Of a DNA stretch of 64,000 nucleotides, positions 1 through 64,000 are shown piece after piece. Position numbers and translations under genes: made by a program. The notes beneath the pieces were generated by a model. It searched no databases, was not told the origin of the DNA, and saw only the letters and a program-made list of their open reading frames with translations. Numbering within the stretch: the first letter of the stretch is position 1; each line of letters starts with the position of its first letter. This DNA is from Chryseobacterium herbae (GTDB lineage Bacteria; Bacteroidota; Bacteroidia; Flavobacteriales; Weeksellaceae), in NCBI RefSeq assembly GCF_025154075.1, contig NZ_JAOAMU010000004.1, positions 310,001 to 374,000 on the forward strand. Direction: 5' to 3'.

Positions 1-1520
1 TAGTTAAAGACAATATTACTGGGAAAGAAAAACATTTAATTTATATTGGAGGGACACCTTATGAAAGTAATATTATTTATATTAAAAATTTTGAAGATAC
101 CAATGCATCTTACAAATTTTTGCATAAAGATTATTTAGGCAGTATCTTAGCTATTAGTGATGAAGCAGGAAATAAACTGGAACAGAGACATTTTGATGCG
201 TGGGGTAATTTTACCCATCTTCAGATTGGAAACGGATCGATAATCACAGATAAAAATATAATTGACACAACTCCGTTATTAGTAGAAAGAGGATATACCA
301 GTCATGAGCATTTTCCAGAAGTAGGTATTATCCATATGAACGGAAGATTATACGATCCATTACTAAGAAGGTTCTTAAATGCAGATGAGAATATACAGGA
401 ACCTACCAATACTCAAAACTATAATAAGTATGGGTATGTAATGAACAACCCTCTCATGTTCAATGATCCTACCGGTGAATTGTTTGGGCTAGGTGAATTT
501 TTAACTGCTGTGATCATTGCTGCTGTTGTTGGAGCAGCAACGTACTCGGTAGGCGTTTTAATTTCAGGAGATTATTGGAATATCGGGAGCTTCCTTAAAG
601 CCACAACCATTGGAGCAGTATCTGGAGCTATTACATTTGGCATAGGTACCGCCTTTTCGACAGCCTATGAAACTATAAAAGCAACAGGATTAGCTGGTTT
701 CTTAGCAAAAACAGGATTAAGTACCGCACAAGCAGTGGTACATGGCTTTGCCCAAGGGGCAATATCTCTAATGCAGGGCGGGAATAGTTTTGAACAGGCA
801 TTTGCTTCCGGAGCATTGGGTAGCTTAGGCGCTTCTGCTTTTGGAGCTGTTGCAGGAAATACAGGAGTAGGTAACATTTTATTTGGTGCCTTAGCAGGTG
901 GAGTCGGATCAGAACTAACAGGGGGTAATTTTTGGGATGGAGCTGTTATCGGGGGTATCGTAGCTGGATTAAATCATACAATGCATGAACTATCCAGTTG
1001 GCTTGACAAGCCCAAACCAAAAAAGCAAGGAGCAACTTTCAAAATACCAAGAAAAACAGTTAACTTTGAAGTAGAACAAGGCGCAGCCTTATTTATTCAA
1101 AAAGATTCTAAAAGTACATTGGACACTGATTTATATACCATAAAAGGCACCATATCTCTCGTTGGTAATGAATTAACAATATCAGCTATTGGTTCTAATA
1201 TAAATACTCAAATTAATCCTTATTTTTTTGGAGAAGTTAATATCGTTGGAAGTAGTCCTTATGGATTATCCACATTTAATGTTACAATGCCTTTATACAG
1301 ATCCTATGGTTCTAGGATTATAGAATCCGGCTATAAAGAAATAGGAACAGCGAAATATATTCTTCCTAGAGGAACCAGTAATGTAAATGTTCGAATTAAG
1401 GCTGGATATACTTTTAATTTATCCGGCTATGGAGTTGGAACACCTTTCCCAAGAACAACTAACTATGACTATAGTTTTGGAAGCTCAGCAGGACTCAATC
1501 AATACCCTATATATAAATGA
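1..1520 (+). CDS. RHS repeat-associated core domain protein, 3' part, with variable toxin-like C-terminal tail (5' partial)
   Basis: The reading frame is open from base 3, so the gene starts upstream of the window; about 505 residues are visible. The first ~155 visible residues show the RHS core signature: DYLGSILAISDEAG, then FDAWGNF, then GRLYDPLLRRFLNADE, ending with YGYVMNNPL and DPTGE, where RHS proteins usually switch to a strain-specific tail. The tail (~nt 480-1517) has a Gly/Ala-rich hydrophobic part (to ~nt 990) followed by a beta-rich part starting after a KPKPKKQ linker. I do not recognise the last ~170 residues as a known toxin family. RHS proteins with such tails are commonly contact-dependent or secreted polymorphic toxins; that role is inferred. 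Its stop overlaps the next gene by the ATGA arrangement, which fits a toxin followed by immunity genes. Confidence 0.85.
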   Translation, partial: VKDNITGKEKHLIYIGGTPYESNIIYIKNFEDTNASYKFLHKDYLGSILAISDEAGNKLEQRHFDAWGNFTHLQIGNGSIITDKNIIDTTPLLVERGYTSHEHFPEVGIIHMNGRLYDPLLRRFLNADENIQEPTNTQNYNKYGYVMNNPLMFNDPTGELFGLGEFLTAVIIAAVVGAATYSVGVLISGDYWNIGSFLKATTIGAVSGAITFGIGTAFSTAYETIKATGLAGFLAKTGLSTAQAVVHGFAQGAISLMQGGNSFEQAFASGALGSLGASAFGAVAGNTGVGNILFGALAGGVGSELTGGNFWDGAVIGGIVAGLNHTMHELSSWLDKPKPKKQGATFKIPRKTVNFEVEQGAALFIQKDSKSTLDTDLYTIKGTISLVGNELTISAIGSNINTQINPYFFGEVNIVGSSPYGLSTFNVTMPLYRSYGSRIIESGYKEIGTAKYILPRGTSNVNVRIKAGYTFNLSGYGVGTPFPRTTNYDYSFGSSAGLNQYPIYK

Positions 1521-1957
1521 TATACAAAGATTTATTAAAAATAAGCATCTACTTTATTACTGTAAAACTATTTGTAGATTGCGTATCTCAAATTCCAGAA
1601 AGAATCTACGAATCCTCTATGACCGGAAACTGGATGACTAACGTATTACTATATCTTTGCTTAAATCTTTCAGTAACTTTTTTACTATTTAGATTTAACA
1701 ATTATTTGGTAAATTATATTTTTTCAAAAAAGAAGAACTATTTAATTGATGATGCAAATCTTTCATCAGTTATTTGGATTGCAATCATTATTTGCTCTTA
1801 TTATATTATTATAACTACGGGCTTTTCTCTTATACATAATATGTTTTCCACTTTTAATGTTGATTTCACTATGATAGAGAAAGTAACATCTTTGATTATT
1901 TCCGTATTTTTACTTCTTTTTTCCAACACGATAGCCAAAAAATTATCAAATGAGTAA
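1517..1957 (+). CDS. small membrane protein, candidate immunity protein
   Basis: This 146-residue protein has about four hydrophobic segments (roughly residues 5-23, 42-64, 82-106 and 124-141) and a basic loop near KKKNYL, so it is probably an inner-membrane protein. The ATG lies inside the stop codon of the RHS gene (ATGA), which implies translational coupling. No family was recognised. Position directly after a polymorphic RHS tail suggests an immunity protein, and a membrane immunity protein would suit a membrane-active toxin; both points are inference from context. Confidence 0.65.
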   Translation: MIYKDLLKISIYFITVKLFVDCVSQIPERIYESSMTGNWMTNVLLYLCLNLSVTFLLFRFNNYLVNYIFSKKKNYLIDDANLSSVIWIAIIICSYYIIITTGFSLIHNMFSTFNVDFTMIEKVTSLIISVFLLLFSNTIAKKLSNE

Positions 1958-2240
1958 AAAAGATTTTGAAGAAAACAAAGAAAAAGAGAATAATTTCATA
2001 GATGATTTTGAGGATTGGCATTCCCGCAAGTATAGTGATGAATATAGATTTAGAAATAAAACACCTTTTTTTATAAAAAAAACAAATCATTTAGTACATG
2101 GAATCTTGCTTTTGACTCTTCCTTCTTTAAGTTTAATAATTTCTGCTATTGTGGATTTAGGAGTTGGGTTCTACATATTTTTTTTATTAATGTGTATTCC
2201 CGGAAGTTATTTGATTATAAAACACTTTAAGTCCCGCTGA
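1950..2240 (+). CDS. small two-helix membrane protein, candidate second immunity or accessory protein
   Basis: This 96-residue protein has a charged, soluble N-terminal half (many Glu, Asp and Lys to about residue 48) and two C-terminal hydrophobic segments separated by a short turn, ending in KHFKSR. It overlaps the previous gene by 8 nt and is followed within a few bases by a strong terminator, so it closes the RHS operon. The family is unknown. It may be a second immunity protein for the same or a displaced RHS tail. Confidence 0.6.
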   Translation: MSKKDFEENKEKENNFIDDFEDWHSRKYSDEYRFRNKTPFFIKKTNHLVHGILLLTLPSLSLIISAIVDLGVGFYIFFLLMCIPGSYLIIKHFKSR

Positions 2241-2244
2241 ATTA

Positions 2245-2275
2245 AAGTCCTGAACAAACAGTTCGGGACTTTTTC
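2245..2275 (+). terminator. Rho-independent terminator of the RHS operon
   Basis: An 11-bp stem (AAGTCCTGAAC pairing with GTTCGGGACTT, one G-T pair) with a 5-nt loop is followed by a T-rich run. It begins 4 nt after the stop of the last small membrane gene. Confidence 0.85.
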
Positions 2276-2456
2276 TTGTACAACGCTCCGAACTGTTGCA
2301 GAAACTTACATTACATCTATGTGCAAAAAAACGCTATAATATTGCTCTTGTAAGCAAACAAATCCTCTAATGAAAAGAATCTAGCCACAATAATGGGGCA
2401 GGTTTTTTTTATAAAATCAACCGATAGTTCAAAATAGTCTCTAGTCTCTTTTTCAA

Positions 2457-2484
2457 CAAAAAAGCCACCGTACTACACGATGGC
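2457..2484 (-). terminator. Rho-independent terminator of the first SusC/SusD operon
   Basis: Read on the minus strand, GCCATCG and CGGTGGC form a 7-bp stem (one G-T pair) around a 7-nt loop, followed by a run of six T. It lies about 23 nt after the SusD stop codon. Confidence 0.75.
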
Positions 2485-2507
2485 AAAAAAAATCAAATCT
2501 AAATAAA

Positions 2508-4001
2508 TTACAGGTTCGGATTATTATCCAGCTCCTTCTGAGGAATACTGAATAACAAATACTTGTTGTTGGGTGCAAATGGCACCTGTTCCGGGAATGA
2601 GAAAACTGTATGCCCTCTTCCGTTCACTGTTTTTACGGTTCCGTCAGGAGTAGTTACCTGAACTTTTATAGGCTGTCCGCTGGTATCTACGAATGGTTTT
2701 CTTACCACGGTTCCCTGCGTTCTGATAATATCTGAAAGGGAGAATCCTTCCCCGAAAAGTTCTTTTCTTCTCTCAATCAGGATTTCTTTGATGACATCAT
2801 TCTGAGCAAGAGATCCTGTGTAAGGATTGGCATTTCTGGCCGCTTTCAATTGGTTTAATACTGTAACCGCATTGGCAACATTTCCGTTTCTTGCTTCAGC
2901 TTCAGCTTCGATCAGGTACATTTCTGCCGCTCTCATTAATACGATATCTGCAATAAGTCCGGTTTTAAATTTAAACTTAGAATATCTTAGCAGACCTTCT
3001 CTTCCCGGAAGACCATCCCACTGAAATAGCTGAGATCTGGTATCATTGGTATCGAAAAGATCTTTGAAAAACGGATCTGCCATAAAGCTATAGTAATAAC
3101 TTCCGGAAGAAGACACATCCAGAAAATGGAAAGCATAGCTCGCTCCCGACTGTTCCTGAGTTTGCCCGTGTCCCCAGATCCATTCACCGTTATTGATGTC
3201 ATTGAAACCTTCTTTGTATTTTTCAGCGATCATTAAAGGATATCCTGTTCTGGCTATTTTGGCTGCAGATGCAGCTTTGCTCCACTCACCGGTATTCAGG
3301 TAGGTTCTCGCTAAAAGTCCGTTGACAACAGCTTTGTTGATTTTGTCTTTATTATTTCTCGTATAATCGGTCAAAAGATTATCCGCTTCCGTAAGATCAC
3401 TTTTGATCAGCGTATAAATTTCTTCGAGACTTGCTTTTTTCTTCGGTACAGAACTGATTGTAGATGGTTCCGTATAGATCGGAGCCGTGAGCGCCGTTTT
3501 GTCTTTCAGATAACTGAACTGGTAAAAACTCGCCAGATTCAGATAACAGAAAGCACGCAATGCTTTGGCCTGACCTTTGACCTGATCTTTTTTCGTCTGG
3601 CTTCCTTCTGTCTGATCAATACGGGCAATCACATTATTCATATTGTTAATTGTGGAATAAAGTGTAGTCCATATAAACTGCGGACGAGAGAGGGTATTGT
3701 TGATTAACTCTGTAAAAGCGTACGCAGACGGGAAACCATATTTGTTGGTCAGAACCGCCACATCACTTCCCATCGCATCACTCGTTCTCAAAACGGTTGA
3801 ATATCCGCTATTCGCGTAGTTCGGGCCGTCATCATTAAGTTTAGCCCAGGCTCCATTAATCACGGTTTCTGCACTTTCCGCTGTTTTAAAAACCTCTGCA
3901 CCGTTGGCCTGATCCGTAGGAGCCGTTTCCAGCTCGCTTTCACAGCTTGTCAGTGACCATAAAGCAATCAGGGCAAAAGATATATATTTTAATTTTTTCA
4001 T
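2508..4001 (-). CDS. SusD/RagB-family outer-membrane nutrient-binding lipoprotein
   Basis: This 497-residue protein begins with a lipoprotein signal peptide whose lipobox LTSC places the lipidated cysteine at residue 20. The N-terminal part is helical, TPR-like SusD architecture; the C-terminal part has the family hallmark ERRKELFGEG followed by SDIIRTQG. SusD proteins cap the SusC barrel on the cell surface and bind the ligand. It starts 18 nt after the SusC gene and shares its operon. Because that operon has a SAM-I riboswitch leader, the ligand is more likely methionine, a methionine-containing peptide or another sulfur compound than a glycan; this is inferred from regulation, not from the protein. 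Confidence 0.93.
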   Translation of the reverse strand: MKKLKYISFALIALWSLTSCESELETAPTDQANGAEVFKTAESAETVINGAWAKLNDDGPNYANSGYSTVLRTSDAMGSDVAVLTNKYGFPSAYAFTELINNTLSRPQFIWTTLYSTINNMNNVIARIDQTEGSQTKKDQVKGQAKALRAFCYLNLASFYQFSYLKDKTALTAPIYTEPSTISSVPKKKASLEEIYTLIKSDLTEADNLLTDYTRNNKDKINKAVVNGLLARTYLNTGEWSKAASAAKIARTGYPLMIAEKYKEGFNDINNGEWIWGHGQTQEQSGASYAFHFLDVSSSGSYYYSFMADPFFKDLFDTNDTRSQLFQWDGLPGREGLLRYSKFKFKTGLIADIVLMRAAEMYLIEAEAEARNGNVANAVTVLNQLKAARNANPYTGSLAQNDVIKEILIERRKELFGEGFSLSDIIRTQGTVVRKPFVDTSGQPIKVQVTTPDGTVKTVNGRGHTVFSFPEQVPFAPNNKYLLFSIPQKELDNNPNL

Positions 4002-4019
4002 TGTTTCGATTTTAAAAGG

Positions 4020-6959
4020 TTAAAGAGTTGCCTGAAGACCGAAAGTTATCGTTCTCATCGCAGGATATCTGTAATACGTAGTTCCGTCCAGAGCCTGTTC
4101 CGGGTCCATTCCTTTATGCTTGTAGAATGTCAGAAGGTTTTCAGCCTGAACATAGATTCTGAATTTCTTCAGTCCCAGTTTTTCAAAATAATCAGAAGGC
4201 AGCGTATATCCCAGACTCACATTTTTAAGTCTTGCATATGTTCCAGAGTATAAAAATCTTGAAGAAGAAGAATTCCAGTTATTCGTCGTGGTGCTCAATC
4301 CAGGAACATCCGTGTTAGGATTGTCCGGAGTCCATCTGTTCAGCATTTCCGCACTCCATGAGCGTCCTGCAGAGTTTCCGTTGGACATCAATGATGTATA
4401 ATCCGTATCCAGAATCTTTCCTCCGATACTGAAGGTCAGCAATCCTGAAAAGTCGAAATTTTTATAAGCCACACTTGTGCTGATCCCACCTGTTACTTTA
4501 GGCAGTGCCGATCCCTGAAGGGTTCTTGTCGCTTTTGCATATTCAGAAGTGGTTCCGTCTACGGTATTCCCGTTCGCATCCTGATAGATGTATCTCCATA
4601 AAGGTTTTCCGTTCGAAGGATCTACTCCTTTCCATTCCTGAAGATAAAAATCATAAACAGACCCACCTACTTCCAGACGTTTCGTTCCGGATATCACAGC
4701 TCCTTTTGGCAGCTTGGTGATTTTATTACGTAAAGTACTCAGATTCACATCCACGTTCCACTGGAAGTTATCATTCTTGATCGGTGTTGTGAATAATGAG
4801 AATTCAAAACCGGTATTCTGCAATGTTCCGACGTTAAAAGGGAAGTCACTGATCCCAAGGGATGGCGCAACCGGCATATTAAACAAAAGATCCTGGCTTT
4901 TACGTTTAAAATATTCTACATTCCCTTTAACCCTGTTATTAAGAATAGCGAACTCCAGACCTACGTTTAAATTAAGATTGGTCTCCCATTTCACATCATT
5001 GGTCTGTATTTTTTCCAGAACAGTTCCCGCCTCACCAAGGTTATTATAAAACTTGTATAATTCCTGATAAGCGTAATAAAGTGAAGATCCGTTAGGTCTC
5101 CTTAATTTATCATTTCCCTGTCCACCGTAACTCGCACGTAATGTCAGCTGGTTGAAGAAACTCAGATCTTTAATAAAATTTTCATTCGAAACTTTCCATG
5201 AACCTCCCACTGACCAGAATTTACCCCATCGGTTATCCGCAAAGAATCTTGAAGAACCATCTGCTCTTCCTGATACAGATAAGAAGTAAGTATTGTTAAA
5301 ATCATATTCCGCTCTTCCCAGGAAACTCAACAGAGAGAATTTATCACTGTTTCCACCGAAACTCCCCAACAAAGCAGCCGCATCCGGCTCATAGTAATAA
5401 GGAAGTGAAAACTGGCTTCTGGAACCTGAAATCGTTTGAAAATCATATTTGTAAAATTCCTGACCTCCTAAAACATTGATGTGATGTTTCCCGAATTTCT
5501 TATCGTACGTCAGAATATTACTGGTGGTATAAGAAAACGTTCTGCTGTTGGATCTCGTCACAGAACCACCGATCTCACTTCCCTCCCCGATAAGTGGATT
5601 CGAGTAATAATGTCCGTTGTAATTCACTAAATCAACAGAAAAGCTGCTCTTAAATTTCAATTCCGGAAGGAAAGTAAATTCCAGAAATCCTTTTCCTGAG
5701 AAGTTATCCTCTTTATTTTCATTTTTATCCAAAGGCAGCGTTGCAGCAGCATTCTGGTTCTGCAATGCATTGGTAGGTCTGTATTTACCGAAATCATAGA
5801 TTCTGTTTCCTTCAGCATCCAATCTGTAGGTTCCATCGGCATTCCTTTCGTAATAAGGGTAAAAAGAAGGAACTACCCTCGCAGCCAGAATAATATTGTC
5901 CTGTCTGGAGTCTGAAGAAGGCGGTGCATTCTGGATACTGTTGGTGTAGCTTAAATTCACTCCTGCATTCAGCCATTTCTTCACTTCAGTATTTACCTTC
6001 AGTCTGGTTGCAAATTTTTGAAAGCCAGATTCGATGGCAATTCCTTTATCATCCAGATAGCCTAATGAAAAGAAATAATTACTCTTCTCGCTTCCTCCGC
6101 TGATATCAAAATCCACCTGATTTCTGGAAGCTGTCCTTTGAAGAATATCTCTCCAATCGTCATTCCATAAAGGTTTTGCTCCGGGAAGAAGTTTTCCGTC
6201 CGGTCCTACAGGCTGTGGATATCCGGCTCCGTAAGGATTGATTCCAAGAGCAGTCACAAGGTTGTCACTGGCCATCTGACCGGCCTGCTGTGAAGAAATC
6301 TGACTGGATTTGTAACCGTTTCTCAAGGCTTCCCAATACAGCTGGAAATACTGATCTGTACTTACCTGCTTATAATCATTTACCGCTCTGCTGGAAAATC
6401 CCTGGCTGATATTAAAATTCACCCTTGATTCTCCTTTTTTCCCGGATTTCGTTGTAATGATGATGATTCCGTTAGCACCTCTCGATCCGTATAACGAACT
6501 TGCCGTAGCATCTTTCAAAACACTGATGGATTCTATATCATTTGGGCTGATGGAATTGATATTTCCGTCAAAAGGAATTCCATCTACCACGTACAGAGGA
6601 TCACTGGAAGCACTGATGGAACCGATTCCTCGTATACGTACAGAAGCTGTAGCGCCTGGCTGTCCCGATGCACTTACCGCCTGTACTCCAGGAACCTGCC
6701 CCTCCAGAACTTTGGTTATATTGGTAACAGGTCTGTTATTAATCTTATCGCTGGAGATGGTGGCTACTGAACCGGTATAGCTGTTTCTTTTGGCCTTACC
6801 ATAAGCGATCACTACCACTTCATCAATTTCCTTCTCTTTGATTGTATCTTTTTTCAACTTGGCTTCCTGAGCCTGTACACTCATCATTCCTAAGAAAAAT
6901 ACAGCGATAGGTGGAATCCAAATTTTAGAATTAATTAAATTTTTACTAATCATAATCAA
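4020..6959 (-). CDS. SusC/RagA-family TonB-dependent outer-membrane receptor
   Basis: The 979-residue protein has a signal peptide ending near VQAQ, a TonB box-like DEVVVIAYG near residue 50, and the plug signature VLKDATASSLYGSRGANG followed by IIIITTKSGKKG. A long beta-barrel region ends in TFGLQATL. It lacks the N-terminal CarboxypepD_reg-like domain found in many SusC proteins, so the plug follows the signal almost directly. It imports its substrate across the outer membrane with energy from TonB-ExbBD, together with the SusD lipoprotein downstream. The start ATGATTATG gives a second in-frame ATG two codons later, so the exact start is uncertain by two residues. The leader holds a SAM-I riboswitch, so expression should fall when SAM is plentiful. 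Confidence 0.94.
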   Translation of the reverse strand: MIMISKNLINSKIWIPPIAVFFLGMMSVQAQEAKLKKDTIKEKEIDEVVVIAYGKAKRNSYTGSVATISSDKINNRPVTNITKVLEGQVPGVQAVSASGQPGATASVRIRGIGSISASSDPLYVVDGIPFDGNINSISPNDIESISVLKDATASSLYGSRGANGIIIITTKSGKKGESRVNFNISQGFSSRAVNDYKQVSTDQYFQLYWEALRNGYKSSQISSQQAGQMASDNLVTALGINPYGAGYPQPVGPDGKLLPGAKPLWNDDWRDILQRTASRNQVDFDISGGSEKSNYFFSLGYLDDKGIAIESGFQKFATRLKVNTEVKKWLNAGVNLSYTNSIQNAPPSSDSRQDNIILAARVVPSFYPYYERNADGTYRLDAEGNRIYDFGKYRPTNALQNQNAAATLPLDKNENKEDNFSGKGFLEFTFLPELKFKSSFSVDLVNYNGHYYSNPLIGEGSEIGGSVTRSNSRTFSYTTSNILTYDKKFGKHHINVLGGQEFYKYDFQTISGSRSQFSLPYYYEPDAAALLGSFGGNSDKFSLLSFLGRAEYDFNNTYFLSVSGRADGSSRFFADNRWGKFWSVGGSWKVSNENFIKDLSFFNQLTLRASYGGQGNDKLRRPNGSSLYYAYQELYKFYNNLGEAGTVLEKIQTNDVKWETNLNLNVGLEFAILNNRVKGNVEYFKRKSQDLLFNMPVAPSLGISDFPFNVGTLQNTGFEFSLFTTPIKNDNFQWNVDVNLSTLRNKITKLPKGAVISGTKRLEVGGSVYDFYLQEWKGVDPSNGKPLWRYIYQDANGNTVDGTTSEYAKATRTLQGSALPKVTGGISTSVAYKNFDFSGLLTFSIGGKILDTDYTSLMSNGNSAGRSWSAEMLNRWTPDNPNTDVPGLSTTTNNWNSSSSRFLYSGTYARLKNVSLGYTLPSDYFEKLGLKKFRIYVQAENLLTFYKHKGMDPEQALDGTTYYRYPAMRTITFGLQATL

Positions 6960-6977
6960 TTTTATTTGTCAAATATT

Positions 6978-7012
6978 AAAAATTAACCCTTTGCAGAAAA
7001 GTCAGCAAAGGG
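6978..7012 (-). terminator. terminator-like hairpin, probable expression platform of the SAM-I riboswitch
   Basis: On the minus strand CCCTTTGC and GCAAAGGG form a perfect 8-bp stem with a 10-nt loop, followed by TTAATTTTT. It lies about 25 nt downstream of the aptamer P1 helix and about 20-30 nt before the SusC start, the place expected for a SAM-dependent terminator. The T-run is interrupted, so control of translation is possible instead. Confidence 0.65.
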
Positions 7013-7037
7013 CATCGATACATACGATTAACCAAAT

Positions 7038-7133
7038 GCTTATTTTTCCTTTATAGGCTGAATGCAACACCTTGCTCAGGGGCAGGTTGTTAAGATTTCA
7101 CAGGGTCAGTTCCCTCCATCTTTCTTTATAAGC
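7038..7133 (-). promoter_or_regulatory. SAM-I (S-box) riboswitch aptamer
   Basis: Read on the minus strand, the segment follows the S-box layout in order. P1 is a perfect GCTTAT/ATAAGC pair at the two ends. P2 is AAGAT pairing with ATCTT. Conserved blocks follow as GGAGGGA, CTGACCC, GTGAAA, CAACC and AAGGTGTTG. The P2 helix is A-U rich where the textbook consensus is G-C rich, but complementarity is kept, which supports a real structure. S-box RNAs bind S-adenosylmethionine and normally switch off genes for methionine synthesis or uptake. The aptamer sits about 10 nt after the inferred transcription start and upstream of the SusC gene. Confidence 0.9.
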
Positions 7134-7150
7134 CGATCGAAATATGTTTG

Positions 7151-7181
7151 CAAATCTAAAAACAATTAGTCTACAAAACAA
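7151..7181 (-). promoter_or_regulatory. promoter of the riboswitch-SusC-SusD operon
   Basis: On the minus strand TTG (7181-7179) is followed after 20 nt by TAGATTTG (7158-7151), matching the Bacteroidota promoter pattern TTG-N17-23-TAnnTTTG. A start about 7 nt downstream would place the RNA 5' end just ahead of the riboswitch aptamer. Confidence 0.75.
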
Positions 7182-7188
7182 GTAGACT
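7168..7188. promoter_or_regulatory. inverted repeat overlapping the -33 element, possible operator
   Basis: AGTCTAC (7168-7174) and GTAGACT (7182-7188) are perfect 7-bp inverted arms separated by AAAACAA. The repeat covers the -33 TTG of the SusC promoter, so a dimeric regulator could bind here. No regulator gene is next to it. Confidence 0.45.
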
Positions 7189-7368
7189 TTAAAATTTATT
7201 ATGAAATATTTTCAAAAATTAACTTAATTATTCATCAAAGCCCGCTACAGTAAACAGTTACAGGATTGCGAAATAACCAAACATGATAAATATCATTACA
7301 CATAATGTAATTAACCAAAACTATAAAAAAAAGTTCGAAAATAGAGCGAAACTATTTAAATTTATAGA

Positions 7369-7776
7369 ATGAAAGTTTTAATTGTAAACGGCCCCAATCT
7401 GAATCTTTTGGGCACAAGAGAACCTGAAATATACGGCAGCACATCCATGGAATCCTGCCTCGAAAAACTGAGATCTGAATTTACATCTTATGACCTGGAC
7501 TATTACCAGTCCAATATTGAAGGGGAAATTATAAACAGGCTTCAGGAGGATAATTTTGATGCGCTGGTGATTAATCCCGGAGCGTATACGCATTATTCAT
7601 ATGCTATTGCAGACTGTTTAAAGAATATCAGGAAACCTAAAATCGAGGTTCACATCAGTAATATTTACAAAAGGGAAGAATTCCGTCAGAAATCTGTAAC
7701 GGCCGCAAATACAGATGCTGTTTTGTCAGGTTTTGGAATGGATGGATACAGATTGGCTTTATTGAGTTTAAGATAA
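7369..7776 (+). CDS. aroQ: type II 3-dehydroquinate dehydratase
   Basis: The enzyme dehydrates 3-dehydroquinate to 3-dehydroshikimate in the shikimate pathway, in the cytoplasm. At 135 residues it is slightly shorter than the usual ~145. It has the N-terminal NGPNLNLLGTREPEIYG motif with the catalytic Tyr at residue 22, the INPGAYTHYS segment and the EVHISN segment with the catalytic His, followed by the Arg of the mobile region. It is a single gene, divergent from the SusC operon; no clear promoter was found in front of it. Confidence 0.95.
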   Translation: MKVLIVNGPNLNLLGTREPEIYGSTSMESCLEKLRSEFTSYDLDYYQSNIEGEIINRLQEDNFDALVINPGAYTHYSYAIADCLKNIRKPKIEVHISNIYKREEFRQKSVTAANTDAVLSGFGMDGYRLALLSLR

Positions 7777-7783
7777 AAGTTTA

Positions 7784-7818
7784 TTAACCACTGATTACAC
7801 AGATTTACACGGATGATT
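7784..7818. repeat. intergenic repeat of the ACCACTGATTACACAGATT type
   Basis: A segment with internal quasi-repeats (GATTACACA, GATTTACAC, GGAT) lies directly after aroQ. Sequences of this type recur between genes in many Bacteroidota genomes. The rest of 7819-8075 is A/T-rich with no credible gene; it holds two AAATTAAGATC-like words (7894 and 8033 regions) and looks like decayed DNA. Confidence 0.5.
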
Positions 7819-8076
7819 GCGTTTTATTTGAAAGAGAAATCAGTTTAATGAAATAAATACTATAGAATTCTAACTGTTTTTTTTAACATTAAGAAATTAA
7901 GATCTTAAAAGGTTGGATGCTTAAAGAGCTTAAAAAAATCAATTTATTGATTTCTTCACTAGTAACAATAAGCGTACTGCTTAAATCCTTAATGTTTAAA
8001 TTAGAAAATAAACTAAGTTTATTCTGATTAAGGAAATTAAGATCAATTTTAAACAGACACTGAAAAATGATCATAA

Positions 8077-8104
8077 AAAAAGCCTCATCGATGATGAGGC
8101 TTTT
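8077..8104 (-). terminator. Rho-independent terminator of pckA
   Basis: AGCCTCATC and GATGAGGCT form a 9-bp stem with a 3-nt loop, extended by A-T pairs. On the minus strand it is followed by seven T. It lies 7 nt after the pckA stop; the T-run of the + strand makes it possibly bidirectional. Confidence 0.85.
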
Positions 8105-8110
8105 GTTGTA

Positions 8111-9727
8111 TTAAGTAGTCTGCTGTTGTAGCTGAGGTCCGGAAGCGATTAACTTTCTTCCTTCCTCAGTATCGCAGTACTGTTCAAAGTTTTTGATATA
8201 TCTTGCAGCAAGATCTTTTGCTTTTTCTTCCCATTCTGCAGCATTGCTGTACGTTTCTCTTGGATCTAGGATACCTTCAGAAACATTTGGAAGCTGAGTT
8301 GGAATCTCAAGGTTCATGATCGGAACCTGAGTTTTAGGAGCGTTTTCGATAGAACCGTCAATGATGGCATCGATAATAGCTCTTGTATCTTTCAGAGAAA
8401 TTCTCTTTCCTGTTCCGTTCCATCCTGTATTGACTAAATAAGCTTTAGCTCCGTGCTCCTTCATTTTTCCGATCAGTGTTTTAGAATACATGGTTGGGTG
8501 AAGGGTAAGGAAAGCTTCTCCGAATGCAGGAGAGAAAGATGGTTCCGGTTCAGTAATTCCTCTTTCGGTACCTGCCAGTTTGGAAGTATATCCGCAAAGG
8601 AAGTGGTACTGAGCTTGATTTTCATCTAAGATAGAAACCGGAGGCAATACCCCGAATGCATCAGCAGAAAGATAAACGATCTTCTTAGCATGTCCTGCCT
8701 TGGAAGGAAGAACAATCTTGTTGATATGATAAATTGGGTAAGATACTCTTGTATTTTCAGTGATAGATCCGTCAGTATAGTCAGCAACTCCGTTGTGTAC
8801 CACTACATTTTCAAGAAGCGCATCTCTTTTGATCGCTCTGAAAATATCCGGTTCTTTCTCTTCAGAAAGGTCAATCACTTTAGCATAACATCCACCTTCG
8901 TAGTTGAATACACCATTGTTGTCCCAACCGTGCTCATCGTCACCAATCAGGAATCTTTTCGGATCTGCAGATAAAGTTGTTTTTCCAGTTCCGGAAAGAC
9001 CGAAGAAAAGAGCAACATCTCCTTCTTCACCTACGTTTGCAGAACAGTGCATAGAAGCCATCCCCTTCAATGGAAGGTAATAGTTCATCATCGCAAACAT
9101 TCCTTTTTTCATTTCACCTCCGTACCAGGTACCTCCGATGATCTGTAGTTTTTCAGTAAGATTGAACATGATGAAGTTCTCAGAATTTAATCCCTGAGCT
9201 TCCCAGTTCGGGTTGGTTGTTTTAGAACCGTTGATCACTGTGAAATCCGGCTCTCCGAAGTTTTCAAGCTCGTAGTGAGACGGACGGATAAACATATTAG
9301 TAACGAAATGCGCCTGCCACGCTACCTCAACGATGAACCTTACTTTTAGCCTCGTATCTGTATTGGTGCCACAAAAAGCATCCACTACATAAATTTTCTT
9401 AGCCTCAGAAAGCTGGTTCAGCACTAATCCTTTACAAGAATCAAAATTTTCCGCTGTAGTAGGAAGGTTTACTTTCCCATCCCAGAAAATTGTATCTCTT
9501 GTAACATCATCCTGAACTATGTATCTGTCTTTAGGTGAACGACCTGTGAAAATTCCAGTTTTTACTGATACTGCACCGGATTCCGTAAGTTCAGCTTGCT
9601 CAAAGCCTTGATTATCAGAAGCCACTTCAGCCTGATATAACTCTTCGTAAGACGGGTTATAGACTACTTCATAATTTCCTTTAATCCCTAATTTTTCTAA
9701 ATCCTGGATGATTTTAGCGTGTTTCAT
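8111..9727 (-). CDS. pckA: phosphoenolpyruvate carboxykinase (ATP)
   Basis: The enzyme converts oxaloacetate and ATP to phosphoenolpyruvate, CO2 and ADP, the entry step of gluconeogenesis. The 538-residue length is typical of the ATP-dependent class. Visible motifs include [16 protein letters not shown] (kinase-1a P-loop, around residue 245), [11 protein letters not shown] (kinase-2/metal site), TGRSPKDRY near the N terminus, and [11 protein letters not shown]. It is a single-gene transcription unit with its own terminator. A TAATTTTG -7 element lies about 36 nt upstream. Confidence 0.97.
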
Positions 9728-9762
9728 TTTACTTATATTTTCTATTTCTTTATTGGGTTCAA

Positions 9763-9770
9763 CAAAATTA
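9763..9770 (-). promoter_or_regulatory. possible -7 promoter element of pckA
   Basis: TAATTTTG on the minus strand fits TAnnTTTG. No TTG is found 17-23 nt further upstream, so the call is tentative. Confidence 0.4.
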
Positions 9771-9854
9771 ATATTAATTATTTGTTAAAGGTGGTTTAAA
9801 TATAATGATATAAGTCAGAATGACAAATAAAAAAAATGGATTGTAATTTATTGA

Positions 9855-10760
9855 TTATAAATTAATTATATCAGACCATTGAAAAACGGCATTAAAACCT
9901 TTTCCCCAAAAATAGTCCTCATAGCCGTCAAATTTAGCACTCATCACAAAATCTCCGCCCCAAGCTCCTAAACTTTTGACAAAAACCGGACAGTCTGCGA
10001 AAAACTTCTCTTTAACTGTAGGAATTTCAAGGAATTTTGAGATTTTTTGTTCATGAATCATCATCAGCTGCGAAAAAGTTTCCAATTCACTGCATAACAA
10101 AACTTTCTTTGTGATATCCGAAAATTCTTCAACGAGTATTTGAGACTTCGGTTTCGACTTGTAAAAATTGATTCCTTCCCTGCTGTCCTGTTTCTGATTT
10201 AGATGAATAAAGATCAATTCATTTTTGAACGGAGGGTTGAAATCTGTCTTTTCATAAAAGATCTCAGGTTTACTTCTGAACAGGATGGCTGATTTTTCTT
10301 TGGCAACAGCAATATCGTACCCGCTTCCGCCTAAACTGATGCTGTTTAAATGAAAAGGATCAATAGCTGCCCATTCTGCAAGGTTGTTCATCAGTGTTGA
10401 ACTGCTTCCGAGCCCATAATCCGCAGGAAACTGAAGATTGGTCTTCAGATGATAAGTAGAATTATTTTTGAATTTAGTTTGAGAAAGCTGCTGAACGTTC
10501 TTTAAGGTTTTAAGAATAAAGTCAGCGCTTGAAGGAATATTGGCTTCCAGAATCTGCCAGTTCTTGTATTCTATGACAGCCTTAAACCATAATTTGTCTT
10601 GATGATAGGCCTCCCAAAAGATCAGGGATTTTTCATCTTCTTTTTCTTCAAAAAAAAACTCTTGTCCAAGCTTGGTAGGTACCGCCAGGACAAGAGCTCC
10701 GTCTATTGCGAAATATTCAGAAGTAAGCATAAGCTTGCCCGGTGAAAATATTACGCTCAT
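9855..10760 (-). CDS. GHMP kinase of the GYDIA family
   Basis: GHMP kinases phosphorylate small metabolites such as mevalonate or homoserine; this subfamily is typical of Bacteroidota and its substrate is not known to me. The 301-residue protein begins MSVIFSPGKLMLTSEY and has the glycine-rich ATP motif GLGSSSTLMN near residue 116 and the eponymous GYDIA motif near residue 147. I chose the ATG at 10760: it lies 10 nt after the fabD stop and starts directly at the conserved N terminus. A longer frame from 10805 would overlap fabD and add 15 unrelated residues. It is co-transcribed with fabD. Confidence 0.85.
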   Translation of the reverse strand: MSVIFSPGKLMLTSEYFAIDGALVLAVPTKLGQEFFFEEKEDEKSLIFWEAYHQDKLWFKAVIEYKNWQILEANIPSSADFILKTLKNVQQLSQTKFKNNSTYHLKTNLQFPADYGLGSSSTLMNNLAEWAAIDPFHLNSISLGGSGYDIAVAKEKSAILFRSKPEIFYEKTDFNPPFKNELIFIHLNQKQDSREGINFYKSKPKSQILVEEFSDITKKVLLCSELETFSQLMMIHEQKISKFLEIPTVKEKFFADCPVFVKSLGAWGGDFVMSAKFDGYEDYFWGKGFNAVFQWSDIINL

Positions 10761-10770
10761 ATTTTTTTTA

Positions 10771-11646
10771 TTAGATAGCAGAAGCAACTTCCACAGACGG
10801 ATCAATTTTCTTGATCAGCCCCTGAAGTGTTTTTCCAGGACCTACTTCTACGAAATTAAACGCTCCGTCTTTGATCATATTCTGAACAGACTGCGTCCAT
10901 TTTACAGGACCTGTAAGCTGAGCGATCAGGTTTTGTTTGATCTCTTCAGGGTTGGTCACTGCTGTAGTGGTGATATTCTGGTATACCGGAATGGTTGCTT
11001 TTCTGAATTTTGTATTTTCGATTGCTGCTGCCAGTCTTACCTGTGCAGGCTGCATCAACGGTGAGTGGAACGCTCCGTTTACAGGAAGTAACAACGCTCT
11101 TTTTGCTCCCGCTTCTTTAAGCTTTATGCAAGCCTCTTCTACTGCAGCTGTTTCTCCTGAAATAACCAATTGGCCAGGACAGTTGTAGTTAGCCGGAACT
11201 ACAATACCGCTGATCTGTGCACAGATCTCTTCAACTTTTGCGTCTTCAAGACCTAAGATTGCAGCCATAGAGCTTGGATTGGCATCACAGGCTTCCTGCA
11301 TTGCTTTTGCTCTTTCGGATACTAATTTCAGACCGTCGTCAAAAGATAAAACGCCATTGGCAACTAAAGCTGAAAATTCTCCTAAAGAATGTCCTGCTAC
11401 CATTTCGGCTCCAAGACCGTTCACTGCTTTTAAGGCAGCTACTGAATGTATAAATATAGAAGGCTGGGTAACCTCTGTTTTCTTAAGATCTCCATCTGTC
11501 CCGTTGAACATCAACGAAAGAATATCGAAACCTAAAATTTCATTGGCAGATTCCATTAAGTCCTTAATGTCTTTTCTAGAATCGTACAATTCTTTTCCCA
11601 TTCCTACGAACTGAGAACCCTGCCCAGGAAATACAAGTGCTTTCAT
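10771..11646 (-). CDS. fabD: malonyl-CoA:ACP transacylase
   Basis: The enzyme loads malonyl units from CoA onto acyl carrier protein for fatty acid synthesis. Its 291 residues carry the GQGSQ motif at residues 8-12, the nucleophile Ser87 in GHSLGE, and the catalytic His in GAFHSPLM. The protein is of normal length. The GHMP kinase gene follows at once. A TATATTTG element lies 21 nt upstream of the start. Confidence 0.97.
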   Translation of the reverse strand: MKALVFPGQGSQFVGMGKELYDSRKDIKDLMESANEILGFDILSLMFNGTDGDLKKTEVTQPSIFIHSVAALKAVNGLGAEMVAGHSLGEFSALVANGVLSFDDGLKLVSERAKAMQEACDANPSSMAAILGLEDAKVEEICAQISGIVVPANYNCPGQLVISGETAAVEEACIKLKEAGAKRALLLPVNGAFHSPLMQPAQVRLAAAIENTKFRKATIPVYQNITTTAVTNPEEIKQNLIAQLTGPVKWTQSVQNMIKDGAFNFVEVGPGKTLQGLIKKIDPSVEVASAI

Positions 11647-11666
11647 GTAATGAATTAAATATTATG

Positions 11667-11674
11667 CAAATATA
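11667..11674 (-). promoter_or_regulatory. possible -7 promoter element of fabD
   Basis: TATATTTG on the minus strand is a full match to TAnnTTTG about 21 nt before the fabD start. A -33 TTG at standard spacing is missing. Confidence 0.5.
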
Positions 11675-11716
11675 AAGATAATGTTAAAAATATCCCTTTA
11701 AAAAGGCACAAATCAG

Positions 11717-13669
11717 TTAAGGAACTAATCTAATCACACGGTATCCGGTGTTTACATAAGCTCCGTTTGCTTTTGATTTTACAAACTCAAACTTGGTAGC
11801 AAGCTGGGTCTGTACTTTGTTCATCTGCTTAAAAATCTCTCCTTTTTTATTTTCTCTCGTCAGCATATCATTCACGACATCAAAACCAACGATTGCATAT
11901 TTTGGAGGTGTTTTGCAGTATTTACTTTTATAGGCTGCTAAGATCTCTTTTTCAAAATTCCCGTCTGCATTGATCTTTCTGTCCATCAGATAAACAAGGC
12001 TAGCCTGGCTCAACTCATCTACTTTTTTCTCGAATACCGGAGAATAGTACATGCTGAAGGCTTTTACACCCTGCACTTCTTTGGAAAGCGCTATGATTTT
12101 ATTGGCGAATGCATCACCGGCAGCATCATTGTCACTGGCAAGAATAGCGATAACCGGAGCAGATTGTCCTGTCATCATGTTCTGGTCCAGCTGAATTTCT
12201 GCAGGAGAGTTCACGATAATTACATTTGGATTTTTAACAGCTTTTTCCAAACCTCCTTTGATGTAGCCTGCAATTTCTTTTTTGCTGTCTGCTACGACAT
12301 AAATTTTCTGATCTGAATAAACTCCTTTTACTTCTTCAACGATTTTATCTGCGTACGTCTGGTCATTGGTTTCCACAATGATCAGGTTGCTGTAATTATA
12401 CAGTTCCGGAGAGTTGGCAAAAGGTGCTACAACCGGGATTTTCTGATTTTTGGTAAAATCAAGAACATCAATTACGTTTGATTTGAAGAACGGGCCAATG
12501 ATCAGATCCGTATTATCAGGATTGATCTGGGACATAGAGTTTTTAAATGAAGCTTCGTTTCCTGAATCTACAATTTTGATATCAAGTTTCTGTCCGCCTC
12601 TTGCATTTCTTTCGATGGCTAATTTAGCTCCGGTAAGGAAATCCAGCGCCATTCCTCTGTACTGAGTTTCGTTGGTACTGTATCCGAAAGGAAGCATCAA
12701 AACAACGCTCAATGCATCACCGCTTTTCTTTACATAAGCCGGATCCTGTTTTTTGATCTTTAAGATCATTCCTGATTTCAGACCTTTTGAAAGATCCGGG
12801 TTCAGGGCGATCAGTTCATCAATCGAGATTCCGAATTTATTCACGATGGAGAACACAGTGTCTCCCTGTTGAACGGTATAAGTAACGTAGTCATCAGCTG
12901 AAGCTGCAGGAGTTACAGTTGATGTTGTAGATTTCTCGTTTCCTGAATCTATTTTGGTTTTCGGATTTACAGGCTCAGTGACTGAAGTGGTATCCGTTTT
13001 TACATTTTTTACGATGATGGTTTCGCCCGGCTTCAGTCCTTTTTCTTCCAATCCTGGATTTAAGGCATACAATTCCTGCTGGCTGATTCCAAACTGTTTT
13101 GTAATTCTGTAGTAATTATCTTTGGCCTGAATAACATATATTGCTCCGCCTACAGTTGCTGTAGCAGGAATTCCGCTATGCGGTTCTGTAGGTTTAGGAT
13201 CTATAGTTACAGCAGGAGCTACCTGTTGGTCTCCGCCATATTTTTTAATGCTGTCGAGCGGTAAAGTAATCTCGTCCCCTATTTTCATATGGATGTCGAG
13301 TTCAGGATTCAGCTTTCTCAGGTCTGTTTCAGAGATACGGTACTGTTTTGTAATTCCGTAAATCGTCTGTTTAGGCTGAAGGATAATTTTTCCAACCTGC
13401 CCATTTGAATGACTTGGTTTTGCTTTTTCAACCACTACAGGCTTAGACACCGGAGCGGCTTGTTTTTCAGCTTTCACTGTAACAACGTCTCCTATGGCCA
13501 GCTTACCGTCTTTGAATTTTGGGTTCAGCTTTAACAATTCATCTACAGTTATCCCGTATTTTTTTGCAATATTATAAGGATTGTCTCCTTTTACAACGGT
13601 GTGTGAGTTCTGGGCAGATACTCCCAAAACCATACATAAACTGGACAAAATAAAAAACCTCTTTATCAT
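11717..13669 (-). CDS. LysM-repeat protein with a periplasmic receptor-like (PBP1) C-terminal domain
   Basis: This 650-residue protein has a signal peptide ending at SAQ and four LysM modules, at about residues 22-67, 93-138, 174-222 and 262-307 (for example HTVVKGDNPYNIAKKYG and YTVQQGDTVFSIVNKFG). A C-terminal domain of ~330 residues resembles the type I periplasmic-binding or branched-chain-amino-acid receptor fold (VVLMLPFG, DLIIGPFFKSN, IPVVAPFANS). LysM modules bind peptidoglycan, so the protein is probably periplasmic and wall-associated. The function of the receptor-like domain is unknown; it might sense or bind a ligand without transport, since no permease genes are adjacent. It has its own promoter inside the 3' end of bshC. 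Confidence 0.88.
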   Translation of the reverse strand: MIKRFFILSSLCMVLGVSAQNSHTVVKGDNPYNIAKKYGITVDELLKLNPKFKDGKLAIGDVVTVKAEKQAAPVSKPVVVEKAKPSHSNGQVGKIILQPKQTIYGITKQYRISETDLRKLNPELDIHMKIGDEITLPLDSIKKYGGDQQVAPAVTIDPKPTEPHSGIPATATVGGAIYVIQAKDNYYRITKQFGISQQELYALNPGLEEKGLKPGETIIVKNVKTDTTSVTEPVNPKTKIDSGNEKSTTSTVTPAASADDYVTYTVQQGDTVFSIVNKFGISIDELIALNPDLSKGLKSGMILKIKKQDPAYVKKSGDALSVVLMLPFGYSTNETQYRGMALDFLTGAKLAIERNARGGQKLDIKIVDSGNEASFKNSMSQINPDNTDLIIGPFFKSNVIDVLDFTKNQKIPVVAPFANSPELYNYSNLIIVETNDQTYADKIVEEVKGVYSDQKIYVVADSKKEIAGYIKGGLEKAVKNPNVIIVNSPAEIQLDQNMMTGQSAPVIAILASDNDAAGDAFANKIIALSKEVQGVKAFSMYYSPVFEKKVDELSQASLVYLMDRKINADGNFEKEILAAYKSKYCKTPPKYAIVGFDVVNDMLTRENKKGEIFKQMNKVQTQLATKFEFVKSKANGAYVNTGYRVIRLVP

Positions 13670-13688
13670 ACTCGATAATTATAATTTA

Positions 13689-13718
13689 CAAAAATACTTC
13701 TTTAAAATTAAATGGCAA
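13689..13718 (-). promoter_or_regulatory. promoter of the LysM/PBP1 gene
   Basis: On the minus strand TTG (13718-13716), a 19-nt spacer and TATTTTTG (13696-13689) match the Bacteroidota consensus. The -33 element lies within the last codons of bshC. Confidence 0.7.
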
Positions 13719-15294
13719 CAATTATTAATTTGGATTCTTGAACCACCATTTCTTCCCAACAATTTTCAAGCCATGAATAGCCGTAGTCCGAAAAGAATAC
13801 ACTGAAGTTGTAGACTCTTTCCTGCCATGTTTTGGAAGGGTGAACATCTAAAAATAGTTTCTCCAGTCTTTCGAGCAACTCGCCTTGTTTTATTTTTTCT
13901 GCGTGCAGCAAGCGCTTTTTCATTCTTTTAAATGATTTAAGCTGTCTTACTTCTTCCGCCTTCACCATATTTCCGAAAGAAAGTTCTGTAGTTTCCGCTA
14001 TAGCTTTCAGTTCGGAGAAGCCTTTTTCCAAAAGTATTTCTTTTTCTTCAAGCAACGCTAATACGCTGCTGTCTTTTAAAAGTTTCTGGTTGGTAATCGC
14101 CGTAAAGTTTCCAAAGAAGTCTTCGATACTCAGATTTAGTTTTTCGATTTTCCCTACCGTTTTTTCTTTAATGAAAAGCATAGAGTTTCTCGGAATCAAA
14201 ACAGGGAACGGAATATCGACTGCTACGAAATAATCTTTAAGCTCCAGCCAGTACATGATTTCTGCATTTCCGCCGATGTACGCTAAGTTGGGAAGTACTT
14301 TTTCCTGATATACCGGACGCATCAAAGCATTCGGGCTGAATCTTTCGGGATGATTTTCTAACTCCTGAAGGATTTCTTCCTGTGTAAATCTTTTGTCTGT
14401 ATCGACTGCAATATATTTTTCGCCGTCAAAGTCGATTCTGTCTCTGGTTTCGGAAAGGTAGAAAAGATTGATATCCCTTGGATTCACCTGAACTTTTCCA
14501 TATTTCTTTGTCAGAAAATCTACTTTTTCTTTTGAGTTTTTCTGTAAACTGAAATGAAGCAATTCGTCTCTGAAAATATCTTTAATCTGGTTTTTTAGCT
14601 CTTTTGAATCGCCATCCATAATGAGCAGCCCGAATTCAGAGAAAAGCCTGTTCACTAAAGTTTTGATAGCCTCGGTCAATGTATTTCCTACTTTATAAGC
14701 TTCCTTCATCATCAGGATCAATTCTGTCCCGAATACGGAATCTTTAAACTCCTTTTCAAATTCTGAGATGAAAAAGGTATCGCTGATGGTAATTCTTCCT
14801 ACCGGACCGCCAGATTTTTCATTGATCTCATAATAATTATTCTCTGTCTTAAAATGATTGATCTCTGCAAAATCATGATCTTCCGATGCCATCCAATATA
14901 CCGGAACGAAATTAAAATCGGGAAAATTCTCCTTCAGATAGGTACAGGTTTTAATGGTCTGTAAAATTTTATAGACAAAGAAAACGGGTCCGGAGAACAG
15001 GTTTAACTGATGTCCGGTAGTTATTGTAAAGGTATTTGACTGTCTCAGATTTTCAAGGTTTTCTTTCTGCTTTGAGGAAAGTCTAAGACCTGAATGCTGC
15101 TTATCCAGTACATCAGACAAGATCTGCCTTTGATCCGGTGTAAAGGAATTCTGCTTGAGATGAATCTGATCTTTAAAGTGATCTAAAGAAAAGGTATTGT
15201 TTTCAAAGCCCTCAATCTGTTGGTTCAGAAAATCTTTTACCAGCTGAGGAATGCTTTCTATATCGTTAAATGATATTTTATTTATTGTTTTCAA
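13708..15294 (-). CDS. bshC: bacillithiol biosynthesis cysteine-adding enzyme BshC
   Basis: BshC attaches cysteine to GlcN-malate in the last step of bacillithiol synthesis, the main low-molecular-weight thiol of many Firmicutes and Bacteroidota. The 528-residue reading shows family segments TITTGHQLNLFSGPVFFVYK, VYWMASEDHDFAEI (nucleotide/metal region) and LAYIGGNAEIMYWLELKDYF, plus a C-terminal coiled region with LKSFKRMKKRLLHAEK. I place the start at the TTG at 15294 because the family N terminus begins at KTINKISFNDIESIP; the longer ATG frame at 15336 would overlap the upstream porin gene and add 14 unrelated residues. It lies 13 nt after the porin stop. Confidence 0.93.
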   Translation of the reverse strand: MKTINKISFNDIESIPQLVKDFLNQQIEGFENNTFSLDHFKDQIHLKQNSFTPDQRQILSDVLDKQHSGLRLSSKQKENLENLRQSNTFTITTGHQLNLFSGPVFFVYKILQTIKTCTYLKENFPDFNFVPVYWMASEDHDFAEINHFKTENNYYEINEKSGGPVGRITISDTFFISEFEKEFKDSVFGTELILMMKEAYKVGNTLTEAIKTLVNRLFSEFGLLIMDGDSKELKNQIKDIFRDELLHFSLQKNSKEKVDFLTKKYGKVQVNPRDINLFYLSETRDRIDFDGEKYIAVDTDKRFTQEEILQELENHPERFSPNALMRPVYQEKVLPNLAYIGGNAEIMYWLELKDYFVAVDIPFPVLIPRNSMLFIKEKTVGKIEKLNLSIEDFFGNFTAITNQKLLKDSSVLALLEEKEILLEKGFSELKAIAETTELSFGNMVKAEEVRQLKSFKRMKKRLLHAEKIKQGELLERLEKLFLDVHPSKTWQERVYNFSVFFSDYGYSWLENCWEEMVVQESKLIIVAI

Positions 15295-15307
15295 CTTTGT
15301 TTGGCTT

Positions 15308-17245
15308 TTAGTTGAACAAATACCACACAATCCCAATGTTTAATCTAAAATCATAAACCGGATAATGGGCAAATGCGTATGCTTTATTATTGGAAATAAA
15401 TGTTCCTATCTGTTGTCCTTCTACGTAAAAGAACATTTTTTTAACCTTCATATTGATATAAAGATCGGCAATAGGCTGTCCTCCGATAGAGAATGAATCT
15501 GCTCTGGGCAAAATATATTCGTTGAGAATCGGGAAGTAATCTCTTGATGCAAATTTTGAGAAATAATATACTTTCACTCCCATCTGAAGCTCCGCCGCGT
15601 CTTTAAAGGCTTTGCTCTGGAAGAAGAAATTGGCTCTTCCGATGAAACTTGGCATGGGAAGAAGTTCTTTATTCGTCAATGCATTCTGGAAATGAAGTCT
15701 TGTATTAAGATGGAATTTTCCGAAACTGAAAGTGGCATCTCCTCCGATCTGAGAAATGTTCAGCGAGGTGCTGCTCTGTTGCGGCGCTCCCTCTGCACTG
15801 AAATAAGTGTAATTATCTATTCTGAAATAATTAGCAAAAATTTCGGTCTTGAACCATTTCAGATTAACACTTCCCCCGATTTCCGTCACGGTCTGGTTTT
15901 TGGCATTTTCCAGATAATAGTTGTATTTATTGTAAACGGAAGTATTTAAAAGATAATTAAATGAAGGATATGCACTCTGGAAATTCACTTTCGCGTTTAC
16001 GAAATAATCTTTTATCGGCTCAAACTTGATGCTGTTGGCTGTTCTAAGATAGCTTCCAAACTGGCTTCCATTTGAAAATTCTAAAAATGATTTCAACTGA
16101 AACTTGTCCCAAAGTTTAACCTGTAAGTTTCCAACAGCTCCGATCCTGTTTTCTTTAAGCTCACCCGGAAGTGCTGTTCCATTAACCGTGGCAAGATCTC
16201 TCACTCCAAATTTAATCATCTGATAACGTACTCCTCCATCAAGCTTGAATTTTTCATTATTAAAAACAAGGCTTACCGTATTGCTGAAGTTGTCTGAATA
16301 TTTTTTTGTGGTAAGTGGAAAACCACTCGTCAGTTCTGAAACATTGCCGTACCAGTACGGTTCTACAGCTCCCTGGTTATAATAATACTTATTCCCCTGA
16401 TGAGATAGGGTATGTCTGATGCTGAAAGGAAATTTCTCCGCATTGAACGGCGTAAACTGATGGCTCAGATAATACCTCCTGTAGGAATACTGAGAACTTG
16501 ATGATGCCAGATTAACCTGGGCATTCTGTCTGTTCTTGTAGTTGCTGTCGCCGTTTTGGAACAAATCATCTTCTGTGATTCCTCCACTTTCCTGGTTGTT
16601 GACATTCTGGTGAAGATAGTGGGCAAATAATTCATAATTCCCACTCTTGGAAACATAGTGTCCTGAAAACAAAGTATTGTTATTGGATGCTAATGAATTC
16701 CTGTAAAACCCCTGGGAACGAAGACCCATATAGTTAATGGCAAAATTGAATCTTTTTCCGATATTCTGCGTATACGTAGAGTTCAAAGCAGCCCCGTTTT
16801 TCATCGCTGTATGATAGATGAAAGTGGCTGTAGGTGTTTTTACATCGTAGTATTTCACATCATTGGCACCGATGATCATATACGATTTATTGGAAGGCAA
16901 TAGAGACAGGTTCTGTTCCGGATTGACTTCATATACCAAAGGATTGAATCCGGCTCCTATATTGGCAACCTGGGCTTTCCCGAAGTTGTCTGTATTATTA
17001 TATTGTGAATAGATATGTGTCTTGTCAAAAGTCATCACGGTATCAAAAATCTTCTTTTCAGAAAACTGGGTCTGATACAGATAATCATTAATGGTAGGTT
17101 TAAAAATTTTCAGGGAATCTTTTTTCCCATTGTCTACAACAAGGGTGTCTTCTTCTTTCTGCGGACTCTTGATATCTGTTTTATTAACAACTTGAGCCTT
17201 CGAGACAAAACCGAAAAAGATTATGATAAAAAGGATGTACTTCAT
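15308..17245 (-). CDS. putative outer-membrane porin (Bacteroidota Porin_10-like)
   Basis: The 645-residue protein starts with MKYILFIIIFFGFVSKAQ, a clear signal peptide. It continues as a long, aromatic-rich sequence with alternating beta-strand patterns and ends in YDFRLNIGIVWYLFN, as expected of an outer-membrane barrel. It lacks a TonB box and plug, so it is a porin-like protein rather than a receptor. The ATG at 17245 was chosen over 17311 because it begins the signal peptide and because a TATTTTTG promoter element at 17316-17309 implies a transcript that begins after the upstream ATG. The gene precedes bshC with a short gap and probably shares its transcript. The solute carried is unknown. 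Confidence 0.8.
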   Translation of the reverse strand: MKYILFIIIFFGFVSKAQVVNKTDIKSPQKEEDTLVVDNGKKDSLKIFKPTINDYLYQTQFSEKKIFDTVMTFDKTHIYSQYNNTDNFGKAQVANIGAGFNPLVYEVNPEQNLSLLPSNKSYMIIGANDVKYYDVKTPTATFIYHTAMKNGAALNSTYTQNIGKRFNFAINYMGLRSQGFYRNSLASNNNTLFSGHYVSKSGNYELFAHYLHQNVNNQESGGITEDDLFQNGDSNYKNRQNAQVNLASSSSQYSYRRYYLSHQFTPFNAEKFPFSIRHTLSHQGNKYYYNQGAVEPYWYGNVSELTSGFPLTTKKYSDNFSNTVSLVFNNEKFKLDGGVRYQMIKFGVRDLATVNGTALPGELKENRIGAVGNLQVKLWDKFQLKSFLEFSNGSQFGSYLRTANSIKFEPIKDYFVNAKVNFQSAYPSFNYLLNTSVYNKYNYYLENAKNQTVTEIGGSVNLKWFKTEIFANYFRIDNYTYFSAEGAPQQSSTSLNISQIGGDATFSFGKFHLNTRLHFQNALTNKELLPMPSFIGRANFFFQSKAFKDAAELQMGVKVYYFSKFASRDYFPILNEYILPRADSFSIGGQPIADLYINMKVKKMFFYVEGQQIGTFISNNKAYAFAHYPVYDFRLNIGIVWYLFN

Positions 17246-17335
17246 GCGTTTATTTATATGTTCAAAAGAAATATTGCACCCGTGGGCTTCATTGTTCATT
17301 TTGTACAGCAAAAATAAGAAATAAAAGGAAACAAA

Positions 17336-17359
17336 AAACCCTGCGAAATGCAGGGGTTT
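17336..17359 (-). terminator. Rho-independent terminator of the small secreted protein gene
   Basis: CCCTGC and GCAGGG form the core of a hairpin with a 5-nt loop, extended by A-T pairs around one unpaired G. It is followed on the minus strand by TTTTTT and lies 13 nt after the stop codon. Confidence 0.8.
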
Positions 17360-17371
17360 ATATTATGATGT

Positions 17372-18049
17372 TTACTTGTTTATAAATTCTACCAGTTTTA
17401 TCATATCCGGTTCTTTGTTGAAATTGATTTTATTGGATTTCACAAAGGTTTCCAGCTCTTTTTTATCTACTGAAAAAAATTCTGATGCTTCTGATACGTT
17501 CTTTGGAAATTTGGAAAATTTCTTATTCTTCGCTACAAGATAAAGGTCTTTATCTCTTTCATAATAGTCGTTGGCATCTTTTGTAAAGCCATTGTTACTT
17601 CTGGTTCCTGCCATCAGTTCCATTTTTTCTCTTTTGTACAAAGAAAATTTAGGACTGTCTACCAGCAATACCAGATACCCGGAGTTTGTTTTGCTATCAT
17701 AAGAATAGTTAATAGACTCATACGTTTTTTTCAGTGACGGAAAGTTGACTTTAAGGCCTTCTGTTTTATTCGCGTTATACAATTCATTTCCTATCTCGAA
17801 TTCCATTTCATCACGGTAAGCATTGTATCGGAGATCCTGTACATTTTTACTGTAATCCTTTATCATTACTTTTTCAAATTTATCACCATTAACGTATGGT
17901 GAACCATCAATTTTGCGATCTTCTTTACGTACTCTCCCTGGTTTGCTATAGAAACCATCTGGTGTCGTCACAACATTAAGAATATCGGTTTCCTGAGAAA
18001 AAAGGCTCTGCGCTAAAAGCACTCCAGTAATAAAAAGTATTTTTTTCAT
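17372..18049 (-). CDS. secreted hypothetical protein
   Basis: This 225-residue protein has a signal peptide (MKKILFITGVLLAQSLFSQ) and is otherwise charged and Lys/Asp-rich, with no membrane segment and no family I recognise. It is probably periplasmic or surface-exposed. It starts only 22 nt after the palindromic terminator of the second SusCD operon, leaving no room for a normal promoter between them. It may therefore depend on readthrough of that terminator or on a promoter inside the SusD gene. Confidence 0.7.
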   Translation of the reverse strand: MKKILFITGVLLAQSLFSQETDILNVVTTPDGFYSKPGRVRKEDRKIDGSPYVNGDKFEKVMIKDYSKNVQDLRYNAYRDEMEFEIGNELYNANKTEGLKVNFPSLKKTYESINYSYDSKTNSGYLVLLVDSPKFSLYKREKMELMAGTRSNNGFTKDANDYYERDKDLYLVAKNKKFSKFPKNVSEASEFFSVDKKELETFVKSNKINFNKEPDMIKLVEFINK

Positions 18050-18070
18050 ATCAATATTGGTCTTAAGATT

Positions 18071-18098
18071 AAAAAAGCCGCTCTAGAGCGGCTTTTTT
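18071..18098. terminator. palindromic terminator after the second SusC/SusD operon
   Basis: The 28-nt segment is a perfect palindrome with a GCCGCTCTAGAGCGGC core flanked by A6 and T6, so it can form a terminator on either strand. It lies 16 nt after the SusD stop. Confidence 0.85.
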
Positions 18099-18113
18099 AT
18101 TATTTATTTATTA

Positions 18114-19532
18114 TTAAGCACCAAACCCTGGGTTAGGCGTTACTAATGTTCCAGGAACATTAATTTCGTTTCTAGGGATAGGGAATGTTAATAATGGATT
18201 TCCAACGTTTCTTACAGTACCATCAGCACCGCTAGAGCTTCTTTGGATAATCGGTTGATTTCTTCTTAGTAAATCCCAATATCCAAATCCTTCTCCTACA
18301 AGCTCTCTCTGTCTTTCTTTAACTACCATATCTGGTATAAGTGTTCCTGGTCCTACGGCAGTTAATCCACGGTTAGTCTGGATAAGATTGAAATAAGTTT
18401 CCGCTATTGTAGCAGACCCTCCCTGAAGCTCAGCTTCTGCACCATTCAACAATATTTCTTCGTATCTCAAAACGTGAATATTATCATATCCTGTTACATA
18501 CTTCCCTCTAAGAACATTTCCAGAAATAAGTGTAGTAGTTCCTCTAACATCATTAGCAGTATAAAGAGCTTTTAAAGTAGGAAGAACTTTCATATTTCCG
18601 TATCCGTTTGGAGCAAGGTTTAGCTTGTTAGAAATAGAAGTTGTTCCTAAGTCGTTTGTAGCACCTACAGCAATTTCGAAAATTGAATTAACTGCAGAGT
18701 TTGGTTTAGAGAAACTTGCAGAAAAATCAGTTGAAGGAATAACAGCATATTTGTTTGCTGCATAAATTTCAGCAACCAAAGCTCTTACTTTTGCAAAATC
18801 ACCTTTGTATAAATAGTATCTAGACATTAATGCCTTTACTGTATATACGTTCATTTCAACTCTGTTTGTAGTAGCTGCAGCACTTGCAGGTCCCATTAGA
18901 GAAAGTGCCTTATCAAAATCAGCTTCAATCTGAGCTCTTGTTTCAGCTACTGTAGAACGGGCTTGTTTAGCTTCAGGATTGTAAATTGTAGGAACAACTA
19001 CTCCTGTAGTCCCTCCAGAGTACTCTTGTCCATACATTCTCAATACGTCAAATAAAGCTAATGCTCTTGAAGCATAAGACTGACCTTTTAAAAAGTTAGC
19101 CTTTGTTTGAATTGCTGCCGGATCCTGAGATGCTTTCCATGTCAATTGTCCTGAAGGTACATTGTTAATTACAATATTAGCTTTTGCAATTACTTTATAC
19201 ATTTCCGCGTATGGCCCCGAAGAATAAGCATCTCCTGCAGTCATAGAATATGAAGCAACTGTTGTAAACCAACCTGCACCGTTAGCAAAATCAGAATACA
19301 TATTGTTACTTCTAACTTCTCCGATCAGTAGGAAATCACATCCATAATAAGAGGCATTTCTCATTGAAAAATACTGTCCTTTTACAAAAGCATCTAATTC
19401 TTCAATGGTATTTAATGGTGACTGCTGAACCTGCTGAAAGAATTCAGTTTCAATGAAGTCATCACCACATGACGTTAACGTTACAGCTGAAAAAGCTGCT
19501 AACATTCCATATTTTAAAATATATTTTTTCAT
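18114..19532 (-). CDS. SusD/RagB-family outer-membrane lipoprotein
   Basis: The 472-residue protein has a lipoprotein signal with lipobox LTSC (lipidated Cys at residue 22) and the C-terminal family motif VVKERQRELVGEGFGYWDLL. The middle part carries the TPR-like MSRYYLYKGDFAKVRALV segment. It should form the surface lid on the SusC barrel encoded 10 nt upstream. The ligand is not predictable from sequence; no glycoside hydrolase or peptidase gene is linked. Confidence 0.93.
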   Translation of the reverse strand: MKKYILKYGMLAAFSAVTLTSCGDDFIETEFFQQVQQSPLNTIEELDAFVKGQYFSMRNASYYGCDFLLIGEVRSNNMYSDFANGAGWFTTVASYSMTAGDAYSSGPYAEMYKVIAKANIVINNVPSGQLTWKASQDPAAIQTKANFLKGQSYASRALALFDVLRMYGQEYSGGTTGVVVPTIYNPEAKQARSTVAETRAQIEADFDKALSLMGPASAAATTNRVEMNVYTVKALMSRYYLYKGDFAKVRALVAEIYAANKYAVIPSTDFSASFSKPNSAVNSIFEIAVGATNDLGTTSISNKLNLAPNGYGNMKVLPTLKALYTANDVRGTTTLISGNVLRGKYVTGYDNIHVLRYEEILLNGAEAELQGGSATIAETYFNLIQTNRGLTAVGPGTLIPDMVVKERQRELVGEGFGYWDLLRRNQPIIQRSSSGADGTVRNVGNPLLTFPIPRNEINVPGTLVTPNPGFGA

Positions 19533-19542
19533 TTTTTACTAA

Positions 19543-22380
19543 TTAAAATTGAATATTAAACCCTAGTGAATAAGTCTTTTGAACCGGCAAGTTAAGGTTA
19601 TTAGTTGTGTTTAAGTTGTTTTCAGGGTCAAACCTAAGGTTTTTATCGTAACGGTGCGTCAGGATATTATTTCCTTGAGCATATACCTCAAACCCTTGAA
19701 GACCTGTTCCCTTTAACATTTTAGCATCAAATTTATATCCAACTCTGATGTTGCTTAGTCTTAAATAATCCGTTTTCGCCAAGAACCTTGTTGAATTTCT
19801 GTTTGAGTTCGTTGCGTTATTATATATCGGTTTTGGATTGGCTGCGTTTGGATTGGAAGGTGTCCAGAAATCAAGCGCATCTGTTGAACCTGGCTGAGCA
19901 TAAGTATACTGCCCGTCAGACTGAGTATATGCACCCCAATCGTTAAGTACTCTACCTCCAAATCCGAATGTTCCTAAAGCAGATAGAGTAAAGTTTTTGT
20001 AAGAAACATTAAGGTTTACCCCACCGAATACATTTGAGTAAGCTCTTCCTTGTACGGCAAGTGCTGCATCAGCATATTTGTTGGTCGTTTCTCCGTCCAT
20101 ACCGTTTTTATACCATAATGGATCTCCGTTTGTAGGATCTACACCCGCCCATTTTCTGATATAGAAAGTTCCGATTCCTTCACCTTCTCTAAGAATGGTA
20201 GAACCAGAAATAACATCCTGTCCACCATACAATGAAGTAATTTCGTTTTTCAGAGTACTTAAGTTACCTCCAATGCTAAGGTTGAAATCTTCTTTTCTGA
20301 TTACATCATAGTTCACAGTAAATTCGAATCCTTTGTTTACCAATGATCCTACGTTAATATCTTTGAACGGATATGTTGGAGTAGCTTCAGCAGGTAATCC
20401 CTGAGATAATTGTAAAGGTACACTGAATACTAAGTCTTCAGTCTTCTTGTTATAATATTCTGCTGTAATGGTAAGTCTGTTTTTGAAGAAGCCCATATCA
20501 AGACCAAAACTCAAAGGCTTAACAGTTTCCCATCTCAGATCCGGGTTATAAGTATATCTTGGAGCAGCAGCAGGCTGATCATTATAGTTCCCTGTATATT
20601 GGTATAAAGAATATGGAATACTTGAAATAGTGTTACCTACTTTACCGTAAGATCCTCTGAATTTAAACTGAGAAATCTTGTCCCATTCTTTAACGAATTG
20701 AAGTCTTGCTAAATCAACTCCAGCCCCGATTGAATAGAAAGTTCCCCATTTCTGACCAGGTACAAAGTTTGATAATGCATCTCTTCTTACGGAAGCATCA
20801 ATTAAGATCAATTTATCATAGTCATAGTTCAATACAGCAGCATAACCGTTTCTTGAACTTGTAGATCTATCTCCTTGTGCATAGATAGGTTTGATGAAGT
20901 TCGTCAATGTTTCCAGCGTTGGAGAACCTACGTTCACCCCTTGTGCTGCAACATTTCTGTAGTTTCTTTGGTAAGCTTCCTGAATAGCTGAGATATTGAA
21001 TCTGTTTTTGTCACCTAACTTAAAGTTATAGTTAACAATGTTCTGTAAGTTCCAGTTGAAGTATCTCGCAGTCGTTTCAGTTTTTCTACCATTCACCTGA
21101 TATCCGTCTCCGTGAACAGGGTTATAATATGTATCATTTTCGATGTTGTTGAATTCAGATCCAAAAACTACTCTGTATGATAAGTTCTTTAAGATTTGAT
21201 ATTCTCCGTAAACGTTACCGAAAACTCTTGCAGTAGAAGCTCTGAAATAGTTATGTTCCTGTAAATAACCTGAGTTAAATAGGTTATTACTTAATCTTCC
21301 GCTGTTTCCTAAATAATAAGTTCCGTCCGGATTGTAAGCCTGATCCGTAGGTCTTGCAAATAATTCAAATAAGATCGGGTTTGCAAATCCACCTCCGTTT
21401 GGAAGTGTATTAATTCTACTGTATGAAAGCTGAACATCTGTTCCAAACTTGAACTTATCTGTCGCTTTGTAATCCACTTTTGTCGTGAAACCTACACGCT
21501 TAAAGTCAGATCCTTTTATTTCACTTTCTTGTAGGAAGTAGTTCGCAGAGTTATAATAAGTAATTTTATCATTTCCACCACTGATGGACGCGTTTACCGA
21601 GTTTTGATATCCGGCTTTGCTCGTTACATCTCTCCAGTTAGTATCATTAGTAGTTGTAAATATCTGCTTTGGAGTAGCTCCGTACTCACCAGCTACCATG
21701 TCTGCATACACCTGTTCAGGAGTAACTCCGTCTGAATTAGCAAAAGCATTGGCTAATAAATATCTGTACTGTGATGTATTTAAGCCTTTCAGTCCTTCAA
21801 TAGCGCGGGTATTTGTCCCTGATTCGAAGTTTAATGAAATTTTAGGTCTCCCTTTCTTTCCTGATTTTGTGGTAATAACAATTACCCCAGCACCTGCATC
21901 CGCTCCATATACTGCCGTTGAAGCAGCATCCTTAAGTACGGTTACACTTTCAATATCATCACTGTTTAAGTTAGCTAAGATGTTGGCAGTTGTAGCACCA
22001 CTTGTTAAATCTCCACTCATTACCCTGATACCATCAACCACATAAATAGGGTTTACACCACCATTTACAGAAGCGATACCTCTTACACGCACTGATGCAA
22101 AACCTCCAGGCTGCCCGGAAGCATTTCCTGTCTGAACACCGGAAACCCTACCTTGAAGCATTTTATCAACTGACGCTACAGGAACATCCTTGATCGCGTC
22201 ACTCTTCATTGTACCTACAGATCCGGTTAATTCTTGCACCGTCTTCTTCTGTCCGAATCCAACCATTACTACTTCTTCAATCTCAGTAGCAACTGTGTCT
22301 TTTTTCGTTGTTTGCGCAAAAGCAACTTGTCCCAAGAAGAACAATGCTCCAGCACTTAATACACGTAGTTTAACATTCAT
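19543..22380 (-). CDS. SusC/RagA-family TonB-dependent outer-membrane receptor
   Basis: The 945-residue protein has a signal peptide ending AFAQ, a TonB-box-like EEVVMVGFG near residue 36 and the plug signature VTVLKDAASTAVYGADAG followed by VIVITTKSGKKG. A full barrel ends in YSLGFNIQF. Like the first SusC it lacks the N-terminal CarboxypepD_reg-like domain. The operon has a near-consensus promoter with a short leader and no riboswitch, so it is controlled differently from the 4-7 kb pair. The substrate is unknown. Confidence 0.94.
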   Translation of the reverse strand: MNVKLRVLSAGALFFLGQVAFAQTTKKDTVATEIEEVVMVGFGQKKTVQELTGSVGTMKSDAIKDVPVASVDKMLQGRVSGVQTGNASGQPGGFASVRVRGIASVNGGVNPIYVVDGIRVMSGDLTSGATTANILANLNSDDIESVTVLKDAASTAVYGADAGAGVIVITTKSGKKGRPKISLNFESGTNTRAIEGLKGLNTSQYRYLLANAFANSDGVTPEQVYADMVAGEYGATPKQIFTTTNDTNWRDVTSKAGYQNSVNASISGGNDKITYYNSANYFLQESEIKGSDFKRVGFTTKVDYKATDKFKFGTDVQLSYSRINTLPNGGGFANPILFELFARPTDQAYNPDGTYYLGNSGRLSNNLFNSGYLQEHNYFRASTARVFGNVYGEYQILKNLSYRVVFGSEFNNIENDTYYNPVHGDGYQVNGRKTETTARYFNWNLQNIVNYNFKLGDKNRFNISAIQEAYQRNYRNVAAQGVNVGSPTLETLTNFIKPIYAQGDRSTSSRNGYAAVLNYDYDKLILIDASVRRDALSNFVPGQKWGTFYSIGAGVDLARLQFVKEWDKISQFKFRGSYGKVGNTISSIPYSLYQYTGNYNDQPAAAPRYTYNPDLRWETVKPLSFGLDMGFFKNRLTITAEYYNKKTEDLVFSVPLQLSQGLPAEATPTYPFKDINVGSLVNKGFEFTVNYDVIRKEDFNLSIGGNLSTLKNEITSLYGGQDVISGSTILREGEGIGTFYIRKWAGVDPTNGDPLWYKNGMDGETTNKYADAALAVQGRAYSNVFGGVNLNVSYKNFTLSALGTFGFGGRVLNDWGAYTQSDGQYTYAQPGSTDALDFWTPSNPNAANPKPIYNNATNSNRNSTRFLAKTDYLRLSNIRVGYKFDAKMLKGTGLQGFEVYAQGNNILTHRYDKNLRFDPENNLNTTNNLNLPVQKTYSLGFNIQF

Positions 22381-22409
22381 ATTAACAAATTTTAATATAT
22401 TTTAATTCG

Positions 22410-22440
22410 CAAATATGTTAATAAATATTAACATTCACAA
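22410..22440 (-). promoter_or_regulatory. promoter of the second SusC/SusD operon with overlapping palindrome
   Basis: On the minus strand TTG (22440-22438), a 20-nt spacer and CATATTTG (22417-22410) match the Bacteroidota promoter with one mismatch in the -7 element. A palindrome with 7-bp arms, GTTAATA and TATTAAC around two bases, covers 22417-22432 between the two elements and could be an operator. Spacing is the same as in the first SusC promoter. Confidence 0.6.
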
Positions 22441-22980
22441 GTATTACACATCTGTAAGCAGAATGTTTTTTTTATATATTGTTTTTAACTAATACGTGAA
22501 ATAATAAAGATTAAGCAATATATCCAGCTTTATTTGTATAAATATTTTTTTTTCACTATAGTTATTTTTTTTAACAAATTATTACCATTAGGAAAAATAT
22601 TATTTAGAATCAATACAAATTACATTAAAATATTTTTTAACAAAAATATATCCTATAAAAAAGTGGTTTTCATGTATTTATAACTAAAACATCAATATCC
22701 CAATTCCTTTTATAAAGATGCTTTCCAATCACCTTACAGATGATCTTCGGCTTTAATACAAACATGGGCTTTTTGGATTAGCCCTCGTTTTCATCTTAGT
22801 TCCAAAAACATTTCCTTTACTTCATTCCTTCTAAAATTTTACAAGCTATCGGTTTATTCATTTTGCTATTAAGCTTCTTATATTTTAACATTTAAGTTGC
22901 ATCAATTAACAACTCTTTATTGTCTCAAATTATCAATATGAAAAACAGGATGAGGTATTACTAAAAATTAAATAAATAGA
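22441..22980. other. A/T-rich intergenic region without a credible gene
   Basis: About 540 bases between the second SusC promoter and the infB terminator hold no supported ORF on either strand. A segment at 22651-22690 closely resembles the right part of the infB terminator and its flank at 22998-23034 (TCCTA, AAAAAAGTGGTTTT, TGTATTTATA in the same order), so part of this region seems to be a duplication. Confidence 0.5.
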
Positions 22981-22986
22981 ACAAAA

Positions 22987-23016
22987 AAAAACCACTTTCC
23001 TAAAAAAGTGGTTTTG
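22987..23016 (-). terminator. Rho-independent terminator of the rimP-nusA-infB operon
   Basis: AAACCACTTT and AAAGTGGTTT form a 10-bp stem with a 6-nt loop. On the minus strand it is followed by a long T-run. It lies about 21 nt after the infB stop. Confidence 0.85.
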
Positions 23017-23036
23017 TATTTATAGTTAAAAAACTA

Positions 23037-26009
23037 TTATTTCAGTTTCTTCTTAACGGCAACTTGTTCGTAAACCTCAAGAATATCTCCGATCTCAATA
23101 TCGTTGTATCCTTTCAGGTTCAGACCACATTCGTAACCTTTCGTTACTTCTCTTACATCATCTTTGAAACGTTTCAAGCTTTCCAGCTCTCCATCGAATT
23201 TCACGATACCGTCTCTCAGTACTCTTACTTTCGAGCTTCTCGCTACTTTTCCTGAAAGAACCATACAACCTGCAATAGTTCCTACTTTAGAGATTTTGAA
23301 CACTTCTCTGATCTCCACGTTACCCATCACCTGTTCTTTGATCTCCGGAGAAAGCATACCTTCCATGGCTTCTTTCACCTCATCAATTGCAGCATAAATT
23401 ACTGAGTAAGTTCTGATCTCGATTTCTTCTTTATCTGCAAGTTCTTTAGCATTAGCACCAGCTCTTACGTTAAATCCGATGATAATAGCATCAGAAGCAG
23501 TCGCTAAGTTAACGTCAGATTCAGTGATCTGTCCAACTCCTTTGTGAAGGATGTTTACATTGATCTCTGCTGTAGATAATCTCTGTAACTGATCAGATAA
23601 TGCTTCTACGGAACCATCCACGTCACCTTTAAGGATAATATTCAATTCCTTGAATTCTCCTAACGCGATTCTTCTTCCAAGTTCTTCAAGCGTAGTATGC
23701 TTCTTAGTTCTGATGGAAAGTTCTCTCTGTAGTTGTTCTCTCTTATTGGCAATTGTTTTAGCCTCCCCTTCATCTGCATATACTTTGAACTTATCACCTG
23801 CTGTAGGTGCTCCATCTAAACCTAGAATCGTAACAGGAATTGAAGGACCAGCTTCTTTAAGATTTCTTCCTCTTTCATCAAGCATTGCTTTGACCTTACC
23901 GTGGTTTTTACCAGCCACTACATAGTCTCCTACTTTTAAAGTACCTGTCTGTACCAACATGGTAGCAACATATCCTCTTCCTTTATCTAATGAAGCTTCA
24001 ATCACAACACCTTGAGCGGCTCTATCCGGATTAGCTTTAAGATCAAGCATCTCTGCCTGAAGTAATACTTTTTCCAATAGAACATCCATATTGTTACCGA
24101 ACTTCGCAGAAATCTCCTGCGCCTGAACGTTTCCACCCCACTCTTCTACAAGGATATTCATCCCGGAAAGCTGTTGACGGATATTATCAGGATTAGCACT
24201 TGGTCTGTCCACTTTGTTTAAGGCAATAATCATTGGTACTCCTGCAGCCTGTGCGTGAGAAATAGCTTCTCTCGTTTGTGGCATTACATCATCATCCGCT
24301 GCAATTACAATAATGGCAATATCGGTGATCTGAGCACCTCTGGCTCTCATCGCGGTAAACGCTTCGTGACCCGGTGTATCTAAGAATGTAATTCTCTGTC
24401 CGTTTTCTAATTTTACATTGTATGCTCCAATGTGCTGTGTAATACCTCCTGATTCACCAGCAATAACGTTGGTCTTTCTGACGTAGTCAAGTAGGGACGT
24501 TTTACCGTGGTCAACATGACCCATTACGGTTACAATTGGTGCTCTGGAAGAAAGATCTTCCTCAGTATCCATATCTTCTTCAGACTCGACTTCTTCTAAA
24601 TCAGCATCTGAGAATTCAATTTTAAAACCAAATTCATCGGCAACCAATAATAAGGTATCAGCTTCCAGTCTTTGGTTCATTGTTACCATTACTCCAAGGG
24701 AGAAACAAGCAGAGATAACTTCTGTAGGAGAAACGTTCATTAAACTTGCCAATTCACCTACTGTGATGAATTCAGTTACTTTTAATGTTCTGTCCTGAGC
24801 ATCAATCTCCTGCTGACGTTCATCCTGTTCTCTACGGTACGTTCTCTTGTCTTTTCTGTGTTTAGCAGATTTAGATTTACCTCCTTTGTTGGTAAGTTTC
24901 TCAAGAGTTTCCTTGATCTGGTTTTTAACCTGCTCGTCGGTAAGCTCAACAGGCATGGTTCTTTGCCCTGGTCTGTTGTTGTTTCCTCCGCCTGGACCTT
25001 TCTTGAATCCGCCTCCCTGACCTGGTGGACGATTTCCCTGGTTATTTCCAAAACGGTTTCCTCCCGGACCTCCTTGTCCCGGTGGACGGTTGCCTCCCGG
25101 GCCACCTTGTCCTGGTGGACGGTTACCTCCTGGGCCACCTTGTCCTGGTGGACGGTTGCCTCCTGGGCCTCCCTGGTTATTGTTATTATTTCCTGAGTTT
25201 TGATTATTCCCCTGGCCCTGTTGATTCGGACCACCCGGTTTTTCAATTCTCTTTCTTTTCTTTTTAGCGCCTGAACCAGGTTTTGGTGCAAATTGCGTTA
25301 AGTCTATCTTTTCACCTACGATCTTAGGACCATCAAGTTTCTGATAAACGGTTTCTATTTTCTGAGGTTCCTGAGATTCAGGCTCAGCTGGTTTTTGAGG
25401 CTCTGCTTTCTTTTCAGCAGCAGGCTCTGGCTGCTTTGGAGTTTCTTTCACAGGTTCTGCCGGTTTTTCCTCTTCTTTTTTCTCCTCCATTTTGGGTTTA
25501 TCTTTTTTTACAGGTCTATTTCTGGATTCTATTTGGGACAGATCAATTTTATCCAGAACTTTGAATTCCTGCTTTTCAGGAGCAGCTTTTACTTCCGGTT
25601 CAGCCACAACTTCTTCTTTCTTCTCTTCTACCGGTGCTGCCACAGGTACGGGTGCTGCTACAGGTGCAACAGGCACTTCTTCCACTTCAGGGGCTTTAGG
25701 TTCAAGATCTATTTTACCTAAAATCTTAGTTTCTGGTTTGTTTGCTTTAGCTCTTATTACTTCAGGGGTTTTCTTTTCCTCAATTTCCAGTTTTTCTTCC
25801 GGAACTTTGGTGATCACCACCTCATGGGAAGCTTTTCTTTGTTCACCGTCTTTGGCAAACTCAGCCTCCAATGCAGAATATGCCGCTTCTTCTAATTGAG
25901 CGTTAGGATTGTTTTCAACTTCGAAATCCTTTGACTGTAAAAATTCTACTAATCTGGACATCGAAATATTGAATTCCTTAACCGCTTTATTTAATCTTAT
26001 TTTTGGCAT
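23037..26009 (-). CDS. infB: translation initiation factor IF-2
   Basis: IF-2 is the GTPase that places initiator tRNA on the ribosome. The 990-residue protein has the N-terminal [22 protein letters not shown] module, then a long Glu/Pro/Lys-rich linker and a Gly/Pro/Asn-rich segment with three full [11 protein letters not shown] repeats. The GTPase domain starts near residue 490 with G1 [10 protein letters not shown]3 DTPGHE and G4 NKVD, followed by the C-terminal IF-2 domains. It is the last gene of the rimP-nusA-infB operon, the conserved bacterial order. Confidence 0.98.
25048..25175. repeat. 33-bp tandem repeat inside infB
   Basis: Three near-identical 33-bp units begin at 25081, 25114 and 25147, with a partial, diverged unit at about 25050. 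Each encodes the 11-residue unit [11 protein letters not shown] in the linker of IF-2. The repeats keep the frame, so copy-number change would alter linker length without breaking the gene. Confidence 0.85.
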
Positions 26010-26089
26010 CTATATTATTTACTATTTTTTTTAATTCTTAAAATTAAAGTATTTCTTTTTTACTGTTTATTAAAATTTATTTAAAAATC

Positions 26090-27325
26090 TTAATCTTCAA
26101 ATTCTTCTCTTAGAATACGTTTAACATCTTCAATAGTTTCCTCTTCAAGATCCACCATATTTAAAAGACTCTCTGTATCCTTATCCAGTACTGATTTCGC
26201 AGTAGTAAGACCTACTTTCTTAAATTCATCCAAAATCCACTGCTCGATATCATCGTTAAATTCTCTCAAATCAACGTCGTCATCCTCGCTAGCTTCTCTA
26301 TATACATCAATTTCATATCCTGTCAACCAAGAAGCCAGTCTGATATTCTGACCTTGCTTTCCGATTACTTTAGAAATCTCTTCAACCGGTGTATAAACTA
26401 AAGCATAGTTTGAATCCTCGTTGATGTCAATTTTGTTGATGGTAACATTTCCTAAAGCTCTCTTTACCAAAATTTCAGCGTTTTTAGACCACTGAATAAC
26501 ATCGATGTTTTCATTTCTCAACTCTCTTACCACTCCGTGAATTCTTGATCCCTTCACACCCACACAGGCTCCTACAGGATCTATTCTGTCATCGTAAGCA
26601 TCTACTGCAATCTTCGCCTTCTCACCAGGAATTCTCACTACTTTTTTAAGCATAATCGTTCCATCCTGGATCTCAGGAATTTCCAGCTCTAATAACTTCT
26701 CTAAGAATTTAGGTGCAGTTCTGGAAATAATAATTTGTGGCTTTGAACCTTTAAAATCTACTGTTTCAACAATAGCTCTGATATTTTCGCCCTTTTTAAA
26801 GAAGTCGGACGGGATCTGGTTTTCTTTTGGCAAAATGAATTCATTCCCTTCATCATCCAATAAGATCACATGCTTGTGACGGATGTGGTGAATTTCTCCA
26901 ATTACAATCTCCCCGATCTTGTCTCTGAACTGCTCATAAAGCATCGCATTGTTATGCTCCTGAAGTTTTGTAGCCAGGATCTGCTTTAAAGTAAGGATAT
27001 TTCTTCTTCCCAATTGGGCCACAGGAATTTCCATGGTAAAATCTTCACCCACTTCAAAAGTAGGGTCAATTTTTTTAGCTTCAGAAAGTTCGATTTCCAG
27101 ATCATCATCTTCAGACATCTCGTCCTCTACAATCGTTTTATTTAAAAATATCTGAAAATCTCCTTTATCAGGGTTCACAATTACATCAAAATGGTCATCT
27201 GAATCGAATCTTTTTCTCAAAAGGGTCTTCAGTGAATCTTCAATAATTGCCATAAGATCAATCTTACTGATCCCTTTTTCGTCTTTAAAATCACCAAAGG
27301 ATTCAATCAACGCTATATTATCCAT
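26090..27325 (-). CDS. nusA: transcription termination/antitermination factor NusA
   Basis: NusA binds RNA polymerase and nascent RNA and modulates pausing, termination and antitermination. The 411-residue protein has the N-terminal polymerase-binding domain, an S1 domain (EIVIGEIHHIRHKHVILLDD), KH1 (VGACVGVKGSRIHGVVREL) and KH2 (VIGKQGQNIRLASWLTGYE). It ends in a short acidic tail without the C-terminal acidic repeats of E. coli NusA, as is usual in this phylum. It follows rimP by 15 nt. Confidence 0.97.
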   Translation of the reverse strand: MDNIALIESFGDFKDEKGISKIDLMAIIEDSLKTLLRKRFDSDDHFDVIVNPDKGDFQIFLNKTIVEDEMSEDDDLEIELSEAKKIDPTFEVGEDFTMEIPVAQLGRRNILTLKQILATKLQEHNNAMLYEQFRDKIGEIVIGEIHHIRHKHVILLDDEGNEFILPKENQIPSDFFKKGENIRAIVETVDFKGSKPQIIISRTAPKFLEKLLELEIPEIQDGTIMLKKVVRIPGEKAKIAVDAYDDRIDPVGACVGVKGSRIHGVVRELRNENIDVIQWSKNAEILVKRALGNVTINKIDINEDSNYALVYTPVEEISKVIGKQGQNIRLASWLTGYEIDVYREASEDDDVDLREFNDDIEQWILDEFKKVGLTTAKSVLDKDTESLLNMVDLEEETIEDVKRILREEFED

Positions 27326-27340
27326 CTATTCTTTTTTCTT

Positions 27341-27808
27341 TTAAAATTTAATTACTACTAACGCTTTTTTTATCTCAGAGTAAGGAATTTCTTTTTCCTC
27401 CTCCACATCCACTTTCCCTTTTCCGATCTCTTTCGGTTTCCGGTAGCGTAAAATAAGTGTGATCTTCTCATCGTCTACTTTGGCCAGTTCACCTTCTATT
27501 TTGGTAGCATCATTCAGCAATACCTCGATCTCTCTTCCAAAATTTTTCTTGAACTGTCTGGGAGCCGAAAGTGGCTCGCTCAGTCCTGCAGACATTACCT
27601 GAAGGCTGAAGTCATGCTCTTCACGGTCCATATTAAACTCTATCGCACGGCTTGCATCAAGGCAGTCCTGAAGAGTCACTCCATTATCACCATCCAGGAT
27701 TACAGTAATATCATCTCCTGTAGAAAATTTAAGATCCACAAGAAACAAATCCTCTCTGCTATCAAGGAATTCGTTTAATAATTCTTCAATTCTTTTTCTA
27801 AACTCCAT
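27341..27808 (-). CDS. rimP: ribosome maturation factor RimP
   Basis: RimP helps assemble the 30S ribosomal subunit. The 155-residue protein has the family segments VTLQDCLDASRAIEFN and the SAGLSEPL motif that follows LQVM, with normal length. It is the first gene of the rimP-nusA-infB operon. Confidence 0.95.
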   Translation of the reverse strand: MEFRKRIEELLNEFLDSREDLFLVDLKFSTGDDITVILDGDNGVTLQDCLDASRAIEFNMDREEHDFSLQVMSAGLSEPLSAPRQFKKNFGREIEVLLNDATKIEGELAKVDDEKITLILRYRKPKEIGKGKVDVEEEKEIPYSEIKKALVVIKF

Positions 27809-27835
27809 ACATTAAATATCTTGATTTACCAGTAC

Positions 27836-27861
27836 GAAAAAAGGCTTTCTTCCGAAGCCTT
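27836..27861 (-). promoter_or_regulatory. terminator-like hairpin in the rimP-nusA-infB leader (possible attenuator)
   Basis: AAGGCTT and AAGCCTT form a perfect 7-bp stem with a 7-nt loop. On the minus strand it is followed by TTTTTT, the form of an intrinsic terminator. It lies about 20 nt after the inferred start of transcription and ~30 nt before rimP, so transcripts of the operon must pass through it. Confidence 0.65.
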
Positions 27862-27886
27862 CCCATTTTTTCCTGTAAATCCACTG

Positions 27887-27916
27887 CAAATATACGCATT
27901 TTTTCTAAAAAAGCAA
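27887..27916 (-). promoter_or_regulatory. promoter of the rimP-nusA-infB operon
   Basis: On the minus strand TTG (27916-27914), a 19-nt spacer and TATATTTG (27894-27887) are a full match to the Bacteroidota consensus. Confidence 0.75.
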
Positions 27917-27979
27917 AATCTACTTAGTTATCAAGTAAATACCTTACAATTTTTCGTTAAAGTTACGAGATATGGGTTG

Positions 27980-28053
27980 GAGAGTTTCAGCGTTTGAGAG
28001 TCAGAGAGTTTCAGCGTTTGAGGGTAAGAGTGTTTGAGTGTAGGAGAGTTTAA
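27980..28053. repeat. short direct repeats with a 24-nt period
   Basis: AGAGTTTCAGCGTTTGAG occurs at 27981 and exactly again at 28005, followed by a degenerate third copy (GTGTTTGAGTGTAGGAGAGTT). It is part of the 566-base rimP-ugd intergenic region, in which no gene is supported. Confidence 0.7.
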
Positions 28054-28109
28054 GAATTTTATTATTCTCAAATAATCATTTTAATCCCAGTCTGAATCTT
28101 TGCCACATC

Positions 28110-28290
28110 CTCATTCTGAAATCTGAAATCAAATTCTTTACTCTTTTCTCCTTGTTCTTTGTTCTTTATTCTTTGTTCTTCCCTCTTGCAAAGCAAAATT
28201 CACCATTCACCTTTCTTAATCTCAATCTCAGCCTCGGTCTAAAGCCTCATGTCTGATGTCTGAAATCTTGCATCTGAAATCTTGTCTCTT
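28110..28290. repeat. low-complexity intergenic repeats
   Basis: TCTGAAATCTTG occurs at 28259 and 28273, related words occur near 28115 (CTGAAATCTGAAATC), and the stretch 28150-28185 is a loose TTGTTCTT/TATTCTT array. No coding potential is apparent. Confidence 0.55.
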
Positions 28291-28342
28291 ATCCCAAACT
28301 CAGGTTAAAGTAAATTAAAGAAGCAGGTGAAAGTATTTTTAT

Positions 28343-28350
28343 TATTTTTG
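28343..28350 (+). promoter_or_regulatory. -7 promoter element before ugd
   Basis: TATTTTTG fits TAnnTTTG 25 nt before the ugd start. No clear TTG is found at the usual distance. Confidence 0.5.
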
Positions 28351-28374
28351 TCTTAAAATTTAAAAACAGACATT

Positions 28375-29691
28375 TTGAATATAACAATTGTAGGAACGGG
28401 TTATGTAGGGCTGGTTACAGGTACTACCCTGGCAGAACTTGGCAATTCAGTATACTGTGTTGACATTGATGAAAAAAAAGTAGAAGGTTTGAAAAACGGC
28501 ATAGTTCCCATCTATGAGCCGAACCTTGAAGAGATGTTCTTAAGAAACATTCAATCCGAGAGATTATTTTTCACCACAAATCTGAAAGAAGCTTTAGACA
28601 AAAGCGAAGTGATTTATCTGGCACTGCCTACACCTCCGGGTGAAGACGGCTCTGCAGATCTTTCGTATGTCATTCAGGTAGCCAACAATATTGGAGAAAT
28701 GATGACTGAGTATAAGGTCATCGTCAATAAAAGTACCGTTCCCGTAGGTACTGCTGACAAAGTAAGAGAAGTAATCGCTTCTAAAACAGACATTCCTTTT
28801 GATGTGGTTTCCAACCCGGAATTCTTAAGAGAAGGTTTTGCCGTGGAAGACTCGATGAATCCTTCAAGAGTGGTGGTAGGCGCCAGTTCTGAAAAAGCAA
28901 AAAGCATCATGGCTAAAATTTACCAGCCATTTACCAATACCGGAATCCCGATCATCTTTATGGATGAGAAATCATCGGAACTTACGAAATACGCAGCCAA
29001 TTCATTCCTTGCCGTAAAAATTACGTTCATGAATGAGATCGCCAATTACTGTGAAAAAGTAGGTGCAGATGTAGACAAAGTAAGACTTGGAATGGGTAGT
29101 GATGACAGAATCGGACACAGATTCCTGTTCCCTGGAATCGGGTATGGTGGAAGCTGTTTCCCGAAAGATGTAAAAGCGCTCATCAAATCCGGAATCCAGG
29201 AAGATTTCAATTTCCAGATCCTTGAAGCGACAGAAAGGGTAAACACGACTCAAAAAGTCATTCTGGTTTCAGAGATTGAGAAATATTTCGGTGGAAGCAT
29301 CAAAGGAAAGAAAATTGCGATGTGGGGACTTGCTTTTAAAGCTAACACAGACGACATCCGTGAAGCATCATCTTTGGACAATATCGCTCTGCTATTAGAG
29401 AAAGGCGCAGAAATTGCTGCCTATGACGCAGTAGCAGAAAATAACGTAACGAGACTTCTCGGTGACAAAATACAGTACGCAAAAGGAATGTATGATGCCC
29501 TTGAAGGTGCAGATGCTTTATTCATCGCTACAGAATGGCCTGAGTTTAAAAATCCTAATTTTGAACTGATGGCTAAGAAAATGAAAAACAAAGTCATTTT
29601 TGACGGAAGAAATATGTATCCACTGGAAATCCCTGAACAGAATGGATTCCATTATAAAAGTATAGGTAGAAAGACCATAGAAAATAAATAG
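28375..29691 (+). CDS. ugd: UDP-glucose 6-dehydrogenase
   Basis: The enzyme oxidises UDP-glucose to UDP-glucuronic acid with NAD. The 438-residue protein has the N-terminal Rossmann motif GTGYVGLVTG, the catalytic Cys in GYGGSCFPKDV, the invariant Lys in AANSFLAVKITFMNE and the C-terminal UDP-binding domain (WGLAFKANTDDIREA). The start is a TTG; translation begins directly at the conserved NITIVGTGYVG and no ATG lies nearby. It opens the polysaccharide locus and is followed without a gap by rfbB. Confidence 0.96.
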   Translation: MNITIVGTGYVGLVTGTTLAELGNSVYCVDIDEKKVEGLKNGIVPIYEPNLEEMFLRNIQSERLFFTTNLKEALDKSEVIYLALPTPPGEDGSADLSYVIQVANNIGEMMTEYKVIVNKSTVPVGTADKVREVIASKTDIPFDVVSNPEFLREGFAVEDSMNPSRVVVGASSEKAKSIMAKIYQPFTNTGIPIIFMDEKSSELTKYAANSFLAVKITFMNEIANYCEKVGADVDKVRLGMGSDDRIGHRFLFPGIGYGGSCFPKDVKALIKSGIQEDFNFQILEATERVNTTQKVILVSEIEKYFGGSIKGKKIAMWGLAFKANTDDIREASSLDNIALLLEKGAEIAAYDAVAENNVTRLLGDKIQYAKGMYDALEGADALFIATEWPEFKNPNFELMAKKMKNKVIFDGRNMYPLEIPEQNGFHYKSIGRKTIENK

Positions 29692-30771
29692 ATGAAAAAC
29701 ATAATTATTACCGGAGGGGCCGGATTTATAGGCTCACATGTCGTTAGAGAATTCGTGAAAAACAATCCGGATACTACGATCATTAATCTTGATGCCCTTA
29801 CTTACGCAGGAAACCTGGAAAACCTTAAGGACATTGAAAATGAGCCTAATTATGTTTTCGAAAAAGCAGATATTACAAAACCGGAAGAATTAAGAAAGGT
29901 CTTCGAAAAATATAATCCGGATGCAATCGTGCATCTTGCAGCAGAAAGTCATGTAGACAGAAGTATTACCGATCCGATGGCATTCATTAATACCAATGTC
30001 AACGGAACTGCCAATCTTCTTAACTTGTGTAAAGAATTCTGGACCCTGAATCCTGATCATACCCATGGAAGGTTCCCGGACGAAAAAAGAGCCCATTTAT
30101 TCTACCACGTTTCTACAGATGAAGTATACGGAAGTCTTGGTGAAACAGGATTCTTCCTGGAAACTACGGCTTATGATCCGCAATCTCCATATTCTGCTTC
30201 AAAAGCAGCTTCTGACCATTTGGTAAGAGCATACGGAAATACGTACGGAATGCCGTTCATTGTATCCAACTGTTCCAACAACTACGGACCAAATCATTTC
30301 CCTGAGAAACTGATCCCGCTTTGTATTTCAAATATCATCAACGAAAGACCATTGCCGATTTACGGTGACGGAAAATATACCAGAGACTGGCTGTATGTAA
30401 TAGACCATGCCAGAGCGATCCATCAGATATTCAATGAAGCTAAAACCGGAGAAACGTACAATATCGGAGGTTTCAACGAGTGGCAGAATATTGATCTTGT
30501 GAAAGAACTGATCAAACAGATGGATGATAAACTGGGCAAACCGGAAGGCTATTCTGAAAAACTGATCACCTTTGTAAAAGACAGACCTGGACACGATAAA
30601 CGCTATGCGATCGATGCAGATAAGCTGAATAAAAACTTAGGCTGGAAACCATCTGTAACTTTCGAGGAAGGTTTAGGAAAAACCATCGATTGGTATCTTG
30701 AAAACAAGGAATGGCTTGAAAATGTAACCAGTGGAGACTACCAGAAGTATTACGAAAAACAATATGATTAA
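29692..30771 (+). CDS. rfbB: dTDP-glucose 4,6-dehydratase
   Basis: The enzyme makes dTDP-4-keto-6-deoxyglucose, the common precursor of dTDP-rhamnose and dTDP-amino-deoxyhexoses. The 359-residue SDR protein has GGAGFIGSHVV at the N terminus, HLAAESHVDRS, the active-site STDEVYG and the catalytic YSASK. No rfbC or rfbD is found nearby, and a cupin ketoisomerase and aminotransferase are. The product is therefore more likely used for an aminosugar than for rhamnose. Confidence 0.97.
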   Translation: MKNIIITGGAGFIGSHVVREFVKNNPDTTIINLDALTYAGNLENLKDIENEPNYVFEKADITKPEELRKVFEKYNPDAIVHLAAESHVDRSITDPMAFINTNVNGTANLLNLCKEFWTLNPDHTHGRFPDEKRAHLFYHVSTDEVYGSLGETGFFLETTAYDPQSPYSASKAASDHLVRAYGNTYGMPFIVSNCSNNYGPNHFPEKLIPLCISNIINERPLPIYGDGKYTRDWLYVIDHARAIHQIFNEAKTGETYNIGGFNEWQNIDLVKELIKQMDDKLGKPEGYSEKLITFVKDRPGHDKRYAIDADKLNKNLGWKPSVTFEEGLGKTIDWYLENKEWLENVTSGDYQKYYEKQYD

Positions 30772-30778
30772 AACTATC

Positions 30779-31231
30779 ATGAAGCCAATTATTCTGCTGT
30801 TTTCGATTGCGATTTCTTCTCTGGCAGGAGCTCAGACCCTCCTTCCGCCTCCGGCTATGGCCAATGTAGCCCAAAAACGTCTTATCGACGAATTTATAGA
30901 AGTTTCACATTACAAGGAAGCACTGATCAATTATGCCAAAGAATATATTGAACTTAAAATGTTTGATTATGATGTAGATCCTCCCAAGGAATTGCTGACT
31001 AAAGATCAGGCCCGAAGTATCATTAAGAATTTTGATTTTGACGGCTTTAAAGTTTCAATGTACAGTTCATTTTCTTTAATCCCGGAAGAAAACCTAAAAG
31101 AACTGATTAAATTTCATAAAACTATCGGAGGTAGCTTGTCCAGAGGAAATTCTGCTCTTTTAATGACTCCGATTATTGATCTGAATATCAAAAATCAAAT
31201 AGATTACGCCATAGAAAACATAAAAAAATAA
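30779..31231 (+). CDS. small secreted protein of unknown function
   Basis: The 150-residue protein starts with a signal peptide (MKPIILLFSIAISSLAGAQ) and continues as a helical, charged domain with no family I recognise. An alternative ATG at 30764 overlaps the end of rfbB by 8 nt and would add five residues before the signal. Its stop lies 3 nt before rfbA, so it belongs to the same transcript even though its product is exported. Its role may be in the envelope rather than in sugar-nucleotide synthesis; this is inference. Confidence 0.7.
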   Translation: MKPIILLFSIAISSLAGAQTLLPPPAMANVAQKRLIDEFIEVSHYKEALINYAKEYIELKMFDYDVDPPKELLTKDQARSIIKNFDFDGFKVSMYSSFSLIPEENLKELIKFHKTIGGSLSRGNSALLMTPIIDLNIKNQIDYAIENIKK

Positions 31232-31234
31232 CTG

Positions 31235-32098
31235 ATGAAAGGAATTATATTGGCCGGAGGATCCGGAACCAGACTTTACCCTCTTACCATCGCCGTAAGT
31301 AAGCAGCTGATGCCTGTTTACGACAAACCGATGATCTACTACCCTCTTTCAACACTGCTTCTGGCAGGAATCAAAGACATTCTGATTATCACAACACCCC
31401 ACGACCAGCCTGGATTTATCAAACTTTTAGGCGACGGTTCCCAAATCGGATGCAATATCGAGTATGTGGTACAGCCAAGCCCGGACGGACTGGCACAAGC
31501 CTTTATTTTAGGAGATGCCTTTATTGGCAGTGATCCCGTTGCATTAGTCTTAGGAGATAATATTTTCTATGGCTCTGAAATGGGTACCTTATTGAAAAAC
31601 AAAACCAATCCCGACGGCGGAGTTGTTTTCGCTTATCACGTTTCTGATCCTGAAAGATATGGTGTGGTAGAATTTGATGATGATTTTAAAGCCGTTTCCA
31701 TTGAAGAGAAACCTTTAAAACCTAAATCAAATTATGCGGTTCCCGGACTCTATTTTTACGATAATGAAGTCGTGAATATTGCCAAGAACATTAAGCCTTC
31801 TGCAAGAGGAGAACTTGAAATTACGGATGTCAACAATGTTTACTTAAGCAAAGGAAAACTTGAAGTGGGTGTTCTGGACAGAGGAACAGCATGGCTTGAT
31901 ACGGGAACTTTTGATTCTCTGAATGACGCTTCTGAATTTGTAAGCGTTATCGAAAAAAGACAGGGTTTCAAAATAGGATGTATTGAGGAAATCGCGTTCA
32001 GAAATAAATTCATCAACGAAGAAAAGCTTCTTGAAACAGCTGAAAAATACGGCAAAAGTGGCTATGGTGAATACCTGAAGCAACTTGTAAAAAAGTAA
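31235..32098 (+). CDS. rfbA: glucose-1-phosphate thymidylyltransferase
   Basis: The enzyme forms dTDP-glucose from dTTP and glucose-1-phosphate, the first step of the dTDP-deoxysugar route. The 287-residue protein has the nucleotidyltransferase signature [11 protein letters not shown], the VLGDNIFYG metal site and the [19 protein letters not shown] segment. A terminator follows, so ugd, rfbB, the small secreted gene and rfbA form one operon. Confidence 0.97.
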
Positions 32099-32121
32099 TC
32101 AAATATTAATGTAAATAACAT

Positions 32122-32152
32122 AACTATTGACTTTACTGCCGATAGTTTTTTT
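32122..32152 (+). terminator. Rho-independent terminator after rfbA
   Basis: AACTATTG and CGATAGTT form an 8-bp stem (one G-T pair) with a 10-nt loop, followed by seven T. Bases 32124-32147 match the terminator at 35758-35781 in 21 of 24 positions. Confidence 0.75.
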
Positions 32153-32264
32153 AATGCAAAACCATCTGGTCCTTTTCCTCAATCTGAAGTATATAATTGG
32201 ATGCAGATTTTTATTGGCAGTTACATAATAATAACAGGCTTCTTTCCGATAGTAATTTTATAAT

Positions 32265-32272
32265 TAACTTTG
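32265..32272 (+). promoter_or_regulatory. possible -7 promoter element of the amino-sugar block
   Basis: TAACTTTG fits TAnnTTTG and lies 30 nt before the cupin gene, after the rfbA terminator. No TTG is present at the usual distance. Confidence 0.4.
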
Positions 32273-32302
32273 AGGACTTTAAAGAACTATTTAGAAACAT
32301 TA

Positions 32303-32716
32303 ATGGAATACAATAAACCACAAATCATCACATTCGATAAGATAGGATCATCACAGCTGGGTTATATCACCATAGCGGAAACCCAGAAGAATGTTCCTTT
32401 TGAGATACAACGTGTCTACTGGACCTACTACACTCCTCACGATGTGACAAGAGGCGGACATGCCCATAAAGAACTGCAGCAGATGATATTTGCTGTTTCC
32501 GGAACCATTGTCTTTAATACGGAAGATAAGGACGGAAATAAAGAAACTTTCACCTTAGATCATCCTACCAAAGGTTTGTATATCCCAAAACTGGTATGGA
32601 GAGATATTCAGTTTTCTCATAATGCTGTGCTCTTGTGCCTGGCTTCGGAAATATATGATGAGGAAGACTATTTCAGAGATTTTGAAAGCTTTAAAGAAGC
32701 AATCGATAAAAAATAA
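32303..32716 (+). CDS. FdtA/QdtA-type cupin sugar ketoisomerase
   Basis: Proteins of this family (FdtA, QdtA, WxcM domain) isomerise dTDP-4-keto-6-deoxyglucose to the 3-keto sugar, preparing it for transamination. The 137-residue protein has the cupin His cluster RGGHAHKELQQ and a typical WxcM-like end (SEIYDEEDYFRDFESF). The ATG at 32303 was chosen because it gives the usual length; an upstream frame from 32270 has no ATG support. The product stereochemistry (galacto or gluco) cannot be read from sequence. Confidence 0.88.
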   Translation: MEYNKPQIITFDKIGSSQLGYITIAETQKNVPFEIQRVYWTYYTPHDVTRGGHAHKELQQMIFAVSGTIVFNTEDKDGNKETFTLDHPTKGLYIPKLVWRDIQFSHNAVLLCLASEIYDEEDYFRDFESFKEAIDKK

Positions 32717-32772
32717 ATTTTCGCACCTGAACTTCACTCTGGTAAAGAAGATACTAATATAAATAACAAAAG

Positions 32773-33300
32773 ATGACAATTGAATACAAAGGAATTAAAC
32801 TGAGATTTGTTGAGACTGATGATGCTTCATTTATAATATCGATCAGAAATAATGAAAAAAAGTCGAGGTTTATTTCAAAGACTTCTCCTGATGTAGACGC
32901 TCAAAAGCAATGGATACAAAGTTATAAAGAACGTGAACAGCAACAGAAGGAATACTATTTTATTGCCTTTGATGAAAACAATGAAGACTTTGCCACGTAC
33001 AGAGTTTACAAAATAGATTCCGGACTTCCTGAAATAGGAAGCTGGGTTTCCAAACCTGAGTATTCAAACGTCAAAAACTCAGTAAAAGTGGATATGGCTG
33101 TGAAAGATTTCGTTCTGAACGAATTGAATTTCGACACGATTCAGTTTGAAGTAAGAAAGCAGAATACATCCGTCAACAGCTATCACAAAATGTTTAAGCC
33201 GGAGCTCATCAGAAGCGACGATGAAAACAACTATTATCTATTAACAAAAGACACTTTCAATACGGTAATTCCGGATATTCTCAAAAAATTTAAAATATAA
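32773..33300 (+). CDS. GNAT-family acyltransferase, probable sugar N-acyltransferase
   Basis: The 175-residue protein has the GNAT layout: N-terminal RFVETDDASFIISIRNNEKK, a central FYFIAF-like strand, the acyl-donor region EIGSWVSK and the C-terminal KMFKPELIRSDDENNYY. Such enzymes transfer an acyl group to an amine. Placed between the cupin isomerase and a dedicated ACP/ketoacyl synthase, it is a good candidate for N-acylating the 3-amino sugar made by the downstream aminotransferase. The use of acyl-ACP instead of acetyl-CoA is inferred from context. Confidence 0.75.
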   Translation: MTIEYKGIKLRFVETDDASFIISIRNNEKKSRFISKTSPDVDAQKQWIQSYKEREQQQKEYYFIAFDENNEDFATYRVYKIDSGLPEIGSWVSKPEYSNVKNSVKVDMAVKDFVLNELNFDTIQFEVRKQNTSVNSYHKMFKPELIRSDDENNYYLLTKDTFNTVIPDILKKFKI

Positions 33301-33304
33301 GCTT

Positions 33305-33535
33305 ATGTCAATCAATGAATTTATCAAAAATTTTCAGTCTCAACTGGAAAACACAGATACCGTAATAGAACCTGAAACTGTATACAGCCAGGAAAGCTAC
33401 TGGGATTCGCTTACCGCTATGGTGATCAAAGTAATGATCGAAGATGAGTACGGGTTAGATATCGAGCCGGAGCAGATCACTTCGTTCAAAGATATCAACG
33501 AACTTTATTCTTTTATTGTTGAGAAAAAACAGTAA
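33305..33535 (+). CDS. acyl carrier protein (first, dedicated)
   Basis: This 76-residue acidic protein has the phosphopantetheine site WDSL with Ser35. It follows the GNAT gene by 4 nt and precedes the ketoacyl synthase by 10 nt. It is not next to fabF or other fatty-acid genes, so it probably carries a special acyl group for the glycan. Confidence 0.9.
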   Translation: MSINEFIKNFQSQLENTDTVIEPETVYSQESYWDSLTAMVIKVMIEDEYGLDIEPEQITSFKDINELYSFIVEKKQ

Positions 33536-33545
33536 ATATTAAACA

Positions 33546-34514
33546 ATGGCTTTTATAAAACATATTTCAACCTATATTCCTGAGAAGGTTATTTCCAATG
33601 AGGAGATTTCAAAAAAGTTTCCGGACTGGGAAAGTGATAAGATCCTTGAAAAAATAGGCATCAGAAACAGGAACATTACCGGAGATGATGAGTTTACTTC
33701 AGATATTGCTGTAAAAGCGCTCAATAAACTCGTTGAAGAATACCAGATCGATAAATCTTCGATAGATTATCTGATCGTCTGTACCCAAAGTCCTGATTAT
33801 TTCCTTCCTGCAACAGCCTGTATCGTTCAGGCACAAGCCGGGTTAAATACCAGTTGTGGAGCGATAGACATCAATCAGGGATGTTCGGGCTATATTTATG
33901 GATTATCTCTGGCCAATGCTCTTGTTGATTCTAAAATGATGAAGAATGTTGTTTTGATCACCGCAGAAACATATTCAAAACATATTCACGAGAACGATAA
34001 AGGAAATATCAGCCTTTTCGGAGATGCCGCAGCGGCAACCCTGATCTCTGAAGACGGCGATTTTGAAATCCTGAAGTTTTCTGTAGGTACAGATGGAGAA
34101 GGTGCTAAAAACCTGATCGTTAAAAACGGTGCCGTAAGAAACAAAAAAACGGACGACACGCAAGACAAAGACAACTATCTTCACATGAACGGCCCGAAGA
34201 TCTTTGATTTTACCTCAAAAGCCATTCCCGGACTTGTAGAACAAAACCTGAAAATAAACGGCTTTGAAAAAAGTGATATTGACACCTATATCTTTCACCA
34301 AGCCAACACCTTCATGCTCGATTTCTTAAGAAAAAGAATCAATATCCCACAGGAAAATTTCGTCATCGATATGCTAGACTATGGGAATACCGTATCCTCT
34401 ACCATTCCTATTGCCTTTAAAAATTCATTTGCAACAAGAGATTCCAAAAATGTAATGCTTGTTGGTTTTGGTGTGGGCTATTCCTGGGGAGCAGTTTGTT
34501 TAAGAAAAAAATAA
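33546..34514 (+). CDS. 3-oxoacyl-ACP synthase III family protein
   Basis: Family members condense an acyl-CoA primer with malonyl-ACP. The 322-residue protein keeps the catalytic triad: Cys113 in NQGCSGY, His in FHQAN and Asn in DYGNTVSSTIP. With the neighbouring ACP it could make a short 3-oxoacyl chain, the raw material for a hydroxyacyl substituent. No ketoreductase is adjacent, so reduction would have to use the cell's FabG or not occur. A housekeeping FabH role is less likely given the location. Confidence 0.88.
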   Translation: MAFIKHISTYIPEKVISNEEISKKFPDWESDKILEKIGIRNRNITGDDEFTSDIAVKALNKLVEEYQIDKSSIDYLIVCTQSPDYFLPATACIVQAQAGLNTSCGAIDINQGCSGYIYGLSLANALVDSKMMKNVVLITAETYSKHIHENDKGNISLFGDAAAATLISEDGDFEILKFSVGTDGEGAKNLIVKNGAVRNKKTDDTQDKDNYLHMNGPKIFDFTSKAIPGLVEQNLKINGFEKSDIDTYIFHQANTFMLDFLRKRINIPQENFVIDMLDYGNTVSSTIPIAFKNSFATRDSKNVMLVGFGVGYSWGAVCLRKK

Positions 34515-34538
34515 TTGAGCGTTTAAAATAATAGTATT

Positions 34539-35639
34539 ATGATAAAATTTCTTGATCTTCAAAAGGTCAATTTACAGTATCAGGAAGAGATTGAAAACAA
34601 ACTTATCAGTGTTTTCCGCAGTGGGTGGTACCTACAGGGCAGTGAGCTTAAAAATTTCGAAACCAATCTGGCATCATACATCGGTTCAGAATATGCTCTG
34701 GGCGTAGCCAACGGACTGGATGCGCTGCGTCTGATCTTCCGTGCCTATATTGAATTAGGCTTCATGAAAGCCGGCGACGAAGTTCTTGTTCCCGCTAATA
34801 CGTATATCGCTTCCGTTCTGGCTTTATCAGACAACGGATTGGTTCCTGTATTTGTAGAACCGGATGCCAATACCTATAATATTGACATCGCCAAAATTGA
34901 AGAAAAAATAAGCCCGAAAACAAAGGCTATCCTGATCGTTCACCTTCAGGGAAGAATTGTTTTTTCCGAAGAGCTTAAAAATATAGCGAAAAAGCACAAT
35001 CTTAAAATCGTAGAAGACAATGCACAGGCCATCGGAGCAGAATGGAATGGTATCAAATCCGGAAACCTCGGTGATGCTGCCGGTTTCAGTTTCTATCCCG
35101 GGAAAAACCTAGGCGCTTTAGGTGATGCAGGCGCTGTAACGACTAATGATAAAGAAGTCTTTGAAGCCATCCGTGCTATAGCCAATTACGGTTCAAATCA
35201 GAAATATATCAACATCTATAAGGGATTAAATTCAAGACTGGATGAAATTCAGGCTGCCGTTTTAGACATAAAGCTGAAATACATCGGTCACGAAAACGGA
35301 ACCAGAAGAGAAATCGCTAAAAGGTTTATCTCTGAGATCAACAATCCCAAAATCATCCTTCCTGAAAATCCGGCTGACGAAAATGAGCATGTATGGCACG
35401 TTTTTGTAGTCCGAACTGAAAAAAGAGATGAACTTCAGGCCTATTTAACGGAAAAAGGGATCAGTACCATCATCCACTATCCTATCCCGCCTCACAAGCA
35501 GGAAGCATACAAGGAATACAATGACCTTTCGTTCCCTATTACCGAAAAAATGCATGAAGAAGTACTGAGTCTTCCGATCTCTTCAGTTTTGGAAGAAGAA
35601 GAAATTCAGGTGATCATCGATGCTGTAAACGGGTTTTAG
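34539..35639 (+). CDS. DegT/DnrJ/EryC1/StrS aminotransferase, probably FdtB/QdtB-like
   Basis: The PLP enzyme transfers an amino group to a keto sugar nucleotide. The 366-residue protein shows the family segments [32 protein letters not shown], and [17 protein letters not shown] with the PLP lysine at residue 189. With rfbA, rfbB and the cupin isomerase it completes a route to a dTDP-3-amino-3,6-dideoxyhexose. A terminator follows about 120 nt downstream. Confidence 0.92.
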
Positions 35640-35757
35640 TTAAAAAAATCGAAAGTAAGCCGGCTGAAATCCCATGTTCCAATCCCGGAGAACAGCTATG
35701 CCCAATATCATTAATTCCCCGTTATTAAATAAGAATTATTATTATAAATTTTAAGGG

Positions 35758-35785
35758 CTATTGGCTTTATAGCCGATAGTTCTTT
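35758..35785 (+). terminator. terminator after the amino-sugar block
   Basis: CTATTGGCT and AGCCGATAG form a 9-bp stem (one G-T pair) with loop TTAT, followed by TTCTTT. It closely resembles the terminator after rfbA. Confidence 0.65.
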
Positions 35786-35861
35786 GCTCATACTAACAAA
35801 TAGTAATATATTAGTTGTTATTTTCCGTTTTATGTGAATAATTATTCACTCATCAGGAAAG

Positions 35862-35890
35862 TTGGATAAGAATTAAATATTTTAAATTTG
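35862..35890 (+). promoter_or_regulatory. promoter of the ABC exporter/glycosyltransferase operon
   Basis: TTG (35862), an 18-nt spacer and TAAATTTG (35883-35890) are a full consensus match. The predicted transcript would start about 10 nt before the ATG at 35906. Confidence 0.75.
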
Positions 35891-35905
35891 CAAAAACCCA
35901 CACAA

Positions 35906-36754
35906 ATGAATGAACCACAACAGAAGTGGACAGAAACGATTGATGCCGACCATTCTTTATTTGATTTAAGACTTAAAGAAGTCTGGAAATACAAGGATTT
36001 AATATACATGTTTGTAAAAAGAGACTTTATTTCAAGTTTTAAGCAAACTATTTTAGGTCCTGTCTGGTTTTTCATTAATCCTATTTTTACGACAATTGTA
36101 TACCTCGTTGTATTTGGCAAAATAGCCAAACTCCCTACAGACGGGGCTCCACCTATACTGTTTTATCTTTTAGGAGTTACTCTCTGGAATTATTTTTCAG
36201 GCTCACTTACGGCCACTTCCAACACCTTTGTAGGGAATGCCAATATATTTGGAAAGGTTTATTTTCCAAGACTTGTCACTCCTATTTCCATTGTCATATC
36301 CAATTTAATGCGTCTCGGCGTACAGATTTTATTATTTCTGATAGTCTGGGCGTATTATCTGGCAGAAGGTGAAATTCACCCCAATATATGGGTCCTGGCG
36401 ACTCCTCTGCTCATTATCCTTATGGTAATTTTCGCCCTAGGGGTAGGAATGATTTTTTCTTCCCTTACCACAAAATACAAAGACCTTGGAATGCTGTTAG
36501 GTTTTGGTATAAGTTTATATATGTATGCTACGCCGGTTATTTATCCCGTATCCGCGTTGGTAGGTCCTTTCAAAAAGCTGGCTTACTACAATCCTTTAAC
36601 CGGTATATTTGAATGCTTCAAATACGGATGGCTTGGCTCCGGAGATTTTTCTCCGCTGATGCTGGGAATAAGCACCGCGATTATTCTTGTACTTTTCGCA
36701 ATAGGCCTTGTTATTTTCAATAAAGTTGAAAAAACATTTATGGATACTGTATAA
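35906..36754 (+). CDS. O-antigen/polysaccharide ABC transporter permease (Wzm type)
   Basis: The 282-residue protein begins with a soluble segment typical of ABC-2 polysaccharide permeases (LFDLRLKEVWKYKDL, FVKRDFISSFKQTILGPVWF) followed by six hydrophobic segments. It forms the inner-membrane channel that exports undecaprenyl-linked glycan with the ATPase encoded next. I use the ATG at 35906; the TTG at 35888 overlaps the -7 promoter element and would lie before the transcript starts. Confidence 0.92.
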   Translation: MNEPQQKWTETIDADHSLFDLRLKEVWKYKDLIYMFVKRDFISSFKQTILGPVWFFINPIFTTIVYLVVFGKIAKLPTDGAPPILFYLLGVTLWNYFSGSLTATSNTFVGNANIFGKVYFPRLVTPISIVISNLMRLGVQILLFLIVWAYYLAEGEIHPNIWVLATPLLIILMVIFALGVGMIFSSLTTKYKDLGMLLGFGISLYMYATPVIYPVSALVGPFKKLAYYNPLTGIFECFKYGWLGSGDFSPLMLGISTAIILVLFAIGLVIFNKVEKTFMDTV

Positions 36755-36769
36755 TTTAAACTTAAAAAA

Positions 36770-38026
36770 ATGCTGGCTTTAAAAGGAGAAAACATATCAA
36801 AACAATACCGTTTAGGACAAGTGGGAACAGGAACTCTTTCCCATGATTTAAATAGATTCTGGTATAAAGTAAGAGGAAAAGAAGACCCTTATCTCAAGAT
36901 CGGGGAATCCAATGACAGAACCACAAAAGGGGAATCGGAATATGTATGGTCACTACAGGACATCAATTTCGAGATCGCTCAGGGTGATGCACTGGGGATT
37001 ATAGGAAGAAACGGGGCCGGAAAATCTACCCTGCTTAAGCTTTTAAGCAAGGTTACAAAACCTACTACCGGTAAAATTCATACCAACGGAAGAATTGCAT
37101 CACTGCTGGAGGTGGGAACAGGTTTCCATCCTGAAATGACAGGACGCGAAAATGTCTACCTCAACGGAGCAATTCTGGGGATGACAAGAAAAGAAATCAC
37201 TAGAAAATTTGATGAAATAGTAGATTTTTCAGGAGTAGAAAGATATATTGATACTCCTGTGAAAAGATATTCTTCAGGAATGTATGTACGTTTGGCTTTT
37301 GCTGTAGCAGCCCATCTGGAATCTGAAATCCTTATTATAGATGAAGTACTTGCAGTAGGAGACGCAGAATTTCAGAAGAAATGCCTTGGAAAAATGGGCA
37401 ATGTTACCAAAGGAGAAGGGAGAACCGTTCTTTTTGTAAGCCATAACATCACGGCAATCAAAGAATTATGCAATACAGGGCTATTGCTGGATAAAGGCCG
37501 ACTGGTCAGTCAGGGCGATGTGAACAAATGCATCATCGACTATCAGAAAAATGCTGATACAAAACTGTTTTACAACTATATGGATGATCCCGCAGTATTC
37601 GAAAATGAGAATATTCTGGTAAAATCCTACAAAGCTGAACCTATAAACGGAGACATTATCACCGTTAAATCCGGTATTCGGGTAACGGTAACCTTTACAT
37701 CCAAAATGGTCGGGGTAGATCTCGATATGTCATTTTATCTCAGAAATAGCCACGATCTTACGATCATGAGTACCGGTATGATGATCAGCGAGGATAAAAA
37801 CATAGAAAAAAGAGACTATACGGCGAGCTTCGAAATTCCGCCATATACCATTAATGAAGATTCTTATTATTTCGATTTGTTTTGGGGAATCAACAGAACG
37901 AATGTGGCATACAGAACCGAGGCATTTGGTTTTGAGATCCACGGAATACAGAATGAATTTGGAGAAATTGTAAAATCTCCGGGTATTCTGTTTCCAAAAA
38001 TCACCCATTCAATAGAGAAATTATAA
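36770..38026 (+). CDS. O-antigen ABC transporter ATP-binding protein with C-terminal glycan-binding domain (Wzt type)
   Basis: The 418-residue protein has Walker A GRNGAGKST near residue 78, signature YSSGMYVRLAFAVA and Walker B ILIIDEVLAVGD. From about residue 265 a beta-rich extension follows, as in Wzt proteins that recognise the modified end of the O-polysaccharide. This links export to a terminal modification of the chain, which may be one of the acyl or methyl groups encoded in the locus. It follows the permease by 15 nt. Confidence 0.92.
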   Translation: MLALKGENISKQYRLGQVGTGTLSHDLNRFWYKVRGKEDPYLKIGESNDRTTKGESEYVWSLQDINFEIAQGDALGIIGRNGAGKSTLLKLLSKVTKPTTGKIHTNGRIASLLEVGTGFHPEMTGRENVYLNGAILGMTRKEITRKFDEIVDFSGVERYIDTPVKRYSSGMYVRLAFAVAAHLESEILIIDEVLAVGDAEFQKKCLGKMGNVTKGEGRTVLFVSHNITAIKELCNTGLLLDKGRLVSQGDVNKCIIDYQKNADTKLFYNYMDDPAVFENENILVKSYKAEPINGDIITVKSGIRVTVTFTSKMVGVDLDMSFYLRNSHDLTIMSTGMMISEDKNIEKRDYTASFEIPPYTINEDSYYFDLFWGINRTNVAYRTEAFGFEIHGIQNEFGEIVKSPGILFPKITHSIEKL

Positions 38027-38078
38027 CGATTTTCTTTACTGGCATCATCTATATCTACACCTTAAACGCTTATCACTT

Positions 38079-39056
38079 ATGATACTTAATGTAATATTTT
38101 CTTACAACCGCGCTGTACAGCTTGACTATCTGCTTCAGTCTTCTCTGAGACATTTTAAAGCAGATGCTAAGCTTGTGATCCTCTACCATACCACCGGCGT
38201 TCATCAACAAGGCTATGAGCTGTTGAAAAAAAAATACGCCGGATATCAGCATATATCTTTCGTTGAAAGAAAACATGTCTTTTTTGACTTCTCTTACATT
38301 CATGCCCTGAATACGGAAAGAGACTGGGAATTTTTTAAAGAAAAAAATCTATTCAAGAAAAACGGAGATAACTTTAAAGGAGCTCTTCAGAAAATCATCA
38401 AAAACAGTGGCTGTGAATTCGTCATGTTCTGTACGGATGACAGTATTTTCTTTAAAGACGTTCATATTCCGGATGAAGTATTAGATATCATAAGAAATAA
38501 TCCTGAAAATGCTTCTTACAGATTATATGTCGGAGACAATCTTGAAGGACACCCTGACTATCTGGAGAAAAAAGGAGATTACTATCAATGGGATTATTAT
38601 ACAGATACCGAGGTGCATCACTGGTCTTATCCTTTTGCTGTAGATGGCACCATCTATCATTCTGAAGGACTTCTCAAGCACCTGAAGCCACTGAGCTATC
38701 ACAACCCGGTTACCCTTGAAGACAGAGGTTTCAGTTATATCAGATACCGCAAACTTTTCGGTATCGGAATGAGCCCTATTCACTCGCAATTATTGGCTAC
38801 CAAGCTGAACAGAGTTTCTGTAGACAGCCTTAACCCCACGCTTCATATCCAGCCGGATTTTCTTAATGAAAAATTCCTTGAAGGATATACCCTGGATCTC
38901 GTGATTCCGGAGCATATTGACAACTCCAACATCGTTCCTTCCGAAATTTATCTGGTAAAAGATGGGGTACGTGAACTGATCTATTCAATGGATGAACAGG
39001 GAAAAAAAGTACAGGGACTTCTGGGTATTGAAGGATCGAAAGAACAATTAGAATAA
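38079..39056 (+). CDS. probable GT-A-type glycosyltransferase
   Basis: The 325-residue protein starts with a nucleotide-binding-like strand (LNVIFSYNRAVQLDYLLQSSL) and has a DXD-like FCTDDSIFF near residue 115, both suggesting a GT-A transferase. It has no clear membrane segment. The family was not firmly recognised. It is the first gene after the exporter, in the same direction as the following glycosyltransferases. Confidence 0.65.
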   Translation: MILNVIFSYNRAVQLDYLLQSSLRHFKADAKLVILYHTTGVHQQGYELLKKKYAGYQHISFVERKHVFFDFSYIHALNTERDWEFFKEKNLFKKNGDNFKGALQKIIKNSGCEFVMFCTDDSIFFKDVHIPDEVLDIIRNNPENASYRLYVGDNLEGHPDYLEKKGDYYQWDYYTDTEVHHWSYPFAVDGTIYHSEGLLKHLKPLSYHNPVTLEDRGFSYIRYRKLFGIGMSPIHSQLLATKLNRVSVDSLNPTLHIQPDFLNEKFLEGYTLDLVIPEHIDNSNIVPSEIYLVKDGVRELIYSMDEQGKKVQGLLGIEGSKEQLE

Positions 39057-39072
39057 ATAATGTGCAATAGCA

Positions 39073-39969
39073 ATGGAGCAACCGTTAGTAACAGTCGTTG
39101 TCGTTTCCTATAACCATTCAAAGTTTGTTAAGGAAAACCTGGACAGCATAAAAAATCAGACCTACAGCAACATCCAGTTGATTGTAGGTGATGATGCCTC
39201 TCCCGACAATTCGGCGGATGTTATTGATCAATGGCTGACAGAAAACAATTATTCTGCAGAAAAAAACATCCACACCAAAAATACAGGCCTGGCTACCATG
39301 CTCAATGAATGTGTTGCTCTTGCAAAAGGAAAATATATCAAACTTATCGCAGCTGATGATTTTCTTCATCCTGAAGCTATTGAAAAATCTGTTTCAAAGC
39401 TGGAAAGTTTAGGCGATTCCTACGGTATGGTTTTTACGCATACCCACACCATCAATAACGACAGTCAGATCATGGAAGATATGGCTGATTATGATGCCTT
39501 AGGAAATATAGATCCTTATGTTTTCAGAAAAGAGCTTATAAAAGGCAACCGGATTGCTGCTTTGACGGTTTTACAGAGGACGGATGTTTTAAGAGAAACC
39601 GGAGCTTACGATTCCCGATTGACAGTAGAAGATTATTACCGCTGGCTGAAGATCAACGAGAATTATCTCACCGCTTATGTTCCGGAAAAATTGGCCTATT
39701 ACCGTTTACATCCGGAAAATATTTCAAAAGTAAAAGAAGAAAAAATACAGATAGAAACCATCCTTCTTCAAATGATGTTTGATAAAGAAGGAGTCGCAAG
39801 AGAAAGAATCAACGGACAGACTCAGAAATTTTACCTGACTGGAAAAACGCTGTCACCGGAATATCGTCTGGTCTACAGCAAATATCCTTTTCATATTAAA
39901 AGATTAAGTTTTGCCCTTAATAAAAGGCTGCCTGTTCTCCTGTACAAACTTTTAAATAAAATGATTTAA
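39073..39969 (+). CDS. family 2 glycosyltransferase
   Basis: The 298-residue protein has the GT2 N terminus VTVVVVSYNHSKFVKENLDS, the GDDASPDNS segment and the metal site AADDFLHP, followed by the acceptor region VEDYYRWLKI. It lacks transmembrane segments, so it acts on lipid-linked glycan at the cytoplasmic face. It is separated from the next gene by 1 nt. The sugar specificity is unknown. Confidence 0.9.
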   Translation: MEQPLVTVVVVSYNHSKFVKENLDSIKNQTYSNIQLIVGDDASPDNSADVIDQWLTENNYSAEKNIHTKNTGLATMLNECVALAKGKYIKLIAADDFLHPEAIEKSVSKLESLGDSYGMVFTHTHTINNDSQIMEDMADYDALGNIDPYVFRKELIKGNRIAALTVLQRTDVLRETGAYDSRLTVEDYYRWLKINENYLTAYVPEKLAYYRLHPENISKVKEEKIQIETILLQMMFDKEGVARERINGQTQKFYLTGKTLSPEYRLVYSKYPFHIKRLSFALNKRLPVLLYKLLNKMI

Positions 39970-39970
39970 G

Positions 39971-40792
39971 ATGAATCCCAAAATTTCCATCATCGTCCCT
40001 TGCTACAATCAAGCCGTCTATCTGGAGGAATGCCTTGGATCTGTCCTGAATCAGACGTATCAAAACTGGGAGTGCATCATTGTCAACGACGGTTCTACAG
40101 ACCATACCGGGGAAATAGCCCTGCAATGGACCCGGAAAGATGAACGTTTCAAATATATTGATAAGAAAAACGGAGGCTTGTCCGCTGCAAGAAACACTGG
40201 AATAGAAAATGCTAAGGGGACTTGGATATTGCCTTTGGATTGTGATGACAGAATCGGTGAGGAGTATCTGAAACTTGCCGAAGAAAAATTCAATGACGGG
40301 TATACGGTTATTTACTGTAAAGCAGAATTCTTCGGGACCACCATAGAGCCGTGGAATCTGAATGATTACAATTACGAACAGCTTTTAGTGGAAAACCTTA
40401 TTTTCTGCTCAGCATTTTTTGAAAAAAGTGAGTGGGAAAAGGCTTCAGGATATGATATCAACTTAATTCACGGGAAAGAAGACTGGGATTTCTGGTTATC
40501 CGTTTTAGACGAAAAAAAGAAGGTTCACCGTCTGGATTATTTAGGGTTCTTTTACCGCAGAAAATTAGAATCCATGGATGTTGAGATCAATCAGAACAAG
40601 GCTAAAAAAGATTTCACCTTAAATTATATCTATAAAAAACATTTGAATAAATACATTCCCAGGAATTTAAATGCTATTGAATATTACCATCAGCAGAAAA
40701 CGCTTGGCGTCAATCTTAATTTTTATAATGAAGCCGTTCATAAAAATAAGATGACCCAATTTTTATTTAAATTAATTAACAAACTGTCGTAA
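39971..40792 (+). CDS. family 2 glycosyltransferase
   Basis: The 273-residue protein shows ISIIVPCYNQAVYLEECLGS, VNDGSTDHTG, the metal site LDCDDRI and the catalytic-base region GKEDWDFWLS, all standard for GT2. It is soluble and sits in a run of closely packed glycosyltransferases. Specificity cannot be told. Confidence 0.92.
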   Translation: MNPKISIIVPCYNQAVYLEECLGSVLNQTYQNWECIIVNDGSTDHTGEIALQWTRKDERFKYIDKKNGGLSAARNTGIENAKGTWILPLDCDDRIGEEYLKLAEEKFNDGYTVIYCKAEFFGTTIEPWNLNDYNYEQLLVENLIFCSAFFEKSEWEKASGYDINLIHGKEDWDFWLSVLDEKKKVHRLDYLGFFYRRKLESMDVEINQNKAKKDFTLNYIYKKHLNKYIPRNLNAIEYYHQQKTLGVNLNFYNEAVHKNKMTQFLFKLINKLS

Positions 40793-40793
40793 A

Positions 40794-41672
40794 ATGCTGT
40801 CCATTATAATTTCATCCTACCAGAAAACCTACTATGATGATCTCGTTAAGAATATTAGCGAAACAATCGGTGATGGTTTTCAGTATGAGATTATTCAAAT
40901 ATGGAATCCTAATCTGATGGGGATTACACAAGCCTACAATCAGGGAGCAGAACAATCCGTTTATGGGAATCTTTTATTTATTCATGAAGATATTCTGTTT
41001 CACACCAACGATTGGGGAAAGAAATTAATGGCTCATCTTAACCAGCCCAACGTCGGTATTATCGGTTTGGCGGGATCTTCTTATGTCCCTGTGGCACCCA
41101 GCAGCTGGACGGTTTCCGAGCAATATAATTTTGTACATATTCTTCAGGGAAATAAAGAAAAATCATCATCCACACTGATCAATACCACCAAAGAACACCT
41201 CCATAAAGTATATGCCGTAGACGGCGTTTTTATCGCTGTAAAAAAAGAAGTTTTCAATGCATTTAAATTTAATGAAGAACTTCTCAAAGGGTTTCACGGG
41301 TATGATCTCGATTTCAGTTTAAGAGTTTCAAGAACATTCCAAAACTATATTATTGATGATATCCTTATTGAACATTTTTCGCAGGGAAATTTAGATCAGA
41401 AATGGCTTGATGCCAACATTCTCATAAAACAAAAACAAGGTTCCGATTTTCAGAAAATACCGGACCCCGAAACAGAAAAAAAAATATTTTTAAGCTTTTT
41501 ATATAATTACTTTCAGTATTATCCCGTTGATCAAAAAAATATCCTCTTTACGATGAAATTTTATCCGTTTAAAAGGATTAATTTTAAAGATCATTTTTTA
41601 ATCGCAAAAAAATATTATCATTATCTGAGGTATGCTTCAGAGATTAATAAAAAGCTAAACACTACAAAATAA
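40794..41672 (+). CDS. glycosyltransferase-like protein (Glyco_tranf_2_5 type)
   Basis: The 292-residue protein begins LSIIISSYQKTYYDDLVKN and contains GITQAYNQGAE, LLFIHEDILF and IIGLAGSSYVP, the pattern of a GT2-like subfamily in which HED replaces the usual DXD. It starts 1 nt after the preceding gene's stop. The sugar donor is unknown. Confidence 0.82.
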   Translation: MLSIIISSYQKTYYDDLVKNISETIGDGFQYEIIQIWNPNLMGITQAYNQGAEQSVYGNLLFIHEDILFHTNDWGKKLMAHLNQPNVGIIGLAGSSYVPVAPSSWTVSEQYNFVHILQGNKEKSSSTLINTTKEHLHKVYAVDGVFIAVKKEVFNAFKFNEELLKGFHGYDLDFSLRVSRTFQNYIIDDILIEHFSQGNLDQKWLDANILIKQKQGSDFQKIPDPETEKKIFLSFLYNYFQYYPVDQKNILFTMKFYPFKRINFKDHFLIAKKYYHYLRYASEINKKLNTTK

Positions 41673-41677
41673 CACAA

Positions 41678-42346
41678 ATGATTGTAGGAAACGGTCTTAT
41701 CGCAAACTCATTAAAAAATATAGATTCAGAAGACTTATTATTCTTTGCTTCCGGTGTTTCAAACTCCCTCGAAACCAGGAATTCAGAATTTGAAAGAGAA
41801 TATTCTCTTTTGAAAACGATGATTGAAGAAAATAAGGAAAGAAAACTGATCTATTTTTCTACACTGAGCATTCATGACCAATCTAAACAGAACAGCCCGT
41901 ACGTGCTGCATAAAAAGGCTCTCGAAGACCATATCAAAAACAGATGTGATCAATTTCTTATTCTGCGCATAGGCAATATCGTGGGAAAAGGAGGAAATCC
42001 CAATACCCTTTTTAATTTCCTTTCGGCCCAGATCTCCGGAAATAATGAATTCACACTCCATTTAAAGGCAAGAAGACTGCTTTTGGATATTGACGATATT
42101 TCAAAATTCCTGGGTTCACACTGCCTGGATATGAAAAACAAAACCCTCAATCTGGCTTTCCCGTATTATTATGATTTGAAAGAAATCATCAATGCTATTG
42201 AAGAAAAGACTCAGAAGAAGGCCCATTTTTCTGAAGTGGAAGAAGGCGATTTTTATAAGGTCGGCTTTGATGAATCAATAGAAACGTTTTTCTCCGGAAT
42301 ACAGCCGGAAGATTATTTGAAAACCTTAACCCAAAAGTATATTTAA
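41678..42346 (+). CDS. short NAD-dependent epimerase/dehydratase-like protein (SDR)
   Basis: The 222-residue protein has a shortened glycine motif (IVGNGLIANSL), a YFSTLSIH strand, and a YVLHKKALED segment with the YxxxK spacing of SDR enzymes. It continues with ILRIGNIVGKGG. It is about 100 residues shorter than typical sugar-nucleotide epimerases. It may be a small reductase or epimerase that completes a sugar or acyl substituent, perhaps even the ketoreductase missing from the ACP/ketoacyl synthase block; that is speculation. Confidence 0.7.
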   Translation: MIVGNGLIANSLKNIDSEDLLFFASGVSNSLETRNSEFEREYSLLKTMIEENKERKLIYFSTLSIHDQSKQNSPYVLHKKALEDHIKNRCDQFLILRIGNIVGKGGNPNTLFNFLSAQISGNNEFTLHLKARRLLLDIDDISKFLGSHCLDMKNKTLNLAFPYYYDLKEIINAIEEKTQKKAHFSEVEEGDFYKVGFDESIETFFSGIQPEDYLKTLTQKYI

Positions 42347-42347
42347 G

Positions 42348-43304
42348 ATGAGAATGTCTACTATTCACGTTATCATCGTTACCTACAATGCTATGAAATG
42401 GGCAGAAAGATGTTTTACCAGTTTAAGACATTCTTCGGTTCCTGTAAAGTGCATGGTGATCGACAACGGATCTACGGACGGAAGCCAGGAATATATTAAA
42501 ACCCATTTTCCTGAAATTGATCTGATAGAATCTGGCGAGAATCTGGGTTTTGGAAAAGCCAATAATTTAGGAATAGAAAAAGCCTATCAGGAAGGGGCAG
42601 ATTTCTTTTATCTGATGAACCAGGATGCCTGGATTTTTCCGGACAGTTTCCAGCATATGCTGGATGTTTATAATAATGCTCCGGACAGGAGCAAAATCGG
42701 TATTTTAAGCCCAATGCATCTGGATGGCAGCGAGAAAAAATTTGACATCCATTTTGAGAATTATCTGGCTAAGGATGTCAGGAACAACAGAATGTTTTCC
42801 GATGTTTATTTCGGGGAAGCCAAACCTTCTTATGAAATCAGTTTTGTAAATGCTGCCCATTGGTTTATTCCAAGAAATATCATTGAAAAGATAGGAGGAT
42901 TCAATCCTTACTTCTTTTACGGTGCCGAAGATTATGAGTATGTGAACAGGATTACTTATTTCGGATTAAAGATAATGGTCTGTACAAAAAGTAAAGTCGT
43001 ACACGATGCCGTACAGTCTTTCCATAAAAAACAGCCGAAAGATAAAGCTGAATTATTGGCCAATACCCGTCTTTCCATGAGAATGCAGCGGGAAACGAAG
43101 TATCTGGATCCCAATTATGATTATAATATCAAAAGAGAAAAAACAGCGATCCTTTCCTATATTTTAAAATTAAGTGCTAAAGGAAATATCAACGAATCTA
43201 AATTTTATCTGGAACAGTATCAGTACTTTTCAAAAAAATTTAAAGAGATCGAAGCGGCAAGAAAGATTTCAATGACGGGCCAACATCCTTTTCTCAATCT
43301 TTAA
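42348..43304 (+). CDS. family 2 glycosyltransferase, rhamnosyltransferase-like
   Basis: The 318-residue protein has IHVIIVTYNAMKWAERC, VIDNGSTDGSQEYI, GFGKANNLGIEKA and the metal site MNQDAW, as in WbbL-like GT2 enzymes. It is a close paralog of the gene at 47356-48285. An ATG two codons downstream is an alternative start. Confidence 0.9.
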   Translation: MRMSTIHVIIVTYNAMKWAERCFTSLRHSSVPVKCMVIDNGSTDGSQEYIKTHFPEIDLIESGENLGFGKANNLGIEKAYQEGADFFYLMNQDAWIFPDSFQHMLDVYNNAPDRSKIGILSPMHLDGSEKKFDIHFENYLAKDVRNNRMFSDVYFGEAKPSYEISFVNAAHWFIPRNIIEKIGGFNPYFFYGAEDYEYVNRITYFGLKIMVCTKSKVVHDAVQSFHKKQPKDKAELLANTRLSMRMQRETKYLDPNYDYNIKREKTAILSYILKLSAKGNINESKFYLEQYQYFSKKFKEIEAARKISMTGQHPFLNL

Positions 43305-43313
43305 GGCATTCCT

Positions 43314-44102
43314 ATGGAAAAATTACCAATTAGCATCTGCATCCTCTCCTGGAAAACCGGAGAAACGCTGAAAAACACCTTGAAATCTTATAAAAAACAC
43401 GGTCTTCTTGAGATGACGGATGATATTCTCATCCTTTTTCAGGAAGTAAGTGAGCAGGATAAAAAGACGGCCGGAAAGTATGGAATCCGGTACATAGGAC
43501 TGGATGAAAATATCGGGATCGGGAAAGGAATGAAATTACTGGCTGAAAACGCTTCGTCTGAAAACATTCTGTTCCTGGAACACGACTGGGAGCTTATTGA
43601 GGATCAGACCACCACCCTTTCACAGCTTAAAAGCGGCATACAACTTCTTGATCAGGGATTTGATGTTATACGCTACCGGAACAGGAAAACACCCGGATAT
43701 CCGCTGATCTCCATCAGACATAAAGGCAACGAGCTTGACTACTATGACGACTGGCATGAATGTACCTCGCCCCACCTTCTGGAATCGCTGCACTGGCTGG
43801 ATCCTGCCCAAGAATTTCCGGACAAAATACAGAAGCAGGGAGATTATTTTGTAACGACTTCCCGCTGGGCCAACTGGACGAATAACCCTTATCTCGTCCG
43901 AAAAGATTTTCTGCTCGGTACCATCATTCCTTTTTCAGGGGAAACCGCATCACTTGAGAGGAATATTGCCGCGTGGTGGGTAAAACAGGATTTCAAAATT
44001 GCACAGGGTGAAGGCCTTTTCAAACACAATGATCTTACGAAGTATCCGAAGAAAAGCATCATTCGGAAAATACTTAGTAAATTGAAAAATAAATTTAAAT
44101 AA
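43314..44102 (+). CDS. probable glycosyltransferase (GT-A fold)
   Basis: The 262-residue protein begins LPISICILSWKTGETLKNTL and contains GLDENIGIGKGM and LFLEHDWELIED, a variant of the GT2 donor site with EHDW in place of DXD. It is soluble and lies 9 nt after the previous glycosyltransferase. Specificity is unknown. Confidence 0.75.
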   Translation: MEKLPISICILSWKTGETLKNTLKSYKKHGLLEMTDDILILFQEVSEQDKKTAGKYGIRYIGLDENIGIGKGMKLLAENASSENILFLEHDWELIEDQTTTLSQLKSGIQLLDQGFDVIRYRNRKTPGYPLISIRHKGNELDYYDDWHECTSPHLLESLHWLDPAQEFPDKIQKQGDYFVTTSRWANWTNNPYLVRKDFLLGTIIPFSGETASLERNIAAWWVKQDFKIAQGEGLFKHNDLTKYPKKSIIRKILSKLKNKFK

Positions 44103-44112
44103 ACCGTACAGA

Positions 44113-45075
44113 ATGAAAATTCTTTTCCATGAGAACGAACTCAATTACCGAGGGACTTCCATCGCATTATATGATTATGCAGATTTCAATGAACGATATC
44201 TGGGAAACGAATCATTGATTGTATATGATAAAACTTCGACAACCAACCATCCGCTGGGTATCGAGAAATTTTCCAAACGCTTTAATGTGATTGGCTATTC
44301 TGACTTTAAAGAAGTAGATGACCTCATCAATAAAAATAATATAGACCTGTTTTATGCCATTAAAAACGGCGATATCGATCATATAGAGACCAAAGAATGC
44401 AAAACATGCATCCACAGCGTTTTCAAGCATTTTGAACCTCATGGAGATGTATATGCCTACGTTTCCGAATGGCTGAGCCACGAAATGACTGGTTCAAAGT
44501 ATCCTTTTGTTCCGCATATGGTTAATTTTGAAGAAGGAACCAATCAGGATCTCAGAAAAGACCTGAATATTCCTCCGCATGCAAAAGTATTCGGTTACTA
44601 TGGCGGTCATGCCAGCTTTAACATCCTATTTGCGCAGCAGACGATCGAAAAAATAGCCTCAAAATATAAGGATGTTTACTTTATTTTTATGGGCGTAGAT
44701 TCGTTTGTGAAAAAAAGATGGTGGAAATCTGCTCCTTCGAACATTATTTTCCTGCCACCAAGCTCGGATATTATCATGAAACAAAAATTCATCAATACCT
44801 GTAATGCTTTGCTTCATGCCCGTGAAAGAGGAGAAACTTTTGGAATTACGGTTGCAGAATTTGCCATTAAGGGAAAACCGGTGGTTGCTTTTGCAGATCC
44901 TCCTGAGAAAGCCCATATCAGCCATCTTGGAGATCAGGCCTATTATTACCGTAATGAAAAAGAGCTTAGAGATATTCTATTAGAGGCGGATCTGAGTGTA
45001 TCTGCGGAAGAATTATTTCGGAAATTCCTGCCGCATCCCGTGATGGATACCTTTAAGGAGGTTTTTATTGATTAA
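44113..45075 (+). CDS. GT-B-fold glycosyltransferase (family 4-like)
   Basis: The 320-residue protein starts MKILFHENELNYRGTSIALY and has the C-terminal retaining-GT motif ETFGITVAE (E-x7-E) within LLHARERGETFG, followed by KGKPVVAF. These mark a GT-B enzyme that takes a nucleotide sugar. It is the only clear GT-B transferase in the cluster. Confidence 0.82.
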   Translation: MKILFHENELNYRGTSIALYDYADFNERYLGNESLIVYDKTSTTNHPLGIEKFSKRFNVIGYSDFKEVDDLINKNNIDLFYAIKNGDIDHIETKECKTCIHSVFKHFEPHGDVYAYVSEWLSHEMTGSKYPFVPHMVNFEEGTNQDLRKDLNIPPHAKVFGYYGGHASFNILFAQQTIEKIASKYKDVYFIFMGVDSFVKKRWWKSAPSNIIFLPPSSDIIMKQKFINTCNALLHARERGETFGITVAEFAIKGKPVVAFADPPEKAHISHLGDQAYYYRNEKELRDILLEADLSVSAEELFRKFLPHPVMDTFKEVFID

Positions 45076-45078
45076 TGT

Positions 45079-46212
45079 ATGAAAACGAAAATAATTAACT
45101 ATTTCATTGGTTTATTATTAGCCATTTATTATTGCGTATATCTGCAAAATACTTATTTGCAGCTGGTCGTTAATAAAAATGACTGGCATCTTGGAGAATG
45201 GCTGATCAATTATCAGGATGGAGGATTTAAACGAAGAGGGCTCCTCGGAAGTGCATTTGTCTTCATCAATGAACTCACCGGAGTTCACCTGGCCAATGTG
45301 GTTTTTGTTTTCCTGTTCATCATTTACACGCTTTTCTTTATTCTTCTCATCAAATTCCTTTGGCAGAATAAGAATACCCTATTAATGATCAGCCTTTTAC
45401 TGCTCCCCACAGGTTTGGGAATGGTTTTAAAGGATTACACCATTATTCCTAAAAAAGAGATTATATTTTTTCTCTTTTATCTCATGTATCTTCTTTGCCT
45501 ACGGTCTAAAATGGTGATCAAAGATTATGTGATCACTTTGTTTATACTTATGGCTCTGCTCATCCATGAAGCGGCATTTTTTTATCTGCCTTTTGTAAGC
45601 CTTGCCTATTTTGTAAAAACGAATGAGCCAACGGTTCACAAAATAAAAAAGATCTTCTTTTACCAGTTACTTCCCGCGACGCTTGCCATGTTTCTGCTGT
45701 ACCAATTCGGGCTCAACATCAAAACAGACAACACCGTATTATTTTTGAAAGACCATGGCTATTTGTTAAAAGAATTAAAAATCTATGATTATTATGAATC
45801 AGATTTTAATGTCTCGGAAATCTATAAAACCCACCTGTATGGCTATGTGACCTACAGCATCAGTATACTCCTGAGTACCGTTACTTTATTCATCTACTGC
45901 AGGATGAATAAGATTAAAATCAGTCCCGTTTTCCTGATCATCCAGATTATTTTCCTGATCCCATTATTTGTTAAAGGCTTCGATTGGGGCAGATGGATCA
46001 ATATTTTCTTTTCTTTGCTGACTCTTTTTATGATTGGAGAAAAGCAATTAGTCAGTAATTGGAAAAAGGACCTTATTGCGGTATTATTAATTATCTTTAA
46101 TTCTTTTTGGAAGATGATGGCGTTTTATCAGGGGTTCTCAAGCTTTACACTGCTTGATGTTATGATAAAGAAAGTGTACTATTTTTTATATTTTAATCTA
46201 TTTCGCGGATGA
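45079..46212 (+). CDS. polytopic membrane protein, first of a tandem pair
   Basis: The 377-residue protein is largely hydrophobic with about nine or ten membrane segments. Conserved polar stretches include LGEWLINYQDGGFKRRG near residue 37, KKEIIFFLFYL, a HEAAFFY motif and DWGRWINIFFSLLT near the C terminus. The layout resembles EpsG/Wzy-like polysaccharide membrane enzymes, but I cannot assign a family. It is followed by a paralog with a 4-nt overlap. A polymerase or a lipid-dependent glycosyltransferase are both possible. Confidence 0.7.
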   Translation: MKTKIINYFIGLLLAIYYCVYLQNTYLQLVVNKNDWHLGEWLINYQDGGFKRRGLLGSAFVFINELTGVHLANVVFVFLFIIYTLFFILLIKFLWQNKNTLLMISLLLLPTGLGMVLKDYTIIPKKEIIFFLFYLMYLLCLRSKMVIKDYVITLFILMALLIHEAAFFYLPFVSLAYFVKTNEPTVHKIKKIFFYQLLPATLAMFLLYQFGLNIKTDNTVLFLKDHGYLLKELKIYDYYESDFNVSEIYKTHLYGYVTYSISILLSTVTLFIYCRMNKIKISPVFLIIQIIFLIPLFVKGFDWGRWINIFFSLLTLFMIGEKQLVSNWKKDLIAVLLIIFNSFWKMMAFYQGFSSFTLLDVMIKKVYYFLYFNLFRG

Positions 46213-47348
46213 AACCAAAACCAGTTACTTATATAATCAGCATCGTATTAGCAATCTATTATTTTGTTAGTATAAAAACCACCTATTCCCTTATTGTAGT
46301 GAATAAAGGAGGCTGGTATCTTGGAGAATGGCTGATCAACTATCAGGATGGAGGATTCAAGCGAAGAGGCTTTTTCGGTTCCCTGTTTATCGCAGTTAAT
46401 GAGATCACTAAAATTAATCTGGAGCACATCATATTCGCCTTTTTGTTCATAGTCTATACCCTATTCTTTTATTTACTGTTCAAGCTGTTCTGGAAAGAAA
46501 AAAACAATCTTCTAGTTCTTGCGCTTATGCTGCTTCCCGCAGGTTTCGGCATGATGGTCAAAGATCCTTCCATTGCATCAAAAAAAGAAATTATATTCTT
46601 TCTTTTCTACCTGATGTACATTCTTTGTCTTCGATCCAAAATCGTTGTGAAGGATTTTATCATCACCCTGTTTATTCTTATTGCTATTTTAACCCATGAA
46701 GCGGCCTACTTTTATATCCCTTTTGTAAGCTTCACTTATCTTGTGAAGACTAATGGTTTATTAGTGGATAAGATCAAAAAAATAGCCTTTTATCAACTGA
46801 TTCCAGCGACCATTGTCATGCTCATTCTTTATCAATTCGGGATCAGTATCAATACAGAAAATTCCGTATTATTTTTAAAGAACCACGGATTGATCCTGGA
46901 TGAATTGGGCATTTATGAGTACGATACAAATTATAATGTTTTAGATTTTTACAAACAAAATATATACAGTTATCAGACCTATATAATTAGCATACTGATT
47001 GCTGCCTTTACTTTTTATGTCTACTGCAGACTGAATAAAGTGAAGATCAGCGCTCTGTTTATAGTGATACAAACCGCTTTTTTAATTCCCTTATTTTATC
47101 TTGCTCTGGATTGGGGAAGATGGATCAATATCTTCTTTTCCCTGCTGACTATATTTATTGTTACCGACCAGAAATCGATCCTTACCCGGAAACAGGAAAT
47201 CATGACCTTCCTGTTGATCCTTTTTAATCTTTCGTGGACGATGATGCTGAAGACCGAAGGCTTTTTAACATTCCCAGCTCTTGACGCTTTACTTAAGAAA
47301 GTCTATTATTTTATATACTACAAAATTCATAATATATTTATCAATTAA
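46209..47348 (+). CDS. polytopic membrane protein, second of a tandem pair
   Basis: The 379-residue protein is alignable over its whole length with the preceding one: LGEWLINYQDGGFKRRG, KKEIIFFLFYLMY, LCLRSKIVVKDF, HEAAYFY, DWGRWINIFFSLLT. It starts within the stop codon of its partner (ATGA). The strict conservation of Arg, Asp, His and Trp residues in loops suggests both copies are active enzymes. Function is unknown, perhaps glycan polymerisation or side-chain addition. Confidence 0.7.
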   Translation: MKPKPVTYIISIVLAIYYFVSIKTTYSLIVVNKGGWYLGEWLINYQDGGFKRRGFFGSLFIAVNEITKINLEHIIFAFLFIVYTLFFYLLFKLFWKEKNNLLVLALMLLPAGFGMMVKDPSIASKKEIIFFLFYLMYILCLRSKIVVKDFIITLFILIAILTHEAAYFYIPFVSFTYLVKTNGLLVDKIKKIAFYQLIPATIVMLILYQFGISINTENSVLFLKNHGLILDELGIYEYDTNYNVLDFYKQNIYSYQTYIISILIAAFTFYVYCRLNKVKISALFIVIQTAFLIPLFYLALDWGRWINIFFSLLTIFIVTDQKSILTRKQEIMTFLLILFNLSWTMMLKTEGFLTFPALDALLKKVYYFIYYKIHNIFIN

Positions 47349-47355
47349 TGCCTGT

Positions 47356-48285
47356 ATGAAAATACCTGAAATCCATATCATCATCGTCACCTACAATGCC
47401 ATGAAATGGGCAGAACGCTGCTTTACGAGCCTAAGAAAATCTTCGGTTCCTGTAAAATGCATCGTGGTAGATAACGGATCTGTGGATGGCACTCAGGAAT
47501 ACATCAGAAATAATTTTCCTGAAGTAGATTTCACCCAGTCTGAAACCAATATGGGTTTTGGAAAAGCCAATAATATAGGCATCGAAAAAGCATACAAAAA
47601 CGAAGCAGATTTCTTTTACCTGATGAATCAGGACGCTTGGCTGTATGAAGACAGTATGGAAAAAATGCTGGAAGTATTCCACAACCATCCCCATCAGGAA
47701 GAAGTGGGAATCATAAGCCCCGTCCATATAGACGGCACAGAAAAATACCTGGATATTTTCCTGGATCAGTATATTGCTAAGAACTACGAAAAGACCAGGA
47801 TGATCTCAGATCTGTATTTTCAGACGCTGAAGCCCTGGTATGAGATTAATTTCATCAATGCTGCACACTGGCTTCTCCCAAGAAAGACAATAGAATCTGT
47901 AGGTGGATTCAATCCCTATTTTTTCCATTACGGAGAAGATGACGAATATGTCAACCGGGTGCATTTTCACAACATGAAAGTGATTTTGGTTCCCGGCAGT
48001 AAAGTAGTGCACGACGGTGTTCAACTGCTTCATAAAATAGATTTTACAAAGTTTGAAGATGTAAGAATAGAGATCAATGCTATGAATCCCAACCTTCCCA
48101 ATGGTCTTCAGCTTGAAAAAAAATCTCTTAAACAGAGCATGCTTAAAAATATCATCACCGGAAACTTTGACACCTATAAAAAGTTGTCAAAAAAGTATAA
48201 GAAAATCTCTTCGGACAGTGCAAAATTAAGCAGTTTCAGAAATCAGGTAATGCAGAAAGGTCCGGCTTTTCTTAATCTGTCGTAA
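47356..48285 (+). CDS. family 2 glycosyltransferase, rhamnosyltransferase-like
   Basis: The 309-residue protein has IHIIIVTYNAMKWAERC, VVDNGSVDGTQEYI, GFGKANNIGIEKA and MNQDAW. It is a paralog of the gene at 42348-43304, with which it also shares the ending GPAFLNL/GQHPFLNL. The ATG at 47356 begins the conserved N terminus; a longer frame from 47281 would overlap the membrane protein gene. Confidence 0.9.
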   Translation: MKIPEIHIIIVTYNAMKWAERCFTSLRKSSVPVKCIVVDNGSVDGTQEYIRNNFPEVDFTQSETNMGFGKANNIGIEKAYKNEADFFYLMNQDAWLYEDSMEKMLEVFHNHPHQEEVGIISPVHIDGTEKYLDIFLDQYIAKNYEKTRMISDLYFQTLKPWYEINFINAAHWLLPRKTIESVGGFNPYFFHYGEDDEYVNRVHFHNMKVILVPGSKVVHDGVQLLHKIDFTKFEDVRIEINAMNPNLPNGLQLEKKSLKQSMLKNIITGNFDTYKKLSKKYKKISSDSAKLSSFRNQVMQKGPAFLNLS

Positions 48286-48332
48286 ATTAGCCTGAACATA
48301 AACGAAAAATAAATGATGAAAAATAGAATATT

Positions 48333-50129
48333 ATGTGTGGAATAGCAGGAATCATAAGCAGTAACGCCAGAAACTATCAGGAGGAAATCCGGAAAATGAC
48401 TGATTCTATGATACATCGCGGTCCCGATTCTTCGCATTATGAATTTTATGACCATGCAGCTTTGGGCCACCGCAGACTTTCCATTATCGATCTTTCTGAA
48501 AATGGAAAACAGCCCATGTTCTCAAGCACCAAAAATGAATGTATTGTCCTGAACGGTGAGATCTACGGTTATCAGGATATCAAGAAAAAATACGGGGAAT
48601 ATCCTTTTCACGGAGGTTCAGACACCGAAGTTATCCTGGCCATGTACCAGAGAAAGAAGGAAAACCTCATCCATGATCTTCCGGGAATGTTTGCTTTTGC
48701 CATCTGGGATAATCAGCAACAACAACTTTTCTGCGCCAGAGACCGATTCGGAGAAAAACCGTTTTATTATGCAATAGGAAACAATAATGAATTTATTTTT
48801 GCATCAGAAATCAAAGCTATTCTGGCCTCAGGATTAATACAGCCTAAAGTAAGTTCCGAAGCCCTCTCCCACTATCTTCAGTACGGATATGTAAGCACCT
48901 ACCAGAGTATTTACAGTAATATTTTCACCCTTCCGCCTGCTCACCAGCTGGTCTGGAAAGATGGAAAAATTACGGTTTCCCGCTACTACAGTCTTCCGGC
49001 AAAAGACAGAACCTTAAGTCTTTCTGATGCTAAAGAAGAATTTCAGTATCTGCTGAAAAATGCAGTAAAAAAACAGCTTATTGCCGATGTAGAAGTCGGA
49101 AGTTTCCTGAGCGGAGGCCTGGATTCTTCATCGATAGTCGCTTTGGTAGACGAATTTCTGCCTCATCAGACAACGATCAGCTTTGGATATGACCATAAAG
49201 ACAATGAGCTGAAATATGCCAAAGAAATTGCCGATAAATACCATACCAACCATATAGAAGTTCACGAAAAAAAAGAAGACCTTGTTGCCTCTCTGCTGAA
49301 GATCTCACCGTTTTTTGATGAACCTTTTGCCGATGCCTCATTTATCCCGCATTACGAAATCTGTAAATACGCCAGACAAAATCTGACCGTGGTTTTATCA
49401 GGAGATGTAGGCGATGAACTCTTCGGTGGATACCATTTCTATACCGTTGAAAATAAATTAAAAAAGCATTTCAGTTATAAAAATATAGTGGCTCAGTTTG
49501 GTCTGAATCTTTATCAAAAACTAAGACAGACGTCCTATCTGACACAGAAAAACTTACAGCATCCCTCAATCATGGACTTTCACCTGAATGAAGTGAGAAA
49601 TGCATTTAACAAAAAAGAACGCGATCTTCTGGGGGTTAAAGCCAATTATCTTCAGGAATACAGTTTTACCCCTGATTCTGATTCTCTTAATGACATCATG
49701 AGAGTGGATCTGGAAAATTATGTTCCCGCCAATATGATGGTAAAATCAGACAGAATGGCGATGGCCAATTCACTGGAAGTAAGAACGCCGTTTCTGGACC
49801 TGGATTTTGCAGAATTCTGTATCCAACTTCCGGATCAACTCAAACTGGACGAGAAAAATGACAAAATCATTCTTCGTGAAGCCATGGGATCTTACTGGAC
49901 GGAAACCATCAGAAAACGTCATAAACAGGGATTTGGATTAGGAGTAAAAAATTGGTTTGCAGAAGAAAACCTGATGAATCTTTCCAACGATCTGCTTCAT
50001 AACCCCAATCATAAAGTGTTTAATTTCATTGATTATAAAGCCACCCAGCAATTCCTGAATAAGGATGAAAAACACTGGAACCTTTTGCAGCTTGCCCTTT
50101 GGGCGGATAATAATCAATCTGTTTTATAA
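48333..50129 (+). CDS. asnB: asparagine synthase (glutamine-hydrolysing) family amidotransferase
   Basis: The 598-residue protein has the N-terminal Ntn glutaminase domain beginning MCGIAGI with the nucleophile Cys2, MIHRGPDSS, and LGHRRLSIIDLS. The C-terminal synthetase domain has the ATP-pyrophosphatase motif SFLSGGLDSSS. The cellular AsnB makes asparagine, but copies within polysaccharide loci often amidate sugar carboxyl groups. Since ugd supplies UDP-glucuronate in this locus, amidation of a uronic acid is a plausible job here. Confidence 0.9.
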   Translation: MCGIAGIISSNARNYQEEIRKMTDSMIHRGPDSSHYEFYDHAALGHRRLSIIDLSENGKQPMFSSTKNECIVLNGEIYGYQDIKKKYGEYPFHGGSDTEVILAMYQRKKENLIHDLPGMFAFAIWDNQQQQLFCARDRFGEKPFYYAIGNNNEFIFASEIKAILASGLIQPKVSSEALSHYLQYGYVSTYQSIYSNIFTLPPAHQLVWKDGKITVSRYYSLPAKDRTLSLSDAKEEFQYLLKNAVKKQLIADVEVGSFLSGGLDSSSIVALVDEFLPHQTTISFGYDHKDNELKYAKEIADKYHTNHIEVHEKKEDLVASLLKISPFFDEPFADASFIPHYEICKYARQNLTVVLSGDVGDELFGGYHFYTVENKLKKHFSYKNIVAQFGLNLYQKLRQTSYLTQKNLQHPSIMDFHLNEVRNAFNKKERDLLGVKANYLQEYSFTPDSDSLNDIMRVDLENYVPANMMVKSDRMAMANSLEVRTPFLDLDFAEFCIQLPDQLKLDEKNDKIILREAMGSYWTETIRKRHKQGFGLGVKNWFAEENLMNLSNDLLHNPNHKVFNFIDYKATQQFLNKDEKHWNLLQLALWADNNQSVL

Positions 50130-50137
50130 TATTTACA

Positions 50138-51076
50138 ATGATTGAAATCTCTGTTATCATACCTGTTTACAACGCTGCCGAATTTTTGGAAAAGGCCGTT
50201 CATTCTGCCTCACAATTTGACGAAGTAAAAGAAATCATTCTGGCTGAAGACCAATCTACAGATCATTCATTAGAAATCTGCAGAAGGCTGGCTGCGGAAA
50301 TCTCTAAAGTAAAACTCTTTCAGCATCCTAATGGAGAAAATCGTGGTGCCGGTGCCTCAAGAAATCTGGGTATCGATCATGCTACCTCTGAATTTATAGC
50401 ATTCCTCGATGCTGATGATTATTACCTTCCCAATAGATTTGAAGCGGAAAAAGAGCTTTTCAAGGATCCAAAAACTGAAGGCGTTTTTGGCGCGATCGGT
50501 ACAGAATATTTAACCGAAAAAGGGAAACAGGAATTCGAGTCTAAATTCAAGGAAATTTCTTTAAGTACGGTGGAATATCCGGCGGAAGGAGAAGAGGTTT
50601 TCAGGGGACTTTTAAGTTTAACACCTAAAACTTTCGGTACATCATTCCACCTGAATTCACTTACTGTCAGAACAGATTCTCTGAAGCGCAATACTATCCG
50701 CTTTAATGAATCTCTCCGTGTTCATCAGGATTCGGAGCTGATCATCAGGTTGGCTTATCATTGCCACCTGAAAACCGGCATTATCGATAAAGCTATTGCC
50801 ATAAGGGGAATTCATGATGACAACAGAATTACAAAAATCATAAAATACACCCCTCAATATAACCAGAGACAGTTGCTTTTCTGGAAATCCATGAATGACT
50901 GGGCTGTTTCTCAACAGATCGCTCCTGAATACAGAAAGAGAATTTATTTAATTTATAAATCATTTGACTTGTCTTTGAAAAAAGGACTGGCCAAATATGG
51001 AAGCATTTTTCTGGAAACATTAAAAAACCCGGACATACTAAAGACGAAATACCGCTTCACTTACTACAACAGATAA
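50138..51076 (+). CDS. family 2 glycosyltransferase (paralog array, copy 1)
   Basis: The 312-residue protein has ISVIIPVYNAAEFLEKAVHS, AEDQSTDHS, ASRNLGID and the metal site FLDADDYYLPNRF. It is the first of four paralogs (starts 50138, 51079, 53057 and 54089) and is closest to copy 2, with which it shares AIGTE, LT, KGK and the block VHQDSELIIRLAYHCHLK. It is soluble; specificity is unknown. Confidence 0.92.
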   Translation: MIEISVIIPVYNAAEFLEKAVHSASQFDEVKEIILAEDQSTDHSLEICRRLAAEISKVKLFQHPNGENRGAGASRNLGIDHATSEFIAFLDADDYYLPNRFEAEKELFKDPKTEGVFGAIGTEYLTEKGKQEFESKFKEISLSTVEYPAEGEEVFRGLLSLTPKTFGTSFHLNSLTVRTDSLKRNTIRFNESLRVHQDSELIIRLAYHCHLKTGIIDKAIAIRGIHDDNRITKIIKYTPQYNQRQLLFWKSMNDWAVSQQIAPEYRKRIYLIYKSFDLSLKKGLAKYGSIFLETLKNPDILKTKYRFTYYNR

Positions 51077-51078
51077 CC

Positions 51079-52023
51079 ATGGAAATCTCAGTAATCATTC
51101 CTGTATACAACGCGGAAAAATACATTTCCAAAGCCGTGGAGTCCGCCCTGCAGCTGGAGGAAGTAAAGGAAGTGATCCTTATTGAGGACCAGTCTCCGGA
51201 CAATGCGCTTTCAGTATGCCGGGAACTTGCTCAGCAATATGAAAGGGTAAAACTTTTCCAGCATCCGGACAAAGGCAACCATGGTGCAGGAGCCAGCAGA
51301 AACCTTGGTATTGAAAAAGCGACCGGTGATTTCATTGCATTCCTGGATGCCGATGATTATTTTCTTCCCAACAGGTTCAATGTGGAGGGAGAACTTTTTA
51401 ACGACCCTAAAGTAGAAGGTATATTCAATGCCATCGGTACTGAATTTTTAACAGATAAAGGCAAAGAAGAATTTCTATCCAATATCAATGACACCTATCT
51501 GCTGACCGTCAATTATCCTGCGGAAGGTCCTGAAGTTTTTAAAGGATTATTGGGCCAGACTCCAAAAGTATTCGGCACCTTTTTCACGCTGGATGCCCTT
51601 ACGGTGAGAGCGTCTGCCCTTGAGAAAAGCGGTTTAAAATTCAACGAAGATTTACGTGTTCATCAGGATTCGGATTTTATTATCAAGCTGGCCTATCACT
51701 GCTATTTAAAAGCCGGAACTATAGATAAAGCTGTCGCGATAAGAGGTATTCATGATGACAACAGGATTACCAAGATCAAAAAATATTCACCGCAGTATAA
51801 TCAGAGACAGTTTCTTTTCTGGAACTCGCTTTATCAGTGGTCTCAGGTCAACGCATTGGACCAGGATGCAAAACAACATATCAGCCTGCAAAAAAAAGCT
51901 TTTGAGCTTTCTGTAAAAAAAGGATTTTCCAAAGCGAAGACTCTTTTTGCCGCCATTTTTAAAGATCCCAACATTCTGAAAACCAAATACAGATTTACTT
52001 ACACGAATCATGAAACTCAATAA
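51079..52023 (+). CDS. family 2 glycosyltransferase (paralog array, copy 2)
   Basis: The 314-residue protein has ISVIIPVYNAEKYISKAVES, IEDQSPDNA, GAGASRNLGIEKATGDF and FLDADDYFLPNRF. It starts 2 nt after copy 1 and shares AIRGIHDDNRITKI with it. Its 3' end overlaps the acyltransferase gene by 14 nt. Confidence 0.92.
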   Translation: MEISVIIPVYNAEKYISKAVESALQLEEVKEVILIEDQSPDNALSVCRELAQQYERVKLFQHPDKGNHGAGASRNLGIEKATGDFIAFLDADDYFLPNRFNVEGELFNDPKVEGIFNAIGTEFLTDKGKEEFLSNINDTYLLTVNYPAEGPEVFKGLLGQTPKVFGTFFTLDALTVRASALEKSGLKFNEDLRVHQDSDFIIKLAYHCYLKAGTIDKAVAIRGIHDDNRITKIKKYSPQYNQRQFLFWNSLYQWSQVNALDQDAKQHISLQKKAFELSVKKGFSKAKTLFAAIFKDPNILKTKYRFTYTNHETQ

Positions 52024-53008
52024 TTTACAAATATTAAGAGGCATATCTGCTCTGCTGGTGTGCTGTTTTCACTTCAGAGAATATATCAATTTTGAAGATT
52101 TTCCCCTTGGTGATATTCTGTTCAGAAAAGGAAGTATTGGGGTGAGTATCTTTTTTGTGATCAGCGGGTTTATCATGGCGTTTACCACCTTAAAAAAAGA
52201 TTTCAGTATCAATACTTCAAAGGAAATCAAGTTATTCTACAAACGAAGAATCATCAGGATTGTACCCCTTTATTTTCTGCTCTCAGCAGGATGGATGGTC
52301 ATTGGAGGAACGCTGATGTACTATTTTCATGGTGAAGGTCTAAAAAGGTTTATCCATTCCGTTTTATTTCTTCCCCAAAAGGACACGTTCCCTGTACTCT
52401 ACCTGGGATGGTCCCTGAATTATGAAATGTTTTTTTACCTGATATTCGGTCTATCCCTGTTCTTCAAAAAAAACAGATATATTTTTATTTCCCTATTCTT
52501 CATCGCCACCTATATAGCAGGACTTTTATTCCCCACTGAAAATGCTTATCTGAAGATGGTTTCCAGTCACCTCAACTTATATTTTGTGGTGGGAATTCTG
52601 TTTGCCCTTTTACTGGATAAAATTTCTATCAGTAAAATGTGGGCTCTGGTATTGTGTACCGGGGGTATCCTTTTATTTTCAGCATTCTTCTTTGATTTTA
52701 TAGCCATATCAGACAGTGTATTGGTATTATTTGTTGTATCTTTATTCGTGTTATCGTTTTTACTGTTGGATTACACGCTCCACTTCAAAGGGAACAGATT
52801 GCTTATTTTTTTAGGTGATATTTCCTATTCCCTGTATCTTTCACACCCTTTTGTAGAGCTGTTTTTCAGACGATTTAAGGTAGAAGGATATCTCAATATC
52901 CCCTATTTTGTATTAAAATTGATTGTTGTCATCGGCGTTGCCGCATTTTTTTATTATTTTGTAGAGAAAAAAATAACTGAGTATTTAAAGCTTAAACTAA
53001 AAGCTTAG
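52010..53008 (+). CDS. OafA/YrhL-type membrane acyltransferase (acyltransferase 3 family)
   Basis: The 332-residue protein has about ten membrane segments and the N-terminal family motif LRGISALLVCCFHFREY, with the conserved Arg and His. These enzymes transfer acetyl or other acyl groups to surface sugars. The gene lies within the glycosyltransferase paralog array, between copies 2 and 3, and overlaps copy 2 by 14 nt. Confidence 0.9.
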   Translation: MKLNNLQILRGISALLVCCFHFREYINFEDFPLGDILFRKGSIGVSIFFVISGFIMAFTTLKKDFSINTSKEIKLFYKRRIIRIVPLYFLLSAGWMVIGGTLMYYFHGEGLKRFIHSVLFLPQKDTFPVLYLGWSLNYEMFFYLIFGLSLFFKKNRYIFISLFFIATYIAGLLFPTENAYLKMVSSHLNLYFVVGILFALLLDKISISKMWALVLCTGGILLFSAFFFDFIAISDSVLVLFVVSLFVLSFLLLDYTLHFKGNRLLIFLGDISYSLYLSHPFVELFFRRFKVEGYLNIPYFVLKLIVVIGVAAFFYYFVEKKITEYLKLKLKA

Positions 53009-53056
53009 CATCAAGTAATATCCCAAAAAACACAAATTTTATTTTAACTGTTCCCA

Positions 53057-54001
53057 ATGAAAGTATCAGTAATTATTCCCGTATACAATGCGGAGAAATT
53101 TGTGTCTCATGCTGTAGAATCGGCACTTCAGTTTGAAGAAGTTGATGAAGTTATCCTGATTGAGGACCAATCTCCCGACAACGCATTGCAGGTCTGCCAA
53201 CAACTGGCTGAAAAACACGAAAGAGTCAAGCTTTATCAACATCCGGACAAACGTAATCATGGTGCCTCAAGCAGCAGAAATTTAGGTATCGAAAAAGCTA
53301 CCGGAGATTTCATCGCTTTTTTAGATGCTGATGACTATTACCTTCCCAACCGTTTCGATGCGGAAAAAGAACTTTTCAAAAATCCCAAAGTGGAAGGTGT
53401 TTATGGTGCTCTGGGAGTACACTATTATTCTGAAAAAGCCAAGGAACAATATTACAGGATATTCAGGGACAAACTAACTACGGTTTACAAGAAACACCCC
53501 CCGAAAGATCTGTTTTTCGGACAACTCCATATGCTGGGAACATTTGGCCTGTTCAGCATTGATACTTTGACCCTCCGTAGGGAACCTTTAATGAAAAAAA
53601 TGGAGGTGCTTTTCAAAAGCCATTTAAGACTTCATGAAGATACCGAGTTTCTTTTCCGCCTGTCATACTACCTTGATCTGTATCCCGGAAGCATTGACAA
53701 AGCAGTTGCTATACGGGGCGTACACGAACATAACAGAATCACTAAAGTAGATACGCGAGTCATAGATCCTGCTATTTCCAGGGCTTTATTATGGAATGAA
53801 ATCTACCAGTGGGCTCAAGCAGAAGATACGGTTCCCGAAAAAGCAGTCACTCACATCAGAAGAATGCACCGAAGTTTTGAAATAGCCAAAGCTCCCAGAT
53901 TAAAAAAATGGGGAATGGTCGCTAAATATCTGGTCACCGATTACAGAAGTATCAGATCGGGGCTATATAATATCAACTTCAAACGCTCTCTAATTTCTTA
54001 A
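53057..54001 (+). CDS. family 2 glycosyltransferase (paralog array, copy 3)
   Basis: The 314-residue protein has VSVIIPVYNAEKFVSHAVES, IEDQSPDNA and FLDADDYYLPNRF. It is closest to copy 4: both have YGALGVHYY, EKAKEQYY, a KHPPKD or RHPPKD segment, and GLFSID followed by RREP. It lies 48 nt after the acyltransferase. Confidence 0.92.
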   Translation: MKVSVIIPVYNAEKFVSHAVESALQFEEVDEVILIEDQSPDNALQVCQQLAEKHERVKLYQHPDKRNHGASSSRNLGIEKATGDFIAFLDADDYYLPNRFDAEKELFKNPKVEGVYGALGVHYYSEKAKEQYYRIFRDKLTTVYKKHPPKDLFFGQLHMLGTFGLFSIDTLTLRREPLMKKMEVLFKSHLRLHEDTEFLFRLSYYLDLYPGSIDKAVAIRGVHEHNRITKVDTRVIDPAISRALLWNEIYQWAQAEDTVPEKAVTHIRRMHRSFEIAKAPRLKKWGMVAKYLVTDYRSIRSGLYNINFKRSLIS

Positions 54002-54060
54002 CATAATAAAAATTCCGTAACTGCATGGAATTAAAACACCTATAAAATTTCAGACTTCAC

Positions 54061-54068
54061 TATATTTG
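54061..54068 (+). promoter_or_regulatory. possible -7 promoter element before glycosyltransferase copy 4
   Basis: TATATTTG fits TAnnTTTG 20 nt before the ATG, in an 87-nt gap that is long for this operon. No TTG is found at the usual distance. Confidence 0.4.
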
Positions 54069-54088
54069 TTGTTGCTTATTTTAAAAAC

Positions 54089-55030
54089 ATGAAAATCTCA
54101 GTAATCGTGCCTGTTTATAATGCTGAAAGATTTGTTTCCCAAGCCGTAGAATCTGCGCTTCAGTTCGATGATGTGTATGAAGTTATTCTGGTAGAGGATC
54201 AATCTCCTGACAATGCCCTGGAGGTATGTCAGCAGCTTGCTGAAAAGCATGACAGGGTGCGTCTTTACCAGCATCCGGACAAAGGCAACCATGGAGCGGG
54301 ACCCAGCAGAAATCTGGGAATAGAAAAATCTACCGGAGATTTCATTGCGTTCCTTGATGCCGATGACTACTTTCTCCCGAACCGTTTCGATGCAGAAAAG
54401 GAACTTTTTAAAAACCCTGATGTAGAAGGTGTTTATGGAGCTCTCGGAGTACATTATTATACCGAAAAAGCTAAAGAACAGTATTATTCGTTGTTTGAAG
54501 ATAAGCTTGCCACGGTTTACAAAAGACACCCCCCGAAAGATGTTTTTCTCGGCCAGATCCATATGTTGGGAAGCTTTGGACTTTTCAGCATTGATGCGCT
54601 TACCATCCGTAGGGAACCGATGATGAGAAAAATGGAGGTCTTATTCCGAACGACTTTAAGGCTTCACCAGGACACTGATTTTCTTTTCCGTCTCTCTTTC
54701 TACCTTGACCTCTATCCGGGAATTCTGGATGAGGCTGTAGCCGTAAGAGGCGTGCATGAAAATAACCGCATCACTCTGGTAGATTCAAAGAAAATAAATC
54801 CGGCAAGCACAAGGGTTATTTTATGGAAAGAAGTTGAAAACTGGGCCGCCGGTGAAAAAGGAATGCCGGACAATGTCAAACAGCACATCAGCAGAATGCA
54901 TCGCAGCTTCCAGATTGCGAATGCATCCACCGTCAATAAATGGGGCATGATCCTGAAATATCTGGTAACCGATTACAAAAGCATCCGTTCAGGACTTTAT
55001 AATATTAATTTCAGGGACCGCTTATTTTAA
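54089..55030 (+). CDS. family 2 glycosyltransferase (paralog array, copy 4)
   Basis: The 313-residue protein has ISVIVPVYNAERFVSQAVES, VEDQSPDNA, GAGPSRNLGIEKSTGDF and FLDADDYFLPNRF. It is the last gene on the plus strand. Its 3' end overlaps the 3' end of the convergent SGNH-like gene by 9 nt, so no terminator separates the two operons. Confidence 0.92.
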   Translation: MKISVIVPVYNAERFVSQAVESALQFDDVYEVILVEDQSPDNALEVCQQLAEKHDRVRLYQHPDKGNHGAGPSRNLGIEKSTGDFIAFLDADDYFLPNRFDAEKELFKNPDVEGVYGALGVHYYTEKAKEQYYSLFEDKLATVYKRHPPKDVFLGQIHMLGSFGLFSIDALTIRREPMMRKMEVLFRTTLRLHQDTDFLFRLSFYLDLYPGILDEAVAVRGVHENNRITLVDSKKINPASTRVILWKEVENWAAGEKGMPDNVKQHISRMHRSFQIANASTVNKWGMILKYLVTDYKSIRSGLYNINFRDRLF

Positions 55031-55945
55031 TTTTCTCCGTTCTGATTTGATAGAATCTGCGATCTGAGCAGTAAGCACCTTGCTGGATTCTTTATACATA
55101 TGATTTCCGTCTGTATAAACAAAATCATCACAGCGTGCGGAAAAGTCGTAAAATTTAACATCCTTCTTCCTGGAGAGATCTCTCATCAGTCCACTAAATT
55201 CCGGGAACCTCTGGTTTTCAAGATTCATAATATTTTGAGTAGCCGGAATCCGAACCAGATACACAGTTCCTTTTGGTTGCAAATAGTCTATGATCTCATT
55301 AAGCGCTTTCATACGTACCTCAGACAGCTTGTAATCCTTCAGCATAAGTTGATATTCCTGCGTTTTCTTAGCTATTCTGGCGTTTACAGAATCTTTATTC
55401 ATATCAACAGTTACTTCCATCCACCCGTCTTTATGAAGGAATGATTTGGACCTTACTACCGCTTCCCTATCGAGGTATATTCTAAACCAGCTCTTATTTA
55501 AATTTTTAAGAAGGTATTCATAATTGGGAGACATGTTATAAAAGTACATGCTTTTAAATGGCGATTTCTCTTCAGGATAATCTGCTTTAGTGAATACATC
55601 ATTTTTCAAGGACAGATTCCATGGATTTACGGTGAGAATAAAAATTCCGTTTTTGGTATTGGGGTCCAGTTTTCTTTTCAAAGCATTGAGATAGATCTCA
55701 CCATAAGGAGACTGGGCAATGTTCAGTGAGAAATTGTCAAAAGGAGTGGAAAGTTTATTTTTCAAAACTTCTGGGACAATTCCCTGTACACTTCTGGAAT
55801 CCCCTAAAATAATATTCTTCGGTTTCTCTACCGCAAAGTGCATATAGTTATCATCCGTATTGCCGTCTGCATAAGAAGCCAAAAGCATCAGCACAGCCAT
55901 AATTCCGATGATATAGAATGATATTTTAAATAAAAATTTTCCCAT
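55022..55945 (-). CDS. SGNH-like protein paired with MBOAT (DltD/AlgJ-type partner)
   Basis: The 307-residue protein has an N-terminal membrane anchor (residues 4-25) and a periplasmic domain. A GDSRS motif lies near residue 48, and DGNH near the C terminus supplies the DxxH dyad of SGNH-type O-acyl transferases and esterases. Proteins of this kind work with MBOAT partners in alginate, peptidoglycan and teichoic acid acylation. It starts 1 nt after the MBOAT gene and closes the FkbH operon, so it probably completes transfer of the acyl group to the surface glycan. Confidence 0.8.
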   Translation of the reverse strand: MGKFLFKISFYIIGIMAVLMLLASYADGNTDDNYMHFAVEKPKNIILGDSRSVQGIVPEVLKNKLSTPFDNFSLNIAQSPYGEIYLNALKRKLDPNTKNGIFILTVNPWNLSLKNDVFTKADYPEEKSPFKSMYFYNMSPNYEYLLKNLNKSWFRIYLDREAVVRSKSFLHKDGWMEVTVDMNKDSVNARIAKKTQEYQLMLKDYKLSEVRMKALNEIIDYLQPKGTVYLVRIPATQNIMNLENQRFPEFSGLMRDLSRKKDVKFYDFSARCDDFVYTDGNHMYKESSKVLTAQIADSIKSERRKLK

Positions 55946-55946
55946 A

Positions 55947-57359
55947 TTAAAACTGTTCGTAAATAAAGCTACCGTTGGAAAATACTCCGTAATACATGAT
56001 CAGGAAGATCAGAAAAACATACATGGCTCTTCTCACCAAAGGATTCAGTCTTTTGATATCAAGCCCGTGTTCCTGGTCTTTGTTGATCCAGTCAAATAAA
56101 ATAACGATGGCTATTAAACCTAAAATCTTAATTTTAATGAATTGTGGGATTGAAAAAAGCGATAAACTGAAGATCTTTCCATACATCCCAAAAGCCTCCT
56201 TTAGATTGGGAGCTACAAATAAAATTAAAGCAAAACATACCAAAGCCATGGTATATAGAATATTACCTAATTCTTTGAATGTCGGAATAGTTTTAGATAA
56301 TTTTTTCTTTTTATTAATCTGATTATTAACGACCAAAGGAATATAATACAACCCTTGTAGTGCGCCATAGCAGATAAACGTCCAGTTGGCACCATGCCAG
56401 AACCCTATGATGACAAAATTGAGAAATACAGCGAGCAGCAACCCCTTTTTATCGTAATCACGAAAAGCAATGACCAAAGGGGTAAATACATATTCCGTAA
56501 GCCATGAGGTCAGAGAAATATGCCATTTTCTCCAGTAGTCAGCGATATTCTGAGCAAAAAGAGGGAAGGCAAAGTTTTTGGTCGTTTTGAAACCTAAAAG
56601 TTTGGCAAAACCTATGGCCATATCTGAATATCCTGAAAAATCCGCATACATCTGAAAAAGGAAAAGTATAGCCCCAAAAGCAACAGTACTCCCGGAAAGA
56701 TATTCGTAATTGGCAAAAATATTTTGAGTTATAGGAGCAATTGTATTGGAAACAACTAATTTTTTAAAGGCTCCCAATAAAATTTGTCTTGCTGCATCCG
56801 AGCCGTTTTCTAACGTAAAAACTCTTTCTTTTTTAAGCTGGGGAAGCAGTAATCCACCTTTATCAATAGGTCCGGAGGTCATGCTTGGAAAAAAAGAAAT
56901 GTAATTAAAGAACGCCAAAGCATCGGTCTCAGCTTTCAGTTTATTATTCTTGATATCAATGAGATAGCTTATCATTCTGAACGTATAAAAACTGATCCCC
57001 AGCGGCAGAATGATTTTTAATGTCAGATCATTTTCAATTCCAAACAGGTCGGTAAAAGATTCAATAAAGAAATTAAAATATTTAAAATATAACAATGTTC
57101 CGACAGAAAAAATTAAACCGAGATTGACCCAAAGCTTTGTCTTAGGCCCTTTTTCAGCAATTTTTAATCCCAGAAAATAAACGATAGCAGAACTTCCTAT
57201 CAAAAGTGCGAGAAATCTCCAGTCCCAGTACGCATAAAAGATATAGCTTGCCAGCAACAGAAATATATTTTGTGCTTTAAGATTTTTCCCTAAAACCCAC
57301 CAATACATGGCGAAAAAAAGTGAGAAGAAAAGCACAAATATTAATGAGGTAAACTGCAT
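55947..57359 (-). CDS. MBOAT-family membrane O-acyltransferase
   Basis: The 470-residue protein has ten or more membrane segments and the MBOAT hallmarks PLGISFYTFRMISYLID, FFPSMTSGPID, FQMYADFSGYSDMAIG, DYWRKWHISLTSW and the catalytic His in FWHGANWTF. Such proteins carry an acyl group from a cytoplasmic carrier across the membrane to a polysaccharide; DltB uses an ACP-bound acyl. Here an ACP gene lies two genes upstream, in the same operon, which suggests an acyl-ACP donor. Confidence 0.93.
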   Translation of the reverse strand: MQFTSLIFVLFFSLFFAMYWWVLGKNLKAQNIFLLLASYIFYAYWDWRFLALLIGSSAIVYFLGLKIAEKGPKTKLWVNLGLIFSVGTLLYFKYFNFFIESFTDLFGIENDLTLKIILPLGISFYTFRMISYLIDIKNNKLKAETDALAFFNYISFFPSMTSGPIDKGGLLLPQLKKERVFTLENGSDAARQILLGAFKKLVVSNTIAPITQNIFANYEYLSGSTVAFGAILFLFQMYADFSGYSDMAIGFAKLLGFKTTKNFAFPLFAQNIADYWRKWHISLTSWLTEYVFTPLVIAFRDYDKKGLLLAVFLNFVIIGFWHGANWTFICYGALQGLYYIPLVVNNQINKKKKLSKTIPTFKELGNILYTMALVCFALILFVAPNLKEAFGMYGKIFSLSLFSIPQFIKIKILGLIAIVILFDWINKDQEHGLDIKRLNPLVRRAMYVFLIFLIMYYGVFSNGSFIYEQF

Positions 57360-57361
57360 CG

Positions 57362-57742
57362 TCAGTTACTGTTTAAAAGTTCAATAATTCCATAAGAAAG
57401 CATTAAAAAAGCGACCTTTCTGTTATTGAAAAGTATGGCTTCTTTAGGCGGTGAGATCAGCATTCCTCCTTTTTCCGTAAGGTCTTCTATTGTGGCTTCA
57501 ATATCTTCCACTTCATAACAGATGTGGTAGTATGAAATTCTTTTTTTCAAAAGATTTTCTACCGGTTTTCCGGAAACAAGCTCAATATTAAGACCGTCTT
57601 CAACCGTAATCATGCATAATTCCGCTTCCTGCTTCGGGTCAAAAACAACCGGAGTTTCTTCTATGATCGTGTGCAGCTTTCTGATATTCTGGAGTTCTGC
57701 CTGTATATCCTTACAGGCCACTCCAATGTGGTGAAACTTCAT
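57362..57742 (-). CDS. VOC/glyoxalase-fold protein (methylmalonyl-CoA epimerase-like)
   Basis: The 126-residue protein has the full metal-ligand pattern of VOC enzymes: His in FHHIGVA, Glu in NIELVSG, His in YYHICYEV and Glu in IIELLN. It is one domain half-pair of the methylmalonyl-CoA epimerase type. In this operon, next to ACP and methyltransferase genes, it could epimerise or otherwise modify the ACP-bound acyl group. Its start overlaps the ACP stop by 1 nt, so the two are tightly coupled. The exact reaction is unknown. Confidence 0.8.
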   Translation of the reverse strand: MKFHHIGVACKDIQAELQNIRKLHTIIEETPVVFDPKQEAELCMITVEDGLNIELVSGKPVENLLKKRISYYHICYEVEDIEATIEDLTEKGGMLISPPKEAILFNNRKVAFLMLSYGIIELLNSN

Positions 57743-57981
57743 TACAGCTTTGCAGCAACAGAGTCTGCCATTTCTCCTACATTATTCCAGGTCTGGATTT
57801 CAGAAGAAGTGAAACGAATTCCAAAAGCTCTTTCCACGGCTACAATGAGTTGGATATGAGAAAGTGAATCCCATTCTTCCACATCATTGGCTGTAGTTTC
57901 AGCAGTTAAAGTAATTTCTTCGTTGTCTAATTCTTCACGGAAAATTTCTGACAGTTTTGATAAAATTTCGTTCTTATTCAT
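57742..57981 (-). CDS. acyl carrier protein (second, dedicated)
   Basis: This 79-residue acidic protein has the phosphopantetheine site EWDSLSH with Ser39, then IQLIVAVERAFGIRF. It lies in the FkbH operon and is only distantly like the ACP at 33305. In FkbH systems the enzyme loads a glyceryl group derived from 1,3-bisphosphoglycerate onto such a carrier. Confidence 0.92.
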   Translation of the reverse strand: MNKNEILSKLSEIFREELDNEEITLTAETTANDVEEWDSLSHIQLIVAVERAFGIRFTSSEIQTWNNVGEMADSVAAKL

Positions 57982-57986
57982 AGTGC

Positions 57987-58892
57987 TTAAATATTTTTTA
58001 TTTTTAAAAATGATGCATACATCGTTGCAATCTTTCTTTTTTCTGCTTTTTCCAGATCGACATCTTCACTTACAAAATAGCTTTCACTAACGATCTCCAA
58101 ACCTGCTTCATCAATCAAATCTCTGATTTCCTGAATAGTGTTAAACAGATAGATATGATCCATTGAAGGAGCATTGGTAGGCGTTGTAATAAAGATCGTT
58201 CCTTCCGGTTTTATTAAGTTTTTGATTTTCTTTAGTAATGATAAAGGATCTTCTACATGCTCCAAAACCTCACCCATCGTAATAAAATCCTTCTTTTCAT
58301 CATCATTATAATCGAATACATTTTTAAGATGATAAAGAACTTTATCGCTTTTTATAAGACTTTTGGTAAGGGCAAGTGAAGATTCACTGATATCCAGTGC
58401 TTCAAAAGTACAGTCGTCCCCAATATTTTCCATCGCTGCCTCAAAATACAAACCGTGTCCAGCACCGATTTCAAGATATGTTTTTATGGGCGTATACTTT
58501 CGAATATTGTTTTTAAAATACTGATAAACGGCATAATGATGTCTCCAAAGGAATTGTGAAAGCAATAGCCCGTGCATATGAGAAACCATCACATCAGGAT
58601 TGTTGTACATGGCCTTATTTACATCATCAAATGAGGTGTTTCTATACTTTCCGGTTCTCACGAAATCCAGCATTTCTTCATTGAAATCACCAATCATTTT
58701 AAGATAATAATTGATAGAATCATCAAAAGTGAGGTTTTCTTTTTCAAGAATGCCTTTATACTTATTGATAAAAACAGTATAGTCGGATATATAATTTTCT
58801 TCTTCTTTCAGTAAAGAAAAGTTCTTTTGAAGCTTTTTACCATGAATGGCATTTTTAGCTGCAATTTCTTCAATTAGCTGTTCTATTTTCAT
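57987..58892 (-). CDS. SAM-dependent class I methyltransferase
   Basis: The 301-residue protein has motif I YLEIGAGHGLYFEAA near residue 138, the acidic FEALDISE loop, and the later MGEVLEHVEDPLSLL and GTIFITTPTN segments. An extra N-terminal helical region of ~130 residues precedes the Rossmann domain. It overlaps fkbH-like by 4 nt and precedes the ACP by 5 nt, so its substrate may be the glyceryl-ACP, giving an O-methylglyceryl group; methylation of a sugar is the alternative. Confidence 0.85.
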   Translation of the reverse strand: MKIEQLIEEIAAKNAIHGKKLQKNFSLLKEEENYISDYTVFINKYKGILEKENLTFDDSINYYLKMIGDFNEEMLDFVRTGKYRNTSFDDVNKAMYNNPDVMVSHMHGLLLSQFLWRHHYAVYQYFKNNIRKYTPIKTYLEIGAGHGLYFEAAMENIGDDCTFEALDISESSLALTKSLIKSDKVLYHLKNVFDYNDDEKKDFITMGEVLEHVEDPLSLLKKIKNLIKPEGTIFITTPTNAPSMDHIYLFNTIQEIRDLIDEAGLEIVSESYFVSEDVDLEKAEKRKIATMYASFLKIKNI

Positions 58893-60616
58893 AGGTTGGG
58901 ATGTATAAAAACCTCTTTAGTTTGATAGTCATTTACGTTTAAAATCCATTGATCTTCCTTAGCTGAAAACCCCAGTCTTTCATAATGATCTTTTACCATC
59001 TGGTTTTTGGCGGTCGGGAGATATTCTCCAACTACATATTGATACCCGTTTTTTCTCGCTGTTTCTACGATCGTGTTCAGGGTAAAGTCTTCCATTCCTC
59101 TTTTCAGGACCCGACAGCTCATCAGCCATGTATCGATAAACAGAGTTTCCGGAGTTTTCTTTTCCAGAACGATCACGCAGATCAGGCCGTTGTCTCCATA
59201 TTTATCTTTCAGGGTGAATGAGATGGTATAATGGTCATCTGAATGGATCACATGGTCTACATCCTGTTCCGTATATCTAATTGTTCTCAGATTAAACTGG
59301 TTGGAACGCTGGGTCAGCTGTGAAACTCTTGGTTTTGAAAAATTGTCGAATGCTTTTACATCAGAAGTCATATTCATGCTCTTCAGAAAATCTTCCACAT
59401 TGGTAAAACTGTCCAGATCCACTGCTCTTTGTGCTTCTACCTGGTATTGTTTCGTTCTTTCGGCATCATTTTCTGAGAAACTTGCTGTTTCGAAAAGATT
59501 CAAACCATATAAATACTCGAGATATCCGGCCGGATCTTCCGGTAATTCAGGAACGCAAACCTCAGGAAGGTTTTCTCTTACAATATTTCTTTCAAACGGG
59601 TTGTCATCCAGAAAAACCATAGAATCAAATCCTATATTCAGGATGCTTTGGATTTTTCTGATATTATCCGCTTTGTTATCCCAATTGGCCACGAAAACAG
59701 CAATATCATCCATTTTAAGAACCATATCCGGATGTTTTTCGAATGGCTCTCTGGCTTTATCTTCATCATTTTTACTGCACACGGCAAGAATCACACCTCT
59801 TTTCTGAAGAGCCTTGATCCAGTACTGAAACTCAGTAAATGCTTTTCCAATGCCCAGGCTTCCTATCTGTATTTTTTCCAGTCCGTCATCCCCGATGATT
59901 CCACCCCAGGTGGTATTGTCCAGATCCAGGATCAGACATTTCTTAAATTTCCCTTCCAGAGAGGAAATAATTCCGGTAACATGATGCGCTACAATCGGTA
60001 GTGCGTCCAGTGAAAGCACCATTTCGGTGTTCACATAGATACTTGGTGAGAACATAAAGTCCCGTCCCCATTTATTTTGAATCGAAAGCAGATCTGCAAT
60101 AAAGAAATTATCATGATGAACAGCAATCTGTGAAGAAAGCAGATAATTCAGTTTATTCAGTTGGAAAACAAAGGAAGATTCTACCTTACAGGCAAAGTTT
60201 CCAAAAACCTGATTGTCTATTCCCGGAAAATTACAGTAGACCACTCTACTTTTGGTTCTGTTTTGAATCGTGCGGTACAGATCCTCAATATAGGAGATTT
60301 TCTGTTCTGCGAAAGCAATCTGTGAATCGTATGATTTATAATATTGACTTAATAATTTATGAGTAGATTCAAAGACGATGGTATAATCTGCATTGAACTC
60401 ATAATACTCTGAGGAAGGATCTAAGATCTGTCTTGAAATTTGTCCGAAATCTGCCTCAAAAATTTCAAATTCAAAACCTTCATGCACAGCGGTTCCTCTC
60501 AAAGCTACATTGAGAAACTGTGTGGCGGTGTCGCCCAGTAATGCGATTTTGATCTTCTTAAGCTGAGGAATTTCTCTGCGGAGTACTTTTTTCAGTTCCG
60601 AAAACGTTTTGTACAT
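58889..60616 (-). CDS. FkbH-like HAD-IIIC family protein, probable glyceryl-ACP synthase
   Basis: The 575-residue protein has the three-part FkbH layout. An N-terminal SGNH-like region begins IKIALLGDTATQFLN. The central HAD domain has LDLDNTTWGGIIGDDG near residue 228, VCSKND and the VFLDDNPFER motif. A C-terminal GNAT-like domain has YGDNGLICVIVLEKK. FkbH enzymes take 1,3-bisphosphoglycerate, dephosphorylate it and load a glyceryl unit onto an ACP; they are known from polyketide extender-unit pathways. It is the first gene of the six-gene operon. Confidence 0.9.
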   Translation of the reverse strand: MYKTFSELKKVLRREIPQLKKIKIALLGDTATQFLNVALRGTAVHEGFEFEIFEADFGQISRQILDPSSEYYEFNADYTIVFESTHKLLSQYYKSYDSQIAFAEQKISYIEDLYRTIQNRTKSRVVYCNFPGIDNQVFGNFACKVESSFVFQLNKLNYLLSSQIAVHHDNFFIADLLSIQNKWGRDFMFSPSIYVNTEMVLSLDALPIVAHHVTGIISSLEGKFKKCLILDLDNTTWGGIIGDDGLEKIQIGSLGIGKAFTEFQYWIKALQKRGVILAVCSKNDEDKAREPFEKHPDMVLKMDDIAVFVANWDNKADNIRKIQSILNIGFDSMVFLDDNPFERNIVRENLPEVCVPELPEDPAGYLEYLYGLNLFETASFSENDAERTKQYQVEAQRAVDLDSFTNVEDFLKSMNMTSDVKAFDNFSKPRVSQLTQRSNQFNLRTIRYTEQDVDHVIHSDDHYTISFTLKDKYGDNGLICVIVLEKKTPETLFIDTWLMSCRVLKRGMEDFTLNTIVETARKNGYQYVVGEYLPTAKNQMVKDHYERLGFSAKEDQWILNVNDYQTKEVFIHPNL

Positions 60617-60769
60617 AGATTCTTTTATTTTATTAAAATATGAATGTACCGCCTTCCAATTCTGTCAGTTGTTTATTGTTCGTTTTACAGGTCTCCCGAA
60701 GTCCGGGATTTTCACTGTCTCTATAAGTAGTGGGAACGTTTGTCATTTTTTCTTTGTGTTGTTTGGTTA

Positions 60770-60777
60770 CAAAAATA
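60770..60777 (-). promoter_or_regulatory. possible promoter element of the FkbH operon
   Basis: TATTTTTG on the minus strand fits TAnnTTTG, in the 167-nt gap upstream of the FkbH gene. No TTG is at the usual distance. A start here would give a leader of about 145 nt containing a small hairpin (TCCCG/CGGGA, about 60692-60706). Confidence 0.45.
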
Positions 60778-60783
60778 AAGATT

Positions 60784-61812
60784 TTATCTGATATTTACTT
60801 TTTTAAGATAATCTCTGAGCGGTTTTTCGATAAATTGATAAAACACCATCGAAGTAATAATCAAAACGACCAGATAAATCCAGAATACGCTGTTAATATC
60901 CAACTTATAATTCTGCCCTTTAAGAACTTCTCTGAGGATATACAGGACAGGAATATGGGTAATATAAACTGCATAGCTCGCTTCGCCCAAATATTCCAGC
61001 GGTTTTAATGAAAACAGCCGGGTCACCAATCCGTTATTCCATGAAAGTAAAATAATAAGCGGAATAAACAGTACTGCCATCAATCCGTTGTGATAAAAAA
61101 GAGGAACAAAGATCAGGGCGAACATGATGGCTGCAAAGATCAGAATCACCGGAATGTCGTAGTTTTTCTGCTTAAAACGCTTCACAAAAAACAGTCCGGC
61201 AAGGTTTCCTACTAAAAATTCACTCACATGCATCAGCGGGAAATAATACAGAAACTCGTGGCTTTCTGTGTGAGGTCCTTTATAAGAAGGTGAACCGACA
61301 TAAAGATGGGAAAATACCTGCGTAAGGATCCATAAAGCAATACCAGCCACCCAGATACTTTTATTTTTTTTGGAATAGAAATAATTATAAAGCAACGGAA
61401 AGATCAGATAAAACAGAAACTCTACAGAGATAGACCATCCCGGAAAATTTAAGATCATCGCTTTCCCTGGAATCCAGCTTTGCAGGCCGAACAGATACAG
61501 AAAGCCTTTGTCGATACTGAAATTTGAATATCTGGTCACCAGATAAAGCAGCAATCCCAGCACATAGAGCGGATAGATCCGCGCAAATCTATTTCTGTAA
61601 TACTCAAGATAACCGATCTTTTCTTTCTTGTGATAAGCCACAATCATGATAAATCCCGAAAGGATAAAAAAGTAACTTACCCCCACATTCGCTTTCAAAA
61701 AGATATCTGCGATATAGTCTGTTTTATAAACGAACATATCTTTGTTAAAATGAGAAATAACAATGGCGATGGCTGCAAGAAATCGGGTAAAGGTAATCTG
61801 GTTGATCTTCAT
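60784..61812 (-). CDS. OafA/YrhL-type membrane acyltransferase (acyltransferase 3 family)
   Basis: The 342-residue protein has about ten membrane segments and the N-terminal motif FTRFLAAIAIVISHFNKDM with the conserved Arg and His. FFILSGFIMIVAYHKKEK and EYYRNRFARIYPLYVLGL are also typical of the family. It probably transfers acetyl or a related acyl group to the polysaccharide. It follows the second SGNH-like gene by 38 nt and may be co-transcribed with the upstream MBOAT. Confidence 0.9.
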   Translation of the reverse strand: MKINQITFTRFLAAIAIVISHFNKDMFVYKTDYIADIFLKANVGVSYFFILSGFIMIVAYHKKEKIGYLEYYRNRFARIYPLYVLGLLLYLVTRYSNFSIDKGFLYLFGLQSWIPGKAMILNFPGWSISVEFLFYLIFPLLYNYFYSKKNKSIWVAGIALWILTQVFSHLYVGSPSYKGPHTESHEFLYYFPLMHVSEFLVGNLAGLFFVKRFKQKNYDIPVILIFAAIMFALIFVPLFYHNGLMAVLFIPLIILLSWNNGLVTRLFSLKPLEYLGEASYAVYITHIPVLYILREVLKGQNYKLDINSVFWIYLVVLIITSMVFYQFIEKPLRDYLKKVNIR

Positions 61813-61850
61813 TCATCAAAGCTGTTCAACAGCGTTTATCGTTTTAGCTT

Positions 61851-62816
61851 CTATTTTTTTTCCAACACATTTTTCAGAAGAGGAACTAATTCCGTTGAAA
61901 GAATTTTTGATCCTTTTTCATTTAAATGTCCATAATCCCATCGGTTTTCATACAGATAAAACTCAGGGTATTCTTCCGGATCGACAAGACTTATAACTGG
62001 AACTTTGAATGCGTTCCGGTAGGCCAGAAGCTTTTTAGCATCAGGTTCCGCTGGTCCGGGAATCAACATGATCAGCTCAATATTTCTTTTTGTACACTGA
62101 TCGGCAAGTTCATTGATTTTTTCAACCAAAGCTTTATTCGGGCTGTGTTTTTTATCATCTGCATAATAGCGATTCAATCTGTCTTTAATGACGTTTTTAA
62201 GTGTCTTTTCTTCTGTTCTTGGAACTTTACTGTATTCCAATGCTGAAAAACCCTGGTTTTTGTAGATAGAGCTATTGTAGTTGTCCTCAACAGCTTTTTC
62301 GTCACAATGCTTATTAAAACGAAAAACATTCAGAACAAATGAAGCCCACGCCAGACCCACCTGTTTGTAGTTGCCATTGTCTGCCTGAAATTGAGCTGCA
62401 AAAAGAGTATTTTCATAATTAAAAGCACCAAAACTCCGTTCTGTTTTCAGATTCAGCTTGGTGATATTGATTTTATCCTGAAGTTCAAGAACAATATATT
62501 TCGGTTTAAAAGAAGGATCTTCAAGTACAGATGTAAGGGTTTGGAAATTTTCCAGATTGAAGCTTGCATTAGCGCCTAAATTGTAGGATTTTAAACCTTG
62601 AATGTGTTCATCAATCAACTGGCAGTCGATCTGGTTATTGATCTTTGAGCTTCCGATGAAATAAAGATTGTATTCCGGATGTTTTTTTAAATATTCTTTT
62701 TTCGCGTTTAAAAACGGATAGGAATAATTGCTGTTTGGGCTCAGAGCAAGCTTTATCAGGCCAATAACAAATAGTATGGCGACAAACAAAGACAATATGG
62801 AAAGAAATCTTTTCAT
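61851..62816 (-). CDS. second SGNH-like membrane-anchored protein paired with MBOAT
   Basis: The 321-residue protein has an N-terminal membrane segment (residues 4-25). Near residue 55 is a GSSKI motif in the place of GDS, and the C-terminal WDYGHLNEKGSK contains the DxxH dyad. It is the partner of the MBOAT gene that ends just before its start. The altered GSS motif differs from the first SGNH-like protein's GDS, so the two pairs may act on different acyl groups or sugars. Confidence 0.78.
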   Translation of the reverse strand: MKRFLSILSLFVAILFVIGLIKLALSPNSNYSYPFLNAKKEYLKKHPEYNLYFIGSSKINNQIDCQLIDEHIQGLKSYNLGANASFNLENFQTLTSVLEDPSFKPKYIVLELQDKINITKLNLKTERSFGAFNYENTLFAAQFQADNGNYKQVGLAWASFVLNVFRFNKHCDEKAVEDNYNSSIYKNQGFSALEYSKVPRTEEKTLKNVIKDRLNRYYADDKKHSPNKALVEKINELADQCTKRNIELIMLIPGPAEPDAKKLLAYRNAFKVPVISLVDPEEYPEFYLYENRWDYGHLNEKGSKILSTELVPLLKNVLEKK

Positions 62817-64000
62817 TTAAAACTGAAAATATATAAATTCATTACTCCCGAAATTGGCAAAATTCAAAGTAAGATAGGCTACTACAATATAAATAACCGC
62901 CTGAATCCACCATTTCCTTTCCTGAATTTTCAATCCGTAATCGTGGGTTCGGTTCATCCATTCCATTCCAAGCATAAAAATAATCAATCCTGCTAAAACA
63001 GGGTGAAATGCAGTGGGAAACGAAAATAAACTTTGACTGAAAATTCCTTTAATATATCCTATCGCGTCCGAAACACTGGCTGCGCGGAAGAAAATCCAGG
63101 CAAAGCAGGTCAGTGCAAAAGTGATCAGAATGCTGAAAACCTCCCTGAACGAGGGAATGATCTTACCCATCGCTACTACTTCCAGATGATGTCTGTTTTT
63201 TTCAGCTATCAGTAACGGAAGGAAAAACAGAGCGTTCAAACCGCCCCAAATAATGAAAGTCCAGTTGGCGCCATGCCAGAAACCGCTTACGAGAAAGATG
63301 ATAAAAGTATTTCTGATCTTCATCCACAATCCACCCTTGCTTCCTCCTAAAGGGATATACAGATAATCTCTGAACCATGAAGAAAGTGAAATATGCCATC
63401 TTCTCCAGAACTCCGCAATGTCTCTCGAAAAATACGGATAAGAAAAGTTTTTTAATAATTCAATACCAAATAATCTGGAGGTTCCCAACGCAATATCTGA
63501 ATATCCAGAGAAATCCCCATAAATCTGGAATGCAAAAAGAACCGCTCCCAGCACAAGATTGCTGGCACTTTCCGTATGGTAATTGGTAAATATTTCGTTG
63601 ACAATCGGAGCACAGTTATCAGCAATCACCATCTTCTTAAAAAATCCCCAAAGAATCTGCGCCATCCCGTCTTTTGCTCTTTCATAATCAAAAGATCTTT
63701 TACGCTGGATCTGGGGAAGAAGGTGTGTGGCCCTTTCAATAGGTCCAGCAACCAATAACGGGAAATAGCTTACAAAAACCGCATAATCTACATAGTTTCT
63801 CTCTGCAGGAATTCTTTTTTTATACACATCAATAACGTAAGACAAGCCATGGAATGTATAGAAGGAAATACCCACCGGTAAAATCACTTTTAGCATCCAC
63901 ATATTGACCCCGAACCCGAATGTTTTCAATAATTCAGCAAAATTCTCAATGAAGAAATTGTAATATTTAAAGAATCCCAGAAATCCGAGATTGATCCCGA
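62817..64000 (-). CDS. second MBOAT-family membrane O-acyltransferase (5' partial, cut by window end)
   Basis: The frame is open to the last base of the window; the visible ~394 residues begin with INLGFLGFFKYYNFFIENF, as in MBOAT proteins, so the true start lies outside. Hallmarks are VGISFYTFHGLSYVIDVYKK, FPLLVAGPIERATHLLP, FQIYGDFSGYSDIALG, EFWRRWHISLSSWFRDYLYI and the catalytic His in FWHGANWTF. The SGNH-like gene follows immediately. It is clearly different from the first MBOAT and closer to the alginate or peptidoglycan acetylation type. Confidence 0.93.
   Translation of the reverse strand, partial: GINLGFLGFFKYYNFFIENFAELLKTFGFGVNMWMLKVILPVGISFYTFHGLSYVIDVYKKRIPAERNYVDYAVFVSYFPLLVAGPIERATHLLPQIQRKRSFDYERAKDGMAQILWGFFKKMVIADNCAPIVNEIFTNYHTESASNLVLGAVLFAFQIYGDFSGYSDIALGTSRLFGIELLKNFSYPYFSRDIAEFWRRWHISLSSWFRDYLYIPLGGSKGGLWMKIRNTFIIFLVSGFWHGANWTFIIWGGLNALFFLPLLIAEKNRHHLEVVAMGKIIPSFREVFSILITFALTCFAWIFFRAASVSDAIGYIKGIFSQSLFSFPTAFHPVLAGLIIFMLGMEWMNRTHDYGLKIQERKWWIQAVIYIVVAYLTLNFANFGSNEFIYFQF

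Follow-up and report, generated by a model that had tools for sequence, protein, structure and literature searches.

Six tightly packed genes in a 64,000-nucleotide stretch of DNA from Chryseobacterium herbae (the window) probably encode a carrier-dependent system that acylates a surface glycan. We propose that it works like the Dlt system, is loaded by an FkbH protein and transfers an O-methylglyceryl group, with the adjacent polysaccharide as the most likely acceptor; both the acyl chemistry and the acceptor are what we infer. The best reading of the operon is a variant of the known Dlt/MBOAT-SGNH logic, in which the new part is FkbH as the loader that replaces DltA. We prefer it because of a Val-Ile docking site in the MBOAT acyltransferase, an FXYXXF shuttle motif and a conserved gene set.

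The six genes and the proposed loading of the carrier

The six genes are co-directional on the minus strand, in the order FkbH-MT-ACP-VOC-MBOAT-SGNH, as read from the open reading frames of the window:

58889..60616, minus strand, FkbH (TIGR01686 305 bits, cut-off 146.65; FkbH_N 233 bits)
57987..58892, minus strand, MT, class I SAM methyltransferase (PF13489, Methyltransf_23, E 1e-16)
57742..57981, minus strand, ACP, acyl carrier protein (PF00550, PP-binding, E 4e-8; phosphopantetheine serine S39 in DSL)
57362..57742, minus strand, VOC protein of the glyoxalase/methylmalonyl-CoA-epimerase fold (PF13669, Glyoxalase_4, E 7e-16)
55947..57359, minus strand, MBOAT acyltransferase (PF03062, E 2e-18)
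55022..55945, minus strand, SGNH, membrane-anchored acyltransferase partner (SGNH fold in the model, without a Pfam match)

The intergenic gaps in operon order are -4, +5, -1, +2 and +1 bp, and there is no room for a separate DltX microprotein between the six genes. The profile matches and gap sizes agree with the gene order and tight packing given by an earlier sequence-only reading. That reading ended the operon at 60777, where no gene begins or ends: the FkbH start is at 60616, in an open frame of 591 codons, so that most of 60617-60777 lies outside FkbH. FkbH and the gene beyond it are 167 bp apart. A scan for promoters and terminators gave no excess over shuffled sequences (24 versus 20.3, s.d. 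5.0, and 4 versus 3.9, respectively).

The FkbH protein scores above the curated TIGR01686 cut-off and carries the HAD DxD motif (D231/D233). It has FkbH_N at its N-terminus, together with a HAD-IIIC phosphatase and a C-terminal part, and its nearest PDB entry is 3slr, B. fragilis BF1531 (E 6e-152). D231, D233, C227, C280 and C501 are kept in 81 of 81 aligned rows. Judging from its family, FkbH would be a 1,3-bisphosphoglycerate-dependent glyceryl-ACP loader, and a glycerate-derived acyl group in the operon would follow from the same family. No AMP-binding (DltA-type) ligase is present among the six genes; the predicted loader is FkbH. The DSL serine motif of the ACP is found in 80/80 aligned rows, and the ACP matches the DltC model only weakly (18.5 bits, cut-off 68). 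The sequence-only reading had considered that FkbH might feed a pathway elsewhere in the genome; a genome-wide search for other FkbH matches found none outside this operon.

Putative docking segment, acyl shuttle and SGNH partner

Comparing the window MBOAT with the DltB chains 6bug and 8jem, we obtained E values of about 5e-29, and it scored 161 bits against the DltB equivalog TIGR04091 (cut-off 375). Judged by these matches, it is homologous to DltB but is not DltB. The catalytic His322 is kept in 71 of 74 rows. The putative docking segment is PLVIAF; its LVI aligns with Leu304-Ile306 of DltB, and Val-Ile occupies the docking position in both proteins. In DltB, helix HC binds the carrier, and Met302, Val305, Ile306 and Met309 make the contacts to DltC (PMC11035591, accessible part).

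We examined the docking position in 72 sampled Bacteroidota MBOATs, leaving aside the window's own FkbH-linked MBOAT, the short matches in G147/G169, and L251, which has no matching frame >200 aa; MBOATs of ≤200 aa were not counted in the MBOAT comparisons. A second MBOAT of the window, at 62817-63998, is of the Gly-Gly type. The position is Gly-Gly in 60 of the 64 MBOATs that have no ACP neighbour, the other 4 being non-Gly-Gly, and in none of the 8 that have one. Seven of these 8 belong to one clade and represent few independent events; for the L250 MBOAT, the case for an ACP neighbour is weaker than for the other seven, as it consists of a domain match within a frame of 607 codons at a distance of 0.9 kb. 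L199 and L121 were scored as non-Gly-Gly in this count, yet the L121 sequence ends before the docking site. L116 is a counterexample, with a Gly-Gly MBOAT directly after an ACP.

When relatedness was taken into account with a tree, the association between an ACP neighbour and the docking site was not significant (median p 0.25, FastTree of 159 MBOATs, docking columns removed except in two alphaproteobacterial rows). Among 8 independent pairs, about 3.5 went in the expected direction, 0.3 against it and 4.3 showed no difference. This result lowered our confidence in the Dlt-like explanation and in the wider platform reading given below, and raised that in an alternative, taken up last below, in which the carrier and the MBOAT belong to separate pathways. 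A quick FastTree with long branches, from which most Chryseobacterium MBOATs and those <300 aa were left out, suggests more than one clade of carrier-type MBOATs; the placement of DltB in it is unsure.

At its C-terminus, the window MBOAT carries the FXYXXF acyl-shuttle motif as FIYEQF. This motif ends 51 of 61 FkbH-adjacent MBOATs, YIYxQF ends 6 more, and 4 are truncated or fragments. An acyl-Tyr shuttle through FXYXXF has been demonstrated for PatA (PMC12148441, accessible part). The sequence supports the proposed docking of the MBOAT on a carrier and its use of the shuttle.

In the SGNH protein, the catalytic residues S50 and D279/H282 are kept in 64/64, 60/64 and 64/64 rows, respectively. 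Its model (pLDDT 83) has PatB as the best Foldseek match (7trr, E 5e-4); against DltD (6o93) it gave a Z of 11.8 and an rmsd of 5.0 over 240 residues, with many other SGNH proteins tied in Z. The modelled protein folds like a DltD-like or PatB-like partner. The docking segment, the shuttle, this fold and the conserved gene set described below all sustain the Dlt analogy drawn in the sequence-only reading.

Conservation of the gene set and its exchangeable cassettes

We compared 80 FkbH loci, the best 80 of 118 confirmed relatives, a set that leans towards close relatives. The FkbH run includes an ACP in 77 of these best 80 loci, an MBOAT in 59 and a recognised SGNH in 47; the SGNH went unrecognised in the other 33, some of which are on short contigs. 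The gene set is kept across genera and phyla, so chance adjacency is very unlikely and was discarded. The neighbourhood search that the sequence-only reading proposed finds FkbH-ACP-MBOAT recurring across genera and in Alphaproteobacteria, where one pSymB of S. meliloti and one plasmid from Rhodobacteraceae carry the parts in a changed order. The FkbH tree used 78 of the 80 loci, leaving out FkbH proteins <500 aa.

We also checked 27 other FkbH genes above the cut-off in a phylum sample. An ACP and an MBOAT were within 6 kb in 4 of them, at least 2 of which (L262, L263) match loci already among the 80 (L065, L072); an ACP but no MBOAT was present in 11, a ketosynthase in 2, and none of these in 10. 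FkbH in the phylum is more often found without a neighbouring MBOAT, a fact missed by the sequence-only reading.

The MT model (pLDDT 92) matches class I methyltransferase folds and has a helical N-terminal part. The fold matches include the alpha-keto-acid methyltransferases MrsA and SgvM, and no specific acceptor was named by the fold searches. UbiG and BioC were ruled out by scores under their cut-offs. We propose that MT methylates the ACP-bound acyl group, with O-methylation as the most likely mode. The VOC protein keeps H5, E54 and H73 in 30/30 rows and E121 in 29/30, which we take to be its metal ligands; its nearest PDB entries are 2qh0 and 3hdp. A true methylmalonyl-CoA epimerase was ruled out (TIGR03081 34 bits versus a cut-off of 114.95), and we propose that VOC is a putative C2 epimerase of the acyl-ACP.

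Between the loader and the MBOAT, the loci hold no cassette, VOC, MT+VOC or MaoC+SDR. In the best 80 of the 118 relatives, MT is present in 22 loci, 16 of them with VOC, and VOC never occurs together with MaoC (0/80). These cassettes suggest glyceryl, epimerised glyceryl and, in the window, O-methylglyceryl esters, and MaoC+SDR probably leads to lactyl esters. The sequence-only reading had MT and VOC as tailoring enzymes; O-methylation by MT is plausible, but it overlooked that MT+VOC is one of several swappable cassettes. The residues that follow the catalytic His of the MBOAT vary with the type of cassette in 36 loci of Chryseobacterium/Halpernia, a correspondence that is absent outside these genera. 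The VOC-only (4/4) and MaoC (11/11) loci of these genera have the same active-site type, G[PA][RK]xT, which is unexpected under a plain epimerase role of VOC.

A first alternative keeps the Dlt-like machinery with a final acyl group other than O-methylglyceryl, for example through elimination or tautomerisation by VOC to pyruvyl, or C-methylation by MT. The common MBOAT type of the VOC-only and MaoC loci looks as if their products were similar, and the methyltransferase fold, with its matches to MrsA and SgvM, does not fix the acceptor atom. We nevertheless consider this unlikely, as VOC retains an epimerase/glyoxalase-type ligand set and 28 of 29 VOC loci are missing the SDR required for a lactyl product.

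Proposed route, acceptor and known systems

According to the O-methylglyceryl reading, FkbH would take D-1,3-bisphosphoglycerate, remove a phosphate and load D-glyceryl onto the pantetheine of the dedicated ACP, as expected from its family. On the ACP, VOC may epimerise C2 and MT may methylate a hydroxyl, giving O-methylglyceryl-ACP. The ACP would dock at the cytoplasmic helix of the MBOAT, which would transfer the acyl group onto the tyrosine in its C-terminal FIYEQF shuttle. From there the group would reach the serine of SGNH, the membrane-anchored partner, which would esterify an exported glycan in the periplasm. Other species that exchange the remodelling genes would probably make other C3 acids, e.g. 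lactyl via MaoC+SDR.

The host genome is of Chryseobacterium type, and the operon adjoins a cluster for an ABC-exported polysaccharide, the product of which would most likely be the acceptor. A second alternative, that the operon decorates a protein O-glycan, lipid A, peptidoglycan or a glycolipid, is given a similarly low probability. The related MBOAT-SGNH pair PatAB acts on peptidoglycan (PMC12148441, accessible part), and 33 of the best 80 loci have no GT2/GT4-like ORF within the fetched flanks by the limited queries used. On the other hand, the other 47 have glycosyltransferase-like ORFs close by, and the operon shares its region of the window with an ABC exporter, nucleotide-sugar genes and glycosyltransferases.

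More tentatively, FkbH-ACP-MBOAT-SGNH may be a modular Gram-negative platform for glycan decoration that turns 1,3-bisphosphoglycerate into carrier-bound C3 acids. The cassette (none, VOC, MT+VOC or MaoC+SDR) would set D-glyceryl, L-glyceryl, O-methylglyceryl or lactyl, and the MBOAT docking segment would separate carrier-fed from CoA-fed enzymes across bacteria. If true, this would be a Gram-negative exception in which the acyl group comes from glycolysis without an ATP-dependent ligase, and it would supply the genes by which bacterial glycans could acquire esters of glycerate, methylglycerate and lactate. With the docking segment, carrier-fed and CoA-fed MBOATs could then be predicted from sequence, a rule that any genome could be used to test.

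With Dlt (DltA-DltB-DltC-DltD-DltX, teichoic acid D-alanylation), the operon shares a dedicated carrier, a hydrophobic MBOAT segment for putative carrier docking, a tyrosine shuttle and an SGNH partner. The Dlt loader is the ATP-dependent ligase DltA, whereas the HAD-type FkbH would load from 1,3-bisphosphoglycerate; the Dlt shuttle motif is on the separate DltX, whereas FIYEQF is fused to the MBOAT C-terminus. Unlike Dlt, the operon has extra enzymes for on-carrier remodelling and a Gram-negative host, in which teichoic acid is not expected. Bacteroidota loci of the type GDSL - AMP-ligase - ACP - MBOAT (L228 and six others; assigned by Pfam for L228 and for the GDSL gene of L237, by gene length for the rest) also have an ACP beside a non-Gly-Gly MBOAT, and a GDSL gene in those checked, but there the loader is of the Dlt kind, an AMP-binding ligase in place of FkbH. 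PatA-PatB and the alginate/cellulose acetylation pairs are likewise found in Gram-negatives and combine SGNH with an MBOAT that has its own C-terminal FXYXXF. PatA-PatB-type pairs work without a carrier protein, and acyl-CoA is taken to be their donor (PMC12148441, accessible part), whereas the operon has an ACP gene and a non-Gly-Gly docking segment.

Native gellan gum (Sphingomonas) is an exported polysaccharide that carries esterified glycerate, and a patent reportedly names fkbH. The ester is of L-glycerate (PMC9104527, accessible part); after loading as D-glyceryl, an epimerase would be required to reach this configuration, and the operon would represent a candidate type of route. Biosynthetic genes for gellan L-glycerate were not found in the accessible parts of the literature searched (subscription papers and patents lay outside). 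The gene atrB was dropped as a gellan acyltransferase candidate, the AtrB of a sphingan strain being a type-I-secretion-like transporter (PMC9197254, accessible part). Within the same limits on subscription papers and patents, we found no literature linking FkbH to an MBOAT and a polysaccharide or to O-antigen, or a HAD-IIIC family phosphatase to an MBOAT; for FkbH with exopolysaccharide there was only a bioinformatics method, by its title and the start of its abstract.

The FkbH/ACP glyceryl units of polyketides (tetronates, methoxymalonyl-ACP) share FkbH and a free-standing ACP with the operon, and in methoxymalonyl pathways the O-methyltransferase acts on the ACP-bound unit (PMC7489565, accessible part). 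The operon differs in having no ketosynthase or dehydrogenase, and a membrane acyltransferase is the predicted destination of its acyl-ACP. The sequence-only reading had stated that no polyketide synthase is present; this holds near the operon, with no PF00109 ketosynthase within 100 kb on its contig, but a PKS-type frame of 2368 codons with a ketosynthase match lies on another contig. That FkbH and ACP supply a glyceryl/methoxy-type unit to a polyketide or small molecule, while MBOAT-SGNH separately acetylates a glycan from acetyl-CoA, would suit this frame, the known FkbH roles in polyketide and NRPS pathways (PMC7489565 and PMC8949500, accessible parts) and the docking association that loses significance once relatedness is counted, but it is very improbable given the recurrent FkbH-ACP-MBOAT adjacency, the absence of a PF00109 ketosynthase within 100 kb on the contig and an MBOAT without the Gly-Gly segment of most sampled MBOATs lacking a carrier gene. 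A PKS-linked FkbH was set aside, as the genome has no other FkbH and no such ketosynthase within that distance. Two ketoacyl-synthase-III genes are nearer: the first is at 33546-34514 of the window, and the second lies past its end, some 8 kb upstream.

Operon structure and surroundings

The sequence-only reading had described six tightly packed genes, and this observation held: all six lie on the minus strand, the gaps along the set are -4, +5, -1, +2 and +1 bp, and the family calls are firm for five genes, with an SGNH fold for the sixth.

58889-60616, minus strand: FkbH (firm family call)
57987-58892, minus strand: methyltransferase, MT (firm family call)
57742-57981, minus strand: ACP (firm family call)
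57362-57742, minus strand: VOC (firm family call)
55947-57359, minus strand: MBOAT (firm family call)
55022-55945, minus strand: SGNH protein (SGNH fold in the model)

The SGNH protein gave no Pfam hit, and its predicted structure (pLDDT 83) adopts an SGNH fold. The best Foldseek match of this model was PatB; DltD matched with a Z of 11.8 over 240 residues, with many other SGNH proteins tied. The genome (5.13 Mb; closest named relatives, Chryseobacterium) carries a single FkbH copy.

Further genes in the window are as follows.

28-38 kb: UDP-sugar dehydrogenase, GDP-mannose-dehydratase-type enzyme, nucleotidyltransferase, GNAT enzyme, ketoacyl synthase III, DegT aminotransferase, ABC-2 permease/ATPase pair
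within 60784-63998, minus strand, directly upstream of the operon: acyltransferase-3 gene
within 60784-63998, minus strand, upstream of the operon: SGNH-looking gene (motifs judged by eye)
62817-63998, minus strand, cut by the window end: second MBOAT, Gly-Gly type

Several GT2 genes come after the ABC-2 pair. Taken together, the genes of this region are consistent with an ABC-exported polysaccharide. The upstream acyltransferase-3, SGNH-like and Gly-Gly MBOAT genes probably form a separate CoA-fed acylation system adjoining the carrier-fed one. Past the window end, at a distance of some 3-5 kb upstream from the second MBOAT, lie an SDR, an ACP and a ketoacyl synthase III (L150, G000:C8:373000-386000). 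At 33401-34514 in the window, another small ACP (open frame of ~88 codons) adjoins a ketoacyl synthase III, neighboured by the GNAT enzyme (32773-33300) and the DegT aminotransferase; this group possibly N-acylates an amino sugar from a carrier-bound acyl group. At 50138-55030, four GT2-looking genes (50138, 51079, 53057 and 54089) flank an acyltransferase-like gene (52010); their opening sequences closely resemble one another, as if these four genes were duplicates.

Conservation and tailoring cassettes

FkbH scored above the cut-off in 16/59 genomes of relatives and in 28/395 genomes of a phylum sample, the window's genome included. The sequence-only reading had proposed a genome search for FkbH-ACP-MBOAT neighbourhoods, and these recurred. 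One scan of named genomes gave 118 confirmed FkbH loci, and for the best 80 of them we read the run of same-strand genes that follows FkbH (gaps <250 bp): ACP was present in 77, MBOAT in 59, SGNH in 47, VOC in 29, a MaoC-type dehydratase in 23, MT in 22 and a FabG-like SDR in 17. Performing a plasmid search, we matched 119 records (40 from Sinorhizobium) and examined six. Outside Bacteroidota, one S. meliloti pSymB carries VOC-MBOAT-SGNH-like-ACP-FkbH and one Rhodobacteraceae plasmid ACP-FkbH-MBOAT-SGNH-like-VOC (SGNH-like by motifs, by eye, in both); a Paroceanicella plasmid has ACP-FkbH-MT-VOC, with no MBOAT within the stretch viewed. In the phylum sample, where neighbourhoods were picked regardless of MBOAT, 4 of the 27 other FkbH genes had ACP and MBOAT within 6 kb, 11 had ACP without MBOAT, 2 had a ketosynthase and 10 none of these.

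In two loci (L079 and L127), a conserved 441-aa protein separates FkbH from ACP; for the copy in L079, neither Pfam nor NCBIfam gave a match. In Chryseobacterium defluvii S00151 (L072, apparently the same contig as L263), ACP-MBOAT-SGNH without a tailoring gene lies directly upstream of FkbH-ACP-MaoC-SDR-MBOAT-SGNH, giving two carrier-fed sets in tandem with one FkbH in view.

The tailoring genes behave as swappable cassettes. VOC (29) and MaoC (23) co-occurred in 0/80 loci (p 4e-6, relatedness ignored). MT accompanied VOC in 16/22 loci and SDR accompanied MaoC in 20/23; VOC and SDR occur together in one locus, and MT, MaoC and SDR in another. Mapped onto a tree of 78 FkbH proteins, the cassette label requires 33 changes versus 43.6 in shuffles, and 2 to 9 changes per label are needed for the well-supported branches alone. 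Thus, cassette swaps have happened many times, including among close Chryseobacterium species. MaoC and SDR are fused in 3/27 FkbH neighbourhoods of the phylum sample, and both follow FkbH on a Rahnella plasmid (MaoC match 23 bits, below the Pfam cut-off of 27).

The residues that we take to be catalytic are conserved: VOC H5, E54 and H73 (each 30/30) and E121 (29/30), MaoC D29/N31/H34 (23/23), SDR Y147/K151 (21/21) and FkbH D231/D233 (81/81). Cluster and review papers describe FkbH as placing glyceryl from 1,3-bisphosphoglycerate onto a carrier (PMC7489565, PMC8949500). Without a cassette, the product would be D-glyceryl-ACP alone; VOC would epimerise it at C2, MT would O-methylate the ACP-bound acyl group, and MaoC would dehydrate it to enol-pyruvyl/pyruvyl, with SDR reducing this to lactyl. 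Gellan is described as carrying L-glycerate as an ester substituent (PMC9104527); as an idea only, glycolysis-derived D-glyceryl plus an epimerase would yield this L form.

In 36 Chryseobacterium/Halpernia loci, the MBOAT residues that follow the catalytic His track the cassette: GANWT with MT+VOC (10/10), GAEWH with no cassette (11/11) and G[PA][RK]xT with MaoC or VOC only (15/15). This suggests that each MBOAT is tuned to its own acyl group, although the 36 loci are related. VOC-only and MaoC loci have one MBOAT type in common, which the proposed chemistry does not explain. The tracking was absent in other taxa, where GANWT occurred in 16/28 under four different cassettes.

Two Treponema loci (L105 and L107) have FkbH-ACP-MaoC, then an aldo/keto reductase, split transketolase halves and an MBOAT (Pfam, L105), possibly a longer acyl-building cassette. 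In FkbH loci of Ulvibacterium (L097) and Candidatus Symbiothrix (L106, also with VOC), a ketoacyl synthase III (by Pfam and by similarity, respectively) and a second ACP lie downstream, which suggests that the FkbH-derived unit undergoes chain extension.

Putative carrier docking and acyl shuttle of the MBOAT

DltC is reported to touch helix HC of DltB at Met302, Val305, Ile306 and Met309 (PMC11035591). At this site, PLVIAF of the window MBOAT aligns to RLVIVL of DltB. Among 72 MBOATs read by Pfam family (118 Bacteroidota genomes, 48 with MBOAT), positions 305/306 were Gly-Gly in 60/64 without an ACP neighbour (within 2.5 kb, same strand) versus 0/8 with one. The Fisher p of 4e-8 would hold only for independent rows, and these are not independent because 7/8 ACP-linked MBOATs share one clade, of a different (GDSL - AMP-ligase) system. 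Among 89 MBOATs in FkbH loci, 61 directly after an ACP were counted as non-Gly-Gly (60 readable, as L121 stops short of the site), and L116 was the only Gly-Gly MBOAT directly after an ACP. The remainder were 20 Gly-Gly and 7 non-Gly-Gly not directly after an ACP by the rule used. The MBOATs from the S. meliloti pSymB and the Rhodobacteraceae plasmid likewise lack Gly-Gly.

A tree of 159 MBOATs shows 8 changes in ACP adjacency and 10 in the docking site. Of 8 independent pairs, ~3.5 have a site that tracks ACP, 0.3 have one that opposes it and 4.3 show no difference. The docking-site sequence thus fits DltB and almost every row, with too few independent events for significance.

In PatA, the Tyr within an FXYXXF motif at the C-terminus is reported to be auto-acetylated, and non-Dlt MBOAT-SGNH pathways are described as lacking a carrier protein (PMC12148441). 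The window MBOAT ends in FIYEQF; 61 FkbH-adjacent MBOATs had FXYXXF (51), YIYxQF (6) or a truncated or fragmentary end (4). This C-terminus beside an ACP gene points to a putative Dlt-type carrier joined to a Pat-type fused shuttle.

Relation to Dlt systems

Dlt-like logic is the best reading of the operon because gene order is conserved and the docking-site sequence, the shuttle sequence and the SGNH fold agree with it. These points support the earlier proposal of Dlt logic with FkbH as the loader; the association of docking site and ACP neighbour falls short of significance on the tree (median p 0.25). We infer both the acyl identity and the glycan acceptor. Unlike Dlt, the operon has no DltA and no separate DltX, and the DltB equivalog score is not reached. 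We therefore rejected membership in Dlt and file the operon as a carrier-fed MBOAT-SGNH system, one that uses a new loader and carries tailoring cassettes.

The seven Bacteroidota loci of the separate ACP-linked MBOAT clade have an ACP adjoining an MBOAT without Gly-Gly at the docking site. L228 has the order GDSL - AMP-ligase - ACP - MBOAT (Pfam). In L231, L234, L237, L240, L241 and L245, a 537-577-codon gene occupies the AMP-ligase place before the ACP, and in L237 a GDSL gene also precedes it, as in L228. These seven loci present a Dlt-like gene order in Gram-negatives.
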